64,000 nt of DNA, from positions 558,001 through 622,000 of the forward strand of contig NZ_OY787469.1 in assembly GCF_963678835.1 (NCBI RefSeq). Reading direction: 5' to 3'. The stretch is from an uncultured Desulfuromonas sp. GTDB taxonomy: Bacteria; Desulfobacterota; Desulfuromonadia; Desulfuromonadales; Desulfuromonadaceae. The position numbers were made by a program, and so were the translations under genes. Below are positions 1-64,000 of this stretch, piece after piece. Position 1 is the first letter of the stretch. Every line of letters begins with the position of its first letter. The notes below the pieces were generated by a model. It was given only the letters and a program-made list of their open reading frames with translations. It was not told where the DNA came from and searched no databases.

Positions 1-35
1 GATGAATCGCGAGCCAGAAGACCTGCCTGATCCAG
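1..35 (+). promoter_or_regulatory. 3' end of a cobalamin riboswitch (partial, cut by window start)
   Basis: Positions 12-27 read AGCCAGAAGACCTGCC, the conserved 3' box of cobalamin riboswitches; the rest of the aptamer lies outside the window. A Rho-independent terminator follows at 97-133 with no gene between, so this may be a transcription-attenuating riboswitch whose downstream gene now begins beyond a second riboswitch. Only the terminal box is seen, so the call rests on one motif plus the neighbouring complete riboswitch. Confidence 0.6.
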
Positions 36-96
36 ACACTCGAAAAAGCCCGAGGGTAAAGGGCGAGTGATGATACGAACCGACTTTGAATACGGA

Positions 97-133
97 AAGT
101 CCGTTTGCGCTTTGGCGCAAGCGGACTTTTTTT
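97..133 (+). terminator. Rho-independent terminator after the first riboswitch
   Basis: A 14-bp stem (97-110 with 115-128, one G-T pair) closes on a TTTG loop and runs into seven T residues. It could be the expression platform of the upstream cobalamin riboswitch or the end of an upstream transcript. Confidence 0.8.
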
Positions 134-134
134 A

Positions 135-354
135 TGGCTGTTTGTTGACTCCCGACGCCGTGAGGTTCGGTGCGGGAGACTGGTTTAGGCAATTTCGTAG
201 CAAAACCGGGACTGTCCCCGCACGGGGGCTGTCCCAGGCTTTTGCGGTGCAAACCACCACCGTTCCATGGCCCGTAAACATCTGGGACAGCCCCAGATGG
301 GGCTTGGGACAGTCCCGAGTTTACTACGGAATTGCTTAAACAAACAGCCCAACA
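135..354. repeat. Long imperfect palindrome (REP/MITE-like element)
   Basis: Arms 184-218 and 306-340 are near-perfect inverted copies containing GGGACTGTCCC; further out, GGCTGTTTGTT (136-146) mirrors AACAAACAGCC (339-349). Inside each arm lies a second inverted block, CTGTCCCA (229-236) against TGGGACAG (283-290). The middle holds no gene. GGGACAGTCCC-type palindromes are typical of REP sequences mobilised by TnpA-REP (IS200-like) transposases; none is visible here. The element sits between two cobalamin riboswitches. Confidence 0.7.
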
Positions 355-361
355 CAATGCA

Positions 362-535
362 ACAGATGTTGCAATCGCATGGCCCGGTCAAGGGAAGAGG
401 AGTGCAAATCTCCCGCTGTCCCGCAGCCGTAACAGGGAACGAACGCCCGAACAACCACTGTCGTGGAGCCAACCACGATGGGAAGGCGGGTCAGTAGGTC
501 GCCCTGGAGCCGGAAGACCTGTCCGGGCCGATTTT
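362..535 (+). promoter_or_regulatory. Cobalamin riboswitch ahead of the btuB-cobN gene run
   Basis: The B12-box architecture is visible in order: AAGGGAA near 391, a GTGCAAATCTCCCGCTGTCC segment (402-421), CAGCCGTAACAGG (424-436), then GGGAAGGCGGG (480-490) and the closing box GGAGCCGGAAGACCTG (506-521). It ends about 25 bases before the receptor start codon at 560, with the ribosome site GGAGG (546-550) just downstream, so repression by adenosyl- or methylcobalamin at translation or transcription is expected. The boundaries are approximate. Confidence 0.92.
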
Positions 536-559
536 TATTCCCGAAGGAGGAAAGAAGAC

Positions 560-2497
560 ATGAAGAAAAGAGGATTGCTGGCCCTGTATGGTGTCGTGCT
601 TACCGGGCTGATGTGTTTGCCGCTGACGGCGGCGGCGGAGCAGAGTGTGGCGATGGACGACGTGGTGGTCACCGCGACCCGGACCGCAAGCGCCACGACG
701 GGCGGAACGTCGGTTTCGGTGATTACGGCGCAGGAGATTGCGGCGAAACAACTGACTACGGTCGAGGAGGTGCTGAAGACCACGCCGGGCATCGATGTTG
801 TGGCCAACGGTGGTCTGGGAACCCAGTCATCGGTGTTCATTCGCGGCGCGGATTCGAAAAACACCCTGATTCTGGTCGACGGGGTGATGTTTAATGACCC
901 CTCCGGTTCCAATCGCGGTGCCGATCTCGCCCATTTGACCACGGACAATATTGAGCGGATCGAAATCGTCCGCGGCCCCATGAGCGTGCTCTACGGCAGT
1001 AATGCCACCGCCGGTGTCATCAACATTATCACCAAGCGCGGCAGCGGTACGCCGCACGCCGCCCTCAGCGCGGAAGCCGGGTCTTACGGCACTTGGAAAT
1101 TGTCCGGCAACGGCTCCGGCGCCGTCGGCAAGGCCCATTACAGCCTCGGCGTCTCGCGGCTGGAGTCGGACGGCTTCTCCATTGCCGACGATGACAACAG
1201 CCATATTCCCCATGACGGCAATACCTCCGAAGATGACGGCTATGAAAACACCACGGTTTCGGGAAAATTCGGTGTGGAGATCAGCGAGGATTTTGAAATT
1301 GTCGCCACCTTGCGCTATCTCGATGCCGAGGTGGACCTTGACGCCTGGGGCCCCGGCTATACCGGCGACCGCTTCGGCGGCTGGCCGGACTATGCCCCCC
1401 AGCCCAACGGCAAAACAGACTACCATAATGAAACCGAGGAATATCTCGGCCGTCTGGATATCAAAAACCGCTTTTTCAACGACGCCCTCACCTCGGACCT
1501 CTACGTGCAAGGCTCCCGCCACGAACGCGACGGTTATGACAATGACGGCGCGCAATCTTATGATTACGTCGGCGAATCCCGGGAAATCGGCTGGCAGGGC
1601 AGTTACCGGGTCAATGCCGCCAACACCCTGACGGTGGGCGGGGCGCTGTTTCGCGAGGAGATGGAAAGCGATTCGTCCGGCATCTCCAAAAAGGACGCCG
1701 ACACCACGAGTTTCTGGGCCCAAGAGCAGCTGCGTCTCGGCAGCTCGTTTGAGCTGGTGGCCGGGGTGCGTTATGACGACCATGATCGTTTCGGCGACAA
1801 AACCACCTATCGCCTGGCACCGTCCTATGTCACTGATTTCGGTCTGGTGCTCAAAGCCAGCTACGGCACCGGCTTTCGCGCCCCTTCGTTGTATGAGCTG
1901 TACTCTTCCTACGGCAGCGAAGACCTGGATGCCGAAGAGAGCGAAGGCTGGGATGTCGGCTTCGAGCAGGAATTCGCTTCCGCCAACCTGCTGGTGGGCG
2001 TGACCTACTTTGAGCAGACCTTTGAGGACCGCATCGATTTCGACATGGCCACCTGGCACTACAGCCAACTGCCCGGCGACACCGAAACGCGCGGGGTGGA
2101 AACCTTTGTCCAGTGGCGTCCCGTTGATGCGGTTCTGCTGCGGCTCAACTACACCTATAACGATACTCAGGACCCCGACGGTGCACGTCTGACCCGGCGG
2201 GCACTCAACAAGGTCAACCTGACGGCGTCCTACACCCAGGGGCCGTTCGGGGTGAATCTCGACTGCCGCTGGGTCGGTGAGCGGGATGCCATCTCTTCGG
2301 CCGCCGACGAAAACGGCAACAGCGTCAGTACGCTGGACGCCTATACGGTCGTCAACCTGGCCGCACGCTACGACATCACGGAAAATCTGTGCCTGTTCGG
2401 TCGCGTCGACAACCTGTTTGACGAATTCTACGAAGAAGCCTGGAGCTATGCCACGCCCGGTCTTTCCGGTTATGCCGGGGTCAAGGTGACCTTCTAA
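560..2497 (+). CDS. btuB: TonB-dependent outer-membrane receptor, BtuB-like
   Basis: This 645-residue protein should be an outer-membrane beta-barrel importing cobalamin or related corrinoids with energy from TonB-ExbB. The start at 560 is chosen because GAAGGAGG precedes it and a signal peptide (about residues 1-24, ending TAAAEQ) follows; the open frame extends upstream through the riboswitch but that part is RNA. A TonB box-like DDVVVTATRT comes right after the signal, then a plug domain (about 35-150, with VFIRGADSKNTLILVDG), and the barrel ends in the aromatic terminus KVTF. The cobalamin riboswitch upstream and the corrinoid genes downstream support B12 as substrate. Another corrinoid or cobalt chelate cannot be excluded. 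Confidence 0.88.
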   Translation: MKKRGLLALYGVVLTGLMCLPLTAAAEQSVAMDDVVVTATRTASATTGGTSVSVITAQEIAAKQLTTVEEVLKTTPGIDVVANGGLGTQSSVFIRGADSKNTLILVDGVMFNDPSGSNRGADLAHLTTDNIERIEIVRGPMSVLYGSNATAGVINIITKRGSGTPHAALSAEAGSYGTWKLSGNGSGAVGKAHYSLGVSRLESDGFSIADDDNSHIPHDGNTSEDDGYENTTVSGKFGVEISEDFEIVATLRYLDAEVDLDAWGPGYTGDRFGGWPDYAPQPNGKTDYHNETEEYLGRLDIKNRFFNDALTSDLYVQGSRHERDGYDNDGAQSYDYVGESREIGWQGSYRVNAANTLTVGGALFREEMESDSSGISKKDADTTSFWAQEQLRLGSSFELVAGVRYDDHDRFGDKTTYRLAPSYVTDFGLVLKASYGTGFRAPSLYELYSSYGSEDLDAEESEGWDVGFEQEFASANLLVGVTYFEQTFEDRIDFDMATWHYSQLPGDTETRGVETFVQWRPVDAVLLRLNYTYNDTQDPDGARLTRRALNKVNLTASYTQGPFGVNLDCRWVGERDAISSAADENGNSVSTLDAYTVVNLAARYDITENLCLFGRVDNLFDEFYEEAWSYATPGLSGYAGVKVTF

Positions 2498-2516
2498 CAG
2501 GCTGTGCACAGCAGGC

Positions 2517-2547
2517 GCGGCCCCGGACCGTCGCGGTCCGGGGCCGC
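2517..2547 (+). other. Strong GC hairpin between btuB and the BtuF-CbiZ gene
   Basis: A perfect 14-bp stem (2517-2530 with 2534-2547) with a TCG loop sits 20 bases after the btuB stop. There is no T run, so it is more likely an mRNA-stabilising or processing hairpin that sets expression of the abundant receptor apart from the downstream genes than a full terminator. Confidence 0.55.
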
Positions 2548-2570
2548 GGTTGTTGAGGGAGTACCCGCTG

Positions 2571-4577
2571 ATGACGAACAAACACGTTTTACCGACACTT
2601 CTGCTCACGGCGCTGTTGCTGTTATCTGCCGCGCCCGGCCATGCCGCCTCGGTGTGGACCGATGCTTTCGGCCGTGACATTACGTTTTCCCAGGCGCCGC
2701 AACGGGTGGTGTCGTTGGTGCCGACGGTGACGGAAATGCTGCTGCGCCTTGGTGTTGATGAACCGCTGCTGGCCGTAACCTATCACAGCCACATGCCGCC
2801 CGAAGTTGCCGGCAAGTCGCGCATCGGCGGTTTTTTTGCGCCGGACCTGGCGCGGGTCGCCGCCCTCGAACCGCAGGTGGTGTTTTACTCAGCGATCCAG
2901 AAAGAGGTGCCGGACTACTTTGCCGACAGCGCAACCGTGCTGATCGAGGTGGATACCCGTTCCATTGACGGGGCGTTTGCGAGTCTGCTCAAACTCGGTG
3001 AGCTGTTCAACTGCCGCGACCGTGCTGAGCAACTGCTCGCGATGAACCGTGACCAGTTGCAGCTGATCGCCGCGAAAGTGGCGAAAATTCCCTTGGAACG
3101 GCGCAAAAAAGTGATGCGATTGATGGGGCGGGACCGGATCATGACGCCGGGAGCCGATTCCTTCCAGAATGAGCTGATCCGCGCCGCCGGCGGCATTCCG
3201 CCGGATTTTACCGCCCAAGGTGCCATTGTCCCGGTTTCACTGGAGCAGTGGCGTCACTTCAACCCGCAAGTGATCTATGGCTGCGGTGACGACAACAGCG
3301 CTGTGGCGCCGATTCTTGCCGAGGACGGTTGGCGGGATGTCACTGCGGTTCGGGACGGCAATATCTTCCATTATGCCTGTGACCTGACCTGTCGGGCCGG
3401 GACCAATATCGGCTATTTTGTTGCGTGGCTGGCCGCTGATATCTATCAGGACGAATTTTCTCAGCCGGAAAATGTGGTCGAGCCGGACGCGATTGTCACC
3501 GAGCGCCGCCTGGACGTGCCGTTGACGTATGTCAAACAGGCCCGCGTGGTTCATAGTCGCATCGATGATTTTGTTCATAAGACCCTGCGTGTCGATTTGA
3601 AACAGCCGATGACGGTGGTATCGACACTCGAAGGGCAGCGGCAGGGGATTTCGGTGGTCGGCAACAGTTACTCCCCTCCGCCAACCTGGAGAATGCTGCA
3701 CCATAAAGGGCTGGCCGCCGGGCGGGCGGAGGTTCTCCGTTCTCTGGGCCTGGCACAAGAGGAGAGCAGTCTGCTGTTTACCGGGGCCGATATGGACAAC
3801 CTGGCCATCGTCCAGACCCGTTATCGGCAGATGGAGGTGTTTGCCCTGGTGACCGCCGGTGTTCGAAGCAACGCGGTGCGCATGTCGCAAGACGTTGGCG
3901 CATTTTATGAGCCGGGGACCATCAACATGCTGCTGCTCAGTAATGTGCGTTTATCCCCCCGCGCCATGACCCGGGCGATCATTTCCGCAACCGAAGCTAA
4001 AACCGCCGCGTTGCAAGACCTTGATATTCGCAGCGCCTATTCCGGCGACCGGCACCAGGCGACCGGGACGGGAACCGATAATATCATTGTTGTCGAGGGC
4101 GAAGGCGTTGCCGTTGATAATGCCGGTGGCCACTCCAAATTGGGAGAGCTTATCGGCAAGGCGGTTTATCAAGGGGTCAGGGAGGCGGTGTATCGGCAGA
4201 ACGGGATCGTGGGTGAGCGGAATATTTTTGCGCGACTCAAGGATCGCGGCTATTCCGTGCGCGGTCTGGTTGATGCCCGGTCTTTTCGCGACCAGAAGCA
4301 GTTCAGTTGGGTGATCGCCGAGCTGGAATCGCTGCTGCTCAACGAACGGTACGCCGGGTTTGTTGCTTCGGCCCTGGCCCTCAGTGATCAGTACGAGAGC
4401 GGTCTGGTGACCGATCTTGATGCCTTCGACAGTTGGTGCGCCCAGCTTGCCGGTGACATTGCCGCCAAAGACCAGGTCGATATCTCGGCAGGGTACACGA
4501 GCGACAGCCTGCCGCCGGTGATCAGGCACGCGTTTGACGCGATTTTGAGCGGTCTGATGGCGCGGGAGTCCCTGTAA
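2571..4577 (+). CDS. Periplasmic BtuF-like binding protein fused to adenosylcobinamide amidohydrolase (CbiZ)
   Basis: The protein has 668 residues. ATG 2571 is preferred over the TTG at 2550 because a clean signal peptide (residues 1-26, ending GHAAS) follows. Residues about 30-310 are a class III substrate-binding fold of the BtuF/FepB type (RVVSLVPTVTEMLLRLGV; RVAALEPQVVFY). Residues about 335-530 match CbiZ, which cuts the aminopropanol amide of adenosylcobinamide to give adenosylcobyric acid: NSYSPPPTWR, TAGVRSNAV, GTGTDNIIVVEGEG, GGHSKLGELIG. About 140 C-terminal residues are unassigned. CbiZ is normally cytoplasmic, so a secreted fusion would put corrinoid capture and remodelling in the periplasm. 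No BtuCD permease or ATPase lies next to it. The stop overlaps the next start by one base. Confidence 0.82.
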   Translation: MTNKHVLPTLLLTALLLLSAAPGHAASVWTDAFGRDITFSQAPQRVVSLVPTVTEMLLRLGVDEPLLAVTYHSHMPPEVAGKSRIGGFFAPDLARVAALEPQVVFYSAIQKEVPDYFADSATVLIEVDTRSIDGAFASLLKLGELFNCRDRAEQLLAMNRDQLQLIAAKVAKIPLERRKKVMRLMGRDRIMTPGADSFQNELIRAAGGIPPDFTAQGAIVPVSLEQWRHFNPQVIYGCGDDNSAVAPILAEDGWRDVTAVRDGNIFHYACDLTCRAGTNIGYFVAWLAADIYQDEFSQPENVVEPDAIVTERRLDVPLTYVKQARVVHSRIDDFVHKTLRVDLKQPMTVVSTLEGQRQGISVVGNSYSPPPTWRMLHHKGLAAGRAEVLRSLGLAQEESSLLFTGADMDNLAIVQTRYRQMEVFALVTAGVRSNAVRMSQDVGAFYEPGTINMLLLSNVRLSPRAMTRAIISATEAKTAALQDLDIRSAYSGDRHQATGTGTDNIIVVEGEGVAVDNAGGHSKLGELIGKAVYQGVREAVYRQNGIVGERNIFARLKDRGYSVRGLVDARSFRDQKQFSWVIAELESLLLNERYAGFVASALALSDQYESGLVTDLDAFDSWCAQLAGDIAAKDQVDISAGYTSDSLPPVIRHAFDAILSGLMARESL

Positions 4578-7500
4578 TGCGGGTGGTTCTTTTTCTGTTC
4601 CTGCTGCTGAGCGCCGCGTCGGCACATGCGGGAAAACTTGCTCTGCTGGTGATTGACGGCGACAGCACGGTGGCCTATCAGGGCGTTGCCGACCTTGATC
4701 TCGCCGGCGCCCACCAGGTGCGCTCCCTGACCCTGCCGGAACTGACGCAGCAGCCGGATGCCGCTGCTTTTGTGGCGGCGGCCGATGTGGTGCTTGTGGA
4801 TGTCATGAGCCCGGAGCTGAGCGCTTACATGGTGGACCACGACCTGATCAAAGGGAAGACGGTCTACGCGCTGCGTGGTTCTCGTGACGATGACCGTCTC
4901 AGGCAGCAGGGCTTTGTTTTTGACGAAGCGATCAGCGGATATTTCGCTGACCTGTCACGCCGGAATGTGACCGGCATGATCAAGCGGGCCTTGCACCAGA
5001 CCATTGACCCATCCGTCGATTATCCAGAACGGGTCAGCATTCCGGCAACCGCCATTCACCATCCCGACGCCGAACAGTTGTTCGACAGCGTTGCCGCCTA
5101 TAAACAGTGGTATGCCCAGCGCTACCCTGAGCGTGTGGATCGTTCCTGGGTGGCTCTGACCTTTTATATCACCACGCTGCGTGACGGACAGGTTGAGGCG
5201 GCCGATGCCCTGATCAAAAAACTCGAAGAGAGCGGTTTTAATCCGCTGCCGTGCTTTGGTCGTCCCGACCTGACGTTTCAGCGCTTTTTACATCGCAGCA
5301 ATGGTCGGGCGCCCGCGGATCTGTTGCTGAGTTTTACCCTCAAATTCTGGTCGGCGCTGAATGAGGAGGTTAAACAGGCGCTCAAGAGTCTTGACATCCC
5401 GGTGTTCAACCTGGTGCGCCTTTACAGCTCCGAGCTGGATGCATGGCGCGAAAGCCCGGTCGGGATCGCCCCTCTTGAGGTCTCGTGGGCCATCGCCAAC
5501 CCGGAAACGACCGGGGCCATCGAGCCTACGGTCATCAGTGCCAAGCGCAAAAAGATCCTCGAAGACGGCAATAAACCCCTCTACTACTACGATCTGGTTG
5601 ACGAAAATGTCGATCACCTGCTGTTGCGGATCAACGCCTGGTCGCACTTGCAGCGCACAGCCAATCACGACAAAAAAGTCGCGTTGCTTTATTACAACCA
5701 CAGCCAGGGTAAGCAGAATATCGGCGCCAGCTATCTGAATGTGTTCCGCAGTGTGGCGGCCATCATCGCGCGGATGAAAGCGGAAGGCTACCGGATCAGC
5801 GGTGACGGCACCCTCAGTGAAGAGAAGGTGCGCCGGATGATTCTGCGCAGCGGACGCAATATCGGCTCATGGGCTCCGGGAGAACTGGAGACCCTGCTGG
5901 CCGGCGGTGAGGTTGAGCTGCTACCGGTCGCCACCTACCGGCGCTGGTTTGACGCCCTTCCCGAGGCGTTTACCCGGCCGGTTGTGGAGCAGTGGGGAGA
6001 GCCGGAACAGAGCGACATCATGACCAGGGACGGCAATATTGTCCTTCCCATGGTGCGTCTCGACCATCTGGTGCTGTTGCCGGAGCCTTCGCGCGGCTGG
6101 AGCGACGACCCGATCAAGCTCTATCACGATCCGACCGTTTACCCGCACCATCAGTACATTGCCGCTTACCTGTGGTTGCAGCATCAGTTCAATGCCGATG
6201 CCATGATTCATCTGGGGACGCATGCGACCTACGAATGGTTGCCGGGAAAGCAGGCCGGACTGGCCGCTTCAGATCCTTCGGAGATCATGGTCGGCGATAT
6301 TCCCAATGTCTATCCCTACATCGTCGATGATGTCGGCGAGGGGATTCAGGCCAAACGGCGTGGGCGCGGGGTGATTATCGATCATCTGACACCGGCGCTA
6401 AAGGATGTTGACCTGCATGATGACTTGAGTGCGCTTCGTTATGTGCTGAGTCGCTATGAATTGAGTGCCGGTATCGGCGGAGCAACGGCTGCCGAATATC
6501 TGCATCAGATCGATACCCTGCTGAGACAAACGGGGATCGGCGAGGCGCTGGCCATCGACAAGATGACCGCGGCAGACGTCGAAAAAATCGATCATTATCT
6601 GCACGAGGTTGATGACGGCGTTATCCCTTTCGGCATGCATACCTTCGGCACGTCCTATTCGCAGGAGGGATTGGACAGTACTCTGGAGGTGATCTGTTCC
6701 GCCCATCCGGACCTCGACCGGCAGCAACTGAAAAAAAATCTGGCCACTTCGGCGCAACGGGAAATGGACCAACTGATCAAAGCCCTTGGCGGCGGCTATA
6801 TTTGCGCCGGAGAGGGCAATGATCCGCTGCGAAACCCCTATGCTCTGCCGACCGGGAAGAATTTCTACGGCTTTTCGGCCGCCCGCTTACCGAGCAAGGC
6901 CGCTTGGAAACTGGGGCGGAAGGCCGCGGACGATCTGATCGCGGAACAGCTTGCCGAAGATGGCGGTTACCCGCGCAAGGTGGCGGTTGTGCTGTGGGCG
7001 GTCGAGAGTCTTCGCAACGAAGGGGTCAACGAAAGCACCATTCTGGCCCTGCTTGGCATGGAGCCGATCTGGGACAGTAGTGGCCGGGTCACCGGCACCC
7101 GGCCTGTTCCGGGCAAACAACTGGGGAGGCCACGTATTGATGTCTTGGTCAATCCGTCCGGTTTGTATCGCGACCTGTTTCCTGAAAAACTCCTCTGGCT
7201 TGATGACGCCATTCAAAAGGCGGCCCTGCAAACCGACATCGAAAACATCCTTGCCGAGAACAATCGCAAGATCGAAGCCACCCTGCTTGAGCAGGGGCTC
7301 AGCCCTGAACAGGCTGCGGCGCAATCACGACTGCGGATATTTACCGAAAAGCCCGGCTCTTACGGCAACGGTGTTTCCGAACTCACCGGAGCATCCGGGT
7401 TCTGGGAGTCGGACCAGGAGATTGCCGGGGTGTTTCTCAACCGCAGCAGTTATGCCATCGGCAACGGCCAATGGGGCGTCCCTTCCCGACAGGTGTTGAC

Positions 7501-8488
7501 GGAAAATCTCAAAGAGGTGGATACCGCGGTCCATTCGATCTCCTCGAACATCTACGCGACCATGGATAACGATGACATGTTCCAGTATTTGGGTGGGCTG
7601 TCCCTTGCGGTACGCACGGTTCGCGGCCAGGCACCCAAAAGCCGGGTCACCCTGCAAAAAATGCCCGGTCAGGTTGAGGTGGCACCGTTAAAGCGGGTGA
7701 TCAGTCAGGAACTGCAACAGCGTTATCTGAATCCCCAGTGGATTGAAGGGATGACGCAGGAGAACTACGCCGGTGCCCATGAAATGGCCAAGTTTGTCGA
7801 ATACCTGTGGGGCTGGCAGGTGACGACGCCGGATGCGGTGTCTCAGGCCTACTGGAATCAGGTCAAAGAGGTCTATGTTGACGACAAATACCGCCAGGGG
7901 TTGAAGGATTTTTTTGCCGCCCACAATCCCTGGGCCTATCAGTCGATGACGGCGCGCATGCTCGAAGCCGTGCGCAAGGGCTACTGGCAGCCGACCGAGC
8001 AGGTCCAACAGCAGTTGGCCCGAGAATATATCGACAATGTTCTACGCCAGGGGGTGGCCTGCTGCGACCACACCTGCAACAACCCGGCTCTCAATCAGAT
8101 GGTGATCAACATTGCCTCGCTGCCGGGGGTGATGGATCCGCGGTTGGTGGAGCAGTTCAAGATCGCCATTGAAAAAATGGCGCAAAGCTCACTGGATCAA
8201 CAACTGGAGCAGCGTCGGCAGCTGCAACGTAAATTGCAGTCTGGATTTGAAGCGCGCAAGACAACGCAGGCTAATGAGCAACAGGCCCAGCAGGAAAAAA
8301 CACAGGCGGCGAAGTCGGAGGGCCGGGAAGAGCAGCAGGTCACCGGCTACAAAATGGACAAGGTCAGCCGTGAGGACGAAACCACCGAGCTGAGTTCCTC
8401 GGGCATTCAGTGGCTGGCGGCGTTCAGTGTCATGGTGGTGGTGGCAGTGGTCGCTGCCGCGATCTGGTGGCGTCGCCGCCAGTATTAG
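4577..8488 (+). CDS. CobN-like cobaltochelatase family protein, exported and membrane-anchored
   Basis: This 1303-residue protein belongs to the CobN/BchH/ChlH large chelatase-subunit family. The signature is HLGTHATYEWLPGK (residues 545-558), followed by a YPYIVDDVGEGIQAKRR block; classical CobN has HGN-EWLPGK, so the GN pair is changed to AT. Unlike cytoplasmic CobN it begins with a signal peptide (about 1-19, ending AHAG) and ends with a Gln/Glu-rich, probably coiled region (about 1210-1265), one membrane helix (about 1278-1296) and RRRQY. The expected topology is a periplasmic body held in the inner membrane. No CobS/CobT or BchI/BchD ATPase genes are adjacent; DUF2162, ExbB and DUF2149 genes are instead. 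Metal insertion into, or removal from, tetrapyrroles during uptake is inference. The start overlaps the preceding stop (TAATG). Confidence 0.85.
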   Translation: MRVVLFLFLLLSAASAHAGKLALLVIDGDSTVAYQGVADLDLAGAHQVRSLTLPELTQQPDAAAFVAAADVVLVDVMSPELSAYMVDHDLIKGKTVYALRGSRDDDRLRQQGFVFDEAISGYFADLSRRNVTGMIKRALHQTIDPSVDYPERVSIPATAIHHPDAEQLFDSVAAYKQWYAQRYPERVDRSWVALTFYITTLRDGQVEAADALIKKLEESGFNPLPCFGRPDLTFQRFLHRSNGRAPADLLLSFTLKFWSALNEEVKQALKSLDIPVFNLVRLYSSELDAWRESPVGIAPLEVSWAIANPETTGAIEPTVISAKRKKILEDGNKPLYYYDLVDENVDHLLLRINAWSHLQRTANHDKKVALLYYNHSQGKQNIGASYLNVFRSVAAIIARMKAEGYRISGDGTLSEEKVRRMILRSGRNIGSWAPGELETLLAGGEVELLPVATYRRWFDALPEAFTRPVVEQWGEPEQSDIMTRDGNIVLPMVRLDHLVLLPEPSRGWSDDPIKLYHDPTVYPHHQYIAAYLWLQHQFNADAMIHLGTHATYEWLPGKQAGLAASDPSEIMVGDIPNVYPYIVDDVGEGIQAKRRGRGVIIDHLTPALKDVDLHDDLSALRYVLSRYELSAGIGGATAAEYLHQIDTLLRQTGIGEALAIDKMTAADVEKIDHYLHEVDDGVIPFGMHTFGTSYSQEGLDSTLEVICSAHPDLDRQQLKKNLATSAQREMDQLIKALGGGYICAGEGNDPLRNPYALPTGKNFYGFSAARLPSKAAWKLGRKAADDLIAEQLAEDGGYPRKVAVVLWAVESLRNEGVNESTILALLGMEPIWDSSGRVTGTRPVPGKQLGRPRIDVLVNPSGLYRDLFPEKLLWLDDAIQKAALQTDIENILAENNRKIEATLLEQGLSPEQAAAQSRLRIFTEKPGSYGNGVSELTGASGFWESDQEIAGVFLNRSSYAIGNGQWGVPSRQVLTENLKEVDTAVHSISSNIYATMDNDDMFQYLGGLSLAVRTVRGQAPKSRVTLQKMPGQVEVAPLKRVISQELQQRYLNPQWIEGMTQENYAGAHEMAKFVEYLWGWQVTTPDAVSQAYWNQVKEVYVDDKYRQGLKDFFAAHNPWAYQSMTARMLEAVRKGYWQPTEQVQQQLAREYIDNVLRQGVACCDHTCNNPALNQMVINIASLPGVMDPRLVEQFKIAIEKMAQSSLDQQLEQRRQLQRKLQSGFEARKTTQANEQQAQQEKTQAAKSEGREEQQVTGYKMDKVSREDETTELSSSGIQWLAAFSVMVVVAVVAAAIWWRRRQY

Positions 8489-8498
8489 TACCTGAGAA

Positions 8499-8620
8499 CA
8501 GTCAATGTTGTCATCGTAGAGCCACCTGTAGGAGCGAATTTATTCGCGAATTGTTCTGGGAGTGATCCTTTTCATGATGGAAATTCGCGGCTGAAGCCGC
8601 TCCGACAAGATCCAATTTCC
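8499..8620. repeat. Dispersed REP-like repeat, copy 1
   Basis: The core CCTGTAGGAGCGAATTTATT (8525-8544) and GGCTGAAGCCGCTCC (8589-8603) recur at 19261-19340, and flanking similarity extends the match to about 120 bases. Each copy holds a small hairpin (GCGGCTGAAGCCGC) and the pair GGAGCG/CGCTCC, so the unit can fold on itself. It lies in the gap between the cobN-like and DUF2162 genes without breaking either. Confidence 0.8.
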
Positions 8621-8712
8621 GTCTTGCTTACAAAATCAGATGCTTGAAAACCTGCCCGTGATTCTGGTCGCCTTTTCTGGGCTCCACAGGTTGTTTTCAA
8701 TGGCCTGTCAAG
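8614..8712. repeat. Second dispersed repeat family, copy A
   Basis: The stretch containing CGTCTTGCTTACAAAATCA (8620-8638), CTTGAAAACCTG, TGGTCGCC and GGCCTGTCAAGG aligns with 35955-36058 at roughly 75% by eye, with small gaps. It abuts the REP-like copy to its left, and its right end merges into the ribosome site of the DUF2162 gene. Confidence 0.65.
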
Positions 8713-8720
8713 GAGGTCGC

Positions 8721-9461
8721 ATGGAATTTAAAAGCCTGGTTCTGGGGCTGGTGTTCGGTCTGGGCGTGTTTGCCGTCAAAAGCGGCATCGGCCTGGGCGC
8801 GCTGATTGGCGTCATTGCCGAACCGCGTCGCAGACGGCTGGCGGTGTTCGGGCATCTGCTCGCTTATCTGGCCCTGTTCGGCCTCGGTGCGCTGTTGCTG
8901 CGGCAGGTCGCCCTGCTGGACTATTTTCCCCGTGTCCAGAGCCTGTTTCGCGTCGGCACCACCCTGCATCTGCTCCTGGCTGTGGCCCTGGGTGGCTGGG
9001 GACTGGTGCTGTTGTTCGGCCGCAGCGGTAAAACGGGCTGGCAGCGCCGTGGCTGGCTGTTGTTGAGCCTGCCCTGCCCGGTGTGCGCCACGGTGATTGT
9101 GCTGGAAACCGCCTTTGTCATGCAGTTTTTTCCGCACCGGGCGCTGTTCGCTGTTGCCGCCATGGCAACGGGGTTCGTGTTGGTGCAGTTCCTCACCGCA
9201 CTGCTGCTGCGCCGCAGCCTGCGGCAGACGGTGGATGGTGAGCGCGTCCTCGGCGTGTTCATGGTGTTGCTTTCGGCCTATTTTGTGCTGGCGGCCTGCC
9301 TGATGCCGCAGTTTGCCCAGATCGATCGCATCTATCGACTGTGCGCTGCCGGAGACGGTTGCTGCGGGGAAGGGAATCAACTGCTGGTGACGCTGTTTGC
9401 CATGGCGGCGGTCGCCGGGGTGGGGGTGTTGTTGCGTTTGCGTCATATGAAAAGGATCTGA
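8721..9461 (+). CDS. DUF2162-type multi-pass membrane protein (predicted transporter)
   Basis: The protein has 246 residues and about seven hydrophobic segments. ATG 8721 follows AAGGAGGT at ideal spacing; an in-frame start at 8640 would be read from repeat sequence and is rejected. Composition and neighbourhood match the DUF2162 family, which is found beside cobN-like, exbB-like and DUF2149 genes in delta-proteobacteria and methanogens. A CPVC motif in the fourth helix region and a Cys-rich loop (CAAGDGCCG, near residue 213) could bind a metal or carry out thiol chemistry; that is inference. It is probably co-transcribed with exbB four bases downstream. The substrate is unknown; cobalt, a metal chelate or a corrinoid are plausible. 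Confidence 0.72.
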   Translation: MEFKSLVLGLVFGLGVFAVKSGIGLGALIGVIAEPRRRRLAVFGHLLAYLALFGLGALLLRQVALLDYFPRVQSLFRVGTTLHLLLAVALGGWGLVLLFGRSGKTGWQRRGWLLLSLPCPVCATVIVLETAFVMQFFPHRALFAVAAMATGFVLVQFLTALLLRRSLRQTVDGERVLGVFMVLLSAYFVLAACLMPQFAQIDRIYRLCAAGDGCCGEGNQLLVTLFAMAAVAGVGVLLRLRHMKRI

Positions 9462-9465
9462 TTCG

Positions 9466-10104
9466 ATGGCTTTGATCAAAACCTATATTTATCTCATTTC
9501 CACCGCCCTGTTTTACCCAGTGTTGGTGCTGCTGGCGGCGTTGTCGGTGTGGGCTCTGCTGTTACTCGGCTTTTTCTGCGCCGATGCCTATGAGCGGCTG
9601 CGCCTGATTCCGCTGAAGCAGGCGGATGAACTGCTGGACGCGCCCGATTCGCACCGGCAGCGCTGCAGCTATGCGGTCCGTGCCTATCTGCGCGAACTCA
9701 GGGCGCTGCTTGAGCACGGCGGCGCGACGCGGGATTTGGAAATCGAGCACCTGCTCCAGCAGCATCGCCGAAGGCTGGATACGAAACTGGATAAACTGAT
9801 GATTCTGGTGCGCACCGGCCCCGGTCTCGGCCTGATCGGCACCTTGATTCCCATGGGCACCGGCCTGGCCGCTCTCGGTCAGGGAGATATGACCCGGCTG
9901 GCCGCCGACCTGGTGGTTGCTTTTACCACCACTGTGGTCGGCATGGCGGTCGGTCTGTTGGCCTATGTGCTGCACAGCCTGCAGAAACGCTGGCACGAGG
10001 AAGATCTGCTGCAGATGGAATTGGCGACGGAGTTGCTGGTCGACGGCGCAGTAGCGGACCCGCAAGACGCGACGCAACGCGAACAGGGGGCGAGGGCGGC
10101 ATGA
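9466..10104 (+). CDS. MotA/TolQ/ExbB-family proton channel protein
   Basis: In this 212-residue inner-membrane protein, helix 1 (about 12-40) is followed by a charged cytoplasmic stretch, then LIGTLIPMGTGLAALGQGDM and a third hydrophobic segment around AFTTTVVGMAVGLLAYVL, the conserved ExbB/TolQ core with its channel threonines. Family members use the proton gradient to drive TonB/ExbD-type proteins. Here the usual ExbD is replaced by the overlapping DUF2149 gene, so the motor is probably dedicated to the neighbouring receptors or to the CobN-like protein. No tonB gene is visible in the window. Confidence 0.85.
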   Translation: MALIKTYIYLISTALFYPVLVLLAALSVWALLLLGFFCADAYERLRLIPLKQADELLDAPDSHRQRCSYAVRAYLRELRALLEHGGATRDLEIEHLLQQHRRRLDTKLDKLMILVRTGPGLGLIGTLIPMGTGLAALGQGDMTRLAADLVVAFTTTVVGMAVGLLAYVLHSLQKRWHEEDLLQMELATELLVDGAVADPQDATQREQGARAA

Positions 10105-10457
10105 GGATTTCGCGCAGGCCACGACGTTATTTCGCTCGGCCCAGCGGCAGTCGGGAGGGGGCGGATGAAGATCCGTTGGCCGGTATTGCCAATCTGTTTG
10201 ATCTCGGTCTGGTGTTTATTGTGGCGTTGATCATTTCGGTTTTTTCCGCCTATCATCTGGAGGATTTGTTTGATCAGAACAGCGAGTTGACGGTGATGAA
10301 GCGCACCGCCGACGGCCAACTGGAGATCATTACCAAGAAGGGGCGCAAGATTGAAGCCTTTCGTTCGACGAAGCAGCAGACCTCGGGGCAGGGCGAACGG
10401 CTGGGAACCGCTTATCGTCTCAAGGACGGCAGCATGGTCTATGTGCCGGAAGATTGA
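10101..10457 (+). CDS. DUF2149 protein, probable ExbD/TonB-like partner of the channel
   Basis: The protein has 118 residues and overlaps the exbB-like gene by four bases (ATGA), indicating tight translational coupling. After a basic, Arg-rich N-terminus comes one membrane helix (about 30-52: GLVFIVALIISVFSAYHL) and a small domain expected in the periplasm with VMKRTADGQLEIITKKGRKI and GTAYRLKDGSMVYVPE. Size and single-helix topology resemble ExbD. The family is known mainly from its linkage to cobN-like and exbB-like genes; its molecular role has not, to my knowledge, been shown. Confidence 0.75.
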   Translation: MRISRRPRRYFARPSGSREGADEDPLAGIANLFDLGLVFIVALIISVFSAYHLEDLFDQNSELTVMKRTADGQLEIITKKGRKIEAFRSTKQQTSGQGERLGTAYRLKDGSMVYVPED

Positions 10458-10472
10458 ACCGTGGAGAACAGG

Positions 10473-12347
10473 ATGAGACGATTGTTGCATGACATGGCAG
10501 TGTGCGCACTGTTCGGGATTGGGGCTGTGTTGGCACTGGAGGCTCCGGCGCACGCCGAGGATCTGGCCACCACTCTGGAGGAGATCACAGTCACTGCGGT
10601 CCGGGTCGAGGAGTATATCAGCAACCATCCACAATTGGTGGAGGTGATCGGGCGGCGGGAGATCGACGAACGCAATCTGGCCACGGTCGAGGAGGCGCTG
10701 AAGACCCTACCGGGCGTGGATGTTTCTCAGGGGAGCGGTAGCGGCAGCCGCGTCTCCATCCGAGGTTCCGGGCGTTCCTCGGGCGTGTTGGTACTGGTTG
10801 ATGGCCGGCCCCTCAACAGCAATCAGTACGGTCGCCTCGACCTGAACACGGTGCCGGTGGATCAGGTCGAATCGATTACGGTGTTCAAGCCGCCGGTCCC
10901 GGTCTGGCTTGGTCCCGGTGGCAGCGACGGCGCCATCAACATCGTGACGCGAATTCCGCCTGCGGCGGATAAATCAAACGGTCCGCGCACCACGTGCAAG
11001 CTGCGCGGAGGCTCCTACGGATTGGTGGCGGGCAGTCTGAGTCGCATGCTGGAACTTTTTGATGGGACTGCCCAGGTTACGGTGTCCGCCAACCACCGCG
11101 ACGGCAAGCGGCGCAACAGCGACCGGGACACGGCATCGGCGGCGGTCAACTGGAGTCGCCAGGGGGCACAGGGCGTTCGCTACGCGCTGAGCGGTCGTTA
11201 CTACGATTCCGAATACGGTTGTGCGGGCCCCACCGACAATCCAACTCCGGCCGCCCGGCAGCGCTATCGCAAAGGATCGCTGGAAAGCCGCTATGTCGAC
11301 ATGCTGGGAGAAAACGGCACCTTGGAAACAGTCCTGTACGGCGATCTCACCACCCTGCGTGACCGTTCACAGTCTGGATTTGTCGCCACGCTGGACGAGT
11401 GCAAGGCCGGATTCAAGGCGGACACGACCTGGACGGCGCCAGACGAATCCTGGGAGGGGCGGCTTGGTGTCCTGTCGGAGTGGAACACAATCGACCAGAC
11501 GCTGACCGGAGAACACGAGCGGTTTCGCAACAGTCTGAGCGGCCAGTATGATCGCCGTTTTGCGGCACTGACCACGACCATCGGCCTCAGGGGTGATGTC
11601 ACCAACGATTACGGCATTGAACCCGGATTTACCGCCGGCATCGGTTGGGGGATGAACGAAAAGGTGTTGATCAAGATTTCGGGCGGCTATACGGTCAATG
11701 TCCCCACCTTCGGTCAGCTCTATCAGACCGCTCACGGTTCCATCGACCAGACTCGGGGGAACGCAGACTTGGACGAAGAGCGGATCTGGTCCTATGACCT
11801 CGGCATCGAGTACCGTCCGGCCAAGGACGCCCTCTTTCAGATCACTCTTTTTCGCACGGACAGCGCCGATCTGATCAGCTATCAGCGGGGAGGTGACCTG
11901 ATCTACCGCCCGATGAACATTGCCGACGCCTGGCGTGAAGGGATCGAGCTGACCGGAAAGTCGCCTCTGTGCGCGGGATTGTCTTCGGAGACCAGTTTGA
12001 TCGTGCAACATTCTGAAAACAGCGCCACCGGGCAGCAGCTGCCCTATACCCCGAAGGTGAAGATCAAGCAGACGTTGCGCTACAGCCTTCCGGGGCAGAA
12101 AACCCGCCTTGAGGGAACCCTGCGTTATGAAGGGCGACGCTACAGCCAGGTGGAGAACCGGGCGGCCAATGCGATGGGGGCTTTTGCGACACTCGATCTG
12201 AAGGCGAGCCGTGCGTTCACCTTGCGCGGCGTAACTTGTGACGGCTACGTAACGGTGGAGAACCTTTTTGATCGACGTTATCAGGCGCATTATGGGTATC
12301 CGGATGACGGCATCCGCGTTATTGCCGGGGTGCAGGCACGTTTCTGA
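10473..12347 (+). CDS. TonB-dependent outer-membrane receptor (second receptor of the corrinoid cluster)
   Basis: The protein has 624 residues. ATG 10473 is chosen over GTG 10461 because GGAG lies six bases upstream and a signal peptide follows (to about residue 25, ending AHAED). A TonB-box-like EEITVTAVRVEEY, a plug domain (VSIRGSGRSSGVLVLVDG; SDGAINIVTRI) and a beta-barrel ending in Phe (VQARF) are visible. It follows the DUF2149 gene by 15 bases, so it belongs to the same transcript. Sequence similarity to the first receptor is limited, so it may carry a different corrinoid or a metal complex. No siderophore or heme genes are nearby. Confidence 0.85.
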   Translation: MRRLLHDMAVCALFGIGAVLALEAPAHAEDLATTLEEITVTAVRVEEYISNHPQLVEVIGRREIDERNLATVEEALKTLPGVDVSQGSGSGSRVSIRGSGRSSGVLVLVDGRPLNSNQYGRLDLNTVPVDQVESITVFKPPVPVWLGPGGSDGAINIVTRIPPAADKSNGPRTTCKLRGGSYGLVAGSLSRMLELFDGTAQVTVSANHRDGKRRNSDRDTASAAVNWSRQGAQGVRYALSGRYYDSEYGCAGPTDNPTPAARQRYRKGSLESRYVDMLGENGTLETVLYGDLTTLRDRSQSGFVATLDECKAGFKADTTWTAPDESWEGRLGVLSEWNTIDQTLTGEHERFRNSLSGQYDRRFAALTTTIGLRGDVTNDYGIEPGFTAGIGWGMNEKVLIKISGGYTVNVPTFGQLYQTAHGSIDQTRGNADLDEERIWSYDLGIEYRPAKDALFQITLFRTDSADLISYQRGGDLIYRPMNIADAWREGIELTGKSPLCAGLSSETSLIVQHSENSATGQQLPYTPKVKIKQTLRYSLPGQKTRLEGTLRYEGRRYSQVENRAANAMGAFATLDLKASRAFTLRGVTCDGYVTVENLFDRRYQAHYGYPDDGIRVIAGVQARF

Positions 12348-12393
12348 CACGCTGCTGAAAATCCCATCCGGGGGCTTGTGTGTGTCCCTGCGC

Positions 12394-13809
12394 TCAGGTG
12401 GTATAGGGTGAAAATCCGCGCTGGTTTTCATCCACGGGCAACGTGGTGCCAACCTGGGGAAAGGCCCGCTGCAGACAATCCGTGCGTGGGCAGAGCTTGC
12501 AGTTGGTCCCGATCAGGGTGAAGCCGTCGGCGTCTTTGAGGTCAAGGCCCCGGCTGTAGACCAGTTGCTCCGCATGGCGCAGATCACAGCCGAGGCCGAC
12601 GGAATAGATCTTGCCCGCCGCGCCGAAGCCGCCGTAATGATGCGACACCGTCCTGGCAATCCAGAAATAACGGCGACCGTCCGGCATGGCGGAAAGTTGG
12701 GTGAAGATCTTGCCCGGTTGGGCAAAGGCGTCGTAAATATTCCACAGCGGGCAGGTGCCGCCGGTGCGGGAAAAGTGAAAATCCGTCGCTGACTGGCGTT
12801 TGGAGATGTTGCCGGCGCGGTCGACACGAATAAAAAAGAACGGCACGCCGCTTGCTCCGGGGCGTTGCAGGGTGGAGAGGCGGTGACAGATGGTTTCAAA
12901 ACCGACACCGAAGATCCGCCCGAGCAGTTCGGCATCATAGTGAAGCTGTTCCGCCTGGTGTAAAAATTGCCGGTAGGGCAGAATCAGGGCCCCGGCAAAA
13001 TAATTGGCCAGGCCGATGCGGGTGAGGCGGCGAGCTTCGTCGCTCGCTGGGTCTGCCTCAGCGGTCAGGGTGTCAATCTGCGCGCCCGCTTCGAGGAAGG
13101 CAAGCTGGGTGGCCAGTTGAAATGCCGCCTGACCGCTTTCCAGTTGGGACGACAGCGTCAGGACGCGCTGGGCGCTATCGAAACGGCGTTGGAAATCGTT
13201 GTCGGCGTTGTCCACCGCGCCGCGCACGGTGCGGATGCCGTGGGTCCGGGCCAGGCGCTTTTCCAGCCCCTCGGCGGTGTGTCCGGGCCGCAGTTGCCAC
13301 TCTTCGGCCAGCCTTTCGGCCAGCTCATCAAGTTCGCTGATGTGATTGCGGCGGGCATAGAAAAAATCGCGAACTTCCTCAAACGGCATCCGTTTACCGA
13401 TGCTGATCTCACTGCGATCCAGACCGAGACGGACGGCCAGAGCTTCCTCACGCTCGTTGGCCTGACGCTGGTTGTGAGCCTGGCGCAGAAGCGTCCGCGC
13501 CACCGCCGGCATGTTGGTGGCCAGCTCCCGGATCTCGGCAAGGGAGACGCGCTCTTCCGCCTGGTCGCTGAACAGCTCGCGCAGTTCGGTGATCAAACGC
13601 GCCTCGGCGTCTTCCGCAAACAATTGAACATCGACGCCAAAGGCAGCGTTGAGTTTCAGCAATACCGCCACGGTCAAGGGCCGCTGGTTGCGTTCAATCT
13701 GATTCAGATAGCTCGGCGACAATTCCAGCGCGCGTGCCAGGGCCGCCTGGGTCAGGCCGCGCTCCTCGCGCAGGCGCCGCAAGCGCACGCCCATAAAGAT
13801 TTTTTCCAT
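12394..13809 (-). CDS. ScfR/RamB-type XRE regulator with acyl-CoA-sensing C-terminus
   Basis: The protein has 471 residues. An N-terminal XRE helix-turn-helix (about 5-60: RLRRLREERGLTQAALAR, LSPSYLNQIERNQRPLT) is followed by an IrrE-like middle domain and a C-terminal part with conserved cysteines (CKLCPRTDC). This is the layout of the short-chain fatty acyl-CoA regulators (RamB, PrpC-type, ScfR) that govern acetate, propionate and glyoxylate metabolism. ATG 13809 is preferred to TTG 13824. The IrrE-like part lacks an obvious HExxH, consistent with a sensor rather than a protease. Three TTTGCAA boxes in its promoter suggest autoregulation. Likely targets are the methylmalonyl-CoA genes elsewhere in the window. 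Confidence 0.82.
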   Translation of the reverse strand: MEKIFMGVRLRRLREERGLTQAALARALELSPSYLNQIERNQRPLTVAVLLKLNAAFGVDVQLFAEDAEARLITELRELFSDQAEERVSLAEIRELATNMPAVARTLLRQAHNQRQANEREEALAVRLGLDRSEISIGKRMPFEEVRDFFYARRNHISELDELAERLAEEWQLRPGHTAEGLEKRLARTHGIRTVRGAVDNADNDFQRRFDSAQRVLTLSSQLESGQAAFQLATQLAFLEAGAQIDTLTAEADPASDEARRLTRIGLANYFAGALILPYRQFLHQAEQLHYDAELLGRIFGVGFETICHRLSTLQRPGASGVPFFFIRVDRAGNISKRQSATDFHFSRTGGTCPLWNIYDAFAQPGKIFTQLSAMPDGRRYFWIARTVSHHYGGFGAAGKIYSVGLGCDLRHAEQLVYSRGLDLKDADGFTLIGTNCKLCPRTDCLQRAFPQVGTTLPVDENQRGFSPYTT

Positions 13810-13839
13810 TTTAGACGTCCTCAATGGTCCTTTGGTGTA

Positions 13840-13877
13840 TTTGCAATATTTGCAAATTTACAACAAAACCTTTGCAA
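13840..13877. promoter_or_regulatory. Three TTTGCAA boxes, probable operator of the ScfR/RamB-type regulator
   Basis: TTTGCAA occurs at 13840-13846, 13849-13855 and 13871-13877, within 70 bases upstream of the regulator start. TTTGCAAA-type boxes are the published recognition sequence of corynebacterial RamB, a homologue, so autoregulation is a reasonable inference. Confidence 0.55.
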
Positions 13878-14095
13878 TGTCCCTCATTTTCAGGGGTAGA
13901 CAGCTATTTTTCTTTTGCGTATATTGCATAGCAATGTTTTTACATGCAAGAGCAAATGTTAATTTCTACATCGGGCAGGCTGTTTCGGGCTGGACGATTG
14001 CACCACGTTGTTTGTGCGTGGAGAAAGGAGGATGTTGGGTCCGTTTCTATCAATGGACCAATGAATTATTGTAGAGCCTTTTGCACAAAGTCAGT

Positions 14096-14265
14096 GATGG
14101 CTTCTTTGCAAGAGCCTCAAGGCGAACAGGAAACGGAAGACGGTGAAAATCCGTCGCGGGCGCGCCGCTGTAACCGGCACAGACAATCCCCCTGCCACCA
14201 CGGTTGATATCAACCGGAAGGGCGCAGGATCACGGGAGCCGGAAGCCAGAAGACGTCCTGTTCAT
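14096..14265 (+). promoter_or_regulatory. Cobalamin riboswitch upstream of metE
   Basis: Conserved segments in order: GGTGAAAATCCGTCGCGGGCG (14142-14162) around the B12 core, CCGCTGTAACCGG (14165-14177), CAACCGGAAGGGCGCAGGATC and the closing GAGCCGGAAGCCAGAAGAC (14236-14254). Downstream, TCCTGT (14255-14260) can pair with ACAGGA (14293-14298) in the metE ribosome site, suggesting that B12 binding blocks translation. Control of the B12-independent methionine synthase by B12 is well-known biology. The 280 bases between the regulator start and the aptamer hold only the TTTGCAA boxes and AT-rich promoter sequence. Confidence 0.93.
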
Positions 14266-14307
14266 ACAGAATCATATTGTCTCGCGTTTCAGACAGGAGA
14301 ATCTTCA

Positions 14308-16605
14308 ATGGAAGCACATGTTTTAGGTTTCCCACGGATTGGTCGTGGGCGAGAATTGAAAAAGGCCCTGGAGGCCTACTGGCGTGGCGAAAGCAGCGCC
14401 GAAGCATTATTGCATTGCGCCGAAAGCCTGCGCGAGCAGAATTGGCGCTATCAGCACGACAACGGTTTATCTCTGGTCACGGTTGGTGACTTTTCCCTTT
14501 ATGACCAGATGCTTGATACCGCCTGCATGCTCGGCATGGTGCCGCCCCGTTTCGGTACGGTGAACGGCGATGTTGACCTGACCACCTATTTCCACATGGC
14601 GCGTGGCGATGCGCAACGCAATATCCCAGCCATGGAAATGACCAAGTGGTTTGATACCAATTACCACTACCTGGTCCCGGAATTTTCCGCCCAGACCACC
14701 ATCCAACTGGCATCGCGCAAACTACTCGACGAAACCCACCAGGCCTTGGCTCTGGGGTTGCGTCCCAAACCGGTTCTGATCGGACCGATCACCTTTCTCT
14801 CTTTGAGCAAACAGGAAGACGGCGTTAATCGCTGGGAGTTCCTGCCGCAGATTTTGGCTGTTTATTGCGAGGTCATTAACCGGCTGGCACCGCTGTGCGA
14901 CTGGATTCAGATCGATGAGCCGGTACTGTGTACTGACCTGTCTCTGGAAGGCAAAGCACAGGCCACAACGACCTGGCAACAGCTCAAGCAGGCGGCCGGA
15001 TCGTGCCAAGTGCTGTTGGCCACCTACTTTGGTCGCCTGGATGAGGCCGTGCCGTTAATTGCGGCCAGCGGCTGCGATGCCATCCATCTTGATGTGTTGC
15101 GCAACGAGTCGCATTTATCTGAAATCATTCAACAGTTGCCAACAAGCATGATGGTCTCCGCCGGGATCGTCGAGGGACGCAATGTGTGGAAGAACGATCT
15201 GCGTTGCAGCCGGGAGCGGCTCGACAGGTTGCGCAACATGATTGGTGACGAGCGGCTGATGATTGGCTCCACCAGTTCCCTGCTCCACGTGCCGGTGGAC
15301 CTGTTTCAGGAGCAGCAGCTCGATCCGGCCATCAAAAGCTGGCTGGCCTTTGCCGTGCAGAAGTGCCGCGAAGTCGCCTTGCTGGCCCACCTGCTCGATG
15401 ACGGCGATCACGAAGCACTGCTGCGCGGCAGTGACCATGTTCAGGCTACGCGCCGTAACGATTCGCGGGTCGAACGGCCCCTGGTGCGGCAGCGAGCTGC
15501 TCAGGTCAACGACGCCATGCTCACACGCACAGCCTACGCGTTGCGCCGTCCGCAACAGGCCCAGTGGCTGCACCTGCCGTTGCTGCCGACCACGACCATC
15601 GGCTCGTATCCACAAACCCGCGCCATCCGCCTCATGCGTCGTCGCTATCAGAGCGGCGAGGTCAGCGAACAGGTCTATCGCACGTTCATGCAGTCGGAGA
15701 TTCACAATACCGTCAGTGAACAGGACGTCCTGGGCCTGGACGTGCTGGTGCATGGTGAGCCGGAGCGCAACGACATGGTTGAGTATTTTGGCCAGCAGAT
15801 GGATGGCTTCTGCTTCAGCGAACACGGTTGGGTGCAGAGTTACGGCAGCCGCTGCGTCAAGCCGCCGATCATTTACGGCGATGTGTCGCGACCGCGCCCC
15901 ATCACCGTAGAATGGATTCGCTACGCTCAAAGCCTGACCGACAAACCCATCAAAGGGATGGTCACCGGGCCGGTGACCATGCTGTGCTGGAGCTTTGTTC
16001 GCGACGATCTGCCGCGCGATGTCGTGTGCCGACAACTGGCTTTGGCCGTGCGCGACGAGGTGCAGGATTTGGAACAGGCCGGGATTCAGTTGATCCAGAT
16101 CGATGAAGCCGCCCTGCGTGAAGGGATGCCGCTGCGCAAGGACGAAGCCGAAACCTATCTGCGCTGGGCCGTGGATTGCTTTCGCCTTACCAGCGCGGGC
16201 GTGGCCGACACCACCCAGATTCACAGCCACATGTGCTACAGCGATTTCAATACCATTCTGCCCTGGATTGCCGCCATGGACGCCGATGTGATCAGCATTG
16301 AGGCCAGCCGCAGCAACATGGACCTGCTTGAAGGCTTTCGTCGCCTTGAGTATCCCAACGAGATCGGGCCGGGCATCTATGACATCCACAGCCCGCGTGT
16401 ACCCGAAGTGGCGGAACTGACCGATCTAATCTGGCGGGCACTGGAGGTGGTGCCGAAAGAGAAATTGTGGATCAACCCGGACTGCGGCCTGAAAACCCGC
16501 CAATGGCCGGAAGTGCGCGCAGCGCTACGCAATATGGTCTTGGCAGCCCATCAGGTGCGACAGAGGGTGGAACAGGATCAGCTGAGTTGCCGGACGGCGG
16601 ATTGA
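14308..16605 (+). CDS. metE: Cobalamin-independent methionine synthase
   Basis: The enzyme (765 residues) transfers the methyl group of 5-methyltetrahydrofolate(-glutamate) to homocysteine in the cytoplasm without B12. The N-terminal half (VLGFPRIGRGRELKKALE at the start) and the catalytic C-terminal half (TTIGSYPQTRAIR; QIDEAALREGMPLRK; SHMCYSDFNTI; NPDCGLKTR) are both complete, including the His/Cys and Cys residues that hold the catalytic zinc. The length matches the family (about 750-770). ATG 14308 has ACAGGAGA ahead of it; an open frame reaching back to 14143 runs through the riboswitch and is not coding. The gene should be off when B12 is plentiful. Confidence 0.96.
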   Translation: MEAHVLGFPRIGRGRELKKALEAYWRGESSAEALLHCAESLREQNWRYQHDNGLSLVTVGDFSLYDQMLDTACMLGMVPPRFGTVNGDVDLTTYFHMARGDAQRNIPAMEMTKWFDTNYHYLVPEFSAQTTIQLASRKLLDETHQALALGLRPKPVLIGPITFLSLSKQEDGVNRWEFLPQILAVYCEVINRLAPLCDWIQIDEPVLCTDLSLEGKAQATTTWQQLKQAAGSCQVLLATYFGRLDEAVPLIAASGCDAIHLDVLRNESHLSEIIQQLPTSMMVSAGIVEGRNVWKNDLRCSRERLDRLRNMIGDERLMIGSTSSLLHVPVDLFQEQQLDPAIKSWLAFAVQKCREVALLAHLLDDGDHEALLRGSDHVQATRRNDSRVERPLVRQRAAQVNDAMLTRTAYALRRPQQAQWLHLPLLPTTTIGSYPQTRAIRLMRRRYQSGEVSEQVYRTFMQSEIHNTVSEQDVLGLDVLVHGEPERNDMVEYFGQQMDGFCFSEHGWVQSYGSRCVKPPIIYGDVSRPRPITVEWIRYAQSLTDKPIKGMVTGPVTMLCWSFVRDDLPRDVVCRQLALAVRDEVQDLEQAGIQLIQIDEAALREGMPLRKDEAETYLRWAVDCFRLTSAGVADTTQIHSHMCYSDFNTILPWIAAMDADVISIEASRSNMDLLEGFRRLEYPNEIGPGIYDIHSPRVPEVAELTDLIWRALEVVPKEKLWINPDCGLKTRQWPEVRAALRNMVLAAHQVRQRVEQDQLSCRTAD

Positions 16606-16610
16606 TTGCA

Positions 16611-16648
16611 CTAAAAAACCCCGCATCGAAAGATGCGGGGTTTTTTAG
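16611..16648. terminator. Bidirectional terminator between metE and the phosphate transporter gene
   Basis: A perfect 17-bp stem (16611-16627 with 16632-16648) with a GAAA loop has A-runs and T-runs on either side, so it can stop both metE (plus) and the convergent pit gene (minus). Confidence 0.92.
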
Positions 16649-16675
16649 CTTCAGTAAGGATTTTTTACCACCCAG

Positions 16676-18916
16676 TTAATCAATTTCACCGAACGATTGC
16701 TCGAAAATTTCCAGCAATTCAAGGTTTTGTTTCGACAGCATCATCGCATTACCGACGATGGCATAGTAAAGGATACTCAAACGCGTTTTCGACGAATTGT
16801 CATGAATGCGCAGTGCCTGCTTTTCGTCCAGCATGGCGGCCAGGGTGCGCAGTTGTTCGTCTTTTCGGCGCAGGCTGTCGAGGTCGGCGGTGCGGCGGCG
16901 GTGGAATGTTTCTTCCACTTCCGTGAGGATCTCGTTGAGCAGTTCGCGCACTTGCTGCAGCTCCTCAATTTGTACCGGCAGCAAGCCTTTGTGATGGTTG
17001 CCGACATGGCGATAAGAGCGCAGAACAATATCACGCTGGCCGTCGGAGAGTTTCTGCATACGACGGATGGTCTGAGGGTATTTGTTGGAAACCGCCAGTC
17101 CCGTTTGGCTGAGCACGCGCATGGCTTTGAAAACATTGGCGCTGATGACGTTGGCCCAGCGCTGAATCTTTTTTACCCGCTTGCGCTGTACGCGCAACTG
17201 ATCCGGATTCTCTCGAAACAGAGCTTCAAGGGTGCTGTCCAGTGAGGTGCGGATTTCGTCGAGTAACAGGCCCATGTGCTCAAAGGTTGTCTCAATGGCT
17301 GTTAGTGGTTCTTCAACGGACTTGAGGTTGAAAATTTTCTCTTTTTCCGCTTCGCCGGACATAACGCGATGTTTGCAATGGGCATTGTAGATCAGGCCGG
17401 CGGCGAGCAAAATCAGCACAATGACACCGAGTGCCTGACCGTAGAAGATGACGGTGGCAAAAGTGGCGGCACAGGTAAAAGCGATCACCGCCGTCATAAA
17501 CCAGCCGCCGATAACCGTGAGAACACCGGTGATCCGATAGACGGCGCTTTCACGGCCCCAGGCCTGGTCGGCAAACGAACTGCCCATGGCGACCATGAAG
17601 GTCACATAGGTGGTGGACAGTGGCAGCTTGTTGGACGTGGCGTAGGAGATCACCGCACTGGCCATCATCAGGTTGACCGAAGCGCGCAGCAGGTCAAAGG
17701 ATGCGGTGGTGCCTCCTTCCGTGGGCAGCGGTGCGGCAGCAGGGTCGAGTCGGCGGCTGACCAGATGACGGACCGGTTTGGGAACCACCAGTTTGGCAGT
17801 ATCAAAGATATGCAGAACCAGGCGGACAATGGCACGTGACAGACCAATGGATTCAAAACGTTCCGCCCCTTCATCCTGTTGGCTGAGGCTGATTTCGGTC
17901 TCGGAGACACTGCGTGATTTGCGTGATATCCAGATGGTCAGAACCATAATAATGCCGGCGATGAGCAGGTAAAGCGTTTCCGAGTGCACTTTCTTGTCCA
18001 GGGCACCCATGGTGACGGTGAGCGGATCGGCCGTGGCGATGGCCGACTTGAACGCATGCAGGCCGGCCAGTGGAACGCCGATGAAGTTGACCAGGTCATT
18101 GGCGGCAAAGGCCATGGCCAGGGCAAAGGTGCCGATGAGAACAATCGGTTTGAGAATGTTGACCTTCATCAGTTGGAGAATTTGCAGAATCACAGCGGAG
18201 GACACAAAGATAATACCGATCAGCAGCAGGGTGTTGCCTTTGATCCAACTGATGTTTTCCGCCGTCATGAATGAGGCGCCCTTGGCGCCCTTCACCAGGA
18301 TGAAATAGGTGATCGAGGTCAGTGCCAGGCCACCCCACAAAGCACCGTAACGTTTAATGCGTTGGCGGTAGTCAAAGGTGAATAACAATCGGGTGAAGAA
18401 CTGGGCCACGGCACCACAGACAAACGACACGGCCACAGACAACAAAATACCCATGATGATGGTAAACGCTTTGGCCGAGTTGATGTAATTGGCAATGGTC
18501 GACAGGCCATCCCCGGCGGAGATGATTTTGAGCAGCGAGACGACAACAGCCGCACCAAGAAGTTCGAACACAATGGAGACGGTGGTCGATGTCGGCATGC
18601 CGTAGGTATTGAACAGGTCAAGCAGGATAATATCGGTGATCATGACCGCGAGAAAGATGGTCAGCAGTTCCGGCATGGTAAAGAATTCCGGATGGAAAAT
18701 TCCTTTACGGGCCACCTCCATCATGCCGCTGGAAAAGGTGACGCCGGCGATAATGCCGAGACTGGCAATGATCATGATGGTGCGGCGGGTGGCGACACCC
18801 GAGCCGATGGAGGAATTGAGGAAGTTCACCGCATCATTGCTGACGCCGACGACAATGTCGATGATAGCAATGATGATCAGGATTCCAACCCCGACCATAA
18901 AGAATTCAGTTCCCAT
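16676..18916 (-). CDS. PiT-family inorganic phosphate transporter with PhoU-like C-terminal domain
   Basis: The protein has 746 residues. Residues about 5-510 are hydrophobic, with the two PiT signatures: GVSNDAVNFLNSSIGSGVA and NTYGMPTSTTVS near the N-terminus, and FAANDLVNFIGVPLAG with LPLSTTYVTFMVAMGSS further on. Residues about 540-746 are soluble and helical, resembling the PhoU/YkaA regulators that are often separate genes beside pit; here the two are fused. It should be a cation-coupled low-affinity phosphate importer in the inner membrane. The start at 18916 is preceded at a distance by AAGGAT. No Pho box was recognised; a hairpin (CCGGGA with TCCCGG, around 18987-19013) lies in its leader. 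Confidence 0.9.
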   Translation of the reverse strand: MGTEFFMVGVGILIIIAIIDIVVGVSNDAVNFLNSSIGSGVATRRTIMIIASLGIIAGVTFSSGMMEVARKGIFHPEFFTMPELLTIFLAVMITDIILLDLFNTYGMPTSTTVSIVFELLGAAVVVSLLKIISAGDGLSTIANYINSAKAFTIIMGILLSVAVSFVCGAVAQFFTRLLFTFDYRQRIKRYGALWGGLALTSITYFILVKGAKGASFMTAENISWIKGNTLLLIGIIFVSSAVILQILQLMKVNILKPIVLIGTFALAMAFAANDLVNFIGVPLAGLHAFKSAIATADPLTVTMGALDKKVHSETLYLLIAGIIMVLTIWISRKSRSVSETEISLSQQDEGAERFESIGLSRAIVRLVLHIFDTAKLVVPKPVRHLVSRRLDPAAAPLPTEGGTTASFDLLRASVNLMMASAVISYATSNKLPLSTTYVTFMVAMGSSFADQAWGRESAVYRITGVLTVIGGWFMTAVIAFTCAATFATVIFYGQALGVIVLILLAAGLIYNAHCKHRVMSGEAEKEKIFNLKSVEEPLTAIETTFEHMGLLLDEIRTSLDSTLEALFRENPDQLRVQRKRVKKIQRWANVISANVFKAMRVLSQTGLAVSNKYPQTIRRMQKLSDGQRDIVLRSYRHVGNHHKGLLPVQIEELQQVRELLNEILTEVEETFHRRRTADLDSLRRKDEQLRTLAAMLDEKQALRIHDNSSKTRLSILYYAIVGNAMMLSKQNLELLEIFEQSFGEID

Positions 18917-19188
18917 AAGGTGTGGTTATCCTTTTAAAGTTGGAAAATGTGTCCAAACAGGGATGATGTCTATTCCGCAAAAAAACCGGGAGGCAGAGGA
19001 GCCTGTCCCGGTATGGATAAGTGACGTAATCTCTGGTGGAAAAACAACATGCTATCGAGCCTTTCACCGTGCCTTAAAGAGTCGTCCGCCTGTATAGTGA
19101 TGAAGTGTTAGGGTTGTGTTAGGGCTTGCCTGTTTTTCTAACATAAATTTCTTTTTTTTCCACGCCTTAACCGGTGAGAAACAGAAAA

Positions 19189-19216
19189 AGGCCGGTCCGC
19201 TGGGACGGACCGGCCT
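19189..19216 (-). terminator. Terminator downstream of hcp (minus strand)
   Basis: An 11-bp stem AGGCCGGTCCG (19189-19199) pairs with 19206-19216; on the minus strand it runs into TTTTTC. It lies about 300 bases beyond the hcp stop, after an intergenic repeat, so hcp transcripts may read through that repeat. Confidence 0.7.
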
Positions 19217-19236
19217 GAGGAGAGACTCGAACACAC

Positions 19237-19355
19237 TCAATTTTGTCATTGGAGTGACCACCTGTAGGAGCGAATTTATTCGCGAAGTGTTCTGGTCACT
19301 GATCCTTTTCGCGATGGTAATTTGCGGCTGAAGCCGCTCCTGCACGATACAATTT
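19237..19355. repeat. Dispersed REP-like repeat, copy 2
   Basis: The core CCTGTAGGAGCGAATTTATT (19261-19280) and GGCTGAAGCCGCTCC (19326-19340) are identical to copy 1 at 8525-8603, and the spacing differs by only one base. The surrounding 30-40 bases are also alike (TCAATTTTGTCAT here, TCAATGTTGTCAT there). It lies in the 600-base gene-free gap between pit and hcp; the stretch 18917-19188 next to it holds only the pit promoter region. Confidence 0.8.
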
Positions 19356-19515
19356 CAATTATGCTGAAGTCCTAGCGCCATTCGAGGGTGCCCCGCATTT
19401 CTCATAAGCGATCTGCTGCGAAGCCTGCAACCCTGTCTGCGAGCGTTTCTCCGTGCGTGCCTTGCAGCCACGGCCCTTTCCGGCTTCTCGCGACGATCTT
19501 TGTGAGAAATCCGGG
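19356..19515. other. Gene-free stretch after hcp, possibly another intergenic repeat
   Basis: ATTTCTCATAAGCGATC (19397-19413) is mirrored by GATCTTTGTGAGAAAT (19495-19510) about 80 bases on, making an imperfect inverted pair around a GC-rich core. No coding frame is convincing. It may be a further repeat family, but no second copy was found in the window. Confidence 0.35.
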
Positions 19516-21135
19516 CTATCCGAGGATCTGCTCCAGATCTTGCTCGGCTGTGGTGATCGGACCGATATTGAAGTTCTCAACCAAAAAGTTAAGCACATTC
19601 GGGGTAATGAATGCCGGCAGCGTCGGACCGAGCTTGATGTTTTTAATGCCGAGGTGGAGCAGCGTCAGCAGAATGGCAACGGCTTTCTGCTCGTACCACG
19701 ACAGGATCATCGACAGTGGCAGCTCGTTGACGTCGCAGTCAAAGGCCCCGGCCAGGGCCACGGCAATCTGAATGGCGCTGTAGGCATCGTTGCATTGACC
19801 GATATCGAGCAGACGCGGAATGCCGCCGATGTCACCAAAGTCAAGTTTGTTGAAGCGGTACTTGCCGCAGGCCAGAGTCAGGATGACGCAGTCTTCCGGC
19901 ACCTTTTCCGCGAATTCAGTGTAATAGTTGCGTCCGGTCTTGGCACCATCGCAGCCGCCGACGAGGAAGAAGTGGCGAATATCGCCCGCCTTAACCGCCT
20001 CAATCACCTTATCTGCCACACTCATCACCGCGTTGTGACCGAAGCCGACCAGAATCTCTTTGCCAGGGGCGTCGTCAAAGCCTTCGCAAGCCTGAGCTTT
20101 GTCGATCACGGCGGAAAAATCCCAGCCATCAATGTGCGGCACGTCGGGCCATTCCACCAGACCCCAGGTAAACAGGCGATCTTTGTAGGATTCAGCCGGT
20201 TTCTGGATGCAGTTTGTATTGAAAATGATCGCGCCGGGGAAGTTGGCAAACTCCTTGGCCTGGTCCTGCCATGCACCACCGAAGTTGCCTGCCAGGTGAT
20301 TGTATTTCTTCAGTTCCGGATAACCGTGTGCTGGGAGCATTTCACCGTGGGTATAAATGTTGATCCCTTTCCCTTCGGTTTGCTTGAGCAGCTCTTCGAG
20401 CATGCGCAGGTCGTGACCGGACACCAGAATCGCCTTGCCCGCCTTGGTGCCGAGATTAACCGGCGTCGGCACCGGATGACCATAGCTGTCGGTATTGGCC
20501 TTGTCGAGCAGTTGCATGGTCACCAGATTGATACGGCCACATTCCATGCACAGGTTGACGTAATCCATCAAGCCCAGCGAAGTGTCGAGGGTGGCGGCCA
20601 GAGCACGGTGGGTAAAGGCGTAGATCTCGTCCTCTTCCAGGCCGATCACCAGCGCGTGATGCGCATAGGCGGCATAGCCCTTCATACCGTAAATAAGAAT
20701 CTGTTGCGTAGAATGCACATCGGCATCAAGGGCCGGATCTTTGACGCCATGCTCAACGCCTTGGAGAATCAGTTCGCCTTGGGTTGCCGCGGGCTGCCAT
20801 TGCGCGACCTGAGGAATGTCACCGGCAATTGGTCCGGCCAGAGCAGCAGCCTTGTCTTTCAATGCCGCCGCCCGGCGGATCAGTTTTTCAATGGCCGTAG
20901 CATCAAAGTCGACATTGGTCACCGTGGCAAACAGGCCATCGATCATAAAACGGTCGATCTCCGCGTCCTTTTTATTGGTGGCGCGGGCGTTATCCGCCCA
21001 GAAGGCGATCCCTTTCAAAGCATAAATGAGAAGGTCCTGCAGGGCGGCAACCTCGGGCTGCTTACCGCAGACGCCAATCTTGGAGCAGCCACCGTTGGCG
21101 GCTTGTTCGCATTGATAGCAAAACATATTTTCCAT
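19516..21135 (-). CDS. hcp: Hybrid cluster protein (hydroxylamine/NO reductase)
   Basis: The protein has 539 residues from ATG 21135. It carries the N-terminal [4Fe-4S] motif C-x2-C-x7-C-x5-C (Cys 6, 9, 17, 23: CYQCEQAANGGCSKIGVC), the pattern of class I enzymes from anaerobes, and the later cysteines that bind the hybrid Fe-S-O cluster (NLCMECGR; FNTNCIQKP; VGGCDGAK; LTLACGKYRFN). Hcp reduces NO or hydroxylamine and protects against nitrosative stress in the cytoplasm. A longer start at 21204 would add 23 residues not typical of the family; it also has a passable ribosome site, so it stays possible. An FNR-type site lies 140 bases upstream. Confidence 0.94.
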   Translation of the reverse strand: MENMFCYQCEQAANGGCSKIGVCGKQPEVAALQDLLIYALKGIAFWADNARATNKKDAEIDRFMIDGLFATVTNVDFDATAIEKLIRRAAALKDKAAALAGPIAGDIPQVAQWQPAATQGELILQGVEHGVKDPALDADVHSTQQILIYGMKGYAAYAHHALVIGLEEDEIYAFTHRALAATLDTSLGLMDYVNLCMECGRINLVTMQLLDKANTDSYGHPVPTPVNLGTKAGKAILVSGHDLRMLEELLKQTEGKGINIYTHGEMLPAHGYPELKKYNHLAGNFGGAWQDQAKEFANFPGAIIFNTNCIQKPAESYKDRLFTWGLVEWPDVPHIDGWDFSAVIDKAQACEGFDDAPGKEILVGFGHNAVMSVADKVIEAVKAGDIRHFFLVGGCDGAKTGRNYYTEFAEKVPEDCVILTLACGKYRFNKLDFGDIGGIPRLLDIGQCNDAYSAIQIAVALAGAFDCDVNELPLSMILSWYEQKAVAILLTLLHLGIKNIKLGPTLPAFITPNVLNFLVENFNIGPITTAEQDLEQILG

Positions 21136-21274
21136 AGGACGTTTCCTTTCCTGAGCTGAGTTTGAGGATTGAGAGAAACCAAAAAATTCCAGAATGCGTT
21201 TCATGCCTGTTGTCCTTAATCGAGGGGAAGGGCTGTGTTGATGAGCAGAATAGAGGAATTAAACGGTCAGGTAT

Positions 21275-21288
21275 TTGATCCAGATCAA
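21275..21288. promoter_or_regulatory. FNR/CRP-family binding site upstream of hcp
   Basis: TTGATCCAGATCAA fits the FNR consensus TTGAT-N4-ATCAA exactly. It stands 140 bases upstream of the hcp start at 21135 (70 bases upstream of the alternative start at 21204). Oxygen- or NO-responsive FNR-family control of hcp (FNR, HcpR, DNR types) is widespread, so this is its likely operator. Confidence 0.75.
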
Positions 21289-21434
21289 GAAACGGCCGTT
21301 TTGCCGAAAAAAAGCGAATGAGCCTCTTTGGAAAAGGCTCGTGAAACCCATGGAAGGGCGACCAAAATAGTTGTTTAAGCTTATAACATTTTGATTTTAT
21401 AAACTTTTTTGAATGATGCTGTTTCAAGGTATGG

Positions 21435-21464
21435 TTGCCAAAAGCCAGGGTCGGCTTTTGGCAA
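21435..21464. repeat. Perfect 12-bp inverted repeat between hcp and the mini-protein cluster
   Basis: TTGCCAAAAGCC (21435-21446) and GGCTTTTGGCAA (21453-21464) flank six bases. There is no T run on the plus strand, and on the minus strand nothing is being terminated, so an operator or structural site is more likely than a terminator. The rest of 21300-21700 is AT-rich and gene-free. Confidence 0.6.
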
Positions 21465-21709
21465 AAAACTTGAATAAATAAAAAATATAAAAATCATTCA
21501 GAATGTATGGCTTTGCTATGCAGTAGTTAACCTGCTGAAAATAAAAATAAAATTGAGAAAAGCTCCGAGGTGGAAAAGAAGAGATACCTCTTGAATGCAT
21601 AGCTTTTATATACAGTTGTCTGGAGTGAGAAGGTGCGGAAGATCCGTTTGTCAAAATGAAAAGTCAAATAAAACAATAGGTTATAAGCAAAAAAACTTTT
21701 TTTAAAAAG

Positions 21710-21726
21710 TTGGCACATCTCTCGCT
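21710..21726 (+). promoter_or_regulatory. Sigma-54 (RpoN) promoter
   Basis: TTGGCACATCTCTCGCT matches the -24/-12 consensus TTGGCAC-N5-TTGCW with one change, and the GG and GC elements are exactly ten bases apart. It lies 80 bases upstream of the first mini-protein start. An enhancer-binding activator is implied; the inverted repeat at 21435-21464, about 250 bases upstream, could be its site. Confidence 0.75.
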
Positions 21727-21806
21727 ATATAAGGAAGACAAGAACAACGAACACCACTCACTTACAAGTACAAGCAGCATAGATTGCATAACGATAGGAG
21801 GACATC

Positions 21807-22037
21807 ATGAAAGCCCTGAAAAAAATCGCCACCAGCCTGATTATTCTTGCTCTCGCAGCCGTTCCGGCCTTTGCCGGTCAACAAGGGGAAAGCAGTGGAA
21901 TCCTGACCTGGTTGTTCCTCGGCTTTATCGGTCTGATCGTGGTCGGCCAACTTATCCCGGCCCTGGTCATGGGATTCGGCATGGTCAAGGGCGTTCTTGG
22001 TCACTCCGACGATCACAGTCATAAGCACAACGCTTAA
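21807..22037 (+). CDS. Small exported/membrane protein, mini-protein paralogue 1
   Basis: The protein has 76 residues: a signal peptide (about 1-23, ending AFAG), a short linker, one membrane helix (about 33-58: LTWLFLGFIGLIVVGQLIPA) and a His-rich tail HSDDHSHKHNA. AGGAGGA precedes the start. The next gene is a clear paralogue. The function is unknown; the His-rich end could bind metal, which is only a suggestion. Transcription is probably from the sigma-54 promoter at 21710. Confidence 0.75.
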   Translation: MKALKKIATSLIILALAAVPAFAGQQGESSGILTWLFLGFIGLIVVGQLIPALVMGFGMVKGVLGHSDDHSHKHNA

Positions 22038-22087
22038 TACTTTATTGAATGTTATTCACAGCACAAAACACGAAAGGAACCAAAACC

Positions 22088-22324
22088 ATGAAAGCACTTA
22101 AAAACATCGCTCTGACTGCTCTGTTGACCCTGATGATGGCTTCACCTTCGCTGGCCGCAACCACCGCTGGCCGCGTCGACAACAGCGGATTTCTGGTCTG
22201 GGCATTTCTCGGCTTCTGCGCCCTGATCGTTGTCGCTCAACTGGTCCCGGCTGTTTTGGTGATGTTCGGCATCGTCAAAGCCGTTGCCAGCCCCAAAGAG
22301 CACGCCGAACAGAAATCGCACTAA
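22088..22324 (+). CDS. Small exported/membrane protein, mini-protein paralogue 2
   Basis: The protein has 78 residues from ATG 22088 (GAAAGGAACC ahead); an upstream in-frame start at 22049 lacks a ribosome site. It shares MKALK at the start, a signal peptide ending LAAT, the phrase FLVWAFLGFCALIVVAQLVPA and a charged tail (KEHAEQKSH) with paralogue 1, so the pair arose by tandem duplication. The function is unknown; such pairs may form hetero-oligomers in the inner membrane. Confidence 0.75.
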   Translation: MKALKNIALTALLTLMMASPSLAATTAGRVDNSGFLVWAFLGFCALIVVAQLVPAVLVMFGIVKAVASPKEHAEQKSH

Positions 22325-22352
22325 GCGTGCTTTTGAGGTTAGCGTTGCACTG

Positions 22353-22381
22353 GATGCCCCGGCTCCCACAACCGGGGCATC
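22353..22381 (+). other. Hairpin between paralogue 2 and the receiver-like gene
   Basis: GATGCCCCGG (22353-22362) pairs perfectly with CCGGGGCATC (22372-22381). Without a T run it is more likely a processing or attenuation hairpin that lowers expression of the third gene relative to the two mini-proteins. Confidence 0.5.
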
Positions 22382-22405
22382 GCCTCTCACACAGGAGAGC
22401 GACCC

Positions 22406-22834
22406 ATGTTACCCGTGATTATTGCTTACCAGTCTCCTGCTGAAACCGATGCACTGATGCAGTGTGTTGAAAAGGCCGGGTGTGTTGCCAAACCCGTCGC
22501 CACCCTCAATGAAGCCATTGATGCGCTACGCGAAGAGGAGACGGCGATCATGCTGCTGGGCAAAACCTTTGACGGCAGTTGCGTGTTGGATGTCATCCCG
22601 ATCTTCCGCTATCTGCAGAAGCATCTGAAAATCATTCTGCTGGCTGACGATGCACAGATGGGCTTTTTACGCCAGGCGCGGGCGGCAGGAATTTTCTATC
22701 ACGCCATGGAGCCGCACGACGAAGAGGATTGCCACGAGTTGCAACTGGCCCTGGAATGCGCCCGTGAGGTGTGTGAAAAACAGGGCAGGAGTATCTGGAA
22801 GAAACTGGCGCCGGTTTTTGGTGGTGCCAACTGA
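22406..22834 (+). CDS. Receiver-like (degenerate CheY-fold) protein
   Basis: The protein has 142 residues, with start 22406 after CAGGAGAG. The alternating strand/helix pattern and phrases such as PIFRYLQKHLKIILLADD and QARAAGIFYHAMEP resemble the N-terminal receiver of sigma-54 response regulators. The position expected for the phosphorylated Asp (end of AIMLLGKTFDG) is not acidic in the usual place, and the paired N-terminal acidic residues are missing, so it is probably not a conventional phospho-receiver. It follows the two mini membrane proteins and may modulate them. I do not recognise a named family. Confidence 0.6.
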   Translation: MLPVIIAYQSPAETDALMQCVEKAGCVAKPVATLNEAIDALREEETAIMLLGKTFDGSCVLDVIPIFRYLQKHLKIILLADDAQMGFLRQARAAGIFYHAMEPHDEEDCHELQLALECAREVCEKQGRSIWKKLAPVFGGAN

Positions 22835-22903
22835 GTTAAAAACCACGTTTGCCGACCCCGACCAAACTATTTTGATAATTGTTATGCTGTGATGAATGTG
22901 TCC

Positions 22904-22933
22904 GGCGCTCCCGATATGGAGCGCCTTTTTTTT
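22904..22933 (+). terminator. Rho-independent terminator of the mini-protein cluster
   Basis: GGCGCTCC (22904-22911) pairs with GGAGCGCC (22918-22925) and is followed by eight T residues. The 250 bases between here and the symporter start are AT-rich, with no gene or clear motif. Confidence 0.9.
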
Positions 22934-23183
22934 GTTTAACCTCACCCCCTCCAAGCACGCACACGCCCGTACCTTTCGGGTTTTCACGGATTCTGGTTAA
23001 CGGAAAATGAGTTGAACGTTAATCTGTTTACTTGTGCTGATGAGAATAAAAAGCTAAGTTGAAGGGGATGGTGAAATTTGTTTTTCTGTAAGATTTTAGA
23101 TGCTTTCCGTGTAATTAAGCGACAGTGGTTCCTTGAAATTTTACAAAAAATGTTCTTGCTGATCTTTTTTTCATGAGGTGAAC

Positions 23184-24584
23184 ATGGTTGAACTCGCACT
23201 GGTCGACAAAGTTGTCATTGTCGTCTATCTGATGTGTATCCTTGGCGTAGGCTTGTGGGCTGGTCGTCGGGTCAAAGAACTTGAAGAATATGCTGTTGCA
23301 GACCGTAACTACAATTCATTGATTATTGCAGCAACGTTGTCGGCGTCATTTATAGGCGGTGGCTTTACCATGGGCAATGCCGAAAAAGTGTTTTCGGTGG
23401 GCATTATTAACATTGTTGTGTTGTGGGGGTTCAGTCTCAAAGAATTACTCGTCGCACGCTATATCGCACCCAATGCCGGGCGTTTCCCCAAGGCCATCTC
23501 GGTGGGGGATGTGATGGAGGTGGATTACGGCAAGATCGGCAAAGTGGTGACCGGAGTGTTTTCGGTGCTGTTGTGTGCCGGGATACTTGGCGCTCAGATC
23601 GGTGGCATGGGCTATCTGTTCAATCTGTTTCTCGGACTTTCCGTTCCCAGTGGCATTCTGATCGGTATGGGCATTATCATTATTTATGACACCATTGGCG
23701 GCATGCGCGCTGTGGTGGCTACCGATGTGCTGCAGTTTGTGGTGCTCTCTCTGGGGATTCCGTTGTCCCTGATTCTAGGTATTTACAGCCTTGGCGGCCT
23801 TGACGCCATGCAGAGCCGTTTGCCGGCCGGGCACTTGGAAGTTTTTGGTGCGATCAGCCCGGTCAAGTTTCTGTCTCTGTTTCTTACCTTTTTGCTCGGT
23901 GAAACCCTGGTGCCACCCTACGTGCGCCGGTTGTTTATCAGCAAGGATATCCGCCATCTGTGTCGGGGCACGTTTTTCAGCGGGGTGTTTTCCATTCCCT
24001 TCTTTGCCATTTCCGGTTGCCTGGGGCTGGTGGCCCTGGCGCTCAATCCGCAGATTGATCCGAATCAGGCCATTCCCTATGTGGTGCAATCCGTCCTGCC
24101 CCTCGGCCTGCGCGGTCTGGTGATCGCCGGGATTATTGCCGTGGTCATGTCGTCTGCGGATTCCTTTCTCAACAGCGCCTCGGTGGCGTTTGTCAACGAT
24201 ATCGTCAATCCATTACGCAAAGAAAAGCTCAGTGAGCAGCGTGGCTTGTTGTGGGCGCGACTGGCCACACTGGTGACGGGAGGGTTGGCGATTATTTTTG
24301 CCATCCGCATTCAGAGTCTGCTCGATATTTTGATCTATGCCTATAATTTCTGGTCGCCGATTATTTTGGTGCCGTTGGCAGCCACATTGCTGGGTTACCG
24401 TGCCACAAAGGTTGCCTTTGTGGCCGGTGCCACAGCCGGTCTTGGCGGTGTCTATGTATGGAATGTCATGCTGGGCAGTCCCGGCGGTTTTGATGGCCTG
24501 CTGGTTGGCGTGTTTGCCAACTTTGCCGTGTTCTGTGCGGTTAACGTGCTGGTGCCTTCGCGTGCAGTAACGGCCGATGCCTGA
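23184..24584 (+). CDS. Sodium:solute symporter (SSS family)
   Basis: The protein has 466 residues and about 13 hydrophobic segments. ATG 23184 (GAGG five bases upstream) is chosen over GTG 23178. SSS-type features are LMCILGVGLWAGRR with a polar loop and YAVADRNYNSLIIAATLSAS near the N-terminus, and VMSSADSFLNSASVAFVNDI in the eighth to ninth helices, which carries the sodium-site serines. The substrate cannot be read from sequence. Because the next gene is a cytosine-deaminase-type amidohydrolase 70 bases downstream, a nucleobase or related heterocycle is a reasonable guess, although classical cytosine permease (CodB) belongs to a different family. Confidence 0.85.
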   Translation: MVELALVDKVVIVVYLMCILGVGLWAGRRVKELEEYAVADRNYNSLIIAATLSASFIGGGFTMGNAEKVFSVGIINIVVLWGFSLKELLVARYIAPNAGRFPKAISVGDVMEVDYGKIGKVVTGVFSVLLCAGILGAQIGGMGYLFNLFLGLSVPSGILIGMGIIIIYDTIGGMRAVVATDVLQFVVLSLGIPLSLILGIYSLGGLDAMQSRLPAGHLEVFGAISPVKFLSLFLTFLLGETLVPPYVRRLFISKDIRHLCRGTFFSGVFSIPFFAISGCLGLVALALNPQIDPNQAIPYVVQSVLPLGLRGLVIAGIIAVVMSSADSFLNSASVAFVNDIVNPLRKEKLSEQRGLLWARLATLVTGGLAIIFAIRIQSLLDILIYAYNFWSPIILVPLAATLLGYRATKVAFVAGATAGLGGVYVWNVMLGSPGGFDGLLVGVFANFAVFCAVNVLVPSRAVTADA

Positions 24585-24654
24585 AAGCTGTAAAATGCAC
24601 GGCTTGAAATAACAAAACGATTGCTGGTGGAGTGGTGCTACTGACGGAGGCTGT

Positions 24655-25929
24655 ATGGTCGATTTGCTGGTAAAACGTGCTCGTCGGGCAGGGTGTGATG
24701 ATCAGGTAGATATTGCCTGTTGCGATGGTCGCATTGTCGAGGTTGGCTCGGAATTGTCGATCACGGCAGCACAGGAAATTGACGCCGCCGGTCAACTGGT
24801 GACGCCGCCGTTTGTTGACAGCCATTTTCATATGGATGCGACGTTGGCCCTGCATGATCAGCAGCGGCGCAACGTCAGCGGGACACTGCTGGAAGGGATC
24901 GCCCTGTGGGGCGATCTGAAGCCGGAGCAGACCGTGGCGCGGATCAGCGAGCGGGCCATGAAGCTGGTGTCATGGTCCATCGCTCGCGGCACGTTGGCGA
25001 TCCGCTCCCATGTTGATATCTGTGATCCGCAGTTGCGCGCCGTCGAAGCTCTGGTGGCCGTACGCGAGCAAATCAAGCCTTTTGTTGACCTGCAACTGGT
25101 CGCCTTTCCCCAGGACGGCTATCTGCGAGACCCCAACGCCAAAGCGCAACTGATCCGCGCCCTCGATCTGGGGGTCGATGTCATCGGTGGCATTCCCCAT
25201 TTTGAACGCACCATGGATGATGGTGCTGAGTCGGTGCGTCAACTGTGTGAACTGGCTGCCGAACGTGGCCTGATGGTGGATATGCACTGCGACGAATCCG
25301 ATGATCCGCTGTCGCGCCATATTGAGAGTTTGGCCTATCACACCCAGCGCTGTGGTTTGCAGGGGCGGGTGACCGGTTCCCACCTGACCTCCATGCACAG
25401 CATGGACAATTATTATGTCAGCAAATTATTACCGTTGATGGCCGAGGCGCGGATCAATGCCATCTGCAACCCGTTGGTTAACATGGTGCTGCAGGGCCGT
25501 CATGATACCTATCCGAAGCGGCGTGGACTGACGCGAGTCAAGGAGATGCTGGCCGCCGGAATCAATGTCGCTCTGGGGCACGATGACATCGTTGATCCGT
25601 GGTATCCCCTCGGCAGCCACGACATGCTCGAAGTCGCCCACATGGGCGTGCATGCCCTGCACATGAGCGGTACCAACGAGATGGAACAGCTGTTTGACGC
25701 TGTTACCACCAATGCGGCACGTATTCTCAATCTGGATGGCTACGGCCTGGAACCAGGCTGTTATGCCGACATGGTGATTCTCCAGGCGCCCGATCCCATT
25801 GAGGCGCTGCGTCTGCGTGCCACCCGCCTGAAGGTGATTCGTCGGGGCCGGGTGATTGCCGAAAGTGCACCACAGTGTTCGCGGCTGCAACTCGGTGACA
25901 CGACACTGGATGTGGATTTTTCCCTCTGA
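24655..25929 (+). CDS. codA: Cytosine deaminase (CodA-type amidohydrolase)
   Basis: This 424-residue protein follows E. coli CodA over its whole length. Metal and catalytic residues are visible: HFHMD (N-terminal His pair), VDMHCDESDDP, GSHLTSMHS and ALGHDDIVDPWYPLG, plus the family phrases LQGRHDTYPKRRG and LVAFPQDGYL. The enzyme deaminates cytosine to uracil and ammonia in the cytoplasm; related family members act on isoguanine or creatinine-like rings, so the substrate is likely but not certain. CGGAGG lies five bases before the start. Its neighbours suggest uptake by the upstream symporter; the two downstream exported proteins have no obvious link to pyrimidines. Confidence 0.9.
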   Translation: MVDLLVKRARRAGCDDQVDIACCDGRIVEVGSELSITAAQEIDAAGQLVTPPFVDSHFHMDATLALHDQQRRNVSGTLLEGIALWGDLKPEQTVARISERAMKLVSWSIARGTLAIRSHVDICDPQLRAVEALVAVREQIKPFVDLQLVAFPQDGYLRDPNAKAQLIRALDLGVDVIGGIPHFERTMDDGAESVRQLCELAAERGLMVDMHCDESDDPLSRHIESLAYHTQRCGLQGRVTGSHLTSMHSMDNYYVSKLLPLMAEARINAICNPLVNMVLQGRHDTYPKRRGLTRVKEMLAAGINVALGHDDIVDPWYPLGSHDMLEVAHMGVHALHMSGTNEMEQLFDAVTTNAARILNLDGYGLEPGCYADMVILQAPDPIEALRLRATRLKVIRRGRVIAESAPQCSRLQLGDTTLDVDFSL

Positions 25930-25952
25930 TTTTTTACGAACAGGACAGATTA

Positions 25953-26726
25953 ATGACAAAAATGACTCTACGCATACTGATGTGTCTGCTGCTCTTGACC
26001 TGGAGCAGTGTGGCTTTCGCCGCTCAACCCGCTCTGGTGCAGATCTCGACCATTGATGCCTTGCTTGGCGGGATGTATGACGGTGTAACCCCCATCGGCG
26101 AACTCAAGCAGCACGGCGATCTCGGCATCGGCACCTTTGACGGCCTCGATGGTGAGATGGTGGTGGTCGATGGTCAGGTGTTCCGGGTGCCTGCCGATGG
26201 CCATGTCGTGCCGGTCGACGATGACGAGACCACGCCGTTTGCCTCGGTGACCCGTTTTACGCCAACCCGACAACAATCCGTGGCCGAAGGCACTGATCTG
26301 GCGGCTTTTACCGCACAGATGGATCAAGTACTCGGCTCACCTAATCTGTTTTGTGCGTTCCGGATTGAGGGGCAATTCAAGCATGTGCGCACCCGTAGCG
26401 TGCCCAAGCAGAACAAACCCTATCCGCCGCTGGTCGAGGTGGTCAAACACCAGCCGGTGTTTGAGTTTGATGATATTCGCGGGGTCATGGTCGGCTTCTA
26501 TTGCCCGCCCTTTGTCAAAGGGGTCAATGTTCCCGGCTATCATCTCCATTTTCTCAGTGCCGATCAGCAACAGGGCGGCCATGTCCTTGCCTTTGATGTC
26601 GAGCAAGCCACCGTTGCAATACAACCGCTGCACAAATTTACGCTGCTGCTGCCGCAAGGGGGCGATTTCTCGACCATGGACCTGAATCGTGACCGGGGTG
26701 CCGAGCTGGAGAAGGTGGAAAAATGA
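25953..26726 (+). CDS. budA: Alpha-acetolactate decarboxylase, with signal peptide
   Basis: The protein has 257 residues. Residues 1-23 form a signal peptide (ending AFAAQ), and the rest matches acetolactate decarboxylases: ISTIDALLGGMYDG, GDLGIGTFDGLDGEM, VPGYHLHFLSADQQQGGH (the zinc-binding HxH and later His). The enzyme turns acetolactate into acetoin and CO2. Most are cytoplasmic; secreted forms are known in Brevibacillus, so export is unusual but not unique. No acetolactate synthase or butanediol dehydrogenase gene is nearby. It lies 23 bases after codA, and its stop overlaps the subtilase start (ATGA), implying co-translation with an exported protease. Confidence 0.9.
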   Translation: MTKMTLRILMCLLLLTWSSVAFAAQPALVQISTIDALLGGMYDGVTPIGELKQHGDLGIGTFDGLDGEMVVVDGQVFRVPADGHVVPVDDDETTPFASVTRFTPTRQQSVAEGTDLAAFTAQMDQVLGSPNLFCAFRIEGQFKHVRTRSVPKQNKPYPPLVEVVKHQPVFEFDDIRGVMVGFYCPPFVKGVNVPGYHLHFLSADQQQGGHVLAFDVEQATVAIQPLHKFTLLLPQGGDFSTMDLNRDRGAELEKVEK

Positions 26727-29700
26727 ACCAAAGGTCGCTAATGCGAGGGCTGGTGTGGAGTGCTGTTCTGCTCGTGACCCTGATGGTGGTGCCGGTGATG
26801 GCGCAAACCGTCATCAGTGGTACGTCGAACAAGGCTGTCTCCACCGAGCAGGGCGAGAGCCGTTACATTGTTCAGCTGGAGGGGCAACCTGTTGCCCTCT
26901 ATCAGGGCGATATCCCCGGTTATGCGGCCACCAATCCGCGTGCTGCCGGGACGGACAAATTGGATCTTTCCAGCCCTTCTGCCCAGGCGTATGGCGAGTA
27001 TCTGCAACAGCAACGTCAGTTGTTTTTGAGCCGCGCCGAGGACGTCCTCGGTGAACCGCTGAAGATTATTCACGCCTATGCCATCACCTTTCACGGTGTC
27101 AGCGTCAATTTGACGGCGGCCCAGGCCCGGCTGCTGAGCAAAGTGCCCGGTGTGGTGCGCGTGCAGCAGGAACAGGTCACCAAACCGCGTCAGCATCAGG
27201 CCAAGGGGCCGAGCCAAACCATCACCCGCCATGCTCCTCTTAACAACCGCCAACGGATGAAGGCGGTGACCTTGGTGCTGGTGGTGTGCGCCCTATGCTG
27301 GGGGCTGGCCGAGGCGCTGTGTCGACGGCGGGCGGCGACCCTGATGTGGTGGGGTATCGCTGTGGTATTGACCTTGCTGATGGCGGCCTGCGGCTCGGGT
27401 GGTGATCACAAAACCGTGACCATCGAGTGGCCGTATGCCCATGATTGTTCGCCGGGTGTGGCCTGGATCAATGCGCCGCTGGTGTGGTACGGCGCGTTGT
27501 TCAGCCCGCCGTTCGGTACCATGGGCGAAGGGGTGGTGGTCGGCATCATCGATACCGGCATCAATCCCTATAATCCTTCGTTTGCAGAAGTTGGCGGCGA
27601 TGGCTATGAACACGACAATCCAAAGGGAAAATTTTACGGCGTCTGCGATCCGGATAACCCCGACTATGATGCTGATTTTCCCTGCAACAACAAGCTGATC
27701 GGTGCCTGGGTGCTGGCGGATGACCGCGAAATCAATGTCGATACTGATGGTCACGGCAGCCATGTGGCGGCGACGGCGGCGGGGAATATCGTCTATGATG
27801 CGGAGGCGACCCTGGGGTCCGGTTATTATGTGTCCGCGACCATTTCCGGTGTGGCACCACACGCCAATATTATCTCCTACAATACGGAAAAGGCCGATGG
27901 GTCACTCTCCGAAGATGCCATACTTGCTGCCATTGAACAGGCGGTGGTGGATGAGGTGGATGTCATCAATATGTCACTGGGGGGAGGGAAGGCAAATCCG
28001 TGGACAGACACAGAATACGGCCTGCCGTTTCTAGCCGCCCATGAGGCAGGCATTCATGTGGCTGTGGCCGCCGGTAATGACGGTCCTAGTGAAGAAACGG
28101 TCGACAGTCCGGGGATTATCCCGTGGCTGACGGCTGTCGCTGCGACGACTCACGACATCAGCTATGTCAACACGCTGGAATTTGTCGATGACGATGCGGA
28201 TAAAGAGTCGATTACTGGACTGGCTCTTTCGTTAGGCTATGATCCAGCCGATATCGTGTATGCCGGCGATTATGGCGATGCGACCTGTACCGGCAGCTTT
28301 AATGGGTTGTTTGATGGCCAGATTGTCATCTGTGACCGTGGTGATAATGCTCGGACGGAGAAGGCCGAGCATGTCGCGGCCAACGGTGGCGGAGCGATGA
28401 TTCTGGCCGAAGTGGATCCGGGGGATAAAGCTGCTCTGATGACGGATGCTTGTGTGATTCCCTCGGTTCATATCGCCTATGACGATGCCGAGCAGCTCAA
28501 AGTCTGGCTGAATGAAGCGGCTACAGCGGGGCGGACTTTGCGTGGCTTGTTGACGGGGACCGAAGCCGTCACTGATTCAATGGCTGGTGATATTGTAACG
28601 GGGTTCAGCTCGCGGGGGGCAAACAGCGTCGTGCCGGAGATTATCAAGCCGGATATTGCCGCGCCGGGAGCGAATATCTTTGCTCCGGTTGCCGAAGCAA
28701 AGGGCTATGCAGTCTACAACGGCACCTCTATGGCCAGTCCGCACGTGGCCGGGGTACTGGCTCTGGTCAAAGGACTGCACCCGGAGTGGAGCCCGGCTGA
28801 GGCGCAATCGGCGATTATGAGCACATCGTGGACCGATGTGACCACGGATTATGTTGGCACGGCGGCGACGCCGTTTGATTGCGGTGCCGGGCGTATCAAT
28901 GCCCCCTTGGCCATGCGCAGTGTGCTGCTGCTTAATGAACACACCGACGCCTTTCGCCTAGCCGACCCGGCTAATTCATCCTGGGTCGAAGGTGGACTTG
29001 ATTCTGCGCCATTGACCCTGAACTTGGCCGCATTTGGTGATGGGAGTTGTATCGGACAAAGCCAATGGACACGGCAGCTGACCAACGTCAGCGAGGAAGT
29101 CACCCGTTGGAATGTATCCGTTGTCAATGCGGAAAATCTTTCGCTGAGCGTGGTGCCGGACTCGTTTGAGCTGGCCGCGGGGGAAAGTATTGAACTGCAG
29201 GTAACTGCCGATGCCGCTGATGCGCCACTGAACGAGTGGCTTTTCGGACGTGTTGTGATCACGGAAGAAGCCGGACGCGTGCCGACGGAACATTTTCCGG
29301 TGGCGGTCTATCCTCAGGCCTTTTCCGTGCCCGAGACGCTGGAGGTGGTCAGCGATCAGATCAACGCCAGCGCTTCCTGGCACAATCTGCAGACATCCGG
29401 AGGGACGCAGATCACCGCCTCTGGGCTGGTCGCAGCCCAGCAGACCCAAGAGTTGATCAGTTCTGACCCAACACCCGCCGATTATACCAACGATGATGGG
29501 GGTGTCGTCTGGCTGACCGTCGATGTTCCTGAGGGAGCTCTGGCGTTGCATGTTGATGCCGATTCACAGGACTCTCCTGACATCGACATGTTTGTCGGTC
29601 AACAGGGCAGTGATGAGGAGGTTGCCAAGAGTGCGACTGGCGGTGCCGATGAGTCGGTCAACATCATGAACCCCGAAGCGGGTCAATGGTGGATTGCCGT

Positions 29701-29956
29701 GCAGAATTTTGCGTCTGACCGCGTTGATGATCTGGTAACCATCCGCTATGGCGTGGTCAATGAAGCGGATGCGGGGTTAGCGACCTTGACCGTCACACCG
29801 CAAAATCCAGTGGCTAATCCGTTTGTGCTGACAACCCAGTGGGATGTGCCGACACTTGAAAGTGGTGAGTACTGGTATGGAGTGGTCGGCATTGATGTGA
29901 ACAGCGTCGATGGGCTGCAGGAAAAAATGATTCCGTTGCGGGTGATTGGAGAATAA
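26723..29956 (+). CDS. Subtilisin-like S8 serine protease with internal membrane hairpin
   Basis: The protein has 1077 residues. In order: a signal sequence (about 1-27), an inhibitor I9-type prodomain (about 45-155), two membrane-like helices (about 180-197 and 205-222) ending in a lipobox-like LLMAACGSGG, then the S8 catalytic domain with Asp277 (VVGIIDTGI), His344 (DGHGSHVAA), Asn452 and Ser669 (NGTSMASPHVAG). A PA domain interrupts it at about 510-600, and C-terminal Ig-like or PPC-like beta domains follow (about 760-1077). It is expected to be a cell-envelope or secreted protease. The hydrophobic insert between prodomain and protease is odd and could anchor the mature enzyme. It overlaps budA by four bases. 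Confidence 0.9.
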   Translation: MNQRSLMRGLVWSAVLLVTLMVVPVMAQTVISGTSNKAVSTEQGESRYIVQLEGQPVALYQGDIPGYAATNPRAAGTDKLDLSSPSAQAYGEYLQQQRQLFLSRAEDVLGEPLKIIHAYAITFHGVSVNLTAAQARLLSKVPGVVRVQQEQVTKPRQHQAKGPSQTITRHAPLNNRQRMKAVTLVLVVCALCWGLAEALCRRRAATLMWWGIAVVLTLLMAACGSGGDHKTVTIEWPYAHDCSPGVAWINAPLVWYGALFSPPFGTMGEGVVVGIIDTGINPYNPSFAEVGGDGYEHDNPKGKFYGVCDPDNPDYDADFPCNNKLIGAWVLADDREINVDTDGHGSHVAATAAGNIVYDAEATLGSGYYVSATISGVAPHANIISYNTEKADGSLSEDAILAAIEQAVVDEVDVINMSLGGGKANPWTDTEYGLPFLAAHEAGIHVAVAAGNDGPSEETVDSPGIIPWLTAVAATTHDISYVNTLEFVDDDADKESITGLALSLGYDPADIVYAGDYGDATCTGSFNGLFDGQIVICDRGDNARTEKAEHVAANGGGAMILAEVDPGDKAALMTDACVIPSVHIAYDDAEQLKVWLNEAATAGRTLRGLLTGTEAVTDSMAGDIVTGFSSRGANSVVPEIIKPDIAAPGANIFAPVAEAKGYAVYNGTSMASPHVAGVLALVKGLHPEWSPAEAQSAIMSTSWTDVTTDYVGTAATPFDCGAGRINAPLAMRSVLLLNEHTDAFRLADPANSSWVEGGLDSAPLTLNLAAFGDGSCIGQSQWTRQLTNVSEEVTRWNVSVVNAENLSLSVVPDSFELAAGESIELQVTADAADAPLNEWLFGRVVITEEAGRVPTEHFPVAVYPQAFSVPETLEVVSDQINASASWHNLQTSGGTQITASGLVAAQQTQELISSDPTPADYTNDDGGVVWLTVDVPEGALALHVDADSQDSPDIDMFVGQQGSDEEVAKSATGGADESVNIMNPEAGQWWIAVQNFASDRVDDLVTIRYGVVNEADAGLATLTVTPQNPVANPFVLTTQWDVPTLESGEYWYGVVGIDVNSVDGLQEKMIPLRVIGE

Positions 29957-29969
29957 TCTGTAGGACAGG

Positions 29970-31343
29970 TCAGTCCTCTTCCACGGATTGGGCGGTGTGC
30001 AGCGGAACGCTCATCTGAGTGATGCGGCTGCGTAAATCACCGATGGAGCGCCACAAAACGTTCCGTTCCATGCCAGGTTGCAGGGTGGTGAGCACGGTTT
30101 TGCCGACAAGCCAGCGCCCCTCTTTGCCGAACAGGGAGGTTGTTTTCAATCCCCACAGCGTGTGTAGCACAATGGCTTGCCCGTCATGCTGGCCGATGTA
30201 GAGCATGATGTGACCGGGCAGACTGATAAAGGTGGCAAAAGGAATTCCCTGCGCCAGAATCATCTGTTCGCGTTGTTTCGGGCTGAGGTCCGATAACGGG
30301 ATGACGTGGCCCATTTTGGCCTGCTGTGAGGAATTGCGTGGCAGCCAGACGCCAAACGGGGCAAACAGGTCGCGCAGGGTTGCCGAGCAGTCGCGTCCGT
30401 TGAACTGTTCGCCCCAGTCGTAAGGCTGTCCCATCATCGGCGCCGCCACTCTGGCCAAATTGGCCGGGGTCAACGGTATGGGAATCGGGGCAACGGCTTC
30501 GGCTGCAATGGTCGCTTCACGTAAGACCGCGCAGCGTTTTTCATCGGCGACGGCAATCAGCAGGGTTGCCGTGTGTTGACCTTGGCACAGGAGGGGTAAT
30601 ACCATGCCGGTGCGACAGGTGAAACGCCGCTGCTTGTCCGCATCAAAAACGCCGTGATCATCTTCAACGACGCCCACCAAAGGTAACGTTTCAATTCGTT
30701 CGATCTGATCTTTGTTCACCTTAGCAACCGCATTCGCCTGAATCCAGCCATAAATAGCGACGCTTTCAACGAACACCCATGCCCGGTCACTGGACTGATG
30801 TGTGATCAAAACCGGTGTGTTGGCGGGTAGGGCCGCATGTTGCAGCTGGTCAAACGGAAAACCCTGACCCGGACGTTGCGGGTTATGAAATAACGGTGCA
30901 GACGTCGGCAGGGCTCGCGCTGAACAACGGCGCACCGTGATGGCCGGTTGCTGACAACTTGGGTAGGTCTGTTGTTGCGCCAGAGCCAACAACGCCTTGC
31001 GCTGAGCTGGCGGCAAGGGCGACAGGGTGGCGTCATAAACCGGTTGATTGTTGATCCAGTCACTGGCCCAGAAGGGGTGTTGGGTTGTTTCCAGCGGGCC
31101 GGTGCTATGCCAGGGTAGATAGTGGCGCGTGCGCAAGGTGTCGGCTTTGCGTTGTTGATCGTTGAACGGGATCAGAGCGTGATCACCATGTGTGACATCG
31201 ATAAAGGCCTGCGGATCCTGAGGGATGTGCTGCAAGTCCATGGGGGCGGGTGAATGCATCGATGCAGCGCAGGCTGACAGCAGCAGAACCATGCCGACAA
31301 CGAACAGGTGGCTGAGGCCCGATTTCGTGGCACGGCTCGTCAT
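29970..31343 (-). CDS. C40 (NlpC/P60) peptidase lipoprotein with SH3-like domains
   Basis: The protein has 457 residues. A lipoprotein signal ends at LLLSACAAS (Cys25). A helical N-terminal segment with PFWASDWINNQPVYDATLSP, two SH3-like modules (about 165-290) and a C-terminal NlpC/P60 domain follow, with the catalytic Cys in GRDCSATLRDLF and His in LPGHIMLYIG. Such proteins cut D-gamma-glutamyl-diaminopimelate bonds in peptidoglycan peptides. Its start overlaps the stop of the c-di-GMP regulator upstream (ATGA), so a cell-wall hydrolase is expressed with a signalling pair. It converges on the subtilase gene with only 13 bases between stops. Confidence 0.88.
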   Translation of the reverse strand: MTSRATKSGLSHLFVVGMVLLLSACAASMHSPAPMDLQHIPQDPQAFIDVTHGDHALIPFNDQQRKADTLRTRHYLPWHSTGPLETTQHPFWASDWINNQPVYDATLSPLPPAQRKALLALAQQQTYPSCQQPAITVRRCSARALPTSAPLFHNPQRPGQGFPFDQLQHAALPANTPVLITHQSSDRAWVFVESVAIYGWIQANAVAKVNKDQIERIETLPLVGVVEDDHGVFDADKQRRFTCRTGMVLPLLCQGQHTATLLIAVADEKRCAVLREATIAAEAVAPIPIPLTPANLARVAAPMMGQPYDWGEQFNGRDCSATLRDLFAPFGVWLPRNSSQQAKMGHVIPLSDLSPKQREQMILAQGIPFATFISLPGHIMLYIGQHDGQAIVLHTLWGLKTTSLFGKEGRWLVGKTVLTTLQPGMERNVLWRSIGDLRSRITQMSVPLHTAQSVEED

Positions 31344-33577
31344 GGCTGAATGACCTCGCGCATTTGCTCCTGATAAATCAACCGACCGCTTTTACTCTGC
31401 TTAAGATAGGGGATCAATTGGGGTAACGATAGCGGACTGCTGTAATAAAACCCCTGAATCAGGCGGCAGCCGGCGTCTTGTAAAATCTGTTTTTGTTGTT
31501 CGTTTTCCACCCCCTCGGCAACGCAGTGGATGTTAAGGGCGGCAGCCAGATTGAGTACGGCAATGACAATGGGCAAGCCGTTTTGCTCCCCCGACAGATT
31601 GCAGATAAAAGAGCGGTCGATTTTTACCGTGGACACCGGCAATGTTTGCAGGTAGCTCAACGAAGAGTATCCGGTGCCGAAGTCGTCAATGGCCACGCCA
31701 ATGCCGTGTTTGGCCAACGTGGTGAGCAGGTTCGCGCCTCGATCCATATTCTTCATGATGTTATCTTCGGTGATTTCAATTTCCAGAGCATTGCTCCCCA
31801 TCTCATTGCGGGAAACACTTTCGAGAATGGTCTTGGTAAAATTGGGGCGCTCAAACTGCTGAATGGAGATATTGACGGCGATCTTCAAGCCGTCTAACGC
31901 ACGCTGGGAAAGGATGCTGCCATCTCGACAAGCACGCTCTATGGCCCATTGCCCAAGTTCGCAGATCAAGCTGCTTTGCTCGGCCACAGGGATGAATAAC
32001 GATGGATTGAGCAGGCCCTGTTGAGGATGATTCCAGCGGATCAAAGCTTCCAGGCCGACAACGCGCTGGGCGACCGGATCAATTTGCGGTTGGTAATACA
32101 GCTCAAATTGCTCCTGTTGCAGCCCCTGGCGGATGGCCGTTTCCATTTCAAGCGCGGAAACCTGCAGGTGTTGATGCTGAGGCTGGTAAAAAAGGCAGCC
32201 ATGACGACCATTTTGTTTGACCTGGCATTTGGCCAGTTCCGCATTGCGAATGAGCTCCTCTTTGCTGGCCCCATTGTGGGGGAATGTGGCGATGCCGATG
32301 CTGAAAGTCAGGCGTAGATCCTGGTTCTGGTAACTCATTGACCGCGAGAAGCTCTGATTGATTTTTTCAGCAATATGAAGGGCATCCTGAGATGTTTTGA
32401 TTGTGGGCAGCAAGAGCAGGAATTCGTCGCCGCCAATGCGGGCCAGGGTGTCTTCTTCGCGCAGATTGGTACTGAGTCGCTGAGTGATGCGCTGAAGGAT
32501 TTTGTCGCCGGCGAGGTGTCCCAGACTGTCATTGACCTTGCGGAAGCGGTCAATATCAAGAAACAGCACCGCCAGGTGGTGACTGTTACGGCGCGCCTGC
32601 GCCAGAGCCATGTGCAGCCGGTCGTGGAACAAGGTGCGGTTGGGCAGGTCGGTCAGGTGGTCGTGATATTGGTGATGATGCTGCAACGCTTCGGAGCGCT
32701 TGCGTTCGGTAATGTCGCGAATGACTCCGTAGGTGCCGATAAATTCTTCATTTTCACCCCGTCCGGAGCGATAGACACCCATGGAGGTCAACTCCACCGA
32801 CAGACTGCGCGCTTCAACAAAACGAATTTCCTTGTTGTGACGGTTGAGTAAGCGCAGTTCAACGGCGTGAGAGGCGCGGTCGCCAGCGCGGCGTTCATTG
32901 AAGACAAACTGGGCTTTTTCGACATCGTCATCGTAGACTATCGATGAATAGTGTTGACCAATCAATTTCTTGTCGTTGTAGCCGAGCAGCGATGCGACGC
33001 GTTTATTGACAAAAGAGAAACGCCCCTCCTGATCAAGCATGTAAATGATATCCGGGGAACTGTTGACAATAAAACGGTGCAGTGCCTCCGAGCCCGCCAA
33101 TTCCTCCTGAATCTGGTTGTAGCGATGCTGGGTCAGAGATTTGGCGAGTTCGGTGTTGACACTCTCCAACAGGGTTGCCGGCAGGTAAGGTTTGCGCAAA
33201 AAATCACACGCACCGTTACGTAACGACTGGGTGGCATGACCAAAGCTTGACTCACCGCTGACAACGATCAGGCGGGTGGCGATCTGGTGCTCTTGAATAT
33301 AACGCATAATGTCATGCCCGGTGCCGTCGGGAAGGTTGAGGTCGACCAGAGCCAGAGTGAAATTATCCTTTTCAAGCCAGTGGAGTGCTTCTGAGACGGA
33401 TTCTGCCTGTGTCAGGCGATGGCCAAGTGGTTTGAGCAGGTCACACACGCTTTGCCGGGCACGTTGCTCGTCATCGATGATGAGGATTGAGATCGGCAGT
33501 GCCTGATGGCGCGCGGCTGTGGTGGAAAATATTTCGGGGAACAGCACCGATTGATCCGGTAGTGAAAAATTAGGCAT
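31340..33577 (-). CDS. Response regulator with PAS, GGDEF and EAL domains
   Basis: The protein has 745 residues from ATG 33577, which overlaps the kinase stop by eight bases. It has a receiver domain (about 25-145: ILIIDDEQRAR, phospho-Asp in LALVDLNLPDGTG, Lys in FLRKPY), a PAS domain (about 175-300), GGDEF (RIGGDEFLLLLP, with the inhibitory-site RxxD pattern REED five residues before) and EAL (LEALIRWNHP; DDFGTGYSSLSYL). Both catalytic motifs look intact, so it may make or degrade cyclic-di-GMP according to phosphorylation by the partner kinase. An alternative start at 33679 would lie deep in the kinase gene and is rejected. Confidence 0.92.
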   Translation of the reverse strand: MPNFSLPDQSVLFPEIFSTTAARHQALPISILIIDDEQRARQSVCDLLKPLGHRLTQAESVSEALHWLEKDNFTLALVDLNLPDGTGHDIMRYIQEHQIATRLIVVSGESSFGHATQSLRNGACDFLRKPYLPATLLESVNTELAKSLTQHRYNQIQEELAGSEALHRFIVNSSPDIIYMLDQEGRFSFVNKRVASLLGYNDKKLIGQHYSSIVYDDDVEKAQFVFNERRAGDRASHAVELRLLNRHNKEIRFVEARSLSVELTSMGVYRSGRGENEEFIGTYGVIRDITERKRSEALQHHHQYHDHLTDLPNRTLFHDRLHMALAQARRNSHHLAVLFLDIDRFRKVNDSLGHLAGDKILQRITQRLSTNLREEDTLARIGGDEFLLLLPTIKTSQDALHIAEKINQSFSRSMSYQNQDLRLTFSIGIATFPHNGASKEELIRNAELAKCQVKQNGRHGCLFYQPQHQHLQVSALEMETAIRQGLQQEQFELYYQPQIDPVAQRVVGLEALIRWNHPQQGLLNPSLFIPVAEQSSLICELGQWAIERACRDGSILSQRALDGLKIAVNISIQQFERPNFTKTILESVSRNEMGSNALEIEITEDNIMKNMDRGANLLTTLAKHGIGVAIDDFGTGYSSLSYLQTLPVSTVKIDRSFICNLSGEQNGLPIVIAVLNLAAALNIHCVAEGVENEQQKQILQDAGCRLIQGFYYSSPLSLPQLIPYLKQSKSGRLIYQEQMREVIQP

Positions 33578-35696
33578 GACTCTGTTCACTCCTTTCTGGC
33601 AGCGATCGCGGGAGCAGCAGCTGGAAACGGGTTCCACTGGCCGATGAGGAACAACTGATCTCTCCCTCCATCTGATCAACGAGCTTCTTGACGATGGTCA
33701 ATCCGAGGCCGGAATGTCCCTCTTTGTTGCTGGTCACCGGCTGGAACAGGCGGTTGAACACCTCACGAGGCAGGCCCGGACCATTATCGCACAGGTTGAT
33801 CTCGAAAAAGTGCTGACCGTTTTTATACAGATTGTCCCGTGTGGTCAGCCAGATATCACCTTGCGGCGGCAGTGCTTCGGCGGCATTTTTTAACAGATTG
33901 ACCAGAATTTGTTTAAGACTGCTGCCGCAGCATTGCACCGGTGGCAGTGATCGGTCCAGTTCAAGGTGAAGCGTCTGTTGCCGTGGCTTGTACATGGATT
34001 GTGTTAGCAAGGCGTGAAGTCTTTCGATCACGTCGTTGACATCCACGGTGTCAGAGGTCCTTGGTGTCTGCTCCGGGTTCATGAGATGCTTCAGGCCACT
34101 GACCATGGTGCCGACCCGTGCCATCTCTTCCTGAATGATGGTCATGTGAGCTGCGGCCTGCGGGTCGTTATCCAGCTTTTGCGCGAGCAGAAAGAGATAA
34201 TTGTTAATGATCGACAATGGGTTGTTGATCTCATGAGCTGCGGAACGCAGTTGCAGATGGCGTTCATCATCTTCCGTCCGGCGCTGTTGTTGGGTCTGTA
34301 AGCTGTGGTGATGACTATGGACCAGGCGTTCTCCCGTAGATTGAGCGGCCATGGCCAGGAATGGTTTTTTCGACTGAAGATCCTGCCATTGCGCTTTAGT
34401 GACGCGCACCGCCGCAATGAACGTGGGCTGAACCCGGTGCGGTAATGGGATAAAACATAAGGCATCAGCATCCATCAGATGATGAAGCTGACGGTCGGCA
34501 ATACTCAAATCTTCCGGGCAAAAATCGAGGCTGCAATGGATGACGCTGTGATGAAACGTCTGAACCGCCAAGCTGGTCGAATTGTCCAGCGGTAGCGTAA
34601 TTCTGGCCAGTTGCGGATTGCAGCCCAGATCATCGTATCCCTGCAGATGGTCGCTTTCAGTTTTGAGAAGGCACAAGTGATCAAGGCCGAACAGCAGATG
34701 GAGATCGCGGCGTAGCCGGGTGAACGCTGCGGATTTGTTCTCAGGACCTGTGCCGTTGTTGAGAACGTTGGTGACAGAGTGCTGTTGCACCTGCTGGTGC
34801 AACAACTGTTGAAAATGATCATGGCTCGATACAAAGCCTTCTGCCGCATCTGCATCTTCTCCGCCATCAATGCCGGTCAGGCTGCAGACCATGGCATCGG
34901 TTTTTTCTTTGACTCGTTGGCGCAGCAGCTCAACCACATCGGCATTGAGGCCAAACAGCAGGTTGGCGGCACGGGCCACGCAGGGGGCGTTATCGGTGGA
35001 CTCGCTCAAGAGACGTCCCAGCGCCTGCATCCGAACCAGAGGGGTCGCGTCAGTCAGCTGTTCGATTGGCAGGGTCTGAAAGGCGATGGCGTCGCACATA
35101 AACGAGTGCAGCGGCCATTGGCGCATCTCTGCTGATGCCGTGGCGGAGGAGGTGGTGTCGAACAGGTGGCGCTCCAAAGATTCTATCTGCTCCAGAGTCT
35201 TTGTGATGTCGATCTGTTCCTGATACTGCTGTGGGTGGCGACACAGCAGAGACAATTGGCCGAGGCGATGCAAAAGCCCGGTTAAGTAAGCTTCCTCCTT
35301 GGGGGTGTGACCGACAAGCTCGGCGAGTTCCTCGCTTAACTGGGCACAAAAAAGAGACCGGTACCACATGATGGAAACCGGTCGCGATAACTGGGGCTGA
35401 ACCTGGCTGAAGATCTGCTCCGTGGCCGACAGCAATGTGATCTGGCGAACAGTATCCAGACCGAGTACCACCAGCAACTGTTTGAGCTGAGTGATTTCAG
35501 ACCATTGACGAAAATAGACACTGTTGGCCAGTTTAATAATGCGTGCTGTGATGACAGGGTCCTGACGGATGGTGTCGGCCAGTGTGGCAAAGTCGACATC
35601 CGGTTGTTCAAACAGTCGGATGATTTTAAAAAGGATATGCGGAATCGTCAGAGTCTGGCTGGCGACAGCCGAATGTTCCGGTTGAGAATCAATCAT
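33570..35696 (-). CDS. HDOD-domain sensor histidine kinase
   Basis: The protein has 708 residues. The N-terminal HDOD domain (about 15-230: DFATLADTIRQDPVITARII, LLHRLGQLSLL) is followed by a GAF-like stretch, a dimerisation domain with the phospho-His in SAAHEINNPLSIINN, and an HATPase domain (N box QILVNLLKNAAEAL, G boxes DNGPGLP and SGLGLTIVK). No membrane helices are seen, so it senses a cytoplasmic signal. It leads an overlapping three-gene operon: kinase, c-di-GMP response regulator, C40 peptidase. HDOD plus kinase architecture is frequent in Desulfuromonadales. Confidence 0.9.
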   Translation of the reverse strand: MIDSQPEHSAVASQTLTIPHILFKIIRLFEQPDVDFATLADTIRQDPVITARIIKLANSVYFRQWSEITQLKQLLVVLGLDTVRQITLLSATEQIFSQVQPQLSRPVSIMWYRSLFCAQLSEELAELVGHTPKEEAYLTGLLHRLGQLSLLCRHPQQYQEQIDITKTLEQIESLERHLFDTTSSATASAEMRQWPLHSFMCDAIAFQTLPIEQLTDATPLVRMQALGRLLSESTDNAPCVARAANLLFGLNADVVELLRQRVKEKTDAMVCSLTGIDGGEDADAAEGFVSSHDHFQQLLHQQVQQHSVTNVLNNGTGPENKSAAFTRLRRDLHLLFGLDHLCLLKTESDHLQGYDDLGCNPQLARITLPLDNSTSLAVQTFHHSVIHCSLDFCPEDLSIADRQLHHLMDADALCFIPLPHRVQPTFIAAVRVTKAQWQDLQSKKPFLAMAAQSTGERLVHSHHHSLQTQQQRRTEDDERHLQLRSAAHEINNPLSIINNYLFLLAQKLDNDPQAAAHMTIIQEEMARVGTMVSGLKHLMNPEQTPRTSDTVDVNDVIERLHALLTQSMYKPRQQTLHLELDRSLPPVQCCGSSLKQILVNLLKNAAEALPPQGDIWLTTRDNLYKNGQHFFEINLCDNGPGLPREVFNRLFQPVTSNKEGHSGLGLTIVKKLVDQMEGEISCSSSASGTRFQLLLPRSLPERSEQSHA

Positions 35697-35899
35697 GCTG
35701 TTTTCCCCTGCAGAGGCTTTAATGAGGCTTTTTAGTATGTCGGCAACCTGTTTGTGTGAGTTTAGAGTTTATTTGATTTTTCTATAGAAAGCGTTGTTTA
35801 ATTGATAAAATCTGTAAAAATTAGACATTTCAGGCGCTTGGGCCGTGTCATTTAAACCGGCAAAGTGCTGCTGTGCTGAAAAAACACAAGGTTGTTAGC

Positions 35900-36058
35900 A
35901 GATCGTTGAAAAAATCCCATCTGTGGTCTTTTTTGGCGGCACACGCCGAAAATTCGATTTTCGTCTTGCGGACAAAATCAATCACTTGAAGACCTGTTCT
36001 TAATGTTGGTCGCCCGTCCATGGGCGCCTTAGGCTGTTTTCCAACAGCCTGTTAAGGG
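35900..36058. repeat. Second dispersed repeat family, copy B
   Basis: The part 35955-36058 aligns with 8614-8712 (shared CGTCTTGC..ACAAAATCA, CTTGAA.ACCTG, TTGGTCGCC, GCCTGT.AAGG). The left end holds GTTGAAAAAATCCC and the hairpin GGCGGCACACGCCG, absent from copy A, so copy A may be truncated. It lies upstream of the kinase operon in a gene-free region; 35697-35899 holds only the AT-rich promoter of the kinase operon. Confidence 0.6.
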
Positions 36059-36562
36059 GTGTTTTCAATCAGAAAATGGGCAATTTTTTCAGGGATTTTT
36101 TGTGTCAACAAGGCACCTGGAGTCCGATGCGAACGATTAATGGCGGACGCCTGCCCGATCAAGCCGGTCCGTAAGCCGTCCTTGGCAATAACGATTATCC
36201 ATCTCGCCGACCATGGCATCGACGGCACCCTGACGCCGAGACAAGCCATTGCCACAGGTGTCGGAACATGCCGTGCAGAATATGGGCGCCGTGCTCAGCG
36301 GTAATAGTGTGCAGGTCCTTTTCAAGTGCCATCCCCTTTCTTTGACGCAGACCCTATTTTAAGCACACGACAGCCAGGGCTGGCAACCGCCTACGTTCAG
36401 GTTGATAACATTTTGGGATTGTCGGAGAGAGACAACGTCTCCTCCCGCAAAGATGGAGTCAGGGAGCATGGCTATATCTAATGATGCTGGATCGGATGGT
36501 GGTGCAGGAATGAATCGATTCGGGGAACGCGTTCTGACAGAGGATTTGCGGATTAAAAGTAC
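36059..36562. other. Gene-free stretch outside the island, perhaps a decayed gene
   Basis: On the minus strand, pieces with coding-like character appear in different frames: ALEKDLHTITAEHGAHILHG from about 36329, then a run ending TQKIPEKIAHFLIENTP at 36052. They are broken by stops and shifts. I do not recognise the family. Immediately left of the island boundary there is no further feature. Confidence 0.3.
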
Positions 36563-36647
36563 AAGGGGTTACGCTCGGTAAACGTAACCCCTTGAATTTC
36601 TATGGTGCCCAGAGACAGAATCGAACTGTCGACACGAGGATTTTCAG
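36563..36647. repeat. Left attachment-site repeat with truncated tRNA-Phe
   Basis: Positions 36603-36647 reproduce the tRNA-Phe 3' part (CCA end back to the anticodon stem), and 36563-36593 the terminator hairpin of the tRNA (11-bp stem AAGGGGTTACG/CGTAACCCCTT). The single difference from the right copy is T for C in AACTGTCGAC. Confidence 0.92.
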
Positions 36648-36798
36648 GATTTGTTAGCTGTTTTCTCTAAAGAACTTTATTATTCTTAACATACCGTTAT
36701 TTATGGGTGTTCTTTGTGCTTCTTGAACTTCTAATATTCTAAGGAGTTCTAGTTGATAGTGTAATTTCTTGGCACGATTACACAAAAAATACACAGGA

Positions 36799-37875
36799 TC
36801 ACTCCGTCCATTCAAAGGATCTTATTAACCCTCTAAATGTCTTCCATTTTTGGGTCAGAAACTGGTAACGACCCGCAACGATTCCCGGAGCAATGCTCAA
36901 AGTGTTGGCAAGATCAATAATTTCAGCTTTAGTGCGAATTCGAGTAATGGCAGCGTCAAATTTCTTTGGAATCAATAAGTCTGCTGCAAATTTATCTGCG
37001 CGAAGTTCTCGTGGGTCCTCTCGGGTTCCGTCATCAATCAAAAGGTCCTTCTTGTTGTCATGCAAGACATGACCTGCTTCGTGAAAAAATGAAAACCAGA
37101 ACCTGTCTTCTCCACGACCACGCAAGGATAACAATATCATTACTTTGTTTGGGGAGAGCCATTTTGTTGCACCGTTCCAAGGAACTTTTTTCATTTCCTT
37201 GACTAAGGAAATAGCAACACCAGACTCAGCACAAAGTCTTTTCATCTCAGGAAGGAAAGTTTCAGGATCTTCCCGTGTTAGTTCTCGAATTGCAACTAAA
37301 TTTTCCTTGAAACGATTTCTATCAAATGGCTCACATTCAATGTCTTGGGCCTGTAATTCTCCTTGGCGGACCCAAGCTGCAGCATCTCCAGCCCGAGATT
37401 CGAAACACTTGGAGCGTCGGGCTGCAACCTTAGGTGCTTCCCAAACCTGGTTCCAAGCATCGACGCTGGCAACTCCAAAAAATTGTAAGGTTGAACGTAA
37501 TTGTTCAACTTCTTCATCTTCTTGAGGTAGGCAATCTCTCTCTATCAGTTCTTTTACTGGAATAGATTTCAACCAAGCGATTTCTGCCTCTAAACGCTCA
37601 CGTTCTTGAATTTTGGCAAGTTGTTCCCGGTACTCTGCCTCAAGGTTGTTCCAAAAACGAGCAGGGACAGCAGTTACCATCTCTAATCGATTAGCCGTTT
37701 CGTACGAAATTGGCTGTGTTCCAGCAAAAATCCGAATTAACGATAGCTCCGCCATCTCAAGGCGCTTGGCAAGTTCCTTCTGTGTCATGTTGAGTGATTC
37801 CATGACCTCGTGAAGAGTGTTTCCTGGCGCAATAGCGTAGTCTGGGTTGAATAAATATTTTTTTTGGGCTTTCAT
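36799..37875 (-). CDS. HigA-type antitoxin: XRE domain plus ImmA/IrrE metallopeptidase
   Basis: The protein has 358 residues. An N-terminal XRE helix-turn-helix (about 15-75: LHEVMESLNMTQKELAKRL; ISYETANRLEMV) is followed by a long helical region and a zinc-peptidase domain with HEAGH (FFHEAGHVLHD) and a later Asp/Glu-containing stretch RADKFAADLLIP. This long HigA form is common in mobile islands. It should neutralise the HigB-like toxin encoded 13 bases upstream and repress the shared promoter; the peptidase may control antitoxin turnover, as ImmA does for ICE repressors, which is inference. Toxin-first order is typical of higBA. Confidence 0.85.
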   Translation of the reverse strand: MKAQKKYLFNPDYAIAPGNTLHEVMESLNMTQKELAKRLEMAELSLIRIFAGTQPISYETANRLEMVTAVPARFWNNLEAEYREQLAKIQERERLEAEIAWLKSIPVKELIERDCLPQEDEEVEQLRSTLQFFGVASVDAWNQVWEAPKVAARRSKCFESRAGDAAAWVRQGELQAQDIECEPFDRNRFKENLVAIRELTREDPETFLPEMKRLCAESGVAISLVKEMKKVPWNGATKWLSPNKVMILLSLRGRGEDRFWFSFFHEAGHVLHDNKKDLLIDDGTREDPRELRADKFAADLLIPKKFDAAITRIRTKAEIIDLANTLSIAPGIVAGRYQFLTQKWKTFRGLIRSFEWTE

Positions 37876-37888
37876 GGTGAACCTCTTT

Positions 37889-38224
37889 TTAATGCGTATC
37901 TTCTATAGCGATAATTTCTATTTCTGTGACTTGGGACAAGTCAATTCCACCATCATCGCGAAAAGGAACAGGTTCATCAGCGGGTATAAAGAGCAAGCGG
38001 TAAGGGTGTTCTAGGTCAACGGAAAATTGACCTGCTCGATCATTATTAAGCTCATGGCAACGAGGTGGGGGCAGATGTGAAATGTCAGCGAGTACTTCAG
38101 CCGCCTTTAATTCTGCCAAGCGTTGTTGAAGCTTCATGGCCATGCCCTTGCCCAGCTGCTTTTTCATGACACGTTCTTCAGAACAGGTTTTATACAATTT
38201 CTTACTTCGAAAGTATATCAGCAT
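37889..38224 (-). CDS. HigB/RelE-family toxin
   Basis: The protein has 111 residues from ATG 38224. YFRSKKLYKTCSEE, KLQQRLAELKAAEVLADI, PPRCHELNNDRAGQFSVDL and YRLLFIPADEP follow the HigB/RelE fold, in which the toxin cuts mRNA at the ribosome. The open frame extends further upstream, but those codons look non-coding and overlap the hsdR end. The last 25 residues contain an insertion (DDGGIDLSQVTEIEIIAIED) before the final strand. The gene precedes and is co-oriented with the antitoxin. Confidence 0.8.
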   Translation of the reverse strand: MLIYFRSKKLYKTCSEERVMKKQLGKGMAMKLQQRLAELKAAEVLADISHLPPPRCHELNNDRAGQFSVDLEHPYRLLFIPADEPVPFRDDGGIDLSQVTEIEIIAIEDTH

Positions 38225-38291
38225 ATGTACTATTTTCAATAAAAAGTTAACAAAATATGTAAGTCGTTTTCTGGATTGATGCTTGTCAGCT

Positions 38292-40616
38292 CTAAGTGTC
38301 TTGTATGTAAAGATGTTTTTGAAAACCAACAAACGTCTCTCTGATCTGTGGTATCCCCCCCAACTGCTCAGCAGCATCATTGACATTGCCGTATTTCAGC
38401 TCCAGCAGCCCTGCCAATTTTGATAAATCAAGCTCCTCCACACCGACGCGCACATACTCACCCAGCACGAATTCCAGGAACGCCTGCTGCTTGTCTTTGT
38501 ACTTGGTGTAGATCTCATCCTTGTGCGCTGCAACACGCTCTTCTCGGCTGATCGGCGGCAGGGTGAAGGCGATGTAGGCCAGCACGTCGAACACGTCGCT
38601 CTGCTCAGCATTGATCATTAGCTTGGCTTCGGCCAGTTGGGCATCGCCGAAACCTTTTTCGGCCAGTCCGCCAAGCAAGCTCTTGCGCGTGGATGGGTCG
38701 CCCCAGAGGGTACGTAGCTCCTCTTCGTTTTTGAACAGCCCTGGCAGCTCGCCGAAGAGCTGTTCGACAAACTGGGCGGCCGACATCGGCTTGCCGTCGG
38801 GACTCCAGAAGCTGCTGGCCATCATGTGCTGAATCGTGCGTTCTTTGCCGTCGGCCAATTTGATTTTGATCTTCGCCCGTTTTTTCGGTTCTTCATCTGC
38901 CTCTAATTCTCTGTCGGCAGGGTTGTAATCGGCGGGCCGTTCCTTAACCGTGAAGGGACCGGAAGCTTCCGGCTCTTCCGGCTCGCCGTCCCACTCTGGA
39001 TCGTTGAAGTGATGATACGCTTTAACAAAGTCATAGATGGTAAAGTAGTCCTTGCCGTCGAACAGGCGCGTTCCCCGGCCGATAATCTGCTTGAACTCGA
39101 TCATTGAGTTGACCGGGCGCATCAGCACGATGTTACGCACATTGCGGGCGTCGACGCCAGTGGAGAGCTTCTGCGAGGTGGTCAGGATAGTGGGGATGGT
39201 CTTTTCGTTGTCCTGAAATGTGCGCAGCCAGCGTTCCCCTTCTGCTCCGTCTCGAGCCGTGACCCGCACGCAGTAGTTCGGGTCGGTGCTGGTTTTTATC
39301 TGATTGATCAGGTCACGCACCGCAGCGGCATGATCCTGAATAGCGCAGAACACCAGTGTTTTTTGCCTCTGATCTATTCGCTCCATGAAGAGCTTAACTC
39401 GGTGTGCTTCACGAGGTATGATCTCGATAATTTTGTTGAAGTCATCTTCGCCGTAGAGCTTTCCTTCCTCGATCTCCCCTTCAATAACTGTGTCGTCAGA
39501 AGTGTAAGTGTAATCATCTAACGTGGTAGCGATCTGTTGCACCTTGAACGGGGTCAGGAATCCGTCGTTTATTCCTTCTTTGAGCGAGTAGATATAGACC
39601 GGCTCGTCAAAGTAGCGATAGGTATCTACGTTTCCCTGACGTTTTGGGGTGGCGGTCAGACCTAGCTGTACGGCCGGCGCAAAATACTCCATGATGCCGC
39701 GCCAGTTGCTTTCGTCGTTGGCTCCGCCACGGTGACACTCGTCGATGATGATGAAGTCGAAGAAGTCGGGCGGGTAATCGCCGAAGGCGGGAGCAGGGTT
39801 GCCGGAGCCGTCGCGGCCGGTCATGAAGGTCTGGAAGATGGTGAAAAAGACACTGCCGTTTTTCGGAACCCGTCCCTTCTTGCGGATGATTTCTGGATCG
39901 ATACGTACCAAGGCATCCTCAGGGAACGCGGAGAAGGCGTTGTAAGCTTGATCAGCCAGGATGTTGCGGTCAGCCAGAAAGAGGATGCGCGGCCGGCGCT
40001 TGCCATCCCTGCCCAGAGTCCAGCGGCTGTGGAACAGCTTCCAGGCGATCTGGAAGGCGATGGCGGTTTTGCCTGTGCCAGTCGCCAGGGTCAGCAGGAT
40101 GCGATCCTTGCCGGCGACAATCGCCTCCAGTGCCTTGTTGATGGCGTTGTGCTGATAGTAGCGTGGCTGCCACTGGCCGCTCTTGTCCTCGAACGGCACA
40201 TCGGAAAAGCGGTCGCGCCACTCGCTCTCTTCGGCATAGGTCATGGCCCAGAGTTCATCCGGGCTGGGGTACTGGTCTACATGCCCTTCCTTGCCGGTTT
40301 CCATGTCGATCTGGTAGATGCCGACGCCGTTGGTCGAATAAGTAAAGCGGGTCTGCAGCTTCTCGGCGTATTTCTTGGCTTGAGCAACCCCTTCGGTATC
40401 GGGCAGATCTCGCCGTTTGGCTTCGATCACCGCCAGCTTCTGACCGCGATAGGTCAGCACATAATCAGCAATGTCCTGCTTCGAGCGTTTACCCGCACCC
40501 TGCAGCCTGCCCAGCGTGATCACTTCACGACGGACACGACTGCCTTCGACAACGCCCCAGCCAGCAGCTTTCAGGGCGGGGTCAATCAATTCGGCGCGGG
40601 TTTCGGCTTCGTTCAT
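38292..40616 (-). CDS. hsdR: Type I restriction enzyme, R (helicase-nuclease) subunit
   Basis: The protein has 774 residues. The N-terminal nuclease domain carries DIADYVLTYRGQKLAVIEAKR-type D..ExK residues (about 47-68). The helicase core has Walker A TLATGTGKT, IIIDECHRGG (DEAD-type box) and GLTATPKR, then motif VI GRGTRL. The C-terminal region matches the EcoEI-type R subunit ending, so a type IB-like enzyme is likely. It translocates and cuts DNA lacking HsdM/HsdS methylation. Its start overlaps the hsdS stop (ATGA). The gene is intact, but its action requires a functional specificity subunit. Confidence 0.93.
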   Translation of the reverse strand: MNEAETRAELIDPALKAAGWGVVEGSRVRREVITLGRLQGAGKRSKQDIADYVLTYRGQKLAVIEAKRRDLPDTEGVAQAKKYAEKLQTRFTYSTNGVGIYQIDMETGKEGHVDQYPSPDELWAMTYAEESEWRDRFSDVPFEDKSGQWQPRYYQHNAINKALEAIVAGKDRILLTLATGTGKTAIAFQIAWKLFHSRWTLGRDGKRRPRILFLADRNILADQAYNAFSAFPEDALVRIDPEIIRKKGRVPKNGSVFFTIFQTFMTGRDGSGNPAPAFGDYPPDFFDFIIIDECHRGGANDESNWRGIMEYFAPAVQLGLTATPKRQGNVDTYRYFDEPVYIYSLKEGINDGFLTPFKVQQIATTLDDYTYTSDDTVIEGEIEEGKLYGEDDFNKIIEIIPREAHRVKLFMERIDQRQKTLVFCAIQDHAAAVRDLINQIKTSTDPNYCVRVTARDGAEGERWLRTFQDNEKTIPTILTTSQKLSTGVDARNVRNIVLMRPVNSMIEFKQIIGRGTRLFDGKDYFTIYDFVKAYHHFNDPEWDGEPEEPEASGPFTVKERPADYNPADRELEADEEPKKRAKIKIKLADGKERTIQHMMASSFWSPDGKPMSAAQFVEQLFGELPGLFKNEEELRTLWGDPSTRKSLLGGLAEKGFGDAQLAEAKLMINAEQSDVFDVLAYIAFTLPPISREERVAAHKDEIYTKYKDKQQAFLEFVLGEYVRVGVEELDLSKLAGLLELKYGNVNDAAEQLGGIPQIRETFVGFQKHLYIQDT

Positions 40617-41880
40617 GCGACGGCCTCTTCAAGTGTTTTTTCGGGCAGGCTGGTGAGTTCGCCTGCGAAGGCTTTTTGCAGGATGGATTGCTTGAGTTCG
40701 GCGAGAGCTTCGAGCTTTTGCTGGTAGATGGCTTTGAGGTTCTTTGTATTTTCTTCAAGCATGTCGAAGATCGCGACCAAGCGTTTTTGCTCTGTAATGG
40801 ATGGAAACGCCACAGGGAGTTTTTTCATTGAAACGCTAGACAAGTTGGCTTGCCGGACTCCTCGTGCAGAAGCGTATAAATCATCTAAAAATGTTCTCGA
40901 CCGGAGAAAATGCAAAAAGAATTTTCTGTCGATTTGTTCTTCTCTGATTTCAATAAACTTTGCTATTCGCTGGTTCAGTAAAAGCACCCTATCGGTAGCC
41001 GGAATCTCGACCGTATAACCATAGTCTTCCTTGTCTACTGTTCCAGTCAGTGAAATTATCAAATCGCCTTCAGATAGTATGTATCGTGAGTATTCGCCAG
41101 CAAAACTCTCTGGATAAAATGAAGGCTTACGATCCAGATCGAGAACATTCTGATATAGGTTGCCCATGCGAATTAGCTGAACATTTGATTCCGTGACAGC
41201 ATCAGTGCTTTTGAAGGCAAAACCGCCGAGCAAATCACAAATTCCACCTAGCGCCTTCTCCACCCACCCATCACCCTTCTTGGTGAAAACGGCATTCAGA
41301 TAGCTTTCAAACAGCTCACGGGCATTGGCGAGGTTCTTCTCGGTATTGGCGACTGCCGCATCGATCCCCGCAAAGGCTTCATCGAGAATGGCGACAATGC
41401 GCTTTTGTTCGGGGAGGGGGGGAGAATTATGGGATGGTCTTCAATAAACTCTTTGGTTACGCGTTTATGGCCCACAGCGCCGGTCATTATTCGCGCACCC
41501 GACACCCGGAAACTATCCTGAGCAAGGAAGTAGAATAGAAACTCAGGGTCAATTGTTCCCTTGGATCGGAAAACAATAAATTCACTCGACCCAAAGCCAA
41601 TCCCGTTTGTCAGGCCTCTTGCTATTCCAAGCTTGCCATTCTCAAAGCATGGAGTGATTTTCGCCAACAACACGTCATCATCGGCAAAGTAGGTGTAGCT
41701 CCTAGAAACCTCTCCAAGCGTCTTATCCTCATCTAGCTCAATGGCTTTTGTGCAGATTCCAAGGTTGTTCATCGGCACAAAGGACACCATCTCAGAATCA
41801 GACAGTTTTTGCTTAGCTTCTTTCTTTGGCGGCTTGATTTGGCAGATTGCTCCCAGTGTAGTTTCGACCCAACCTACCAT
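40613..41880 (-). pseudogene. hsdS: Type I RM specificity subunit, split by a one-base shift in a poly-G tract
   Basis: The first half (41880 to about 41420) reads GWVETTLGAICQIKPPKKE through the first target-recognition domain to FIEDHPIILPP; then the frame shifts. The second half (about 41417-40613) continues EQKRIVAILDEAFAGID, a second recognition domain beginning GGICDLLGGFAFKSTDAV, and the closing helix with KLEALAELKQSILQKAFAGEL. The break is at seven G residues on the plus strand (41418-41424); adding one base makes the whole 1269 bases one frame of 422 residues, the normal HsdS size. It may be a phase-variable switch, a real mutation or a sequencing error. It sits between hsdM and hsdR with overlapping codons. 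Confidence 0.85.
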
Positions 41881-43343
41881 CACACCATCTCCCGAATCCC
41901 GGCCAGAATCTCCGCACTCTCAGCATCCAGCGCCGCAATCTCATCCAGAATCTCCTGCGGGTCGCGCAGCGGAGCTTCCTCCTCCTTGTTCGGATTCTTC
42001 ACCGACAGATCAAAGCTAGCCTGTTCGATCTCCTGCACATCCACCGACCACGACTTATCCGAATCGGAAAAGCTGGCCTGCAGCGCGACAAACTCTTTCA
42101 GATCATCATCGTTCAGCGCATTGGTCTTGCCGAGGCTGCGGCCTGGATCAAGCTGGTAGTACCAGGTCTTGCGGGTGGGTGCGCCCTTCTCGAAGAACAG
42201 CACCACGGTCTTCACCCCGGCGCCAAGGAAGGTTCCACCGGGGCAGTCGAGCACCGTATGCAGGTTGCAGCTTTCCAGCAGCTCCTGCCGCAGGGCGCGG
42301 GAGGCGTTGTCCGAGTTGGAGAGGAAGGTGTTCTTGATCACCACCGCCGCCCGGCCACCGGCCCTGAGCGACTTGATGAAATGCTGCAGAAACAGAAAGG
42401 CGGTCTCGCCGGTCTTGATCGGGAAGTTCTGCTGCACCTCCTTGCGCTCTTTACCGCCGAAGGGAGGATTGGCCAGGATCACATCGAAGCGATCCTTCTC
42501 CTGGATGTCGCTGATGTTCTCGGCCAGGGTGTTGGTGTGGATGATGTTGGGCGCGTCGATGCCATGCAGAATCATGTTCATGATGGCGATGATATAGGCG
42601 AGGCTCTTCTTCTCCTTGCCGTAAAAGGTCTTGGTCTGCAGGGTCTCCAGCTGGCCGGTGGTGAGGTTCCCACCATCTCTCGGGTGGCGCAGGTAATCAT
42701 GCGCTTCGCACAAGAAGCCCGCCGAGCCACAAGCGCCATCGTAGATGCGCTGACCGATCTGGGGCTTCACCACCTGCACCATGGCGCGGATCAGCGGCCG
42801 GGGGGTGTAATACTCACCGCCGTTGCGCCCGGCGTTGCCCATGTTCTTGATTTTCTCTTCGTACAGGGCCGAGAGTTCGTGTTTCTGGTCCTGCGAGCGG
42901 AACTTGAGCGCGTCCATCAGCTCCAGGGCATCGCGCAAACTGTAACCGCTGCGGAACTTGTTTTTGATCTCGCCGAAGATCTCGCCAATCTTGTATTCGA
43001 TGGTATCGGGGCTGGCAGCGCGTTGTTTGAACCCCTGCAGGTAGGGGAACAGTTCACTGTCAACGAAAGCGATCAGGTCGTCGCCGGTCAACGCGGTATC
43101 GTGATCGAACTCACCTTTGCCGTTTTTCGGTGCAGCCCACTGCGACCACTGGTACTTGCCCTCGATGATGAAGGTGTAATCCTTGCCCTCAAGCTCGGCC
43201 CGCATGGCGCGCTCGCGTTCCAAGTCATCCAGATACTTGAGGAACAGCATCCAAGAAGATTGTTCTGTGTAGTCGAGTTCAGAAGAACAGCCAGCCTCTT
43301 TCCAGAGGACGTCATCTATGTTTTTAAAGGTCTGATGGAACAT
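41880..43343 (-). CDS. hsdM: Type I restriction-modification methyltransferase subunit
   Basis: The protein has 487 residues. The N-terminal HsdM helical domain (about 1-130) precedes an N6-adenine methyltransferase core: GGEYYTPRPLIRAMV, the SAM motif DGACGSAGFL and catalytic VILANPPFGGKE. With HsdS it methylates the recognition site; with HsdR it forms the restriction complex. The stop overlaps the hsdS start (TGATG). The C-terminus, rich in Glu and Lys (VKNPNKEEEAPLRDP), is the usual contact region with HsdS. Confidence 0.94.
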   Translation of the reverse strand: MFHQTFKNIDDVLWKEAGCSSELDYTEQSSWMLFLKYLDDLERERAMRAELEGKDYTFIIEGKYQWSQWAAPKNGKGEFDHDTALTGDDLIAFVDSELFPYLQGFKQRAASPDTIEYKIGEIFGEIKNKFRSGYSLRDALELMDALKFRSQDQKHELSALYEEKIKNMGNAGRNGGEYYTPRPLIRAMVQVVKPQIGQRIYDGACGSAGFLCEAHDYLRHPRDGGNLTTGQLETLQTKTFYGKEKKSLAYIIAIMNMILHGIDAPNIIHTNTLAENISDIQEKDRFDVILANPPFGGKERKEVQQNFPIKTGETAFLFLQHFIKSLRAGGRAAVVIKNTFLSNSDNASRALRQELLESCNLHTVLDCPGGTFLGAGVKTVVLFFEKGAPTRKTWYYQLDPGRSLGKTNALNDDDLKEFVALQASFSDSDKSWSVDVQEIEQASFDLSVKNPNKEEEAPLRDPQEILDEIAALDAESAEILAGIREMV

Positions 43344-43848
43344 AGTTTCCTTGTTGTAATCTTGTTGTGACCTTGGGGTAAACTTGTGGTCGTTTAGACG
43401 GGGAAAATGAAAAGCCGCCGGAATAGAGATCGGCGGTTAGTATGTGTTTGCACATACATGATATCATTTCATTTTCTCATTCCATATAAATGGTAGAATT
43501 ATAGGATGATTCTAATTGTTTTGCCAGAAGAAAGAAGAATCAGAATGTGATTCTAAAGGCTCTCGGGGTGACGATTGAGAGTGTGTATTTTTAAGGTCGC
43601 AGGAGCCAGTATTGGAATTATTGGGTAAGTCTTTGGTGGAGCCGCGAAGTGTTGGGGAATGGTCTTCGCAATCAGTACGGGCATGTGGATCTGCAACGGC
43701 GAATGATTTTTATCCCACAAGCTAAGGAAGGTCACGGGAGCAGCCAATAACAAAGCACCTTGCAAAATTTCTTGAATCTCATATGGCGATGTTGCCCGAA
43801 GGGAACCCCATGGTTATTTCCATCAATCGGGGCAAAGAACATTGAATC

Positions 43849-43935
43849 ATGGTTGAACGATATGCACACCAGGATGGTGAACACATTCAGGCGGCGATGA
43901 ACAAACTGGAAGGACGGGCTGGGGATATCAGACAA
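43849..43935 (+). pseudogene. C-terminal remnant of a tyrosine-recombinase integrase
   Basis: The codons read MVERYAHQ...HIQAAMNKLEGRAG, the end of phage-type integrases that includes the catalytic Tyr (RYAH) and final helix. Upstream in frame there is a stop, and no box with the catalytic Arg or HxxR is visible, so only about 25 codons survive. Its place, next to tRNA-Phe and inside the repeat-bounded island, fits the island's own integrase after deletion. The rest of 43344-44056 has no convincing gene: it holds the hsdM promoter side and AT-rich DNA. Confidence 0.7.
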
Positions 43936-44056
43936 GTAGATGCAGTGTTTTGTGTATTGCGGAAATGGTGGCAGCTTTGCGACCGACCAAGTAACCGACT
44001 AAGTAGTGATCAAGCTGAGCCGAAAAGTTTTGACCCGATTACACAAGACAAAGAAA

Positions 44057-44172
<116 letters not shown>

Positions 44173-44337
44173 AATTGCGGAGGCAGTTATAACGTGACGG
44201 CGCAGTTGTGTCAAGCGGGAAATGTTTCTTTTTCACTAACTTTTGCGCTGATGCAAATTTTTTGTTGCGCAATGGCCGGAGGTCCTTTACATTGTTCATC
44301 ATTAAAGGACAAATAACCTGATACAGCAGGGACAGTG

Positions 44338-44427
44338 ATGCGTTTTTCTTTTTCCAGCTTTTTTAACTTTTACTTTTGGTGCGGCTTTTTTAGGTCGTCT
44401 GCCCGAGGTGGAGGTTTGCTGGCGTAA
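44338..44427 (+). CDS. Phenylalanine-rich leader peptide of an attenuator
   Basis: The peptide has 29 residues, starting MRFSFSSFFNFYFWCGFF: nine of the first eighteen residues are Phe, with one Tyr and one Trp, then RSSARGGGLLA and TAA. AGCAGGGA stands before the ATG. Leader peptides of this kind (as in pheA/pheST leaders) report charged tRNA-Phe supply to the transcribing polymerase. It ends just after the 5' arm of an antiterminator-like hairpin and precedes a DAHP synthase gene, the first step of aromatic amino acid synthesis. It is shorter than usual gene-finding limits. Confidence 0.82.
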   Translation: MRFSFSSFFNFYFWCGFFRSSARGGGLLA

Positions 44428-44493
44428 CGCAAAGCAGATTTTCAACATTCAGACCACGGGCAGACGTCAGGTTTCCCGTGGTCTTTGTATTTT
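44396..44493 (+). promoter_or_regulatory. Transcription attenuator (alternative hairpins) before DAHP synthase
   Basis: CGTCTGCCCG (44396-44405, inside the leader codons) is perfectly complementary to CGGGCAGACG (44457-44466). The latter overlaps AGACCACGGG (44451-44460), which pairs perfectly with CCCGTGGTCT (44475-44484), followed by TTGTATTTT. The two pairings exclude each other: ribosome stalling at Phe codons frees the first arm and forms the antiterminator, while fast translation covers it and lets the terminator form. Confidence 0.78.
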
Positions 44494-44515
44494 AAGCAGC
44501 GCACAATAAATACAC

Positions 44516-44546
44516 AAAGGCCGTCGGGAAACCCGATGGCCTTTTT
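44516..44546 (+). terminator. Second terminator-like hairpin in the DAHP synthase leader
   Basis: A 13-bp stem (44516-44528 with 44532-44543, one G-T pair) with an AAA loop and a T run (44541-44545) lies 75 bases before the gene. It may back up the attenuator or end transcripts from upstream; its presence means the gene needs read-through or a promoter after 44546. Confidence 0.75.
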
Positions 44547-44620
44547 ATTTGCCCTGGATAAAATGCGGATGGTCCGTGACCGTGGTAAAGTAGGTGCTTA
44601 CGCACATGGAGGAAACGACA

Positions 44621-45661
44621 ATGATTATCGTGATGGAACAAAGCAGTGATTGCAAATTGACTGACGCCGTAGTCGCACGCATTCGTGAGCTGGGCTATGA
44701 GCCGCATCTGATTCAGGGCTCTAATCGCCAGGTGATTGGAGCCGTGGGTGACGAACGCGGGAAAATGGTGCTGCAGAGCATTGAATCCATGCCCGGCGTG
44801 GAGAGTGTGGTGCCGATTCTTAAGCCGTACAAGCTGGCCAGCCGTGAAGTATGCCCTGAGCCCAGCCAGGTGGAAATCCAGCCGGGCTTGGTGTTTGGTG
44901 GTGACGAACTGATTGTGATGGCCGGTCCCTGTTCGGTGGAGAGTGAGCAGCAAATTGTCGAAACCGCTCACGCGGTGAAGCGGGCCGGTGCCAGAATCCT
45001 GCGTGGTGGGGCGTTTAAACCGCGCACCAGCCCATATTCGTTCCAGGGCATGGAAGAGGATGGTCTGAAACTGTTGGCAACGGCACGGGAAGAAACCGGG
45101 CTGCCGATCATTACCGAAGTGGTTAATCCGCGTGATGTGGAACTGGTGGCGCGTTATAGCGATATCATGCAGGTGGGGGCGCGCAATATGCAAAACTTCG
45201 CCTTGCTGAAAATGCTTGGTCAGTTGGATAAGCCGATTCTGCTCAAGCGCGGTATGTCGGCGACCATTCAGGAATTTCTGATGAGTGCCGAGTATATCCT
45301 TGCCGAGGGTAATCGCCGTGTCATTATGTGCGAGCGCGGTATCCGTACCTTTGAGACCGCCACCCGCAATACCCTGGATATCTCAGCAGTGCCGGTGCTT
45401 AAAGAGCAGACCCACTTGCCGGTGGTGATTGATCCGTCTCATGCGACAGGTCACTCTAGTCTTGTTCCTTCCATGTGCTACGCGTCTGTGGCCGCCGGTT
45501 GTGATGGTCTGATTGTCGAAGTGCATCCCAATCCGGAAAAAGCTGCCAGTGATGGACCCCAGTCGTTGCGTCCGGCGGCGTTTGCCGATATGATGATGAA
45601 ATTGAAGGATTTTGCGGAGGTTTCCGGTCGGACACTGCCTGAGGTTGGCGGTTCACTTTGA
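44621..45661 (+). CDS. aroF: 3-Deoxy-7-phosphoheptulonate (DAHP) synthase, class I-beta type
   Basis: The protein has 346 residues from ATG 44621 (ATGGAGGAAACGACA ahead). An N-terminal ferredoxin-like regulatory domain (about 1-70) is followed by the TIM-barrel catalytic core with [53 protein letters not shown] and [12 protein letters not shown]. The enzyme joins PEP and erythrose 4-phosphate to start the shikimate pathway. The N-terminal domain is where Tyr or Phe inhibits in Thermotoga-type enzymes. Expression is probably governed by the phenylalanine leader upstream, giving both enzyme-level and transcript-level feedback. Confidence 0.95.
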
Positions 45662-45739
45662 TGGCGTAACCTGTGAGAGCGTCGGATTGCCGGATGGATG
45701 TCCGCACCCTGTTGAAAAAACAGGAGCAAAGGAGTTATT

Positions 45740-46033
45740 ATGTTTTTCATTCCCTTGTCGCAATTGGAGAGCGTTGAACTGGTGGTCCACGCATTGCGTG
45801 CCGCTGCCGGTGAGGCGGACTGCTCCGTGTGTCCGGCACAGAAAGTGTGCATGAAACAATGTCAGGTGATCGCCGATTCGATTCAGTCGATGATCAGTAA
45901 CGGTACTCTGCCGGCGCTGGATCCTGATCCGGAACCGGAAGAGCCGGCACCGTTTCATGATGAACCGGCTCCGAAACAAGCGCCGGAAAAAAAAGCCGGC
46001 ATAAAAAAGGGCCATCTGGAAATCGTCAAATAA
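45740..46033 (+). CDS. Small protein with a four-cysteine motif, unknown function
   Basis: The protein has 97 residues. A helical N-terminus is followed by CSVCPAQKVCMKQC (C-x2-C-x5-C-x3-C, residues 28-41), which could hold zinc or an iron-sulfur cluster, and an acidic Pro/Glu-rich tail ending in a basic KKAGIKKGHLEIVK. AAAGGAG lies before the start. It follows aroF by 78 bases and ends at a terminator, so it is probably co-transcribed with aroF. I do not recognise the family. Confidence 0.7.
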   Translation: MFFIPLSQLESVELVVHALRAAAGEADCSVCPAQKVCMKQCQVIADSIQSMISNGTLPALDPDPEPEEPAPFHDEPAPKQAPEKKAGIKKGHLEIVK

Positions 46034-46064
46034 TTTCCTCACCTGCGAGGGAAATACTTCTAAC

Positions 46065-46092
46065 AAAGCCGACAGTGCCGACTGACGGCTTT
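46065..46092 (+). terminator. Terminator after the aroF/small-protein transcript
   Basis: AAAGCCGACAGT (46065-46076) pairs with ACTGACGGCTTT (46081-46092) with one A-A mismatch, followed by GTTGTTT. The tail is only moderately T-rich. Confidence 0.65.
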
Positions 46093-46123
46093 GTTGTTTC
46101 AAACGGGTTAAATCAGTGTAAAC

Positions 46124-46173
46124 CACCTGAATTCAGGTGTTAATTGACAGATTGGCCGGATTCAATTTAGAAT
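46124..46173 (+). promoter_or_regulatory. Palindromic operator and sigma-70 promoter of serA
   Basis: CACCTGAATTCAGGTG (46124-46139) is a perfect 16-bp palindrome. Five bases on, TTGACA (46144-46149) and TAGAAT (46168-46173), 18 bases apart, make a good sigma-70 promoter about 90 bases before the serA start. The palindrome directly abuts the -35 region, as expected for a repressor or activator site; the factor is unknown. Confidence 0.6.
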
Positions 46174-46265
46174 GCGCCGTTCACCATGGAGCGTTTATGG
46201 TGTCTACAGGTGTTTGTCGTTAATTTATATAATACTCGGGCCTTTGAGGCTGTGAAGGAGTGATG

Positions 46266-47855
46266 ATGAAAGTAATTATTACCGACGAAATTTCCGAAGC
46301 GGGCTTGCAAACTCTTCGCGAGGATTCTCGTATCGAGGTGGATGTTAAACTGGGGCTGAGTGTGCCCGAGTTGCATGAGGTGATTGGCGGTTATGATGCC
46401 ATCATTACCCGCAGCGGGACGACGGTAGATGCGGCGCTGCTCGATTGTGCGACCAACCTGAAAATTGTTGCCCGCGCCGGTGTTGGTATTGACAATGTTG
46501 ATGTGGATTACGCCAGCAGTAAAGGGGTGATCGTCGTCAATGCGCCGTTTGGAAACACCAACTCGGCGGCTGAGCACACCATGGCGCTCCTGCTGTCGTT
46601 TTGCCGCAATGTCACCATTGCCAACGCCAGCCTGAAAAGCGGCGAGTGGAAACGTGCTCCATTTACCGGTCATGAACTCAAGCATAAAACCATGGGTGTC
46701 ATCGGTCTGGGTAAGGTCGGTGGTCGCGTGGCGTTGCGCGGCAAGGCGTTTGAGATGGACGTGATTGCCTATGACCCGTATATCTCCGAAAAGCGCGGCA
46801 CCGATCTGGGCGTCAAGCTGGTTTCTCTTGAAGAGCTGATCCGTTACGCGGATGTGCTGACGGTCCATACACCTCTTAACGACGAGACAAGGGGGATGAT
46901 CACGGCAGAGCACTTCGAAAAAATGAAGGACGGCATCATCGTGATCAACTGTGCCCGTGGCGGCATCATCAAGGAAGAGGCGATATTGCAGGCTCTCGAA
47001 AGCGGTAAAGTAACCGGCGCTGCCTTTGATGTGTGGAGCAAGGAGCCGCCCGATACGGACACCCTGAAAAAGCTGATTGCCCATCCCAACATGGTGGTGA
47101 CGCCGCATCTGGGTGCCAATACCTTTGAAGCACAGAAGAATGTGGCCGTGGACGTCAGCCGCGAGATCATCAACTATATTGACGGCAAGCCAATGGAAAA
47201 TGCCGTGAATATTCCCAAGTTTGATCCCGACCTCATGGAGCAGATGCGCCCGTTCATGGAGTTGATCAGCAAGTTGGGCGAGTTTATCTGTCAGCTGGCT
47301 CCGGCCAATCCCGACAAAATCACCTTTTCCTACAACGGTAAGCTGGCTCGTTTTGACTGTGCACCGTTGACGGTGTGTGGTCTGGCCTCCCTGCTCAACA
47401 AGCAAACCGAAGTTGAGGTCAATATGGTCAATGCGCGCATGATTGCTCGCAATATGGGCATTGCCGTCGAAGAGGTGCGCACCACGGAATCCGATTCTTT
47501 CTCCAACCTGGTATCAATTCAGCTCGAATCTTCTGCTGGAACCCGTACCATTGCCGGGACGCTGTTTGAAGGGATGCCGAAGATCGTCAAGATGCGCGAT
47601 TACAAAACCGATTTCCAACCCGAGCCACACATGCTGGTGATCAATTACGAGGATCGTCCCGGTATGCTCGGTAAGATCGGAACCATTCTCGGTGAGGCCA
47701 ATATCAATATCGGTAATATGAACCTTGGTCGTCGTGAAAAAGCCGGCGAGGCCATGGTGGTCTTTTCGGTGGATACGCCGGTAGAGCAAGAGACGTTGGA
47801 TAAAATCACTGCTGCCTGTGATGCCCGCTTTATCAAGGCAATTCGCATGCAGTAA
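46266..47855 (+). CDS. serA: D-3-phosphoglycerate dehydrogenase
   Basis: The protein has 529 residues. ATG 46266 is selected from three possible starts because AAGGAG lies five bases away. The substrate/NAD domains (about 1-315) show GVIGLGKVGGRVA (nucleotide binding), NCARGGIIKEEA (catalytic Arg), Glu in the following helix, and TPHLGANTFEA (catalytic His). An intervening ASB domain (about 320-450) and a C-terminal ACT domain (about 455-529: NYEDRPGMLGKIGTILGEAN) that binds serine complete the long, feedback-inhibited form. It catalyses the first step of serine synthesis. A terminator follows 20 bases after the stop. Confidence 0.96.
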   Translation: MKVIITDEISEAGLQTLREDSRIEVDVKLGLSVPELHEVIGGYDAIITRSGTTVDAALLDCATNLKIVARAGVGIDNVDVDYASSKGVIVVNAPFGNTNSAAEHTMALLLSFCRNVTIANASLKSGEWKRAPFTGHELKHKTMGVIGLGKVGGRVALRGKAFEMDVIAYDPYISEKRGTDLGVKLVSLEELIRYADVLTVHTPLNDETRGMITAEHFEKMKDGIIVINCARGGIIKEEAILQALESGKVTGAAFDVWSKEPPDTDTLKKLIAHPNMVVTPHLGANTFEAQKNVAVDVSREIINYIDGKPMENAVNIPKFDPDLMEQMRPFMELISKLGEFICQLAPANPDKITFSYNGKLARFDCAPLTVCGLASLLNKQTEVEVNMVNARMIARNMGIAVEEVRTTESDSFSNLVSIQLESSAGTRTIAGTLFEGMPKIVKMRDYKTDFQPEPHMLVINYEDRPGMLGKIGTILGEANINIGNMNLGRREKAGEAMVVFSVDTPVEQETLDKITAACDARFIKAIRMQ

Positions 47856-47875
47856 AGGGAACACCGAATAAAACA

Positions 47876-47909
47876 AAAAAGCCCTGTCGTTGTAACGACA
47901 GGGCTTTTT
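47876..47909. terminator. Bidirectional terminator between serA and the sulfite reductase gene
   Basis: A perfect 16-bp stem (47876-47891 with 47894-47909) with A-rich and T-rich ends can stop both convergent genes. The loop is only two bases, so the inner pairs probably open. Confidence 0.9.
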
Positions 47910-47929
47910 AAATGCTGCTTGCAGTGGCT

Positions 47930-48613
47930 TCAGGCACCGAGATCGCCCTCGAAGCTGCCAAGAACTTCCTCTTTAAAGGCATCAAAGCCCATCTTTTCGA
48001 TAAACTTGCCAAGACGGCCTTTCTGGTCGTTCTTAATAAACCATTGAATAAGATGGTCGACCAAGGCTTTAGCTTGCTCTGCGTCCAGACCTTCAGCCAG
48101 CGGTGTCGAGAGACGAGATGCCGCACCACCGTTACCACCGACCATCACTTTCCAGCCTTTCGGTGTGCCGATGAGGCCAACATCTTTGACACAGACTTCG
48201 GAACAGTCGTTGGCGCAGCCGGAAACGCCCATTTTGAATTTCCACGGCATGGCCATGCCGTGATAAAGCGTGTCCATCTCAAGACCGACAGTGACGGAAT
48301 CCTGCTGACCGCGTTTGCAGAAGGTGGTGCCGGGGCAAATTTTGATGGAGCGAACGCACATGCCGATGGCGGCACCGGCCGGTTCATCAAGATCTTGCCA
48401 GATAGCATCCAGTTCACTTTCATTGAGCCCAACGATGGCAATGCGCTGGGCACTGGTCAGTTTCAGCGCCTGGGCATTGTATTTTTCCGCCACATCAGCG
48501 ATTTTGCGCAGTTGATTCGGGCTGGTAATACCACCGGGAATATGGGGGGCAACAGCGAAGGTTTCTTTGTCGCGTTGCAAAATTGCACCTTTTTCCAAAA
48601 TATCTTTTTTCAT
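47930..48613 (-). CDS. Small siroheme sulfite/nitrite reductase (assimilatory-type, single subunit)
   Basis: The protein has 227 residues. ALKLTSAQRIAIVGL, then CPGTTFCKRGQQD and GVSGCANDCSEVCVKD, give the C-x5-C...C-x3-C ligand set that binds a [4Fe-4S] cluster coupled to siroheme. Length and sequence resemble the low-molecular-weight assimilatory-type sulfite reductase of Desulfovibrio (about 220 residues), so six-electron reduction of sulfite to sulfide, or of nitrite, is likely in the cytoplasm. AGGATTAA lies before ATG 48613. It is the last gene of a minus-strand series, 130 bases after mqnD, possibly with its own promoter. Confidence 0.88.
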   Translation of the reverse strand: MKKDILEKGAILQRDKETFAVAPHIPGGITSPNQLRKIADVAEKYNAQALKLTSAQRIAIVGLNESELDAIWQDLDEPAGAAIGMCVRSIKICPGTTFCKRGQQDSVTVGLEMDTLYHGMAMPWKFKMGVSGCANDCSEVCVKDVGLIGTPKGWKVMVGGNGGAASRLSTPLAEGLDAEQAKALVDHLIQWFIKNDQKGRLGKFIEKMGFDAFKEEVLGSFEGDLGA

Positions 48614-48742
48614 TTAATCCTCACAGTCATGAACACTTGGAAAGTTTTTATCAGCCGTTTTTCCCACAACTTGGCGCCCTTGTCAAGTTATGGGAAATGT
48701 GTATTGTATACAGTTTTGTGGTCAATTCACCGTCGCGATTCC

Positions 48743-49579
48743 TCAGGAGGTGGCAAAAATGGGAAGATCGATGACCGGAATCAACCGGCATTTTTCAGCC
48801 CGAGCCAGTAGCTCCTGTACGGCGGCAATTCCCTCGTCGCCCAGATTGACGGAGAATTCATTGACGTACAGCTGGATGTGCTCATGAGTGACGGAATCGG
48901 AAAGTTCCTGAGCGTGCTGGCGGATATACTCCGCCGCTTTTTCAGGATGCGCCTGAGCGAAACGCACGCTCTCGGCCAGAGCCTGATCAATCTGCACGAT
49001 CAGGTCAATCGGCAGACTGCGTTTCGCGAGGATCCCGCCCAGCGGAATGGGGAGACCGGTGAGCTTTTCCCACCAGGACCCGAGATCCAATAATTGATGC
49101 AGGCCATGATCCTGAAAGGTGAAGCGCGATTCGTGAATGATCACTCCGGCAGCGGCTTCTTTGCGCTCCAGGGCCGGCATGATCTGATCAAACGGCAGCA
49201 CGCGAATATCGCTGAATTTCTGGTCGTAAAGTTGCAACAGCAGATTGGCGGTGGTCAGCTCACCGGGAATCAGAATGGGTTTGTCGTGCAGATCTTTCAT
49301 CTCCATGGGCTGCGTCGCGACCACCAGTGGTCCGCAACCGCGCCCCAGAGCGCCACCAGAATGAAGCAGCACATAATCGCGGCGCAGATGACCAAAGGCG
49401 TGGTAGGAGATCTTGGTCAGATCGAGTTGTGCTTTCAGGGCCAGACGGTTCAGGGTTTCAACATCCTCGAGGCGTTCGTGAAAGGTGACGCCGGGGCAAG
49501 GCACCAGGCCGTGAATCAAGGCGTTAAAAATGAACGTATCGTTGGGGCAGGGTGAGTAGCCTAAAGTCAATTCAGTCAT
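48743..49579 (-). CDS. mqnD: 1,4-Dihydroxy-6-naphthoate synthase, futalosine menaquinone pathway
   Basis: The protein has 278 residues. LTLGYSPCPNDTFIFNAL at the start, the DLTKISYHAFGH stretch, GRGCGPLVV and TTANLLLQLY match MqnD, which converts cyclic dehypoxanthine futalosine to 1,4-dihydroxy-6-naphthoate for menaquinone. It adopts a periplasmic-binding-protein fold but has no signal peptide. The start overlaps the mqnB stop (ATGA), confirming pathway coupling. Menaquinone would serve anaerobic respiration. mqnA, mqnC and mqnE are not in the window. Confidence 0.93.
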   Translation of the reverse strand: MTELTLGYSPCPNDTFIFNALIHGLVPCPGVTFHERLEDVETLNRLALKAQLDLTKISYHAFGHLRRDYVLLHSGGALGRGCGPLVVATQPMEMKDLHDKPILIPGELTTANLLLQLYDQKFSDIRVLPFDQIMPALERKEAAAGVIIHESRFTFQDHGLHQLLDLGSWWEKLTGLPIPLGGILAKRSLPIDLIVQIDQALAESVRFAQAHPEKAAEYIRQHAQELSDSVTHEHIQLYVNEFSVNLGDEGIAAVQELLARAEKCRLIPVIDLPIFATS

Positions 49580-50310
49580 GAGGACAATCCATTAAAGAGA
49601 CCCTGGTCGACCAGGGATAAAAAAGCTTTTTGGGCATTGGTCATCGCCCGTGGTAAATCCCAGCGCGATAGATCACGCTGTTCAATAAAGTTGGACACAC
49701 TGCGCAGCTCGAAAAAGCGAGTCTGGTTGAGCAGACATTGATGGGCCGCAGCTGCGCCTTCCATGTTTTCAATCATGGCGTGGGTGTGTTGGTGACGTTG
49801 GCGGCCGAGTTCGTCGGTGCCGCTGCAGGTGGACACGGTGGAAAACGGACCGCTGATACAGCGTGTTGATCCGGTGCCAAGGAGTCGGCATGCCTGCTCA
49901 GCCAGTGGTTGATCAACGGGAAAGCGGTTGAAGTAGGAGGTTGTCGCTGTATCCGCCAAAGACAGTTTAAGGTGCGCCATGTCGAGAAACCCCTCAGGCG
50001 TCATAACGCCCTCATCGGCGTAGATCTCTTCACTGGCAATGGCCAGATCGCCCAGTTGCAGGCCAGAGTCGGCAAAAGCGCCGCCACAGCCGATCATAAC
50101 AACCAACGCTGGCTGCACGTGCTGAATCAGCAGCGCGGTTGCGGCTGCTGTATTGGCTTTGCCGATACCGCAGGTGGCGATGGTCAGATTGAGGTGGTTG
50201 AGTGAACCGCTCGTCAGGTTGAGGTGCGCGCAGTTGTGTTGCTGTGGCGTCGTGAGTTGCTGGCGCAGCAGGGCGTTTTCCTGATCAACAGCGGTAATAA
50301 GGGCAATCAT
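49576..50310 (-). CDS. mqnB: Futalosine hydrolase
   Basis: The protein has 244 residues of the nucleoside phosphorylase/hydrolase fold: ATCGIGKANTAAATALL, VMIGCGGAFADSGLQLGDL, ASEEIYADEGV and ENMEGAAAAHQC (purine-site Glu). MqnB releases hypoxanthine from futalosine. It overlaps both neighbours by four bases (mqnD downstream, an unknown protein upstream), so the three are translated together. Confidence 0.92.
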   Translation of the reverse strand: MIALITAVDQENALLRQQLTTPQQHNCAHLNLTSGSLNHLNLTIATCGIGKANTAAATALLIQHVQPALVVMIGCGGAFADSGLQLGDLAIASEEIYADEGVMTPEGFLDMAHLKLSLADTATTSYFNRFPVDQPLAEQACRLLGTGSTRCISGPFSTVSTCSGTDELGRQRHQHTHAMIENMEGAAAAHQCLLNQTRFFELRSVSNFIEQRDLSRWDLPRAMTNAQKAFLSLVDQGLFNGLSS

Positions 50311-51401
50311 GAGTGACGGGAGTACCAGCCTCGGCGGATCAGGTCGCGACGCAGCATTGAGCCGTGATTACGCACCACACCACAATGCCAGAAGCATTGC
50401 TGGCGGCCCGTGTCGCGGCTCGATTCCGTCGGCATCTGCTTAGAGGTTTCAATCAGCTGGCAGCGGAACAGGGCATCAGATTCGGAAATAAACCGCAACA
50501 GCTTATCCCCGGTGTCGGTCGAGCTTTGATCGATGACCCGATCAATGATGTCGCGGATCTTCAGACCCTGGCGGTACTCATCGAGGGTGCCGTTGAAGCC
50601 CTGACAACATTCATTGACAAAGTCTTTCCAATCGAGCAGCAGGTTGATGAACTCCTCGTCGCCGTTCCAGCTGAGATCGGGCTGGCAGCTGAGAAAGGTT
50701 TCAATGGAATCCTGCTCTTTGCAGGACAGGAAGAAATCATCGCTGCTGGTGGTCGGTTGCATGTCAAACAGTTCCACCAGTTCACCGCAGAAAGTGATGT
50801 AGTCGAGCTGGCGACTGTCAAATCCGCGAAGGTCGGCAGGGAGCTGAGGTTCGGTTAAGCTGACCAGTGACAGGTGATCGTGGGCAAAATCCGCCGGGAA
50901 GAGGAGCTCTTTGCGGTAGTGCAGGCCATGATGCGTCAGAATGTTCATCGTGCGGATGTGATTGGCCGTAAAGCAGGTAAAGGCTTTCTCTTCCGAATAG
51001 AACAGTTCGGCACCGAGGCGGCTGTTGGCCAGACCAAAGCCGACAAAGCCATCGTGGATCAGCCGCGACAGATAGGGTTCAATCAGGCTGAGAATCTCTT
51101 CTGTCGGCATGTAGGGCGAATAGAACACCGTCGGTTCGACGGGGGTGTCGTTTTGCGCCAGAGTAACTTTGTCTGGATAATATTCGAGAACAAAGAAGCT
51201 TTCTTCGGAAACCAGAGCGGCACAATCGTGGATCAACTGAGGCAACCTGTTGCTGTCGGTCAGAACGGCAAAGCGAAACGCGTCCTTACACTCTTCCAGA
51301 GGGGAATAGCAGAAGCCCTGATGAAGTTGAAAGTCGGGACGGCAGCGTTCTGAGGTCCAGACGGATAAGCCGCACGGCTGACTGAAAGGCAAGGTGATCA
51401 C
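50307..51401 (-). CDS. Uncharacterised protein co-translated with mqnB
   Basis: The protein has 364 residues from GTG 51401, chosen because GGAGA lies seven bases upstream; an ATG at 51449 would add 16 residues without a good ribosome site. There is no signal peptide or membrane helix. Visible stretches include ALVSEESFFVLEYYPDKVT, PYLSRLIHDGFVGFGLAN and a C-terminus with several Cys (FWHCGVVRNHGSMLRRDLI). I do not recognise the family. Because its stop overlaps the mqnB start it may serve menaquinone synthesis, but the gene also lies 130 bases downstream of meaB and could merely share transcription. Confidence 0.65.
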   Translation of the reverse strand: MITLPFSQPCGLSVWTSERCRPDFQLHQGFCYSPLEECKDAFRFAVLTDSNRLPQLIHDCAALVSEESFFVLEYYPDKVTLAQNDTPVEPTVFYSPYMPTEEILSLIEPYLSRLIHDGFVGFGLANSRLGAELFYSEEKAFTCFTANHIRTMNILTHHGLHYRKELLFPADFAHDHLSLVSLTEPQLPADLRGFDSRQLDYITFCGELVELFDMQPTTSSDDFFLSCKEQDSIETFLSCQPDLSWNGDEEFINLLLDWKDFVNECCQGFNGTLDEYRQGLKIRDIIDRVIDQSSTDTGDKLLRFISESDALFRCQLIETSKQMPTESSRDTGRQQCFWHCGVVRNHGSMLRRDLIRRGWYSRHS

Positions 51402-51531
51402 GTTGGCATCTCCGAAAGAAAAAAAGATTCGCGCTGTGCGACAGGTCACACAGATCCCAGAATAGAATAACCATCACCCCGAAGTCAACACGGTAACGGC
51501 TTGATTCCGGGGCAAAATGTCGTCGCGATCA

Positions 51532-52506
51532 TCAATGGCGACGAAAACGTTCCAATAGCCGCCTTGAAGCCGCTCCAGGTGTGGTCTGACCATTGAGAAC
51601 CGATTGCTCGACCTGGTTCAGCAAAGGCTGCACGCGGCGGTCGCGGATGAACAGATCTTTGAGGTCGTCAAGCAGCAGAGCCCACATCCAGTCACGCGCC
51701 TGCTGGCGGCGCTTGTCGTCAAATTCACCACAGCTCTCCATGGTGCTGCGATAGGTTTCGAGCATCTCCCAGACCGTGTCGATCCCCTTATGGTGCAGAG
51801 CGCTGCAGGTGTGGACCGGTACCGACCAGTGGCTGCTGCGCGGACGCAGGATATGCAGGGCGTTGATGTATTGCTGCTTGGCCAAATTGGCGCGGGCAAT
51901 GTTGTCACCGTCTGCTTTGTTGATAACAATGGCGTCGGCGATCTCCATCACCCCTTTTTTAATGCCCTGCAGTTCGTCACCGGCACCGGACAGTTGCAGC
52001 AGCAGGAAAAAATCAACCATGGAGGCAACGGTGGTTTCCGATTGGCCGACACCGACGGTTTCGACAATGATCACGTCGTAACCGGCGGCTTCACACAGCA
52101 GCATGGTCTCGCGAGTTTTGCGGGCCACGCCACCGAGAGAGTCACCCGAGGGGGACGGGCGGATAAAGGCGTTGGCGTCGCGGGCCAGGTCTTCCATGCG
52201 GGTTTTATCGCCAAGGATGCTGCCACCGGACAGTTGCGAGCTGGGGTCGACGGCCAGCACAGCCACTTTATGCCCTTGTTCGGTTAGATAGAGCCCAAAG
52301 GCCTCGATAAAGGTGCTCTTGCCAGCTCCGGGAACGCCGGAGATGCCAATGCGCAAACTGTTGCCGGTGGCAGGGAGCAGGCTTTCCAGAAGCTGTGCGC
52401 CCTGTTCGATATGTTCGGGTTTGCGGCTTTCGATCAGGGTGATTCCCTTGGCCAGAGAGCGCAGCTGCCCCTGGCGGATGCCGTTGGCCAGTTGTTCGAG
52501 AGTCAT
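51532..52506 (-). CDS. meaB: Methylmalonyl-CoA mutase-associated GTPase chaperone
   Basis: The protein has 324 residues. ATG 52506 (AAGG ahead) replaces a TTG two codons upstream. G3E-type GTPase motifs are visible: GVPGAGKSTF (P-loop), DPSS and ETVGVGQSE (switch regions), NKADGDN (guanine specificity). MeaB loads adenosylcobalamin onto the mutase and ejects damaged cofactor, in the cytoplasm. It follows the mutase gene by 87 bases that contain a hairpin. Confidence 0.93.
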   Translation of the reverse strand: MTLEQLANGIRQGQLRSLAKGITLIESRKPEHIEQGAQLLESLLPATGNSLRIGISGVPGAGKSTFIEAFGLYLTEQGHKVAVLAVDPSSQLSGGSILGDKTRMEDLARDANAFIRPSPSGDSLGGVARKTRETMLLCEAAGYDVIIVETVGVGQSETTVASMVDFFLLLQLSGAGDELQGIKKGVMEIADAIVINKADGDNIARANLAKQQYINALHILRPRSSHWSVPVHTCSALHHKGIDTVWEMLETYRSTMESCGEFDDKRRQQARDWMWALLLDDLKDLFIRDRRVQPLLNQVEQSVLNGQTTPGAASRRLLERFRRH

Positions 52507-52553
52507 GGGCAACCTTTTAACGCAAGTGAAGTGGGTTTGTGGGCCGTCGAGAG

Positions 52554-52582
52554 ACGGTCCAGGGTGTGAAACCCCGGACCGT
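52554..52582 (-). other. Hairpin between the mutase and meaB genes
   Basis: ACGGTCC-A-GGG (52554-52564) folds back on CCC-C-GGACCGT (52572-52582) with one mismatch. No T run on the minus strand follows directly; it probably reduces meaB expression relative to the mutase or stabilises the mutase message. Confidence 0.5.
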
Positions 52583-52593
52583 AGAGGGACAGT

Positions 52594-54729
<2,136 letters not shown>

Positions 54730-54772
54730 GTGTTGTCCTTTCACAAGCAATAAATATGAAAAACGAAAGCCG

Positions 54773-55309
54773 TCAGGATTCGATACCGATGCGGGCGGAT
54801 TGCCCGGCGTCGTAATAGTGTTTGATGTCTTTCATTTCAGTGACCAGGTCTGCCGCATCAATTAAAGCTTGAGGGGCATTGCGTCCGGTGAGTACCAGCT
54901 CTGTTGTTGCTGCGCGCGTTGCGATCAATTCAAGCACCTGTTCCAGGCGGATCAGACGAAAGCCCAGCGCGTTGACCAGTTCGTCGAGGATTAACAGATC
55001 GTAGTCGCCGCTGCGCGCCAGTTCAACGGCTCGACAAAACGCCTGTTGCGCCAGTTCAATATCTTCCTTGGCGGGATTGGTAAAGGATACAAAGCCGCGG
55101 CGCCCAACCTGCTCGACACTCCAGTTCGGCCCCATCTTTTTACCGCTGTTCATCTCTCCATAGTCAGGATCGAGTTTCATGAAATGCATGATGTGCACTC
55201 GAAAACCCCGGCCCGCTGCACGAAACGCCAAGCCCAGCGCGGCGGTTGTCTTGCCTTTGCCGTTACCGGTGTAGATCTGAACCAGTCCTTTTTTCAATTG
55301 GTTGGCCAT
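54773..55309 (-). CDS. cobO: Corrinoid adenosyltransferase, CobO/CobA type
   Basis: The protein has 178 residues. P-loop [12 protein letters not shown], then [28 protein letters not shown] and [21 protein letters not shown] are typical. It transfers adenosyl from ATP to cob(I)alamin or cobyrinic acid diamide, producing the coenzyme for the mutase encoded 43 bases downstream. It is the first gene of the minus-strand run, so mutase synthesis is coordinated with cofactor adenosylation. Confidence 0.94.
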
Positions 55310-55915
55310 CGTTGACGGTCTCCGCGATGCTCTCGGAAAGCGATAAGCGCGTTTGTTCAGCCTGATGTGGTGCTGAGGCGATGAATCAATCCGTGGTTTA
55401 GCCCCTGTCGTGAGTCTGTGGCTGTTGAGTGCTGCGATCTTTTTAAAAGCGATTTAACCTGATTGAGCAAACAGGGGTTTACTCAATAAAATGCTTTTTT
55501 AAAGGAGCTAAAAAAATTTAGCAAGCTGAAATATATCAGCGGCCAAACAACCTTGTCAAGAAAGATGGCAGTGTCTATTGTGGCGGTTTTTAGCCACATT
55601 ATGGGCTGGCAAACGCAGGTTTCTTCATGGATTTAAAGATTATTCTTTATTTTTGTGGCGGCGGGGGCGAAAATAAGCCAACGGTTTTTTCAGGAATAGC
55701 GAGGCGCACGAAAATAATTTTTGTATACATAAAAAAGATTTAACGAGACTTTAAGCTGCTGGAAAAACGGGATTAATTTTGCTAAGGTTCTGATTTAAGG
55801 CATTTATTTTGAATAAATGTTTTTACTGCTGATAAACAATTGGGTTGACAATTTTCGCCACATGTTTTATATCGTGCGAGGAAATAGAACTGTTTTTTAT
55901 TTTTTGGAGAACGTC
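55310..55915. promoter_or_regulatory. Divergent intergenic region between cobO and the XRE-cupin gene
   Basis: Six hundred AT-rich bases carry the promoters of both operons. A small hairpin GTGGC/GCCAC (55580-55597) and the palindrome TGTATACA (55722-55729, within a T-rich/A-rich flank) are visible; the latter lies 190 bases upstream of the regulator and is a candidate operator. No riboswitch was recognised despite the B12-dependent genes. Confidence 0.45.
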
Positions 55916-56476
55916 TTGGAATACAATATCGGAGCCAAAATAAAGGAGCTGCGTAAAGCACGAAAGTTGACCTTGCAGGCGGTGGCGACGGAAACGGGTT
56001 TTTCTCCGGCGTTGATTTCACAGATTGAGAACAATAATGTTTCACCGCCCATTGCCACGTTGTCAAAGTTAGCGCGCTTCTTTGATGTAAAAATCAGTCA
56101 TTTCTTTGAAGAGGAAGAAGAGGTTCGTCGTTACGAGGTTGTGCGAACGATGGATCGGCGTGTGGTCAGTCGGGTTATCTCCAAAGCCGGCAAGGGACAT
56201 GGCTATACGTATGAAGCTCTGTCCGTCCATAAGTTAAATAAAAAAATGGAGCCGTTCATTGTCACGGTGTCGGAACGCAGTGATGATGAAACCATGTACA
56301 ACCATGACGGTGAAGAATTTTTGTTGATATTAAACGGCACGGCTGAGGTCTTGCTTGATGACGAACGGATCAAGCTGGAAGCGGGGGATGCGGTGTATTT
56401 TGATTCCTCCATGCGTCACCGTTTGCTGTCATATGATGGTGAGGAGGTTCAGGTCCTGGCCATTGTCACTCGTTAA
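55916..56476 (+). CDS. XRE-family regulator with C-terminal cupin domain
   Basis: The protein has 186 residues from TTG 55916 (GGAG six bases upstream); longer readings from 55817 or 55862 add residues unlike the family. The helix-turn-helix (about 5-60: IKELRKARKLTLQAVATE; FSPALISQIENNNVSPPIAT) is followed by a linker with acidic EEEEE and a cupin ligand domain (about 115-185: HDGEEFLLILNGTAEVLLDD; LEAGDAVYFDSSMRH). Members sense small metabolites and often control the adjacent operon, here the carboxylase genes on the same strand and possibly cobO-mutase divergently. Confidence 0.88.
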   Translation: MEYNIGAKIKELRKARKLTLQAVATETGFSPALISQIENNNVSPPIATLSKLARFFDVKISHFFEEEEEVRRYEVVRTMDRRVVSRVISKAGKGHGYTYEALSVHKLNKKMEPFIVTVSERSDDETMYNHDGEEFLLILNGTAEVLLDDERIKLEAGDAVYFDSSMRHRLLSYDGEEVQVLAIVTR

Positions 56477-56663
56477 CTTGCTGGATTCGCAGCGACGATT
56501 CATCAGAGGGTAAGTAACTCATGCCTGGCTGTGCGCTGTTCAGGAGCGGCCGGGCACTGTTGTCTATACGGTTCGAATTACGTTGATCATATATGGGGTC
56601 AGCAACAGGGGAGGGTTCCCTGTTCTGACGCGTACCACTTAAAACAGTAAAGGGATGACGACT

Positions 56664-58388
56664 ATGTCAAACAAGGTGTGCAAACCAACGCTGAAAAATC
56701 CTCTCGCTCCGCAAGAGAACGTTGAATTCACCATCCCCGGCGAGATTGCCGGTGCGAAAGGTGGCTATGAAGAGGTCATGCAGGAAGGCCATGATCTAAT
56801 TCAACGTCCCGTTAAGTCGGTTGCGGTCAGTCAGATCGAAAAACAACATTTCAAGAAGCGTATGACCGTTTGGGAACGGATCAAGGTTCTTACCGAAGAT
56901 GAGCCGAATATCCTGTTTCAGAACTGGGGTAAAAACCTCGATGGTGCCTCTCTGGTTACCGGCATTCTCAACATTGGCGGCCGTGATGTGGCGGTCTATG
57001 GTCATGATTTTACCGTGCGCGCCGGTTCCATTGACGCGACCAACGGTAGTAAACTGGCCAAATTGTTTACCATGGCGGGCGAAAAAGGGATTCCGGTCAT
57101 TGGTATGAATGACTCAGCCGGTGCGTTCGTTCCTGCCGGTGTTGGTGGTTTGGATGGCTACGCTGAAGCGTTTACCGCTTTGCGCAAAATCAGTGGCGTG
57201 GTGCCGAGTATCATGTGCATGTTTGGTTTCAACGCCGGCGGCGGTAGCTACCTGCCGCGTCAGGGCAGCTTTGTCATCCAGCCGGAGGACACCTTTTTTG
57301 GTCTCACCGGTCCGGGGGTTGTTAAGTCTGTTCTCGGCGAAGATGTGACCCCGGAAGATCTCGGTGGTCCCAAGGTTCATGGCGCGACTGGCGTGGCTGA
57401 TTTGACCGTCAGTGATGAAACAGCGGCATTGCGTCTGGCAAAAATGTTGCTCAGCTACATTCCGGACAACAATAGTGTCATGGCACCGTTCCTTGAAACC
57501 AGTGATCCGCTCAATCGGAAGACTTGGGAGATCAACACCCTGCTGAAAAAAGCCTTTAACTCGCCGACCGGCTTCAACACCCCGGTGGACGTTTCCATTA
57601 TCATCCAACAGATTTGTGACCATGGTGACTACTTTGAGCTGCAACCGAAACGTGCCCGTGAAGTGGTTACCGCTTTTGGTCGTCTCGGCGGCAACGTTGT
57701 TGGTTTCTGTGCCAATAACAGCGCCGTGTCTTCAGGTCAGATTGACTGTGACTCTGCGGTGAAAATTGCCCGTTTTGTCCGTTTCTGTAATATCTACAAT
57801 ATTCCCATTATCTTCATTGAAGATACCACCGGCTTCCTGCCCGGTCGCGATCAGGAAGCGCGCGGCATTGTTCAGGCGGGTCGTTCGATGCTCGACTCCA
57901 TTGTTGATGTGCGTACGCCGCGTATTCTGCTGATCCTGCGTAATGCTTACGGTGGCGCTTATGCCTCCTACAACAACTATCCCACCGGTGCAGATCTGGT
58001 TCTGGCACTGCCGACCACCCGCCTGGCGGTTATGGGGCCAGCGGGTAAAGAGTTTGTCTACAAAAACGAACTGCGCAAATTGCGTGGTGCGGTTAAAGGG
58101 ATGATCGCTCAGGGCACTACCGACCGTGTTGCTGCCGGCATGGATGGTGACGATGCCAAGAGGGATGCCGAACGAGAAGTGGCGGAATGGCTGAAAGTGG
58201 AAGAGACAAAACTCAATACTCGTTATGAAAAAGAGCTGATGAACCCGAAAGAGGGTTTGTCTCTGGGCTCCATCTCGTCGATTGTTATGCCGACGGATCT
58301 GCGCGAAGTTCTGGCCAAGAACATGAACTTCTTCCTGCGTCATTACAAGCCCGGTCCGATGCAGTCGGTTCAACGCGAATTCCATTAA
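56664..58388 (+). CDS. Acyl-CoA carboxylase carboxyltransferase subunit (probable propionyl-CoA)
   Basis: The protein has 574 residues. ATG 56664 is preferred over 56655 because AAGGG is then nine bases away. Two crotonase-like carboxyltransferase lobes are present: the N-terminal lobe with [20 protein letters not shown] and [16 protein letters not shown], the C-terminal lobe with [19 protein letters not shown] and [16 protein letters not shown]. These are the oxyanion-forming Gly pairs. Together with the downstream biotin carboxylase it would carboxylate propionyl-CoA to methylmalonyl-CoA (or run in reverse as transcarboxylase/decarboxylase). Substrate choice is inferred from the mutase and epimerase nearby. 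Confidence 0.88.
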
Positions 58389-58463
58389 TTCGTATCTGAA
58401 TGATGTGATTGCTGTTGACGAGGAGTGTTGCCATTAACCCCCATGGAAGTGGAGATGAAGCCC

Positions 58464-61340
58464 ATGGCCTATAATATTGAGAACTACCTGAACAACCCAT
58501 TGATTCACCGTGACCGCCGTTTGAGCCAGTCGCCTTCGGCGTGGGTGCGGTCTTTTTCCTGTGAAGAACTCAAGCCTCTGATTGTCTGTCGCGGTCCGAT
58601 CCGTAAAGAGGCAATGGACGTGTATGACGAGATGGGTATTACCCATTACGGGATTTTGCTGTCGGAAAAGGATTCGATCGTTTACCCCAATGCCCTGTCT
58701 CCGGAGTTGCGTAAACTGACCGATAACAGTCGCGTTCACCGTGTGCCCGATTATTCCGGGGCCTCCAAGGAGGAGCGTGTTGAGCGGATTGGTCAGATCA
58801 TCGGCATTGCCAAGGACAACGGATACAATGCGATTTTTGCCGGTTACGGTTTCATGGCGGAAGATGATGAGTTTGTCGCTGCCATTGAAGAGGCCGGTCT
58901 GAATTTTATTGGTCCTTGCTCCGGTACCCAGCGTGCTGCAGGTAAGAAAGACGAAGCCAAGCGGACTGCGCTTCAAGTTAATGTTTCGGTGACTCCGGGT
59001 ATTGACAATGTGACCGCGCGGACGCTGGTGAAAAATTATTCCACGCGTGACAGCCTGGTCTCTCTGGCGAAATCCAAGGATCTGGCCTGTGATGAAAAGG
59101 TTCTGGCTGATGAAAGCCTGACCCTTGAGGCGCTGGCAGACCATATTCTGTTTGCTTCGTATGACAAAGGGATTGACCTGTTCACTGTTGAAGAGCTGTG
59201 TGCTCAGGTTCAAGCCGAATGCGCCGAGATGTTCAAAAATTATCCCGGTGCGCGTATTCGTCTTAAAGCTATCGGCGGCGGTGGCGGTAAGGGGCAGCGG
59301 ATTCTCGGCGCATCGTTGCTGGTCACCAAAGAGCCGACTCAGGAACAGATTGATGCGGCTGCAGCGGATGCTCCGAGCTTGGTCCGCGAAATCCTCAGCG
59401 AGGTTAAGGCCAACGGTGTTGGCGACAACAAAAACGTGCTCATCGAGCTCAACATCGAGCAAACCCGCCACAATGAGATTCAGCTGTTGGGTAACGGTGA
59501 GTGGTGTATCGCTCTGGGCGGTCGCGATTGCTCTTTGCAGATGCATGAACAGAAGTTGCTGGAGATCTCCGTCACTCAGGAAGCTCTGGCAACGGAAATT
59601 GATAAAGCGAAGAAGGCATCTCTCGATGCTCAGGCTAAAGCGTTGGAATCCGACTTGACTGTCCTTAAACGGATGGAGGAGGAATCGGAGCGTTTTGGTC
59701 AAGCAGTAGGGCTTGATTCCGCATCGACCTTTGAGTGTATTGTTGATGGCGAGCGTCACTACTTCATGGAAGTGAACACCCGAATTCAGGTTGAGCACCG
59801 CGTGACGGAGCTGGTGTACAGCCTCAAATTCACCAACCCGGATGATGAGAACGATTTCTTCATCGTCGAATCATTGGTTGAAGCCATGGCGCTGTTGGCC
59901 ATGCACAAAGAACGTCTGCCGCGTCCTGAGCGTCTGCTGCGTTTCGGTGCGGCTGCCGAGGCACGCCTCAATGCCACAGACGATTCACTGTCTCCGGCCG
60001 CCGGCGGCATGATCAATTACTGGTCGGCACCGATCGATGGTGAGATTCGTGATGATCAGGGCATTTGTCTGGCCAACCCGGATAGCGGTCACTTTATGAA
60101 ATATAAGGTTGCCGGTGCTTATGATTCCAACCTTGCGCTGCTGCTGACCAAGGGCGAAGATCGTGAGCAGAGTTACAACCATCTGTCCCGCGTATTGCGC
60201 AGTACCACATTGCGTGGTACGGATCTGGCCACCAACCTGGAATTCCATGACGGTCTGGTGAACTGGTTTTTGGCCAATAATGTTATGGCCAAGCCGACCA
60301 CTCGTTTTGTTGTCCCCTACCTGACCATGGTCGGTAAGCTTAAAGAGGAAGCCAACAAGGTTGATGTGGTTTATGCCTTCGTTAAGATGAAAAAGCACTT
60401 CATCAAGATGTACGGAGACGATCCTGATGTGGGCAAAGCCGTTTCCGAGGCATTGGATCGCAAAGGCACACTGCTGACCCGTCCGATGGAGCGGTTACTT
60501 GCTGATCCGCATCTGCTGTCTGGTTGGCTGAGCTGGAACAAGAAGAACTTTAAGTTTCAAGATGGCAAGGTTGTGTGGAAGCGTAACCCTCTCGGCGTGT
60601 TGTGTGAGACCTATGAATATCTGCACATGGCCTGGGATCCGAAAAAGCCGGCTGCTGAGGTGATCTGGTCACACGATCATGAATTGCTTGAAAATGCTCT
60701 GACGTTCTATCGTGAGCTGCGCACCAAGTTGGGTCTTGGTATTGAGCAGTTTGTTGAGCTCAACGACATCATCCAGAAAGATGAGCCGCAACTGGGTTAC
60801 GATGAAGAGATGTGGAAGCAGATTCAGTCGGCCCACTTTGGCTTCGAAATCGGCAACGAGTTGCTCGGTCTTCTATTTATGATTGCTGAGAAAACCGGAT
60901 TCTACGAGTTGCGTGTTGAGGATGATTTGGAAGTGGTTATTCCCGAGTATCTGCATGATCCGGAGCTGCAGGCAGCCATGAAAAAAGTTCTGGTACCGCC
61001 TCCGGCAACCAAAGAAGATGAAGTCGTTACCCCGGGTGGTGGCATGTACTATGCCCAGGAAGCGCCGGGAATGCCGCCTTTCGTTACCGAGGGGATGCAT
61101 TTCGAAAAAGGTCAGCCGTTGTTTATTCTTGAAGTCATGAAGATGTTCAACAAGATCCCGGCACCTTTCTCAGGGACGATTGACGAAATCTTGATTGACG
61201 GTGGCGATGGCACGATCGTGGCCAAAGGACAGCCGATTTTCAAGGTAACACCTGATGAGAAATTTGTTGATGTGGATCCGAAAGAATTTGAACGTCTGCG
61301 TCAAGAAACAACAGCGGAGTTCCTGTCGACTGTTCTGTAA
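58464..61340 (+). CDS. Long biotin carboxylase with C-terminal biotin carrier domain
   Basis: The protein has 958 residues if ATG 58464 is used (GGAG nine bases ahead; 58443 and 58455 are alternatives). The N-terminal biotin carboxylase fold has the PIRKEAMDVYDEMG and FAGYGFMAEDDEF stretches, ATP-grasp glycines in AIGGGGGKGQRI, and EVNTRIQVEHRVTE (catalytic Glu/Arg). It exceeds usual AccC (about 450) and PccA (about 700) lengths: extra segments occur at about 190-270 and 370-450, and a unique region of some 230 residues precedes the carrier domain (about 870-958), whose biotinyl Lys lies in EVMKMFNKIPAPFSG. It follows the carboxyltransferase gene by 75 bases. Confidence 0.88.
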   Translation: MAYNIENYLNNPLIHRDRRLSQSPSAWVRSFSCEELKPLIVCRGPIRKEAMDVYDEMGITHYGILLSEKDSIVYPNALSPELRKLTDNSRVHRVPDYSGASKEERVERIGQIIGIAKDNGYNAIFAGYGFMAEDDEFVAAIEEAGLNFIGPCSGTQRAAGKKDEAKRTALQVNVSVTPGIDNVTARTLVKNYSTRDSLVSLAKSKDLACDEKVLADESLTLEALADHILFASYDKGIDLFTVEELCAQVQAECAEMFKNYPGARIRLKAIGGGGGKGQRILGASLLVTKEPTQEQIDAAAADAPSLVREILSEVKANGVGDNKNVLIELNIEQTRHNEIQLLGNGEWCIALGGRDCSLQMHEQKLLEISVTQEALATEIDKAKKASLDAQAKALESDLTVLKRMEEESERFGQAVGLDSASTFECIVDGERHYFMEVNTRIQVEHRVTELVYSLKFTNPDDENDFFIVESLVEAMALLAMHKERLPRPERLLRFGAAAEARLNATDDSLSPAAGGMINYWSAPIDGEIRDDQGICLANPDSGHFMKYKVAGAYDSNLALLLTKGEDREQSYNHLSRVLRSTTLRGTDLATNLEFHDGLVNWFLANNVMAKPTTRFVVPYLTMVGKLKEEANKVDVVYAFVKMKKHFIKMYGDDPDVGKAVSEALDRKGTLLTRPMERLLADPHLLSGWLSWNKKNFKFQDGKVVWKRNPLGVLCETYEYLHMAWDPKKPAAEVIWSHDHELLENALTFYRELRTKLGLGIEQFVELNDIIQKDEPQLGYDEEMWKQIQSAHFGFEIGNELLGLLFMIAEKTGFYELRVEDDLEVVIPEYLHDPELQAAMKKVLVPPPATKEDEVVTPGGGMYYAQEAPGMPPFVTEGMHFEKGQPLFILEVMKMFNKIPAPFSGTIDEILIDGGDGTIVAKGQPIFKVTPDEKFVDVDPKEFERLRQETTAEFLSTVL

Positions 61341-61361
61341 GGTGTTTCATCACAGATAAAA

Positions 61362-61396
61362 CAAAGAAGCCCTGCTGTTAAGGCAGGGCTTCTTTG
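61362..61396 (+). terminator. Terminator of the carboxylase operon
   Basis: CAAAGAAGCCCTGC (61362-61375) pairs perfectly with GCAGGGCTTCTTTG (61383-61396). The T content is within the stem end (TTCTTTG), so termination is likely but not textbook. Confidence 0.8.
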
Positions 61397-61459
61397 TCTG
61401 GGGCTCGCTTGTTTTGGGTGCGCGGGACGGGGCTTCCGATTTTCAAGACATAGCCTGAA

Positions 61460-61678
61460 TTACAGAGCACGGGCGCAGTCAAAATCGTCGTTCTCAACAG
61501 GCTCGGTTTCAGACTCGAGAAACGATTGTTGCTGGGTGTCGACGACGATTTTACTCAAGCCGCGGTTGATGGACCAGATCGTTCCACACATACTGCACTC
61601 AACAATTTCCTCGGAAAATCCTTCAGAGCGCAGTCCGAGTCCGCAGTCATTGTGGTGGTTGCATACGGGACACTTCAT
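61460..61678 (-). CDS. Small zinc-ribbon protein
   Basis: The protein has 72 residues from ATG 61678 (AAAGG upstream). CPVC (residues 3-6) and CSMC (29-32) form a two-knuckle zinc ribbon; an acidic tail follows (ESETEPVENDDFDCARAL). Upstream in-frame residues up to 61861 look non-coding. The function is unknown; such ribbons often bind nucleic acid or protein partners. It is convergent with the carboxylase operon. Confidence 0.7.
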   Translation of the reverse strand: MKCPVCNHHNDCGLGLRSEGFSEEIVECSMCGTIWSINRGLSKIVVDTQQQSFLESETEPVENDDFDCARAL

Positions 61679-62105
61679 ACTGTAAACCTTTCGATGTCGA
61701 TTGAATGTTGGCTGAAAAATTTCGTAGAGTATAAAGAAGAATTTTTTTATTACAAGTAAAAATAGCAAAAAAGATGTGGCAAAACAACAGGTTAGCGTGG
61801 CGTTAGTGTTTTGCGCAGTAGACCGTGGGTTGTAATCTGTATTGTCGTCCAGGCAATGCAAGTGGCTGTATACGAAAAATAAATTGCTTTAACTTGCTGC
61901 TTTTATGTGCATTTTAAGAAAATAAATCACCATTCTAAAATTTTACCTAAAGTAAAATTGCATACAGCGTGCTGTGTTGTTTTATGGGTGTTTTAACCGT
62001 CTTTTTGGGAAAGTTGTTAGAGAAAGAAAAACACAATGATGCAAGCCCCTTCAGGATTACCGACGGGGTGTGGTTCTAACCTGAAACTAACCGGGAGTTT
62101 ACACG
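61679..62105. promoter_or_regulatory. Intergenic region with inverted repeat upstream of mce
   Basis: ATTTTAC-CTAAA-GTAAAAT (61940-61958) is a clean 7-bp inverted repeat, about 150 bases before the epimerase start, and could be an operator. TGTATAC occurs at 61868-61874. The AT-rich sequence around them suits divergent promoters for the zinc-ribbon and mce genes. No RNA gene was recognised. Confidence 0.45.
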
Positions 62106-62510
62106 ATGGTAAAGAAAATCAATCACATTGGCGTCGCTGTTAAAAGCATTGAAGAGGCAGCTCCGCTCTATCGCGAAGTTTACGGCATGAAGGATGAGGG
62201 CGTTGAAGTTGTTGCGGAGCAAAAGGTGAAGGTTGCCTTCTTTGCCGTGGGCGAAAGCCGTATTGAGCTGCTCGAACCGACCAGTGATGATTCTCCGGTC
62301 GCTCGATTTATGGAGAAAAATGGGCCTGGAATTCATCACGTGGCGTATGAGGTGGAAGATGTCGAAGCGGAGTTGGCCAAGCTCTCAGACCTCGGGATTC
62401 GTCTCATTGATACGGTGCCGCGCTGCGGCGCGCATGAAACCAAAATTGCTTTTCTGCATCCCAAAAGCAGTGGCGGTATTTTAACAGAATTGTGTCAGGT
62501 CAATCACTGA
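62106..62510 (+). CDS. mce: Methylmalonyl-CoA epimerase
   Basis: The protein has 134 residues of the vicinal oxygen chelate fold with two beta-alpha-beta-beta-beta modules. KINHIGVAVKSIEEA holds the first metal His, GPGIHHVAYEVEDVE another, and GILTELCQ the Glu ligand; RIELLEPTSDDSPVARF is typical. It interconverts the (2S) and (2R) forms of methylmalonyl-CoA between the carboxylase and the mutase, so its presence completes the route in the window. CGGGAG is upstream of the ATG. Confidence 0.94.
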   Translation: MVKKINHIGVAVKSIEEAAPLYREVYGMKDEGVEVVAEQKVKVAFFAVGESRIELLEPTSDDSPVARFMEKNGPGIHHVAYEVEDVEAELAKLSDLGIRLIDTVPRCGAHETKIAFLHPKSSGGILTELCQVNH

Positions 62511-62543
62511 TCGTGTAGAAGACAAAATGAGTTTCTGACTGTC

Positions 62544-62581
62544 TGTCTGGCGTGAAGTGGTTGATTGAACCAGGCCAGACA
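62544..62581 (+). terminator. Hairpin after mce
   Basis: TGTCTGGC (62544-62551) pairs with GCCAGACA (62574-62581), and inner TGGTT pairs with GAACCA. No T run follows, so it could be a weak terminator or processing site ahead of the porin gene. Confidence 0.5.
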
Positions 62582-62689
62582 CCGGCTTTAACAGGTAAAG
62601 TCGGGTTCCAATTCGTGGAAAGCAGAGCGCAAAGGCTGCTTTCTTAGAAAGTGTGTGTAATTAACAGGAATGACAGGAGGAAACAAGGA

Positions 62690-64000
62690 ATGAAAAGAGT
62701 CGTAACCGCGCTAGCGCTTATGCTGGCCATGGCCGCACCGGCCCTTGCTGTTGAGTTTGAATTCCACGGAGATTTGAAAACAGAAATCCGTATCAATTCA
62801 AACCAGTCAGCCTTTACCGGCCAAAAGGAATTTGCTGCGAAGCTGTATGCGAAAGATGATGCTCCCGGTAAAATCAGTGATGATGACGTGAATGACAGCT
62901 TTATGTCGTTCAAATATCGTCTGTGGACGGAAGTTGCCAGTGATGATGGCGCTGTTAAAGGTGTTTACGCCATTGAAATTGGTGGTACCCACTTTGGTGA
63001 TGCTGACAAAGGCGGATCCTTTTCCGGTGACGGCAAGACGGTTGAAACCCGTTGGGCTTACACGGATTTTGCTCTGGCCGACGGCCGCATGAAAGTTGGT
63101 TTGCAACCGGTTAAAGTCAACCAGTTTTTCTGGGGTGAGACTGCAACCGGTGTTGACTACAAAGTGGGCAACTTTGAAGCTGCATGGTTCCGTGGTTATG
63201 AGATGGGTGATACGGACAGCAATGCAGAAGATCTCGATGCTTTTTACCTGCGTTACAACATCAAACCCGCTGAAGATGTCAAAATCGGTCTCTTTGGTGT
63301 GTGGCAGACCAGCGATGCCAGCGGCGACCTCGACAGCCTTGACGGCCAAACTTGGAAAGTTAAAAAATTAGCTGGCTACGACCTTGACCTCTATACGCTG
63401 GGTATTGACGGCGGTATGAAGTCCGGTGCTTTCTTTGCCAATTGGGACCTGATGTATCAGACTGGCGACTTCATGGTAGATGTTGATTTTGGTGGATACT
63501 TTGCTCACATTGATCTGGGTGCCAAGCTGGGTAACGGCAAACTGACTTATACGTTCTGGTATGCTTCCGGTGACGATGATCGCGAAGATGGTGATCTCGA
63601 TGCCTTTATTGCAACCGACGTTGATATCAAGGCTGATTATTCTTCCGTTGTTCTGTTTCAAGGTCTTAACTCTGACCAGTACTTCTCGGCCGATCCTTAC
63701 ATCCAGGACAAAGGTTTCATGATCAACCGTGTGGCTTATGACGCCAAAGTGTCTGACAGGCTCAAAGTTGGTGCTGCTGCCATGTACATGATGACTGCAG
63801 AAGATATGGAGTACACAGACGGCACTTATGACTATGCGGATGATTCCATCGGCTTTGAGATCGATGTCTACGCCAAGTACAAAATGTACAAAAGCCTCGA
63901 ATTGGCTCTGGCTGCCGGTTATCTGATGACCGACGATGCTCTGGACTTCTACGAAGATGATCACGACGGTTCTGCAGACGAAGATATTTACGTGATCACG
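62690..64000 (+). CDS. Outer-membrane porin, truncated by the window end
   Basis: At least 437 codons remain open to the end. CAGGAGGAAACAAGGA precedes ATG 62690. A signal peptide (about 1-20, ending PALAVE) is followed by alternating short beta-strand sequence rich in Gly, Asp, Tyr and Phe: FKYRLWTEVASDDG, TRWAYTDFALADGRMKVGL, DAFYLRYNIKPAEDVKIGLF and AYDAKVSDRLKVGAAAMYMM. This resembles the outer-membrane channel/homopolymer-type porins of Geobacter and Desulfuromonas. The acidic character suggests passage of cations, but the substrate is unknown. The spacing from mce (180 bases) suggests its own promoter. Confidence 0.82.
   Translation, partial: MKRVVTALALMLAMAAPALAVEFEFHGDLKTEIRINSNQSAFTGQKEFAAKLYAKDDAPGKISDDDVNDSFMSFKYRLWTEVASDDGAVKGVYAIEIGGTHFGDADKGGSFSGDGKTVETRWAYTDFALADGRMKVGLQPVKVNQFFWGETATGVDYKVGNFEAAWFRGYEMGDTDSNAEDLDAFYLRYNIKPAEDVKIGLFGVWQTSDASGDLDSLDGQTWKVKKLAGYDLDLYTLGIDGGMKSGAFFANWDLMYQTGDFMVDVDFGGYFAHIDLGAKLGNGKLTYTFWYASGDDDREDGDLDAFIATDVDIKADYSSVVLFQGLNSDQYFSADPYIQDKGFMINRVAYDAKVSDRLKVGAAAMYMMTAEDMEYTDGTYDYADDSIGFEIDVYAKYKMYKSLELALAAGYLMTDDALDFYEDDHDGSADEDIYVIT

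Follow-up and report, generated by a model that had tools for sequence, protein, structure and literature searches.

The family to which the operon described here belongs has a known heme branch, hmuSTUV, which pulls iron from heme; the operon represents a cobalt/B12 branch. It was studied in a 64,000-nucleotide stretch of DNA from an uncultured Desulfuromonas sp. (hereafter, the window), and the constant core of the family consists of a CobN-like protein, an ExbB-type protein and a DUF2149 protein. The system most likely acts in the periplasm on the cobalt of trimmed corrinoids, and by analogy with relatives the cobalt is probably removed. Our preferred reading is tentative, at somewhat less than even confidence: a BtuS-type salvage system that spans the envelope, is repressed by cobalamin and includes an ExbB and DUF2149 motor working on the chelatase body. 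It is plausible, but unproven, that this motor serves the chelatase and not a receptor.

The CobN-like, DUF2162, ExbB and overlapping DUF2149 genes were recovered from open reading frames and Pfam at the positions given in the initial annotation, all on the plus strand. They encode a BtuS-type CobN-like protein of 1303 aa (4577..8488; PF02514, 1015.6 bits, cut-off 24.5), a DUF2162 membrane protein in the place of HmuT (8721..9461; PF09930, 118.7 bits), whose ORF spans 8640-9461 with ATG 8721 as the start preceded by a ribosome-site-like stretch, an ExbB/MotA-type proton channel subunit in the place of HmuU (9466..10104; PF01618, 47.7 bits, cut-off 22.9), and DUF2149 in the place of HmuV (10101..10457; PF09919, 107.5 bits). 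The operon reaches beyond these genes. It is preceded by two tandem cobalamin riboswitches, the first lying mostly outside the window (G000:C1:557852-558044, window positions -148 to 44; 109.6 bits) and the second at 369..540 on the plus strand (Rfam RF00174, 75.6 bits). Upstream genes, also on the plus strand, encode a BtuB-like TonB-dependent receptor (560..2497; PF00593/PF07715), whose ORF opens at 332 and in which ATG 560 has a ribosome-site-like stretch before it, and a BtuF-CbiZ fusion of a periplasmic binding protein and an adenosylcobinamide amidohydrolase (2571..4577, from ATG 2571). The top NCBIfam model for the receptor, TonB-B12, fell short of its cut-off (324 versus 599.7 bits); in the fusion, Pfam places PF01497 at residues 53-275 and PF01955, the CbiZ domain, at residues 350-543 (numbered in the ORF from 2550), the latter with 183.9 bits versus a cut-off of 27. 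A second TonB-dependent receptor (10461..12347, plus strand; PF00593/PF07715) ends the operon.

Comparisons were made in a locus set whose 79 named loci are the best of 576 relatives of a query alignment, so that close kin are favoured in it; duplicates were removed before counting (L162 equals L086, L171 equals L081, and L133 overlaps L131). Hydropathy is in agreement with the signal peptide and C-terminal anchor initially assigned to the 1303-residue protein, with hydrophobicity peaks of 2.1 at the N terminus and 2.8 at the C terminus, the latter followed by WWRRRQY, and a cleavage site between AHA and G was read by eye; these hydrophobic ends support, as a prediction, a body outside the cytoplasm. 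Among relatives from this set with the best 79 of 576, the N-terminal hydrophobic peak was present in 82/92 and the C-terminal one in 84/92, while CobN-type controls displayed the C-terminal segment in 0/30 (one control being a cut frame) and an N-terminal peak above 1.6 in 1/30. The protein harbors the catalytic His549 (HLGTHA), invariant in 21/21 aligned proteins, DNDD at residues 997-1000 and CCDHTCNN at 1162-1169. The stretch HATYEWLPGK had been read as a changed signature pointing to altered chemistry, a proposal that we discarded: in the family motif H-A/G-T/S-x-E-W both residues are normal at that position, A occurring in 40 and G in 61 of 104 proteins, with three giving no pattern match (counted in the set with the best 79 of 576 relatives, after dropping HmuS row L178 and CobN row L179).

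The CobNST cobaltochelatase is cytoplasmic and driven by ATP via CobS/CobT. The window protein shares with it the PF02514 family and a DxDD-type motif, but is predicted to be exported, and it misses the CobN equivalog cut-offs of NCBIfam (best 912.9 versus 1619 bits; TIGR02257, 631.3 versus 822.05 bits). Furthermore, no match to PF11775 (CobT_C) was found in its own genome, listed as 100% complete, which supports the initial reading as far as CobT, the partner covered by this check, is concerned.

Cobalamin control is what marks the B12 branch off from the known heme module hmuSTUV. In the set with the best 79 of 576 relatives, 64 non-redundant loci offered 5.5 kb or more of upstream sequence; 49 of these carry a cobalamin riboswitch there in the same orientation, and the other 15 carry none. 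The count was 38/53 once the loci used for model building were removed, and Rfam alone retrieved riboswitches in 15 of 20 loci obtained from the phylum. The search relied on model R1, built from 14 riboswitches (drawn from 11 of the tested loci as well as the window and the flank upstream of it), and gave 83 matches, with locus L172 left out, L176 (two matches) uncounted, and L077 and L129 positive. The BtuF-CbiZ fusion was found in 27/101 loci of the same set, window included. In the tree, 20 riboswitch-linked proteins fall on one side of a branch with an SH-aLRT of 98 (12 ungrouped rows not counted), the same branch setting BtuS-type proteins apart from HmuS, Ni/Zn-like and cytoplasmic-type rows. 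CbiK is present in the genome of the window.

The closest solved structure to the window protein is HmuS (PDB 9d26, a heme de-chelatase that takes iron out in an NADH-dependent reaction), likewise a membrane-anchored CobN-like protein, and the hmuYRSTUV cluster of Bacteroidota (PMC10434189; B. finegoldii) also displays a CobN-like protein, a membrane protein, an ExbB-type protein and DUF2149 in a row. The essential His538 of HmuS corresponds to His549, its head-domain Met79 aligns with Met77, and its HFG(T/A)HG motif reads HLGTHA in the window, keeping the catalytic histidine but with L in place of F and A in place of the final G. Conversely, the second HmuS histidine lies in LSLDHxxEFMGG (LSLDHVYEFMGG in HmuS rows L178 and L186), where the window protein has DNDDMFQYLGG; no histidine is found near the place of the heme ligand His254; and the Met-rich insert is missing (1303 aa versus 1463-1469, in the family alignment and the HmuS comparison as visible), so that identity with HmuS was ruled out. 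CCDHTCNN is absent from B. finegoldii HmuS, and B. finegoldii HmuT, unlike its counterpart in the window, gives no DUF2162 match. The structural likeness might suggest a heme system like hmu with an incidental riboswitch; this reading appears barely credible and is largely contradicted already by the absence of His254, the Met-rich insert and the LSLDHxxEFMGG motif, by the riboswitch frequency given above (49/64 loci), and by the BtuF-CbiZ gene in the operon. The hmu cluster goes with heme and iron, the window with cobalamin riboswitches and BtuF-CbiZ.

BtuS is the third CobN type of Rodionov 2003, as described in PMC6460266; by this second-hand definition it resembles the window protein in being CobN-like, B12-linked, exported and apart from CobN and ChlH. 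Cobalamin riboswitches are reported to precede hmu-like clusters, e.g., in B. fragilis, and cobalamin metabolism was suggested for them (PMC10100974); the accessible portions of these two sources describe neither a BtuF-CbiZ partner, nor the wide Thermodesulfobacteriota clade, nor the Cys motif. A closely similar arrangement (receptor, DUF2162, ExbB, DUF2149, CobN-like, receptor) occurs in Trichlorobacter lovleyi pSZ77 (PMC3403914), where the authors found no CobS/CobT for the cobN-exbB-exbD-tonB cluster; it differs in the position of DUF2149, which stands 5' of the CobN-like gene, in carrying an additional canonical ExbB-ExbD-TonB trio, and in that no BtuF-CbiZ was found in the 21 kb read.

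The pairing of DUF2149 with CobN-like genes is far beyond chance. In a phylum survey of 296 genomes, 28 of 34 DUF2149 matches over the cut-off had a CobN-like gene no more than 10 kb away, 25 by coordinates and three more only on reading the DNA; these three had been among nine apparent copies without a CobN neighbour. As for the remaining six, three were at contig ends, G197 had its genes on different contigs, and G067 and G120 contained stop codons. Within the set with the best 79 of 576 relatives, ExbB and DUF2149 accompanied the CobN-like gene in 58/61 complete-enough loci (at least 4.5 kb upstream plus 2.5 kb downstream of this gene, or at least 7 kb upstream), and the co-occurrence expected in the initial annotation is thus strong for these three genes. 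DUF2149 stood immediately 5' of the CobN-like gene in 37 cases of this set, overlapping it in 29 by longest reading frames. The paralogue arrays of MAG Gx485_bin53 include several loci with no motor genes nearby, some ending at contig ends.

DUF2149 has one membrane helix with an invariant Asp34 (alignment of 28). Its description as ExbD-like holds for size and for the membrane Asp, but not for homology, as hhalign against ExbD gave a probability of 3% over 15 columns around this Asp; the AlphaFold model (pLDDT 65.7, pTM 0.31) was too poor for a structure search. A serious alternative, though a doubtful one, is that ExbB and DUF2149 supply energy to the TonB-dependent receptors together with a TonB from another place, while the CobN-like protein works without power. 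In the literature, HmuU/HmuV are assigned to the outer-membrane receptor (PMC12583661 and PMC10100974), and a receptor is near in 50/61 loci of the set with the best 79 of 576 relatives. Moreover, purified HmuS turns over heme without HmuU/HmuV, for one to two turnovers only (PMC12583661), an observation that supports the receptor role and, together with the hhalign value, counts against a motor-driven BtuS. On the other hand, TonB-like ORFs were found in 21/101 loci of this set, canonical ExbD-like ORFs in 18/101 and both in 15 (distant ones may be missed, because only two phmmer queries were used for each), and in most of these loci they add to the ExbB and DUF2149 pair. In T. lovleyi the full ExbB-ExbD-TonB trio stands beside the module, an arrangement that sets the motor apart from TonB, and a Comamonadaceae plasmid carries ExbB-DUF2149-CobN alone, with no receptor annotated within the 18 kb shown. 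Among 14 control genomes, DUF2149 was present only in Methanosarcina acetivorans, which also has PF02514. This archaeon has no outer membrane.

Pfam lists DUF2162, a membrane protein with several helices, as a "predicted transporter". PCPxC, K47 and W120 are invariant in it (numbered from ORF start 8640; alignment of 36), PCPxC being kept in 63/63 cases of the set with the best 79 of 576 relatives. Fold searches gave no clear structural relative, and the term DUF2162 was found in no paper in the literature searched; the protein could be an electron conduit or a metal permease. Four long ORFs were checked as DUF2162-ExbB gene fusions; they look like overlong reading frames, because none holds PCPxC. 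With such a membrane protein next to receptors in a B12-controlled operon, BtuS could be a non-catalytic periplasmic corrinoid carrier of a proton-driven importer (BtuS, DUF2162, ExbB and DUF2149), parallel to BtuFCD. We consider this unlikely, given the invariance of the catalytic histidine noted above (21/21) and a separate BtuB-F-C-D-like set that seems to be present behind a riboswitch in the same genome (L015, read by eye).

In the BtuS-type salvage system that we prefer, scarcity of B12 would let the riboswitches, which are seen, permit operon expression; the receptors would, as their family suggests, import corrinoids to the periplasm, and the exported BtuF-CbiZ, whose two domains are present, would bind them and cut off the nucleotide loop. 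The product would be cobyric acid, a tail-less ring resembling the substrate of CobN itself. The anchored CobN-like body would take this ring and act on its metal at His549; HmuS and the nickel/zinc versions suggest by analogy that this step is most likely the removal of cobalt. The ExbB and DUF2149 proton motor may act on the body, e.g., in opening or product release, replacing CobS/CobT, and DUF2162 might, as a guess, hand on metal, ring or electrons. Removing cobalt when B12 is short would spoil the ring, so that the riboswitch is matched equally well, or better, by insertion, exchange or simple carriage. The CobN-type reaction, in which periplasmic corrinoids that lack a metal or contain the wrong one would receive cobalt, would agree with a riboswitch that asks for more B12 and with a DxDD second motif as in solved CobN and the Spirosoma CobN row, rather than the LSLDH of HmuS. 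We know of no supply of metal-free corrinoids, which counts against it, and related cores go with metal-starvation regulators. With metal removal from heme being the published activity of the exported relative HmuS (PMC12583661), insertion seems very unlikely.

The same core is found with other metals: in Runella within a hyp operon with an HX4DH permease and in Azospirillum near nikR, both nickel contexts, and in Pseudomonas aeruginosa PA1922-PA1925, which shares a receptor, a CobN-like protein, a motor-type protein (annotated ExbD) and DUF2149 but, unlike the window, is Zur-controlled and induced by zinc shortage. The second histidine of HmuS, missing from the window protein, is present in the nikR-linked Azospirillum protein (LSTDHPFEYLGG), an observation that counts against our preferred reading. 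The corrinoid link initially proposed is upheld by the riboswitches and BtuF-CbiZ; the heme, nickel and zinc contexts count against a role specific to corrinoids. These contexts raise the idea, rather unlikely in our judgment, that CobN-like, ExbB and DUF2149 form a general class of proton-driven metal (de)chelatases, with an ion-channel motor in place of the AAA+ ATPases of CobNST/ChlHID; such a motor would allow metal extraction from tetrapyrroles or other chelates in the ATP-free space beyond the cytoplasm, and receptor, permease and regulator would be swapped for cobalt/B12, iron/heme, nickel or zinc. In the literature searched, we found no proposal that the motor powers the chelatase, nor one joining the metal contexts.

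A motor that does act on the chelatase would, to our knowledge, be the first of the ExbB type to drive an enzyme reaction; such motors are otherwise known to us as serving a receptor, the flagellum or the Tol system. The halt of purified HmuS after one to two turnovers (PMC12583661) could then be explained as well, "cobaltochelatase CobN" annotations could be improved, and the scavenging of heme, B12, nickel and zinc could be seen as the work of a single machine. A periplasmic BtuF-CbiZ would put cobamide remodelling outside the cytoplasm.

The CobN-like protein (1303 aa, PF02514, 4577-8488, + strand) is encoded in a seven-gene operon extending from the ATG at 560 to 12347 (+ strand), with mostly closely spaced or overlapping genes in the order BtuB-like TonB-dependent receptor, BtuF-CbiZ fusion, CobN-like protein, DUF2162, ExbB-type protein, DUF2149 and a second receptor. 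Two cobalamin riboswitches lie 5' of this operon, the nearer one ending ~20 bases ahead of the first gene's start codon. Hydropathy points to a signal peptide at the N-terminus of the CobN-like protein and to an anchor at its C-terminus, followed by positive residues; its body should therefore face the periplasm, a prediction in agreement with the initial annotation, which expected it outside the cytoplasm. The convergent neighbour (12394-13824, - strand) encodes a regulator in which Pfam recognises HTH, M78 peptidase-like and ScfRs domains, and a third cobalamin riboswitch (14081-14275) precedes a gene (14143-16605) that is by eye metE-like (B12-independent methionine synthase). Just upstream of the window (L013, G000:C1:538201-558200; 10288-12659 and 16653-19121), a cobalamin riboswitch is found ahead of a gene resembling, by eye, ribonucleotide reductase, and a metH-like gene (by eye) lies directly 5' of the operon's tandem riboswitches. 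A btuB-btuF-btuC-btuD-like set (by eye) with its own riboswitch (L015, G000:C2:655000-674000; 3803-9053) appears to provide this genome with a second corrinoid importer, of the standard type.

Among 296 genomes of the phylum, matches over cut-off were obtained for DUF2149 in 31 genomes and for PF02514 in 81, and 28 of the 34 over-cut-off DUF2149 matches have a CobN-like gene no more than 10 kb away, including 3 pairs missed by the search and recognised from the DNA itself. The distribution of the system is patchy, since only G000 (the window's own genome) and G175 have it among the 14 genomes comprising the own genome and those of the same order or class. We examined 20 loci from the phylum genomes and the best 79 of 576 relatives in the species-genome collection, the latter from Planctomycetota, Verrucomicrobiota, Nitrospira, Methylomirabilis, Synergistaceae, Bacteroidota and others; once three loci duplicating others had been discarded, 61 were complete enough for assessment. 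In 58 of these, ExbB and DUF2149 were present near the CobN-like gene, the remaining three being L158 and L164 (contig ends) and L121 (MAG Gx485_bin53). The expected co-occurrence of four genes holds for the CobN-like protein with the motor pair (ExbB-type protein and DUF2149), DUF2162 being less constant (50/61); a receptor was found in 50/61 and BtuF/CbiZ-like genes in 26/61. In L083, L138, L159 and L175, the BtuF-CbiZ fusion is replaced or accompanied by shorter ORFs (247-412 aa) resembling BtuF or CbiZ. Deltaproteobacteria bacterium Gx485_bin53 (L123, L125, L127, L131, L133) carries up to four BtuS-type paralogues in tandem per contig, several of them with neither ExbB/DUF2149 nor a riboswitch in the DNA examined, and several missing the C-terminal hydrophobic segment.

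A cobalamin riboswitch was identified with Rfam at the operon head, on the same strand, in 15 of the 20 phylum loci, and none was found there in L078 (cut by the contig end), L079, L080, L092 and L094. With a model made from the phylum-loci riboswitches, 49 of the 64 loci having 5.5 kb or more of upstream DNA gave a same-strand upstream riboswitch (38/53 without the model-building loci). Cobalamin riboswitches ahead of Bacteroidetes hmu-like operons have been reported earlier (PMC10100974).

The closest solved structure to the window protein is the heme de-chelatase HmuS (492 bits), followed by CobN (442 and 416) and ChlH. In 21 aligned CobN-like proteins, neither His549 nor the acidic pair 999-1000 varies, and the HATYEWLPGK signature, initially read as altered chemistry, is one of two normal family forms. 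HmuS Met79 aligns with Met77 of the window protein, whereas HmuS His254 and the Met-rich insert are both absent from it, and HmuS has LSLDHVYEFMGG where the window protein's family has DNDDxFQYLGG. The second His is present in the nikR-linked Azospirillum protein (LSTDHPFEYLGG); thus, the nickel and heme versions are alike at this place and the B12 version is different. A CC(D/E)HTCNN-type C-terminal motif, which may have a metal-binding or redox role, occurs in 85 of 104 CobN-like proteins of at least 900 residues, some of the remainder being cut; the Runella and Dyadobacter proteins retain two cysteines, and the Bacteroides finegoldii HmuS examined has no such motif. In a 48-protein tree (short search, unrooted), one branch (SH-aLRT 98, leaving 12 ungrouped rows out of the count) separates the 20 riboswitch-linked proteins from HmuS, cytoplasmic CobN-type proteins and a group that we labelled Ni/Zn-like, in which one of five rows has an observed nickel neighbour.

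Other metal contexts were also found. In Runella slithyformis (plasmid locus L177), the module lies within a hyp [NiFe]-hydrogenase maturation operon, and the usual DUF2162 place (6713-7339) is occupied by a NiCoT/UreH-like permease with the HX4DH signature; its Pfam NicO and DsbD_2 matches are both under cut-off. In Azospirillum brasilense, the module is a few genes away from a TonB receptor and nikR. Pseudomonas aeruginosa PA1922-PA1925 (receptor, CobN-like, ExbD-annotated protein and DUF2149) is reported to be under Zur control, with 45- to 147-fold induction when znuA is mutated (PMC4542158, PMC9431628).

The window's own genome contains CbiK (early cobalt insertion) and gave no CobT match, in line with the initial annotation; consequently, a late cobaltochelatase is unneeded and no partner of the usual kind was found. 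CbiZ is reported to act on cobinamide or pseudocobalamin by cutting the nucleotide loop (PMC3541065). Because a CbiZ exported to the periplasm would yield cobyric acid there, and CobN handles tail-less rings of this type, we think that the CobN-like protein works on corrinoids trimmed in this way. The alternative for the metal step is insertion, and the B12 riboswitch argues in part against removal; by analogy with HmuS and the metal-starvation contexts, removal of cobalt would be the direction.

Regarding the motor pair, the membrane helix begins with an acidic residue in all 76 DUF2149 members, as it does in ExbD; homology was not shown by profile comparison of DUF2149 with ExbD. The published assignment gives the corresponding HmuU/HmuV pair to the receptor (PMC12583661, PMC10100974), and purified HmuS is reported to be active without it (PMC12583661). 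Nevertheless, several observations together lead us to favour a motor belonging to the chelatase: besides the ExbB/DUF2149 pair, 21 of 101 loci carry TonB-like ORFs, 18 carry canonical ExbD-like ORFs and 15 carry both (including L104, a cut contig without visible ExbB/DUF2149); on a Trichlorobacter lovleyi plasmid, the module is followed by a full ExbB-ExbD-TonB trio; DUF2149 is immediately 5' of the CobN-like gene in 37 cases and overlaps it in 29, an upper value given the use of longest reading frames; on a Comamonadaceae plasmid, ExbB-DUF2149-CobN is found without an annotated receptor in the 18 kb shown; and Methanosarcina acetivorans, the only one of 14 control genomes with DUF2149, also has PF02514. 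Across the B12, nickel, zinc and hmu heme iron contexts, the receptor, permease and regulator vary, and the constant part is the CobN-like protein with ExbB and DUF2149; the boldest reading, as first proposed for this operon, is that a proton motor would drive the chelatase step.
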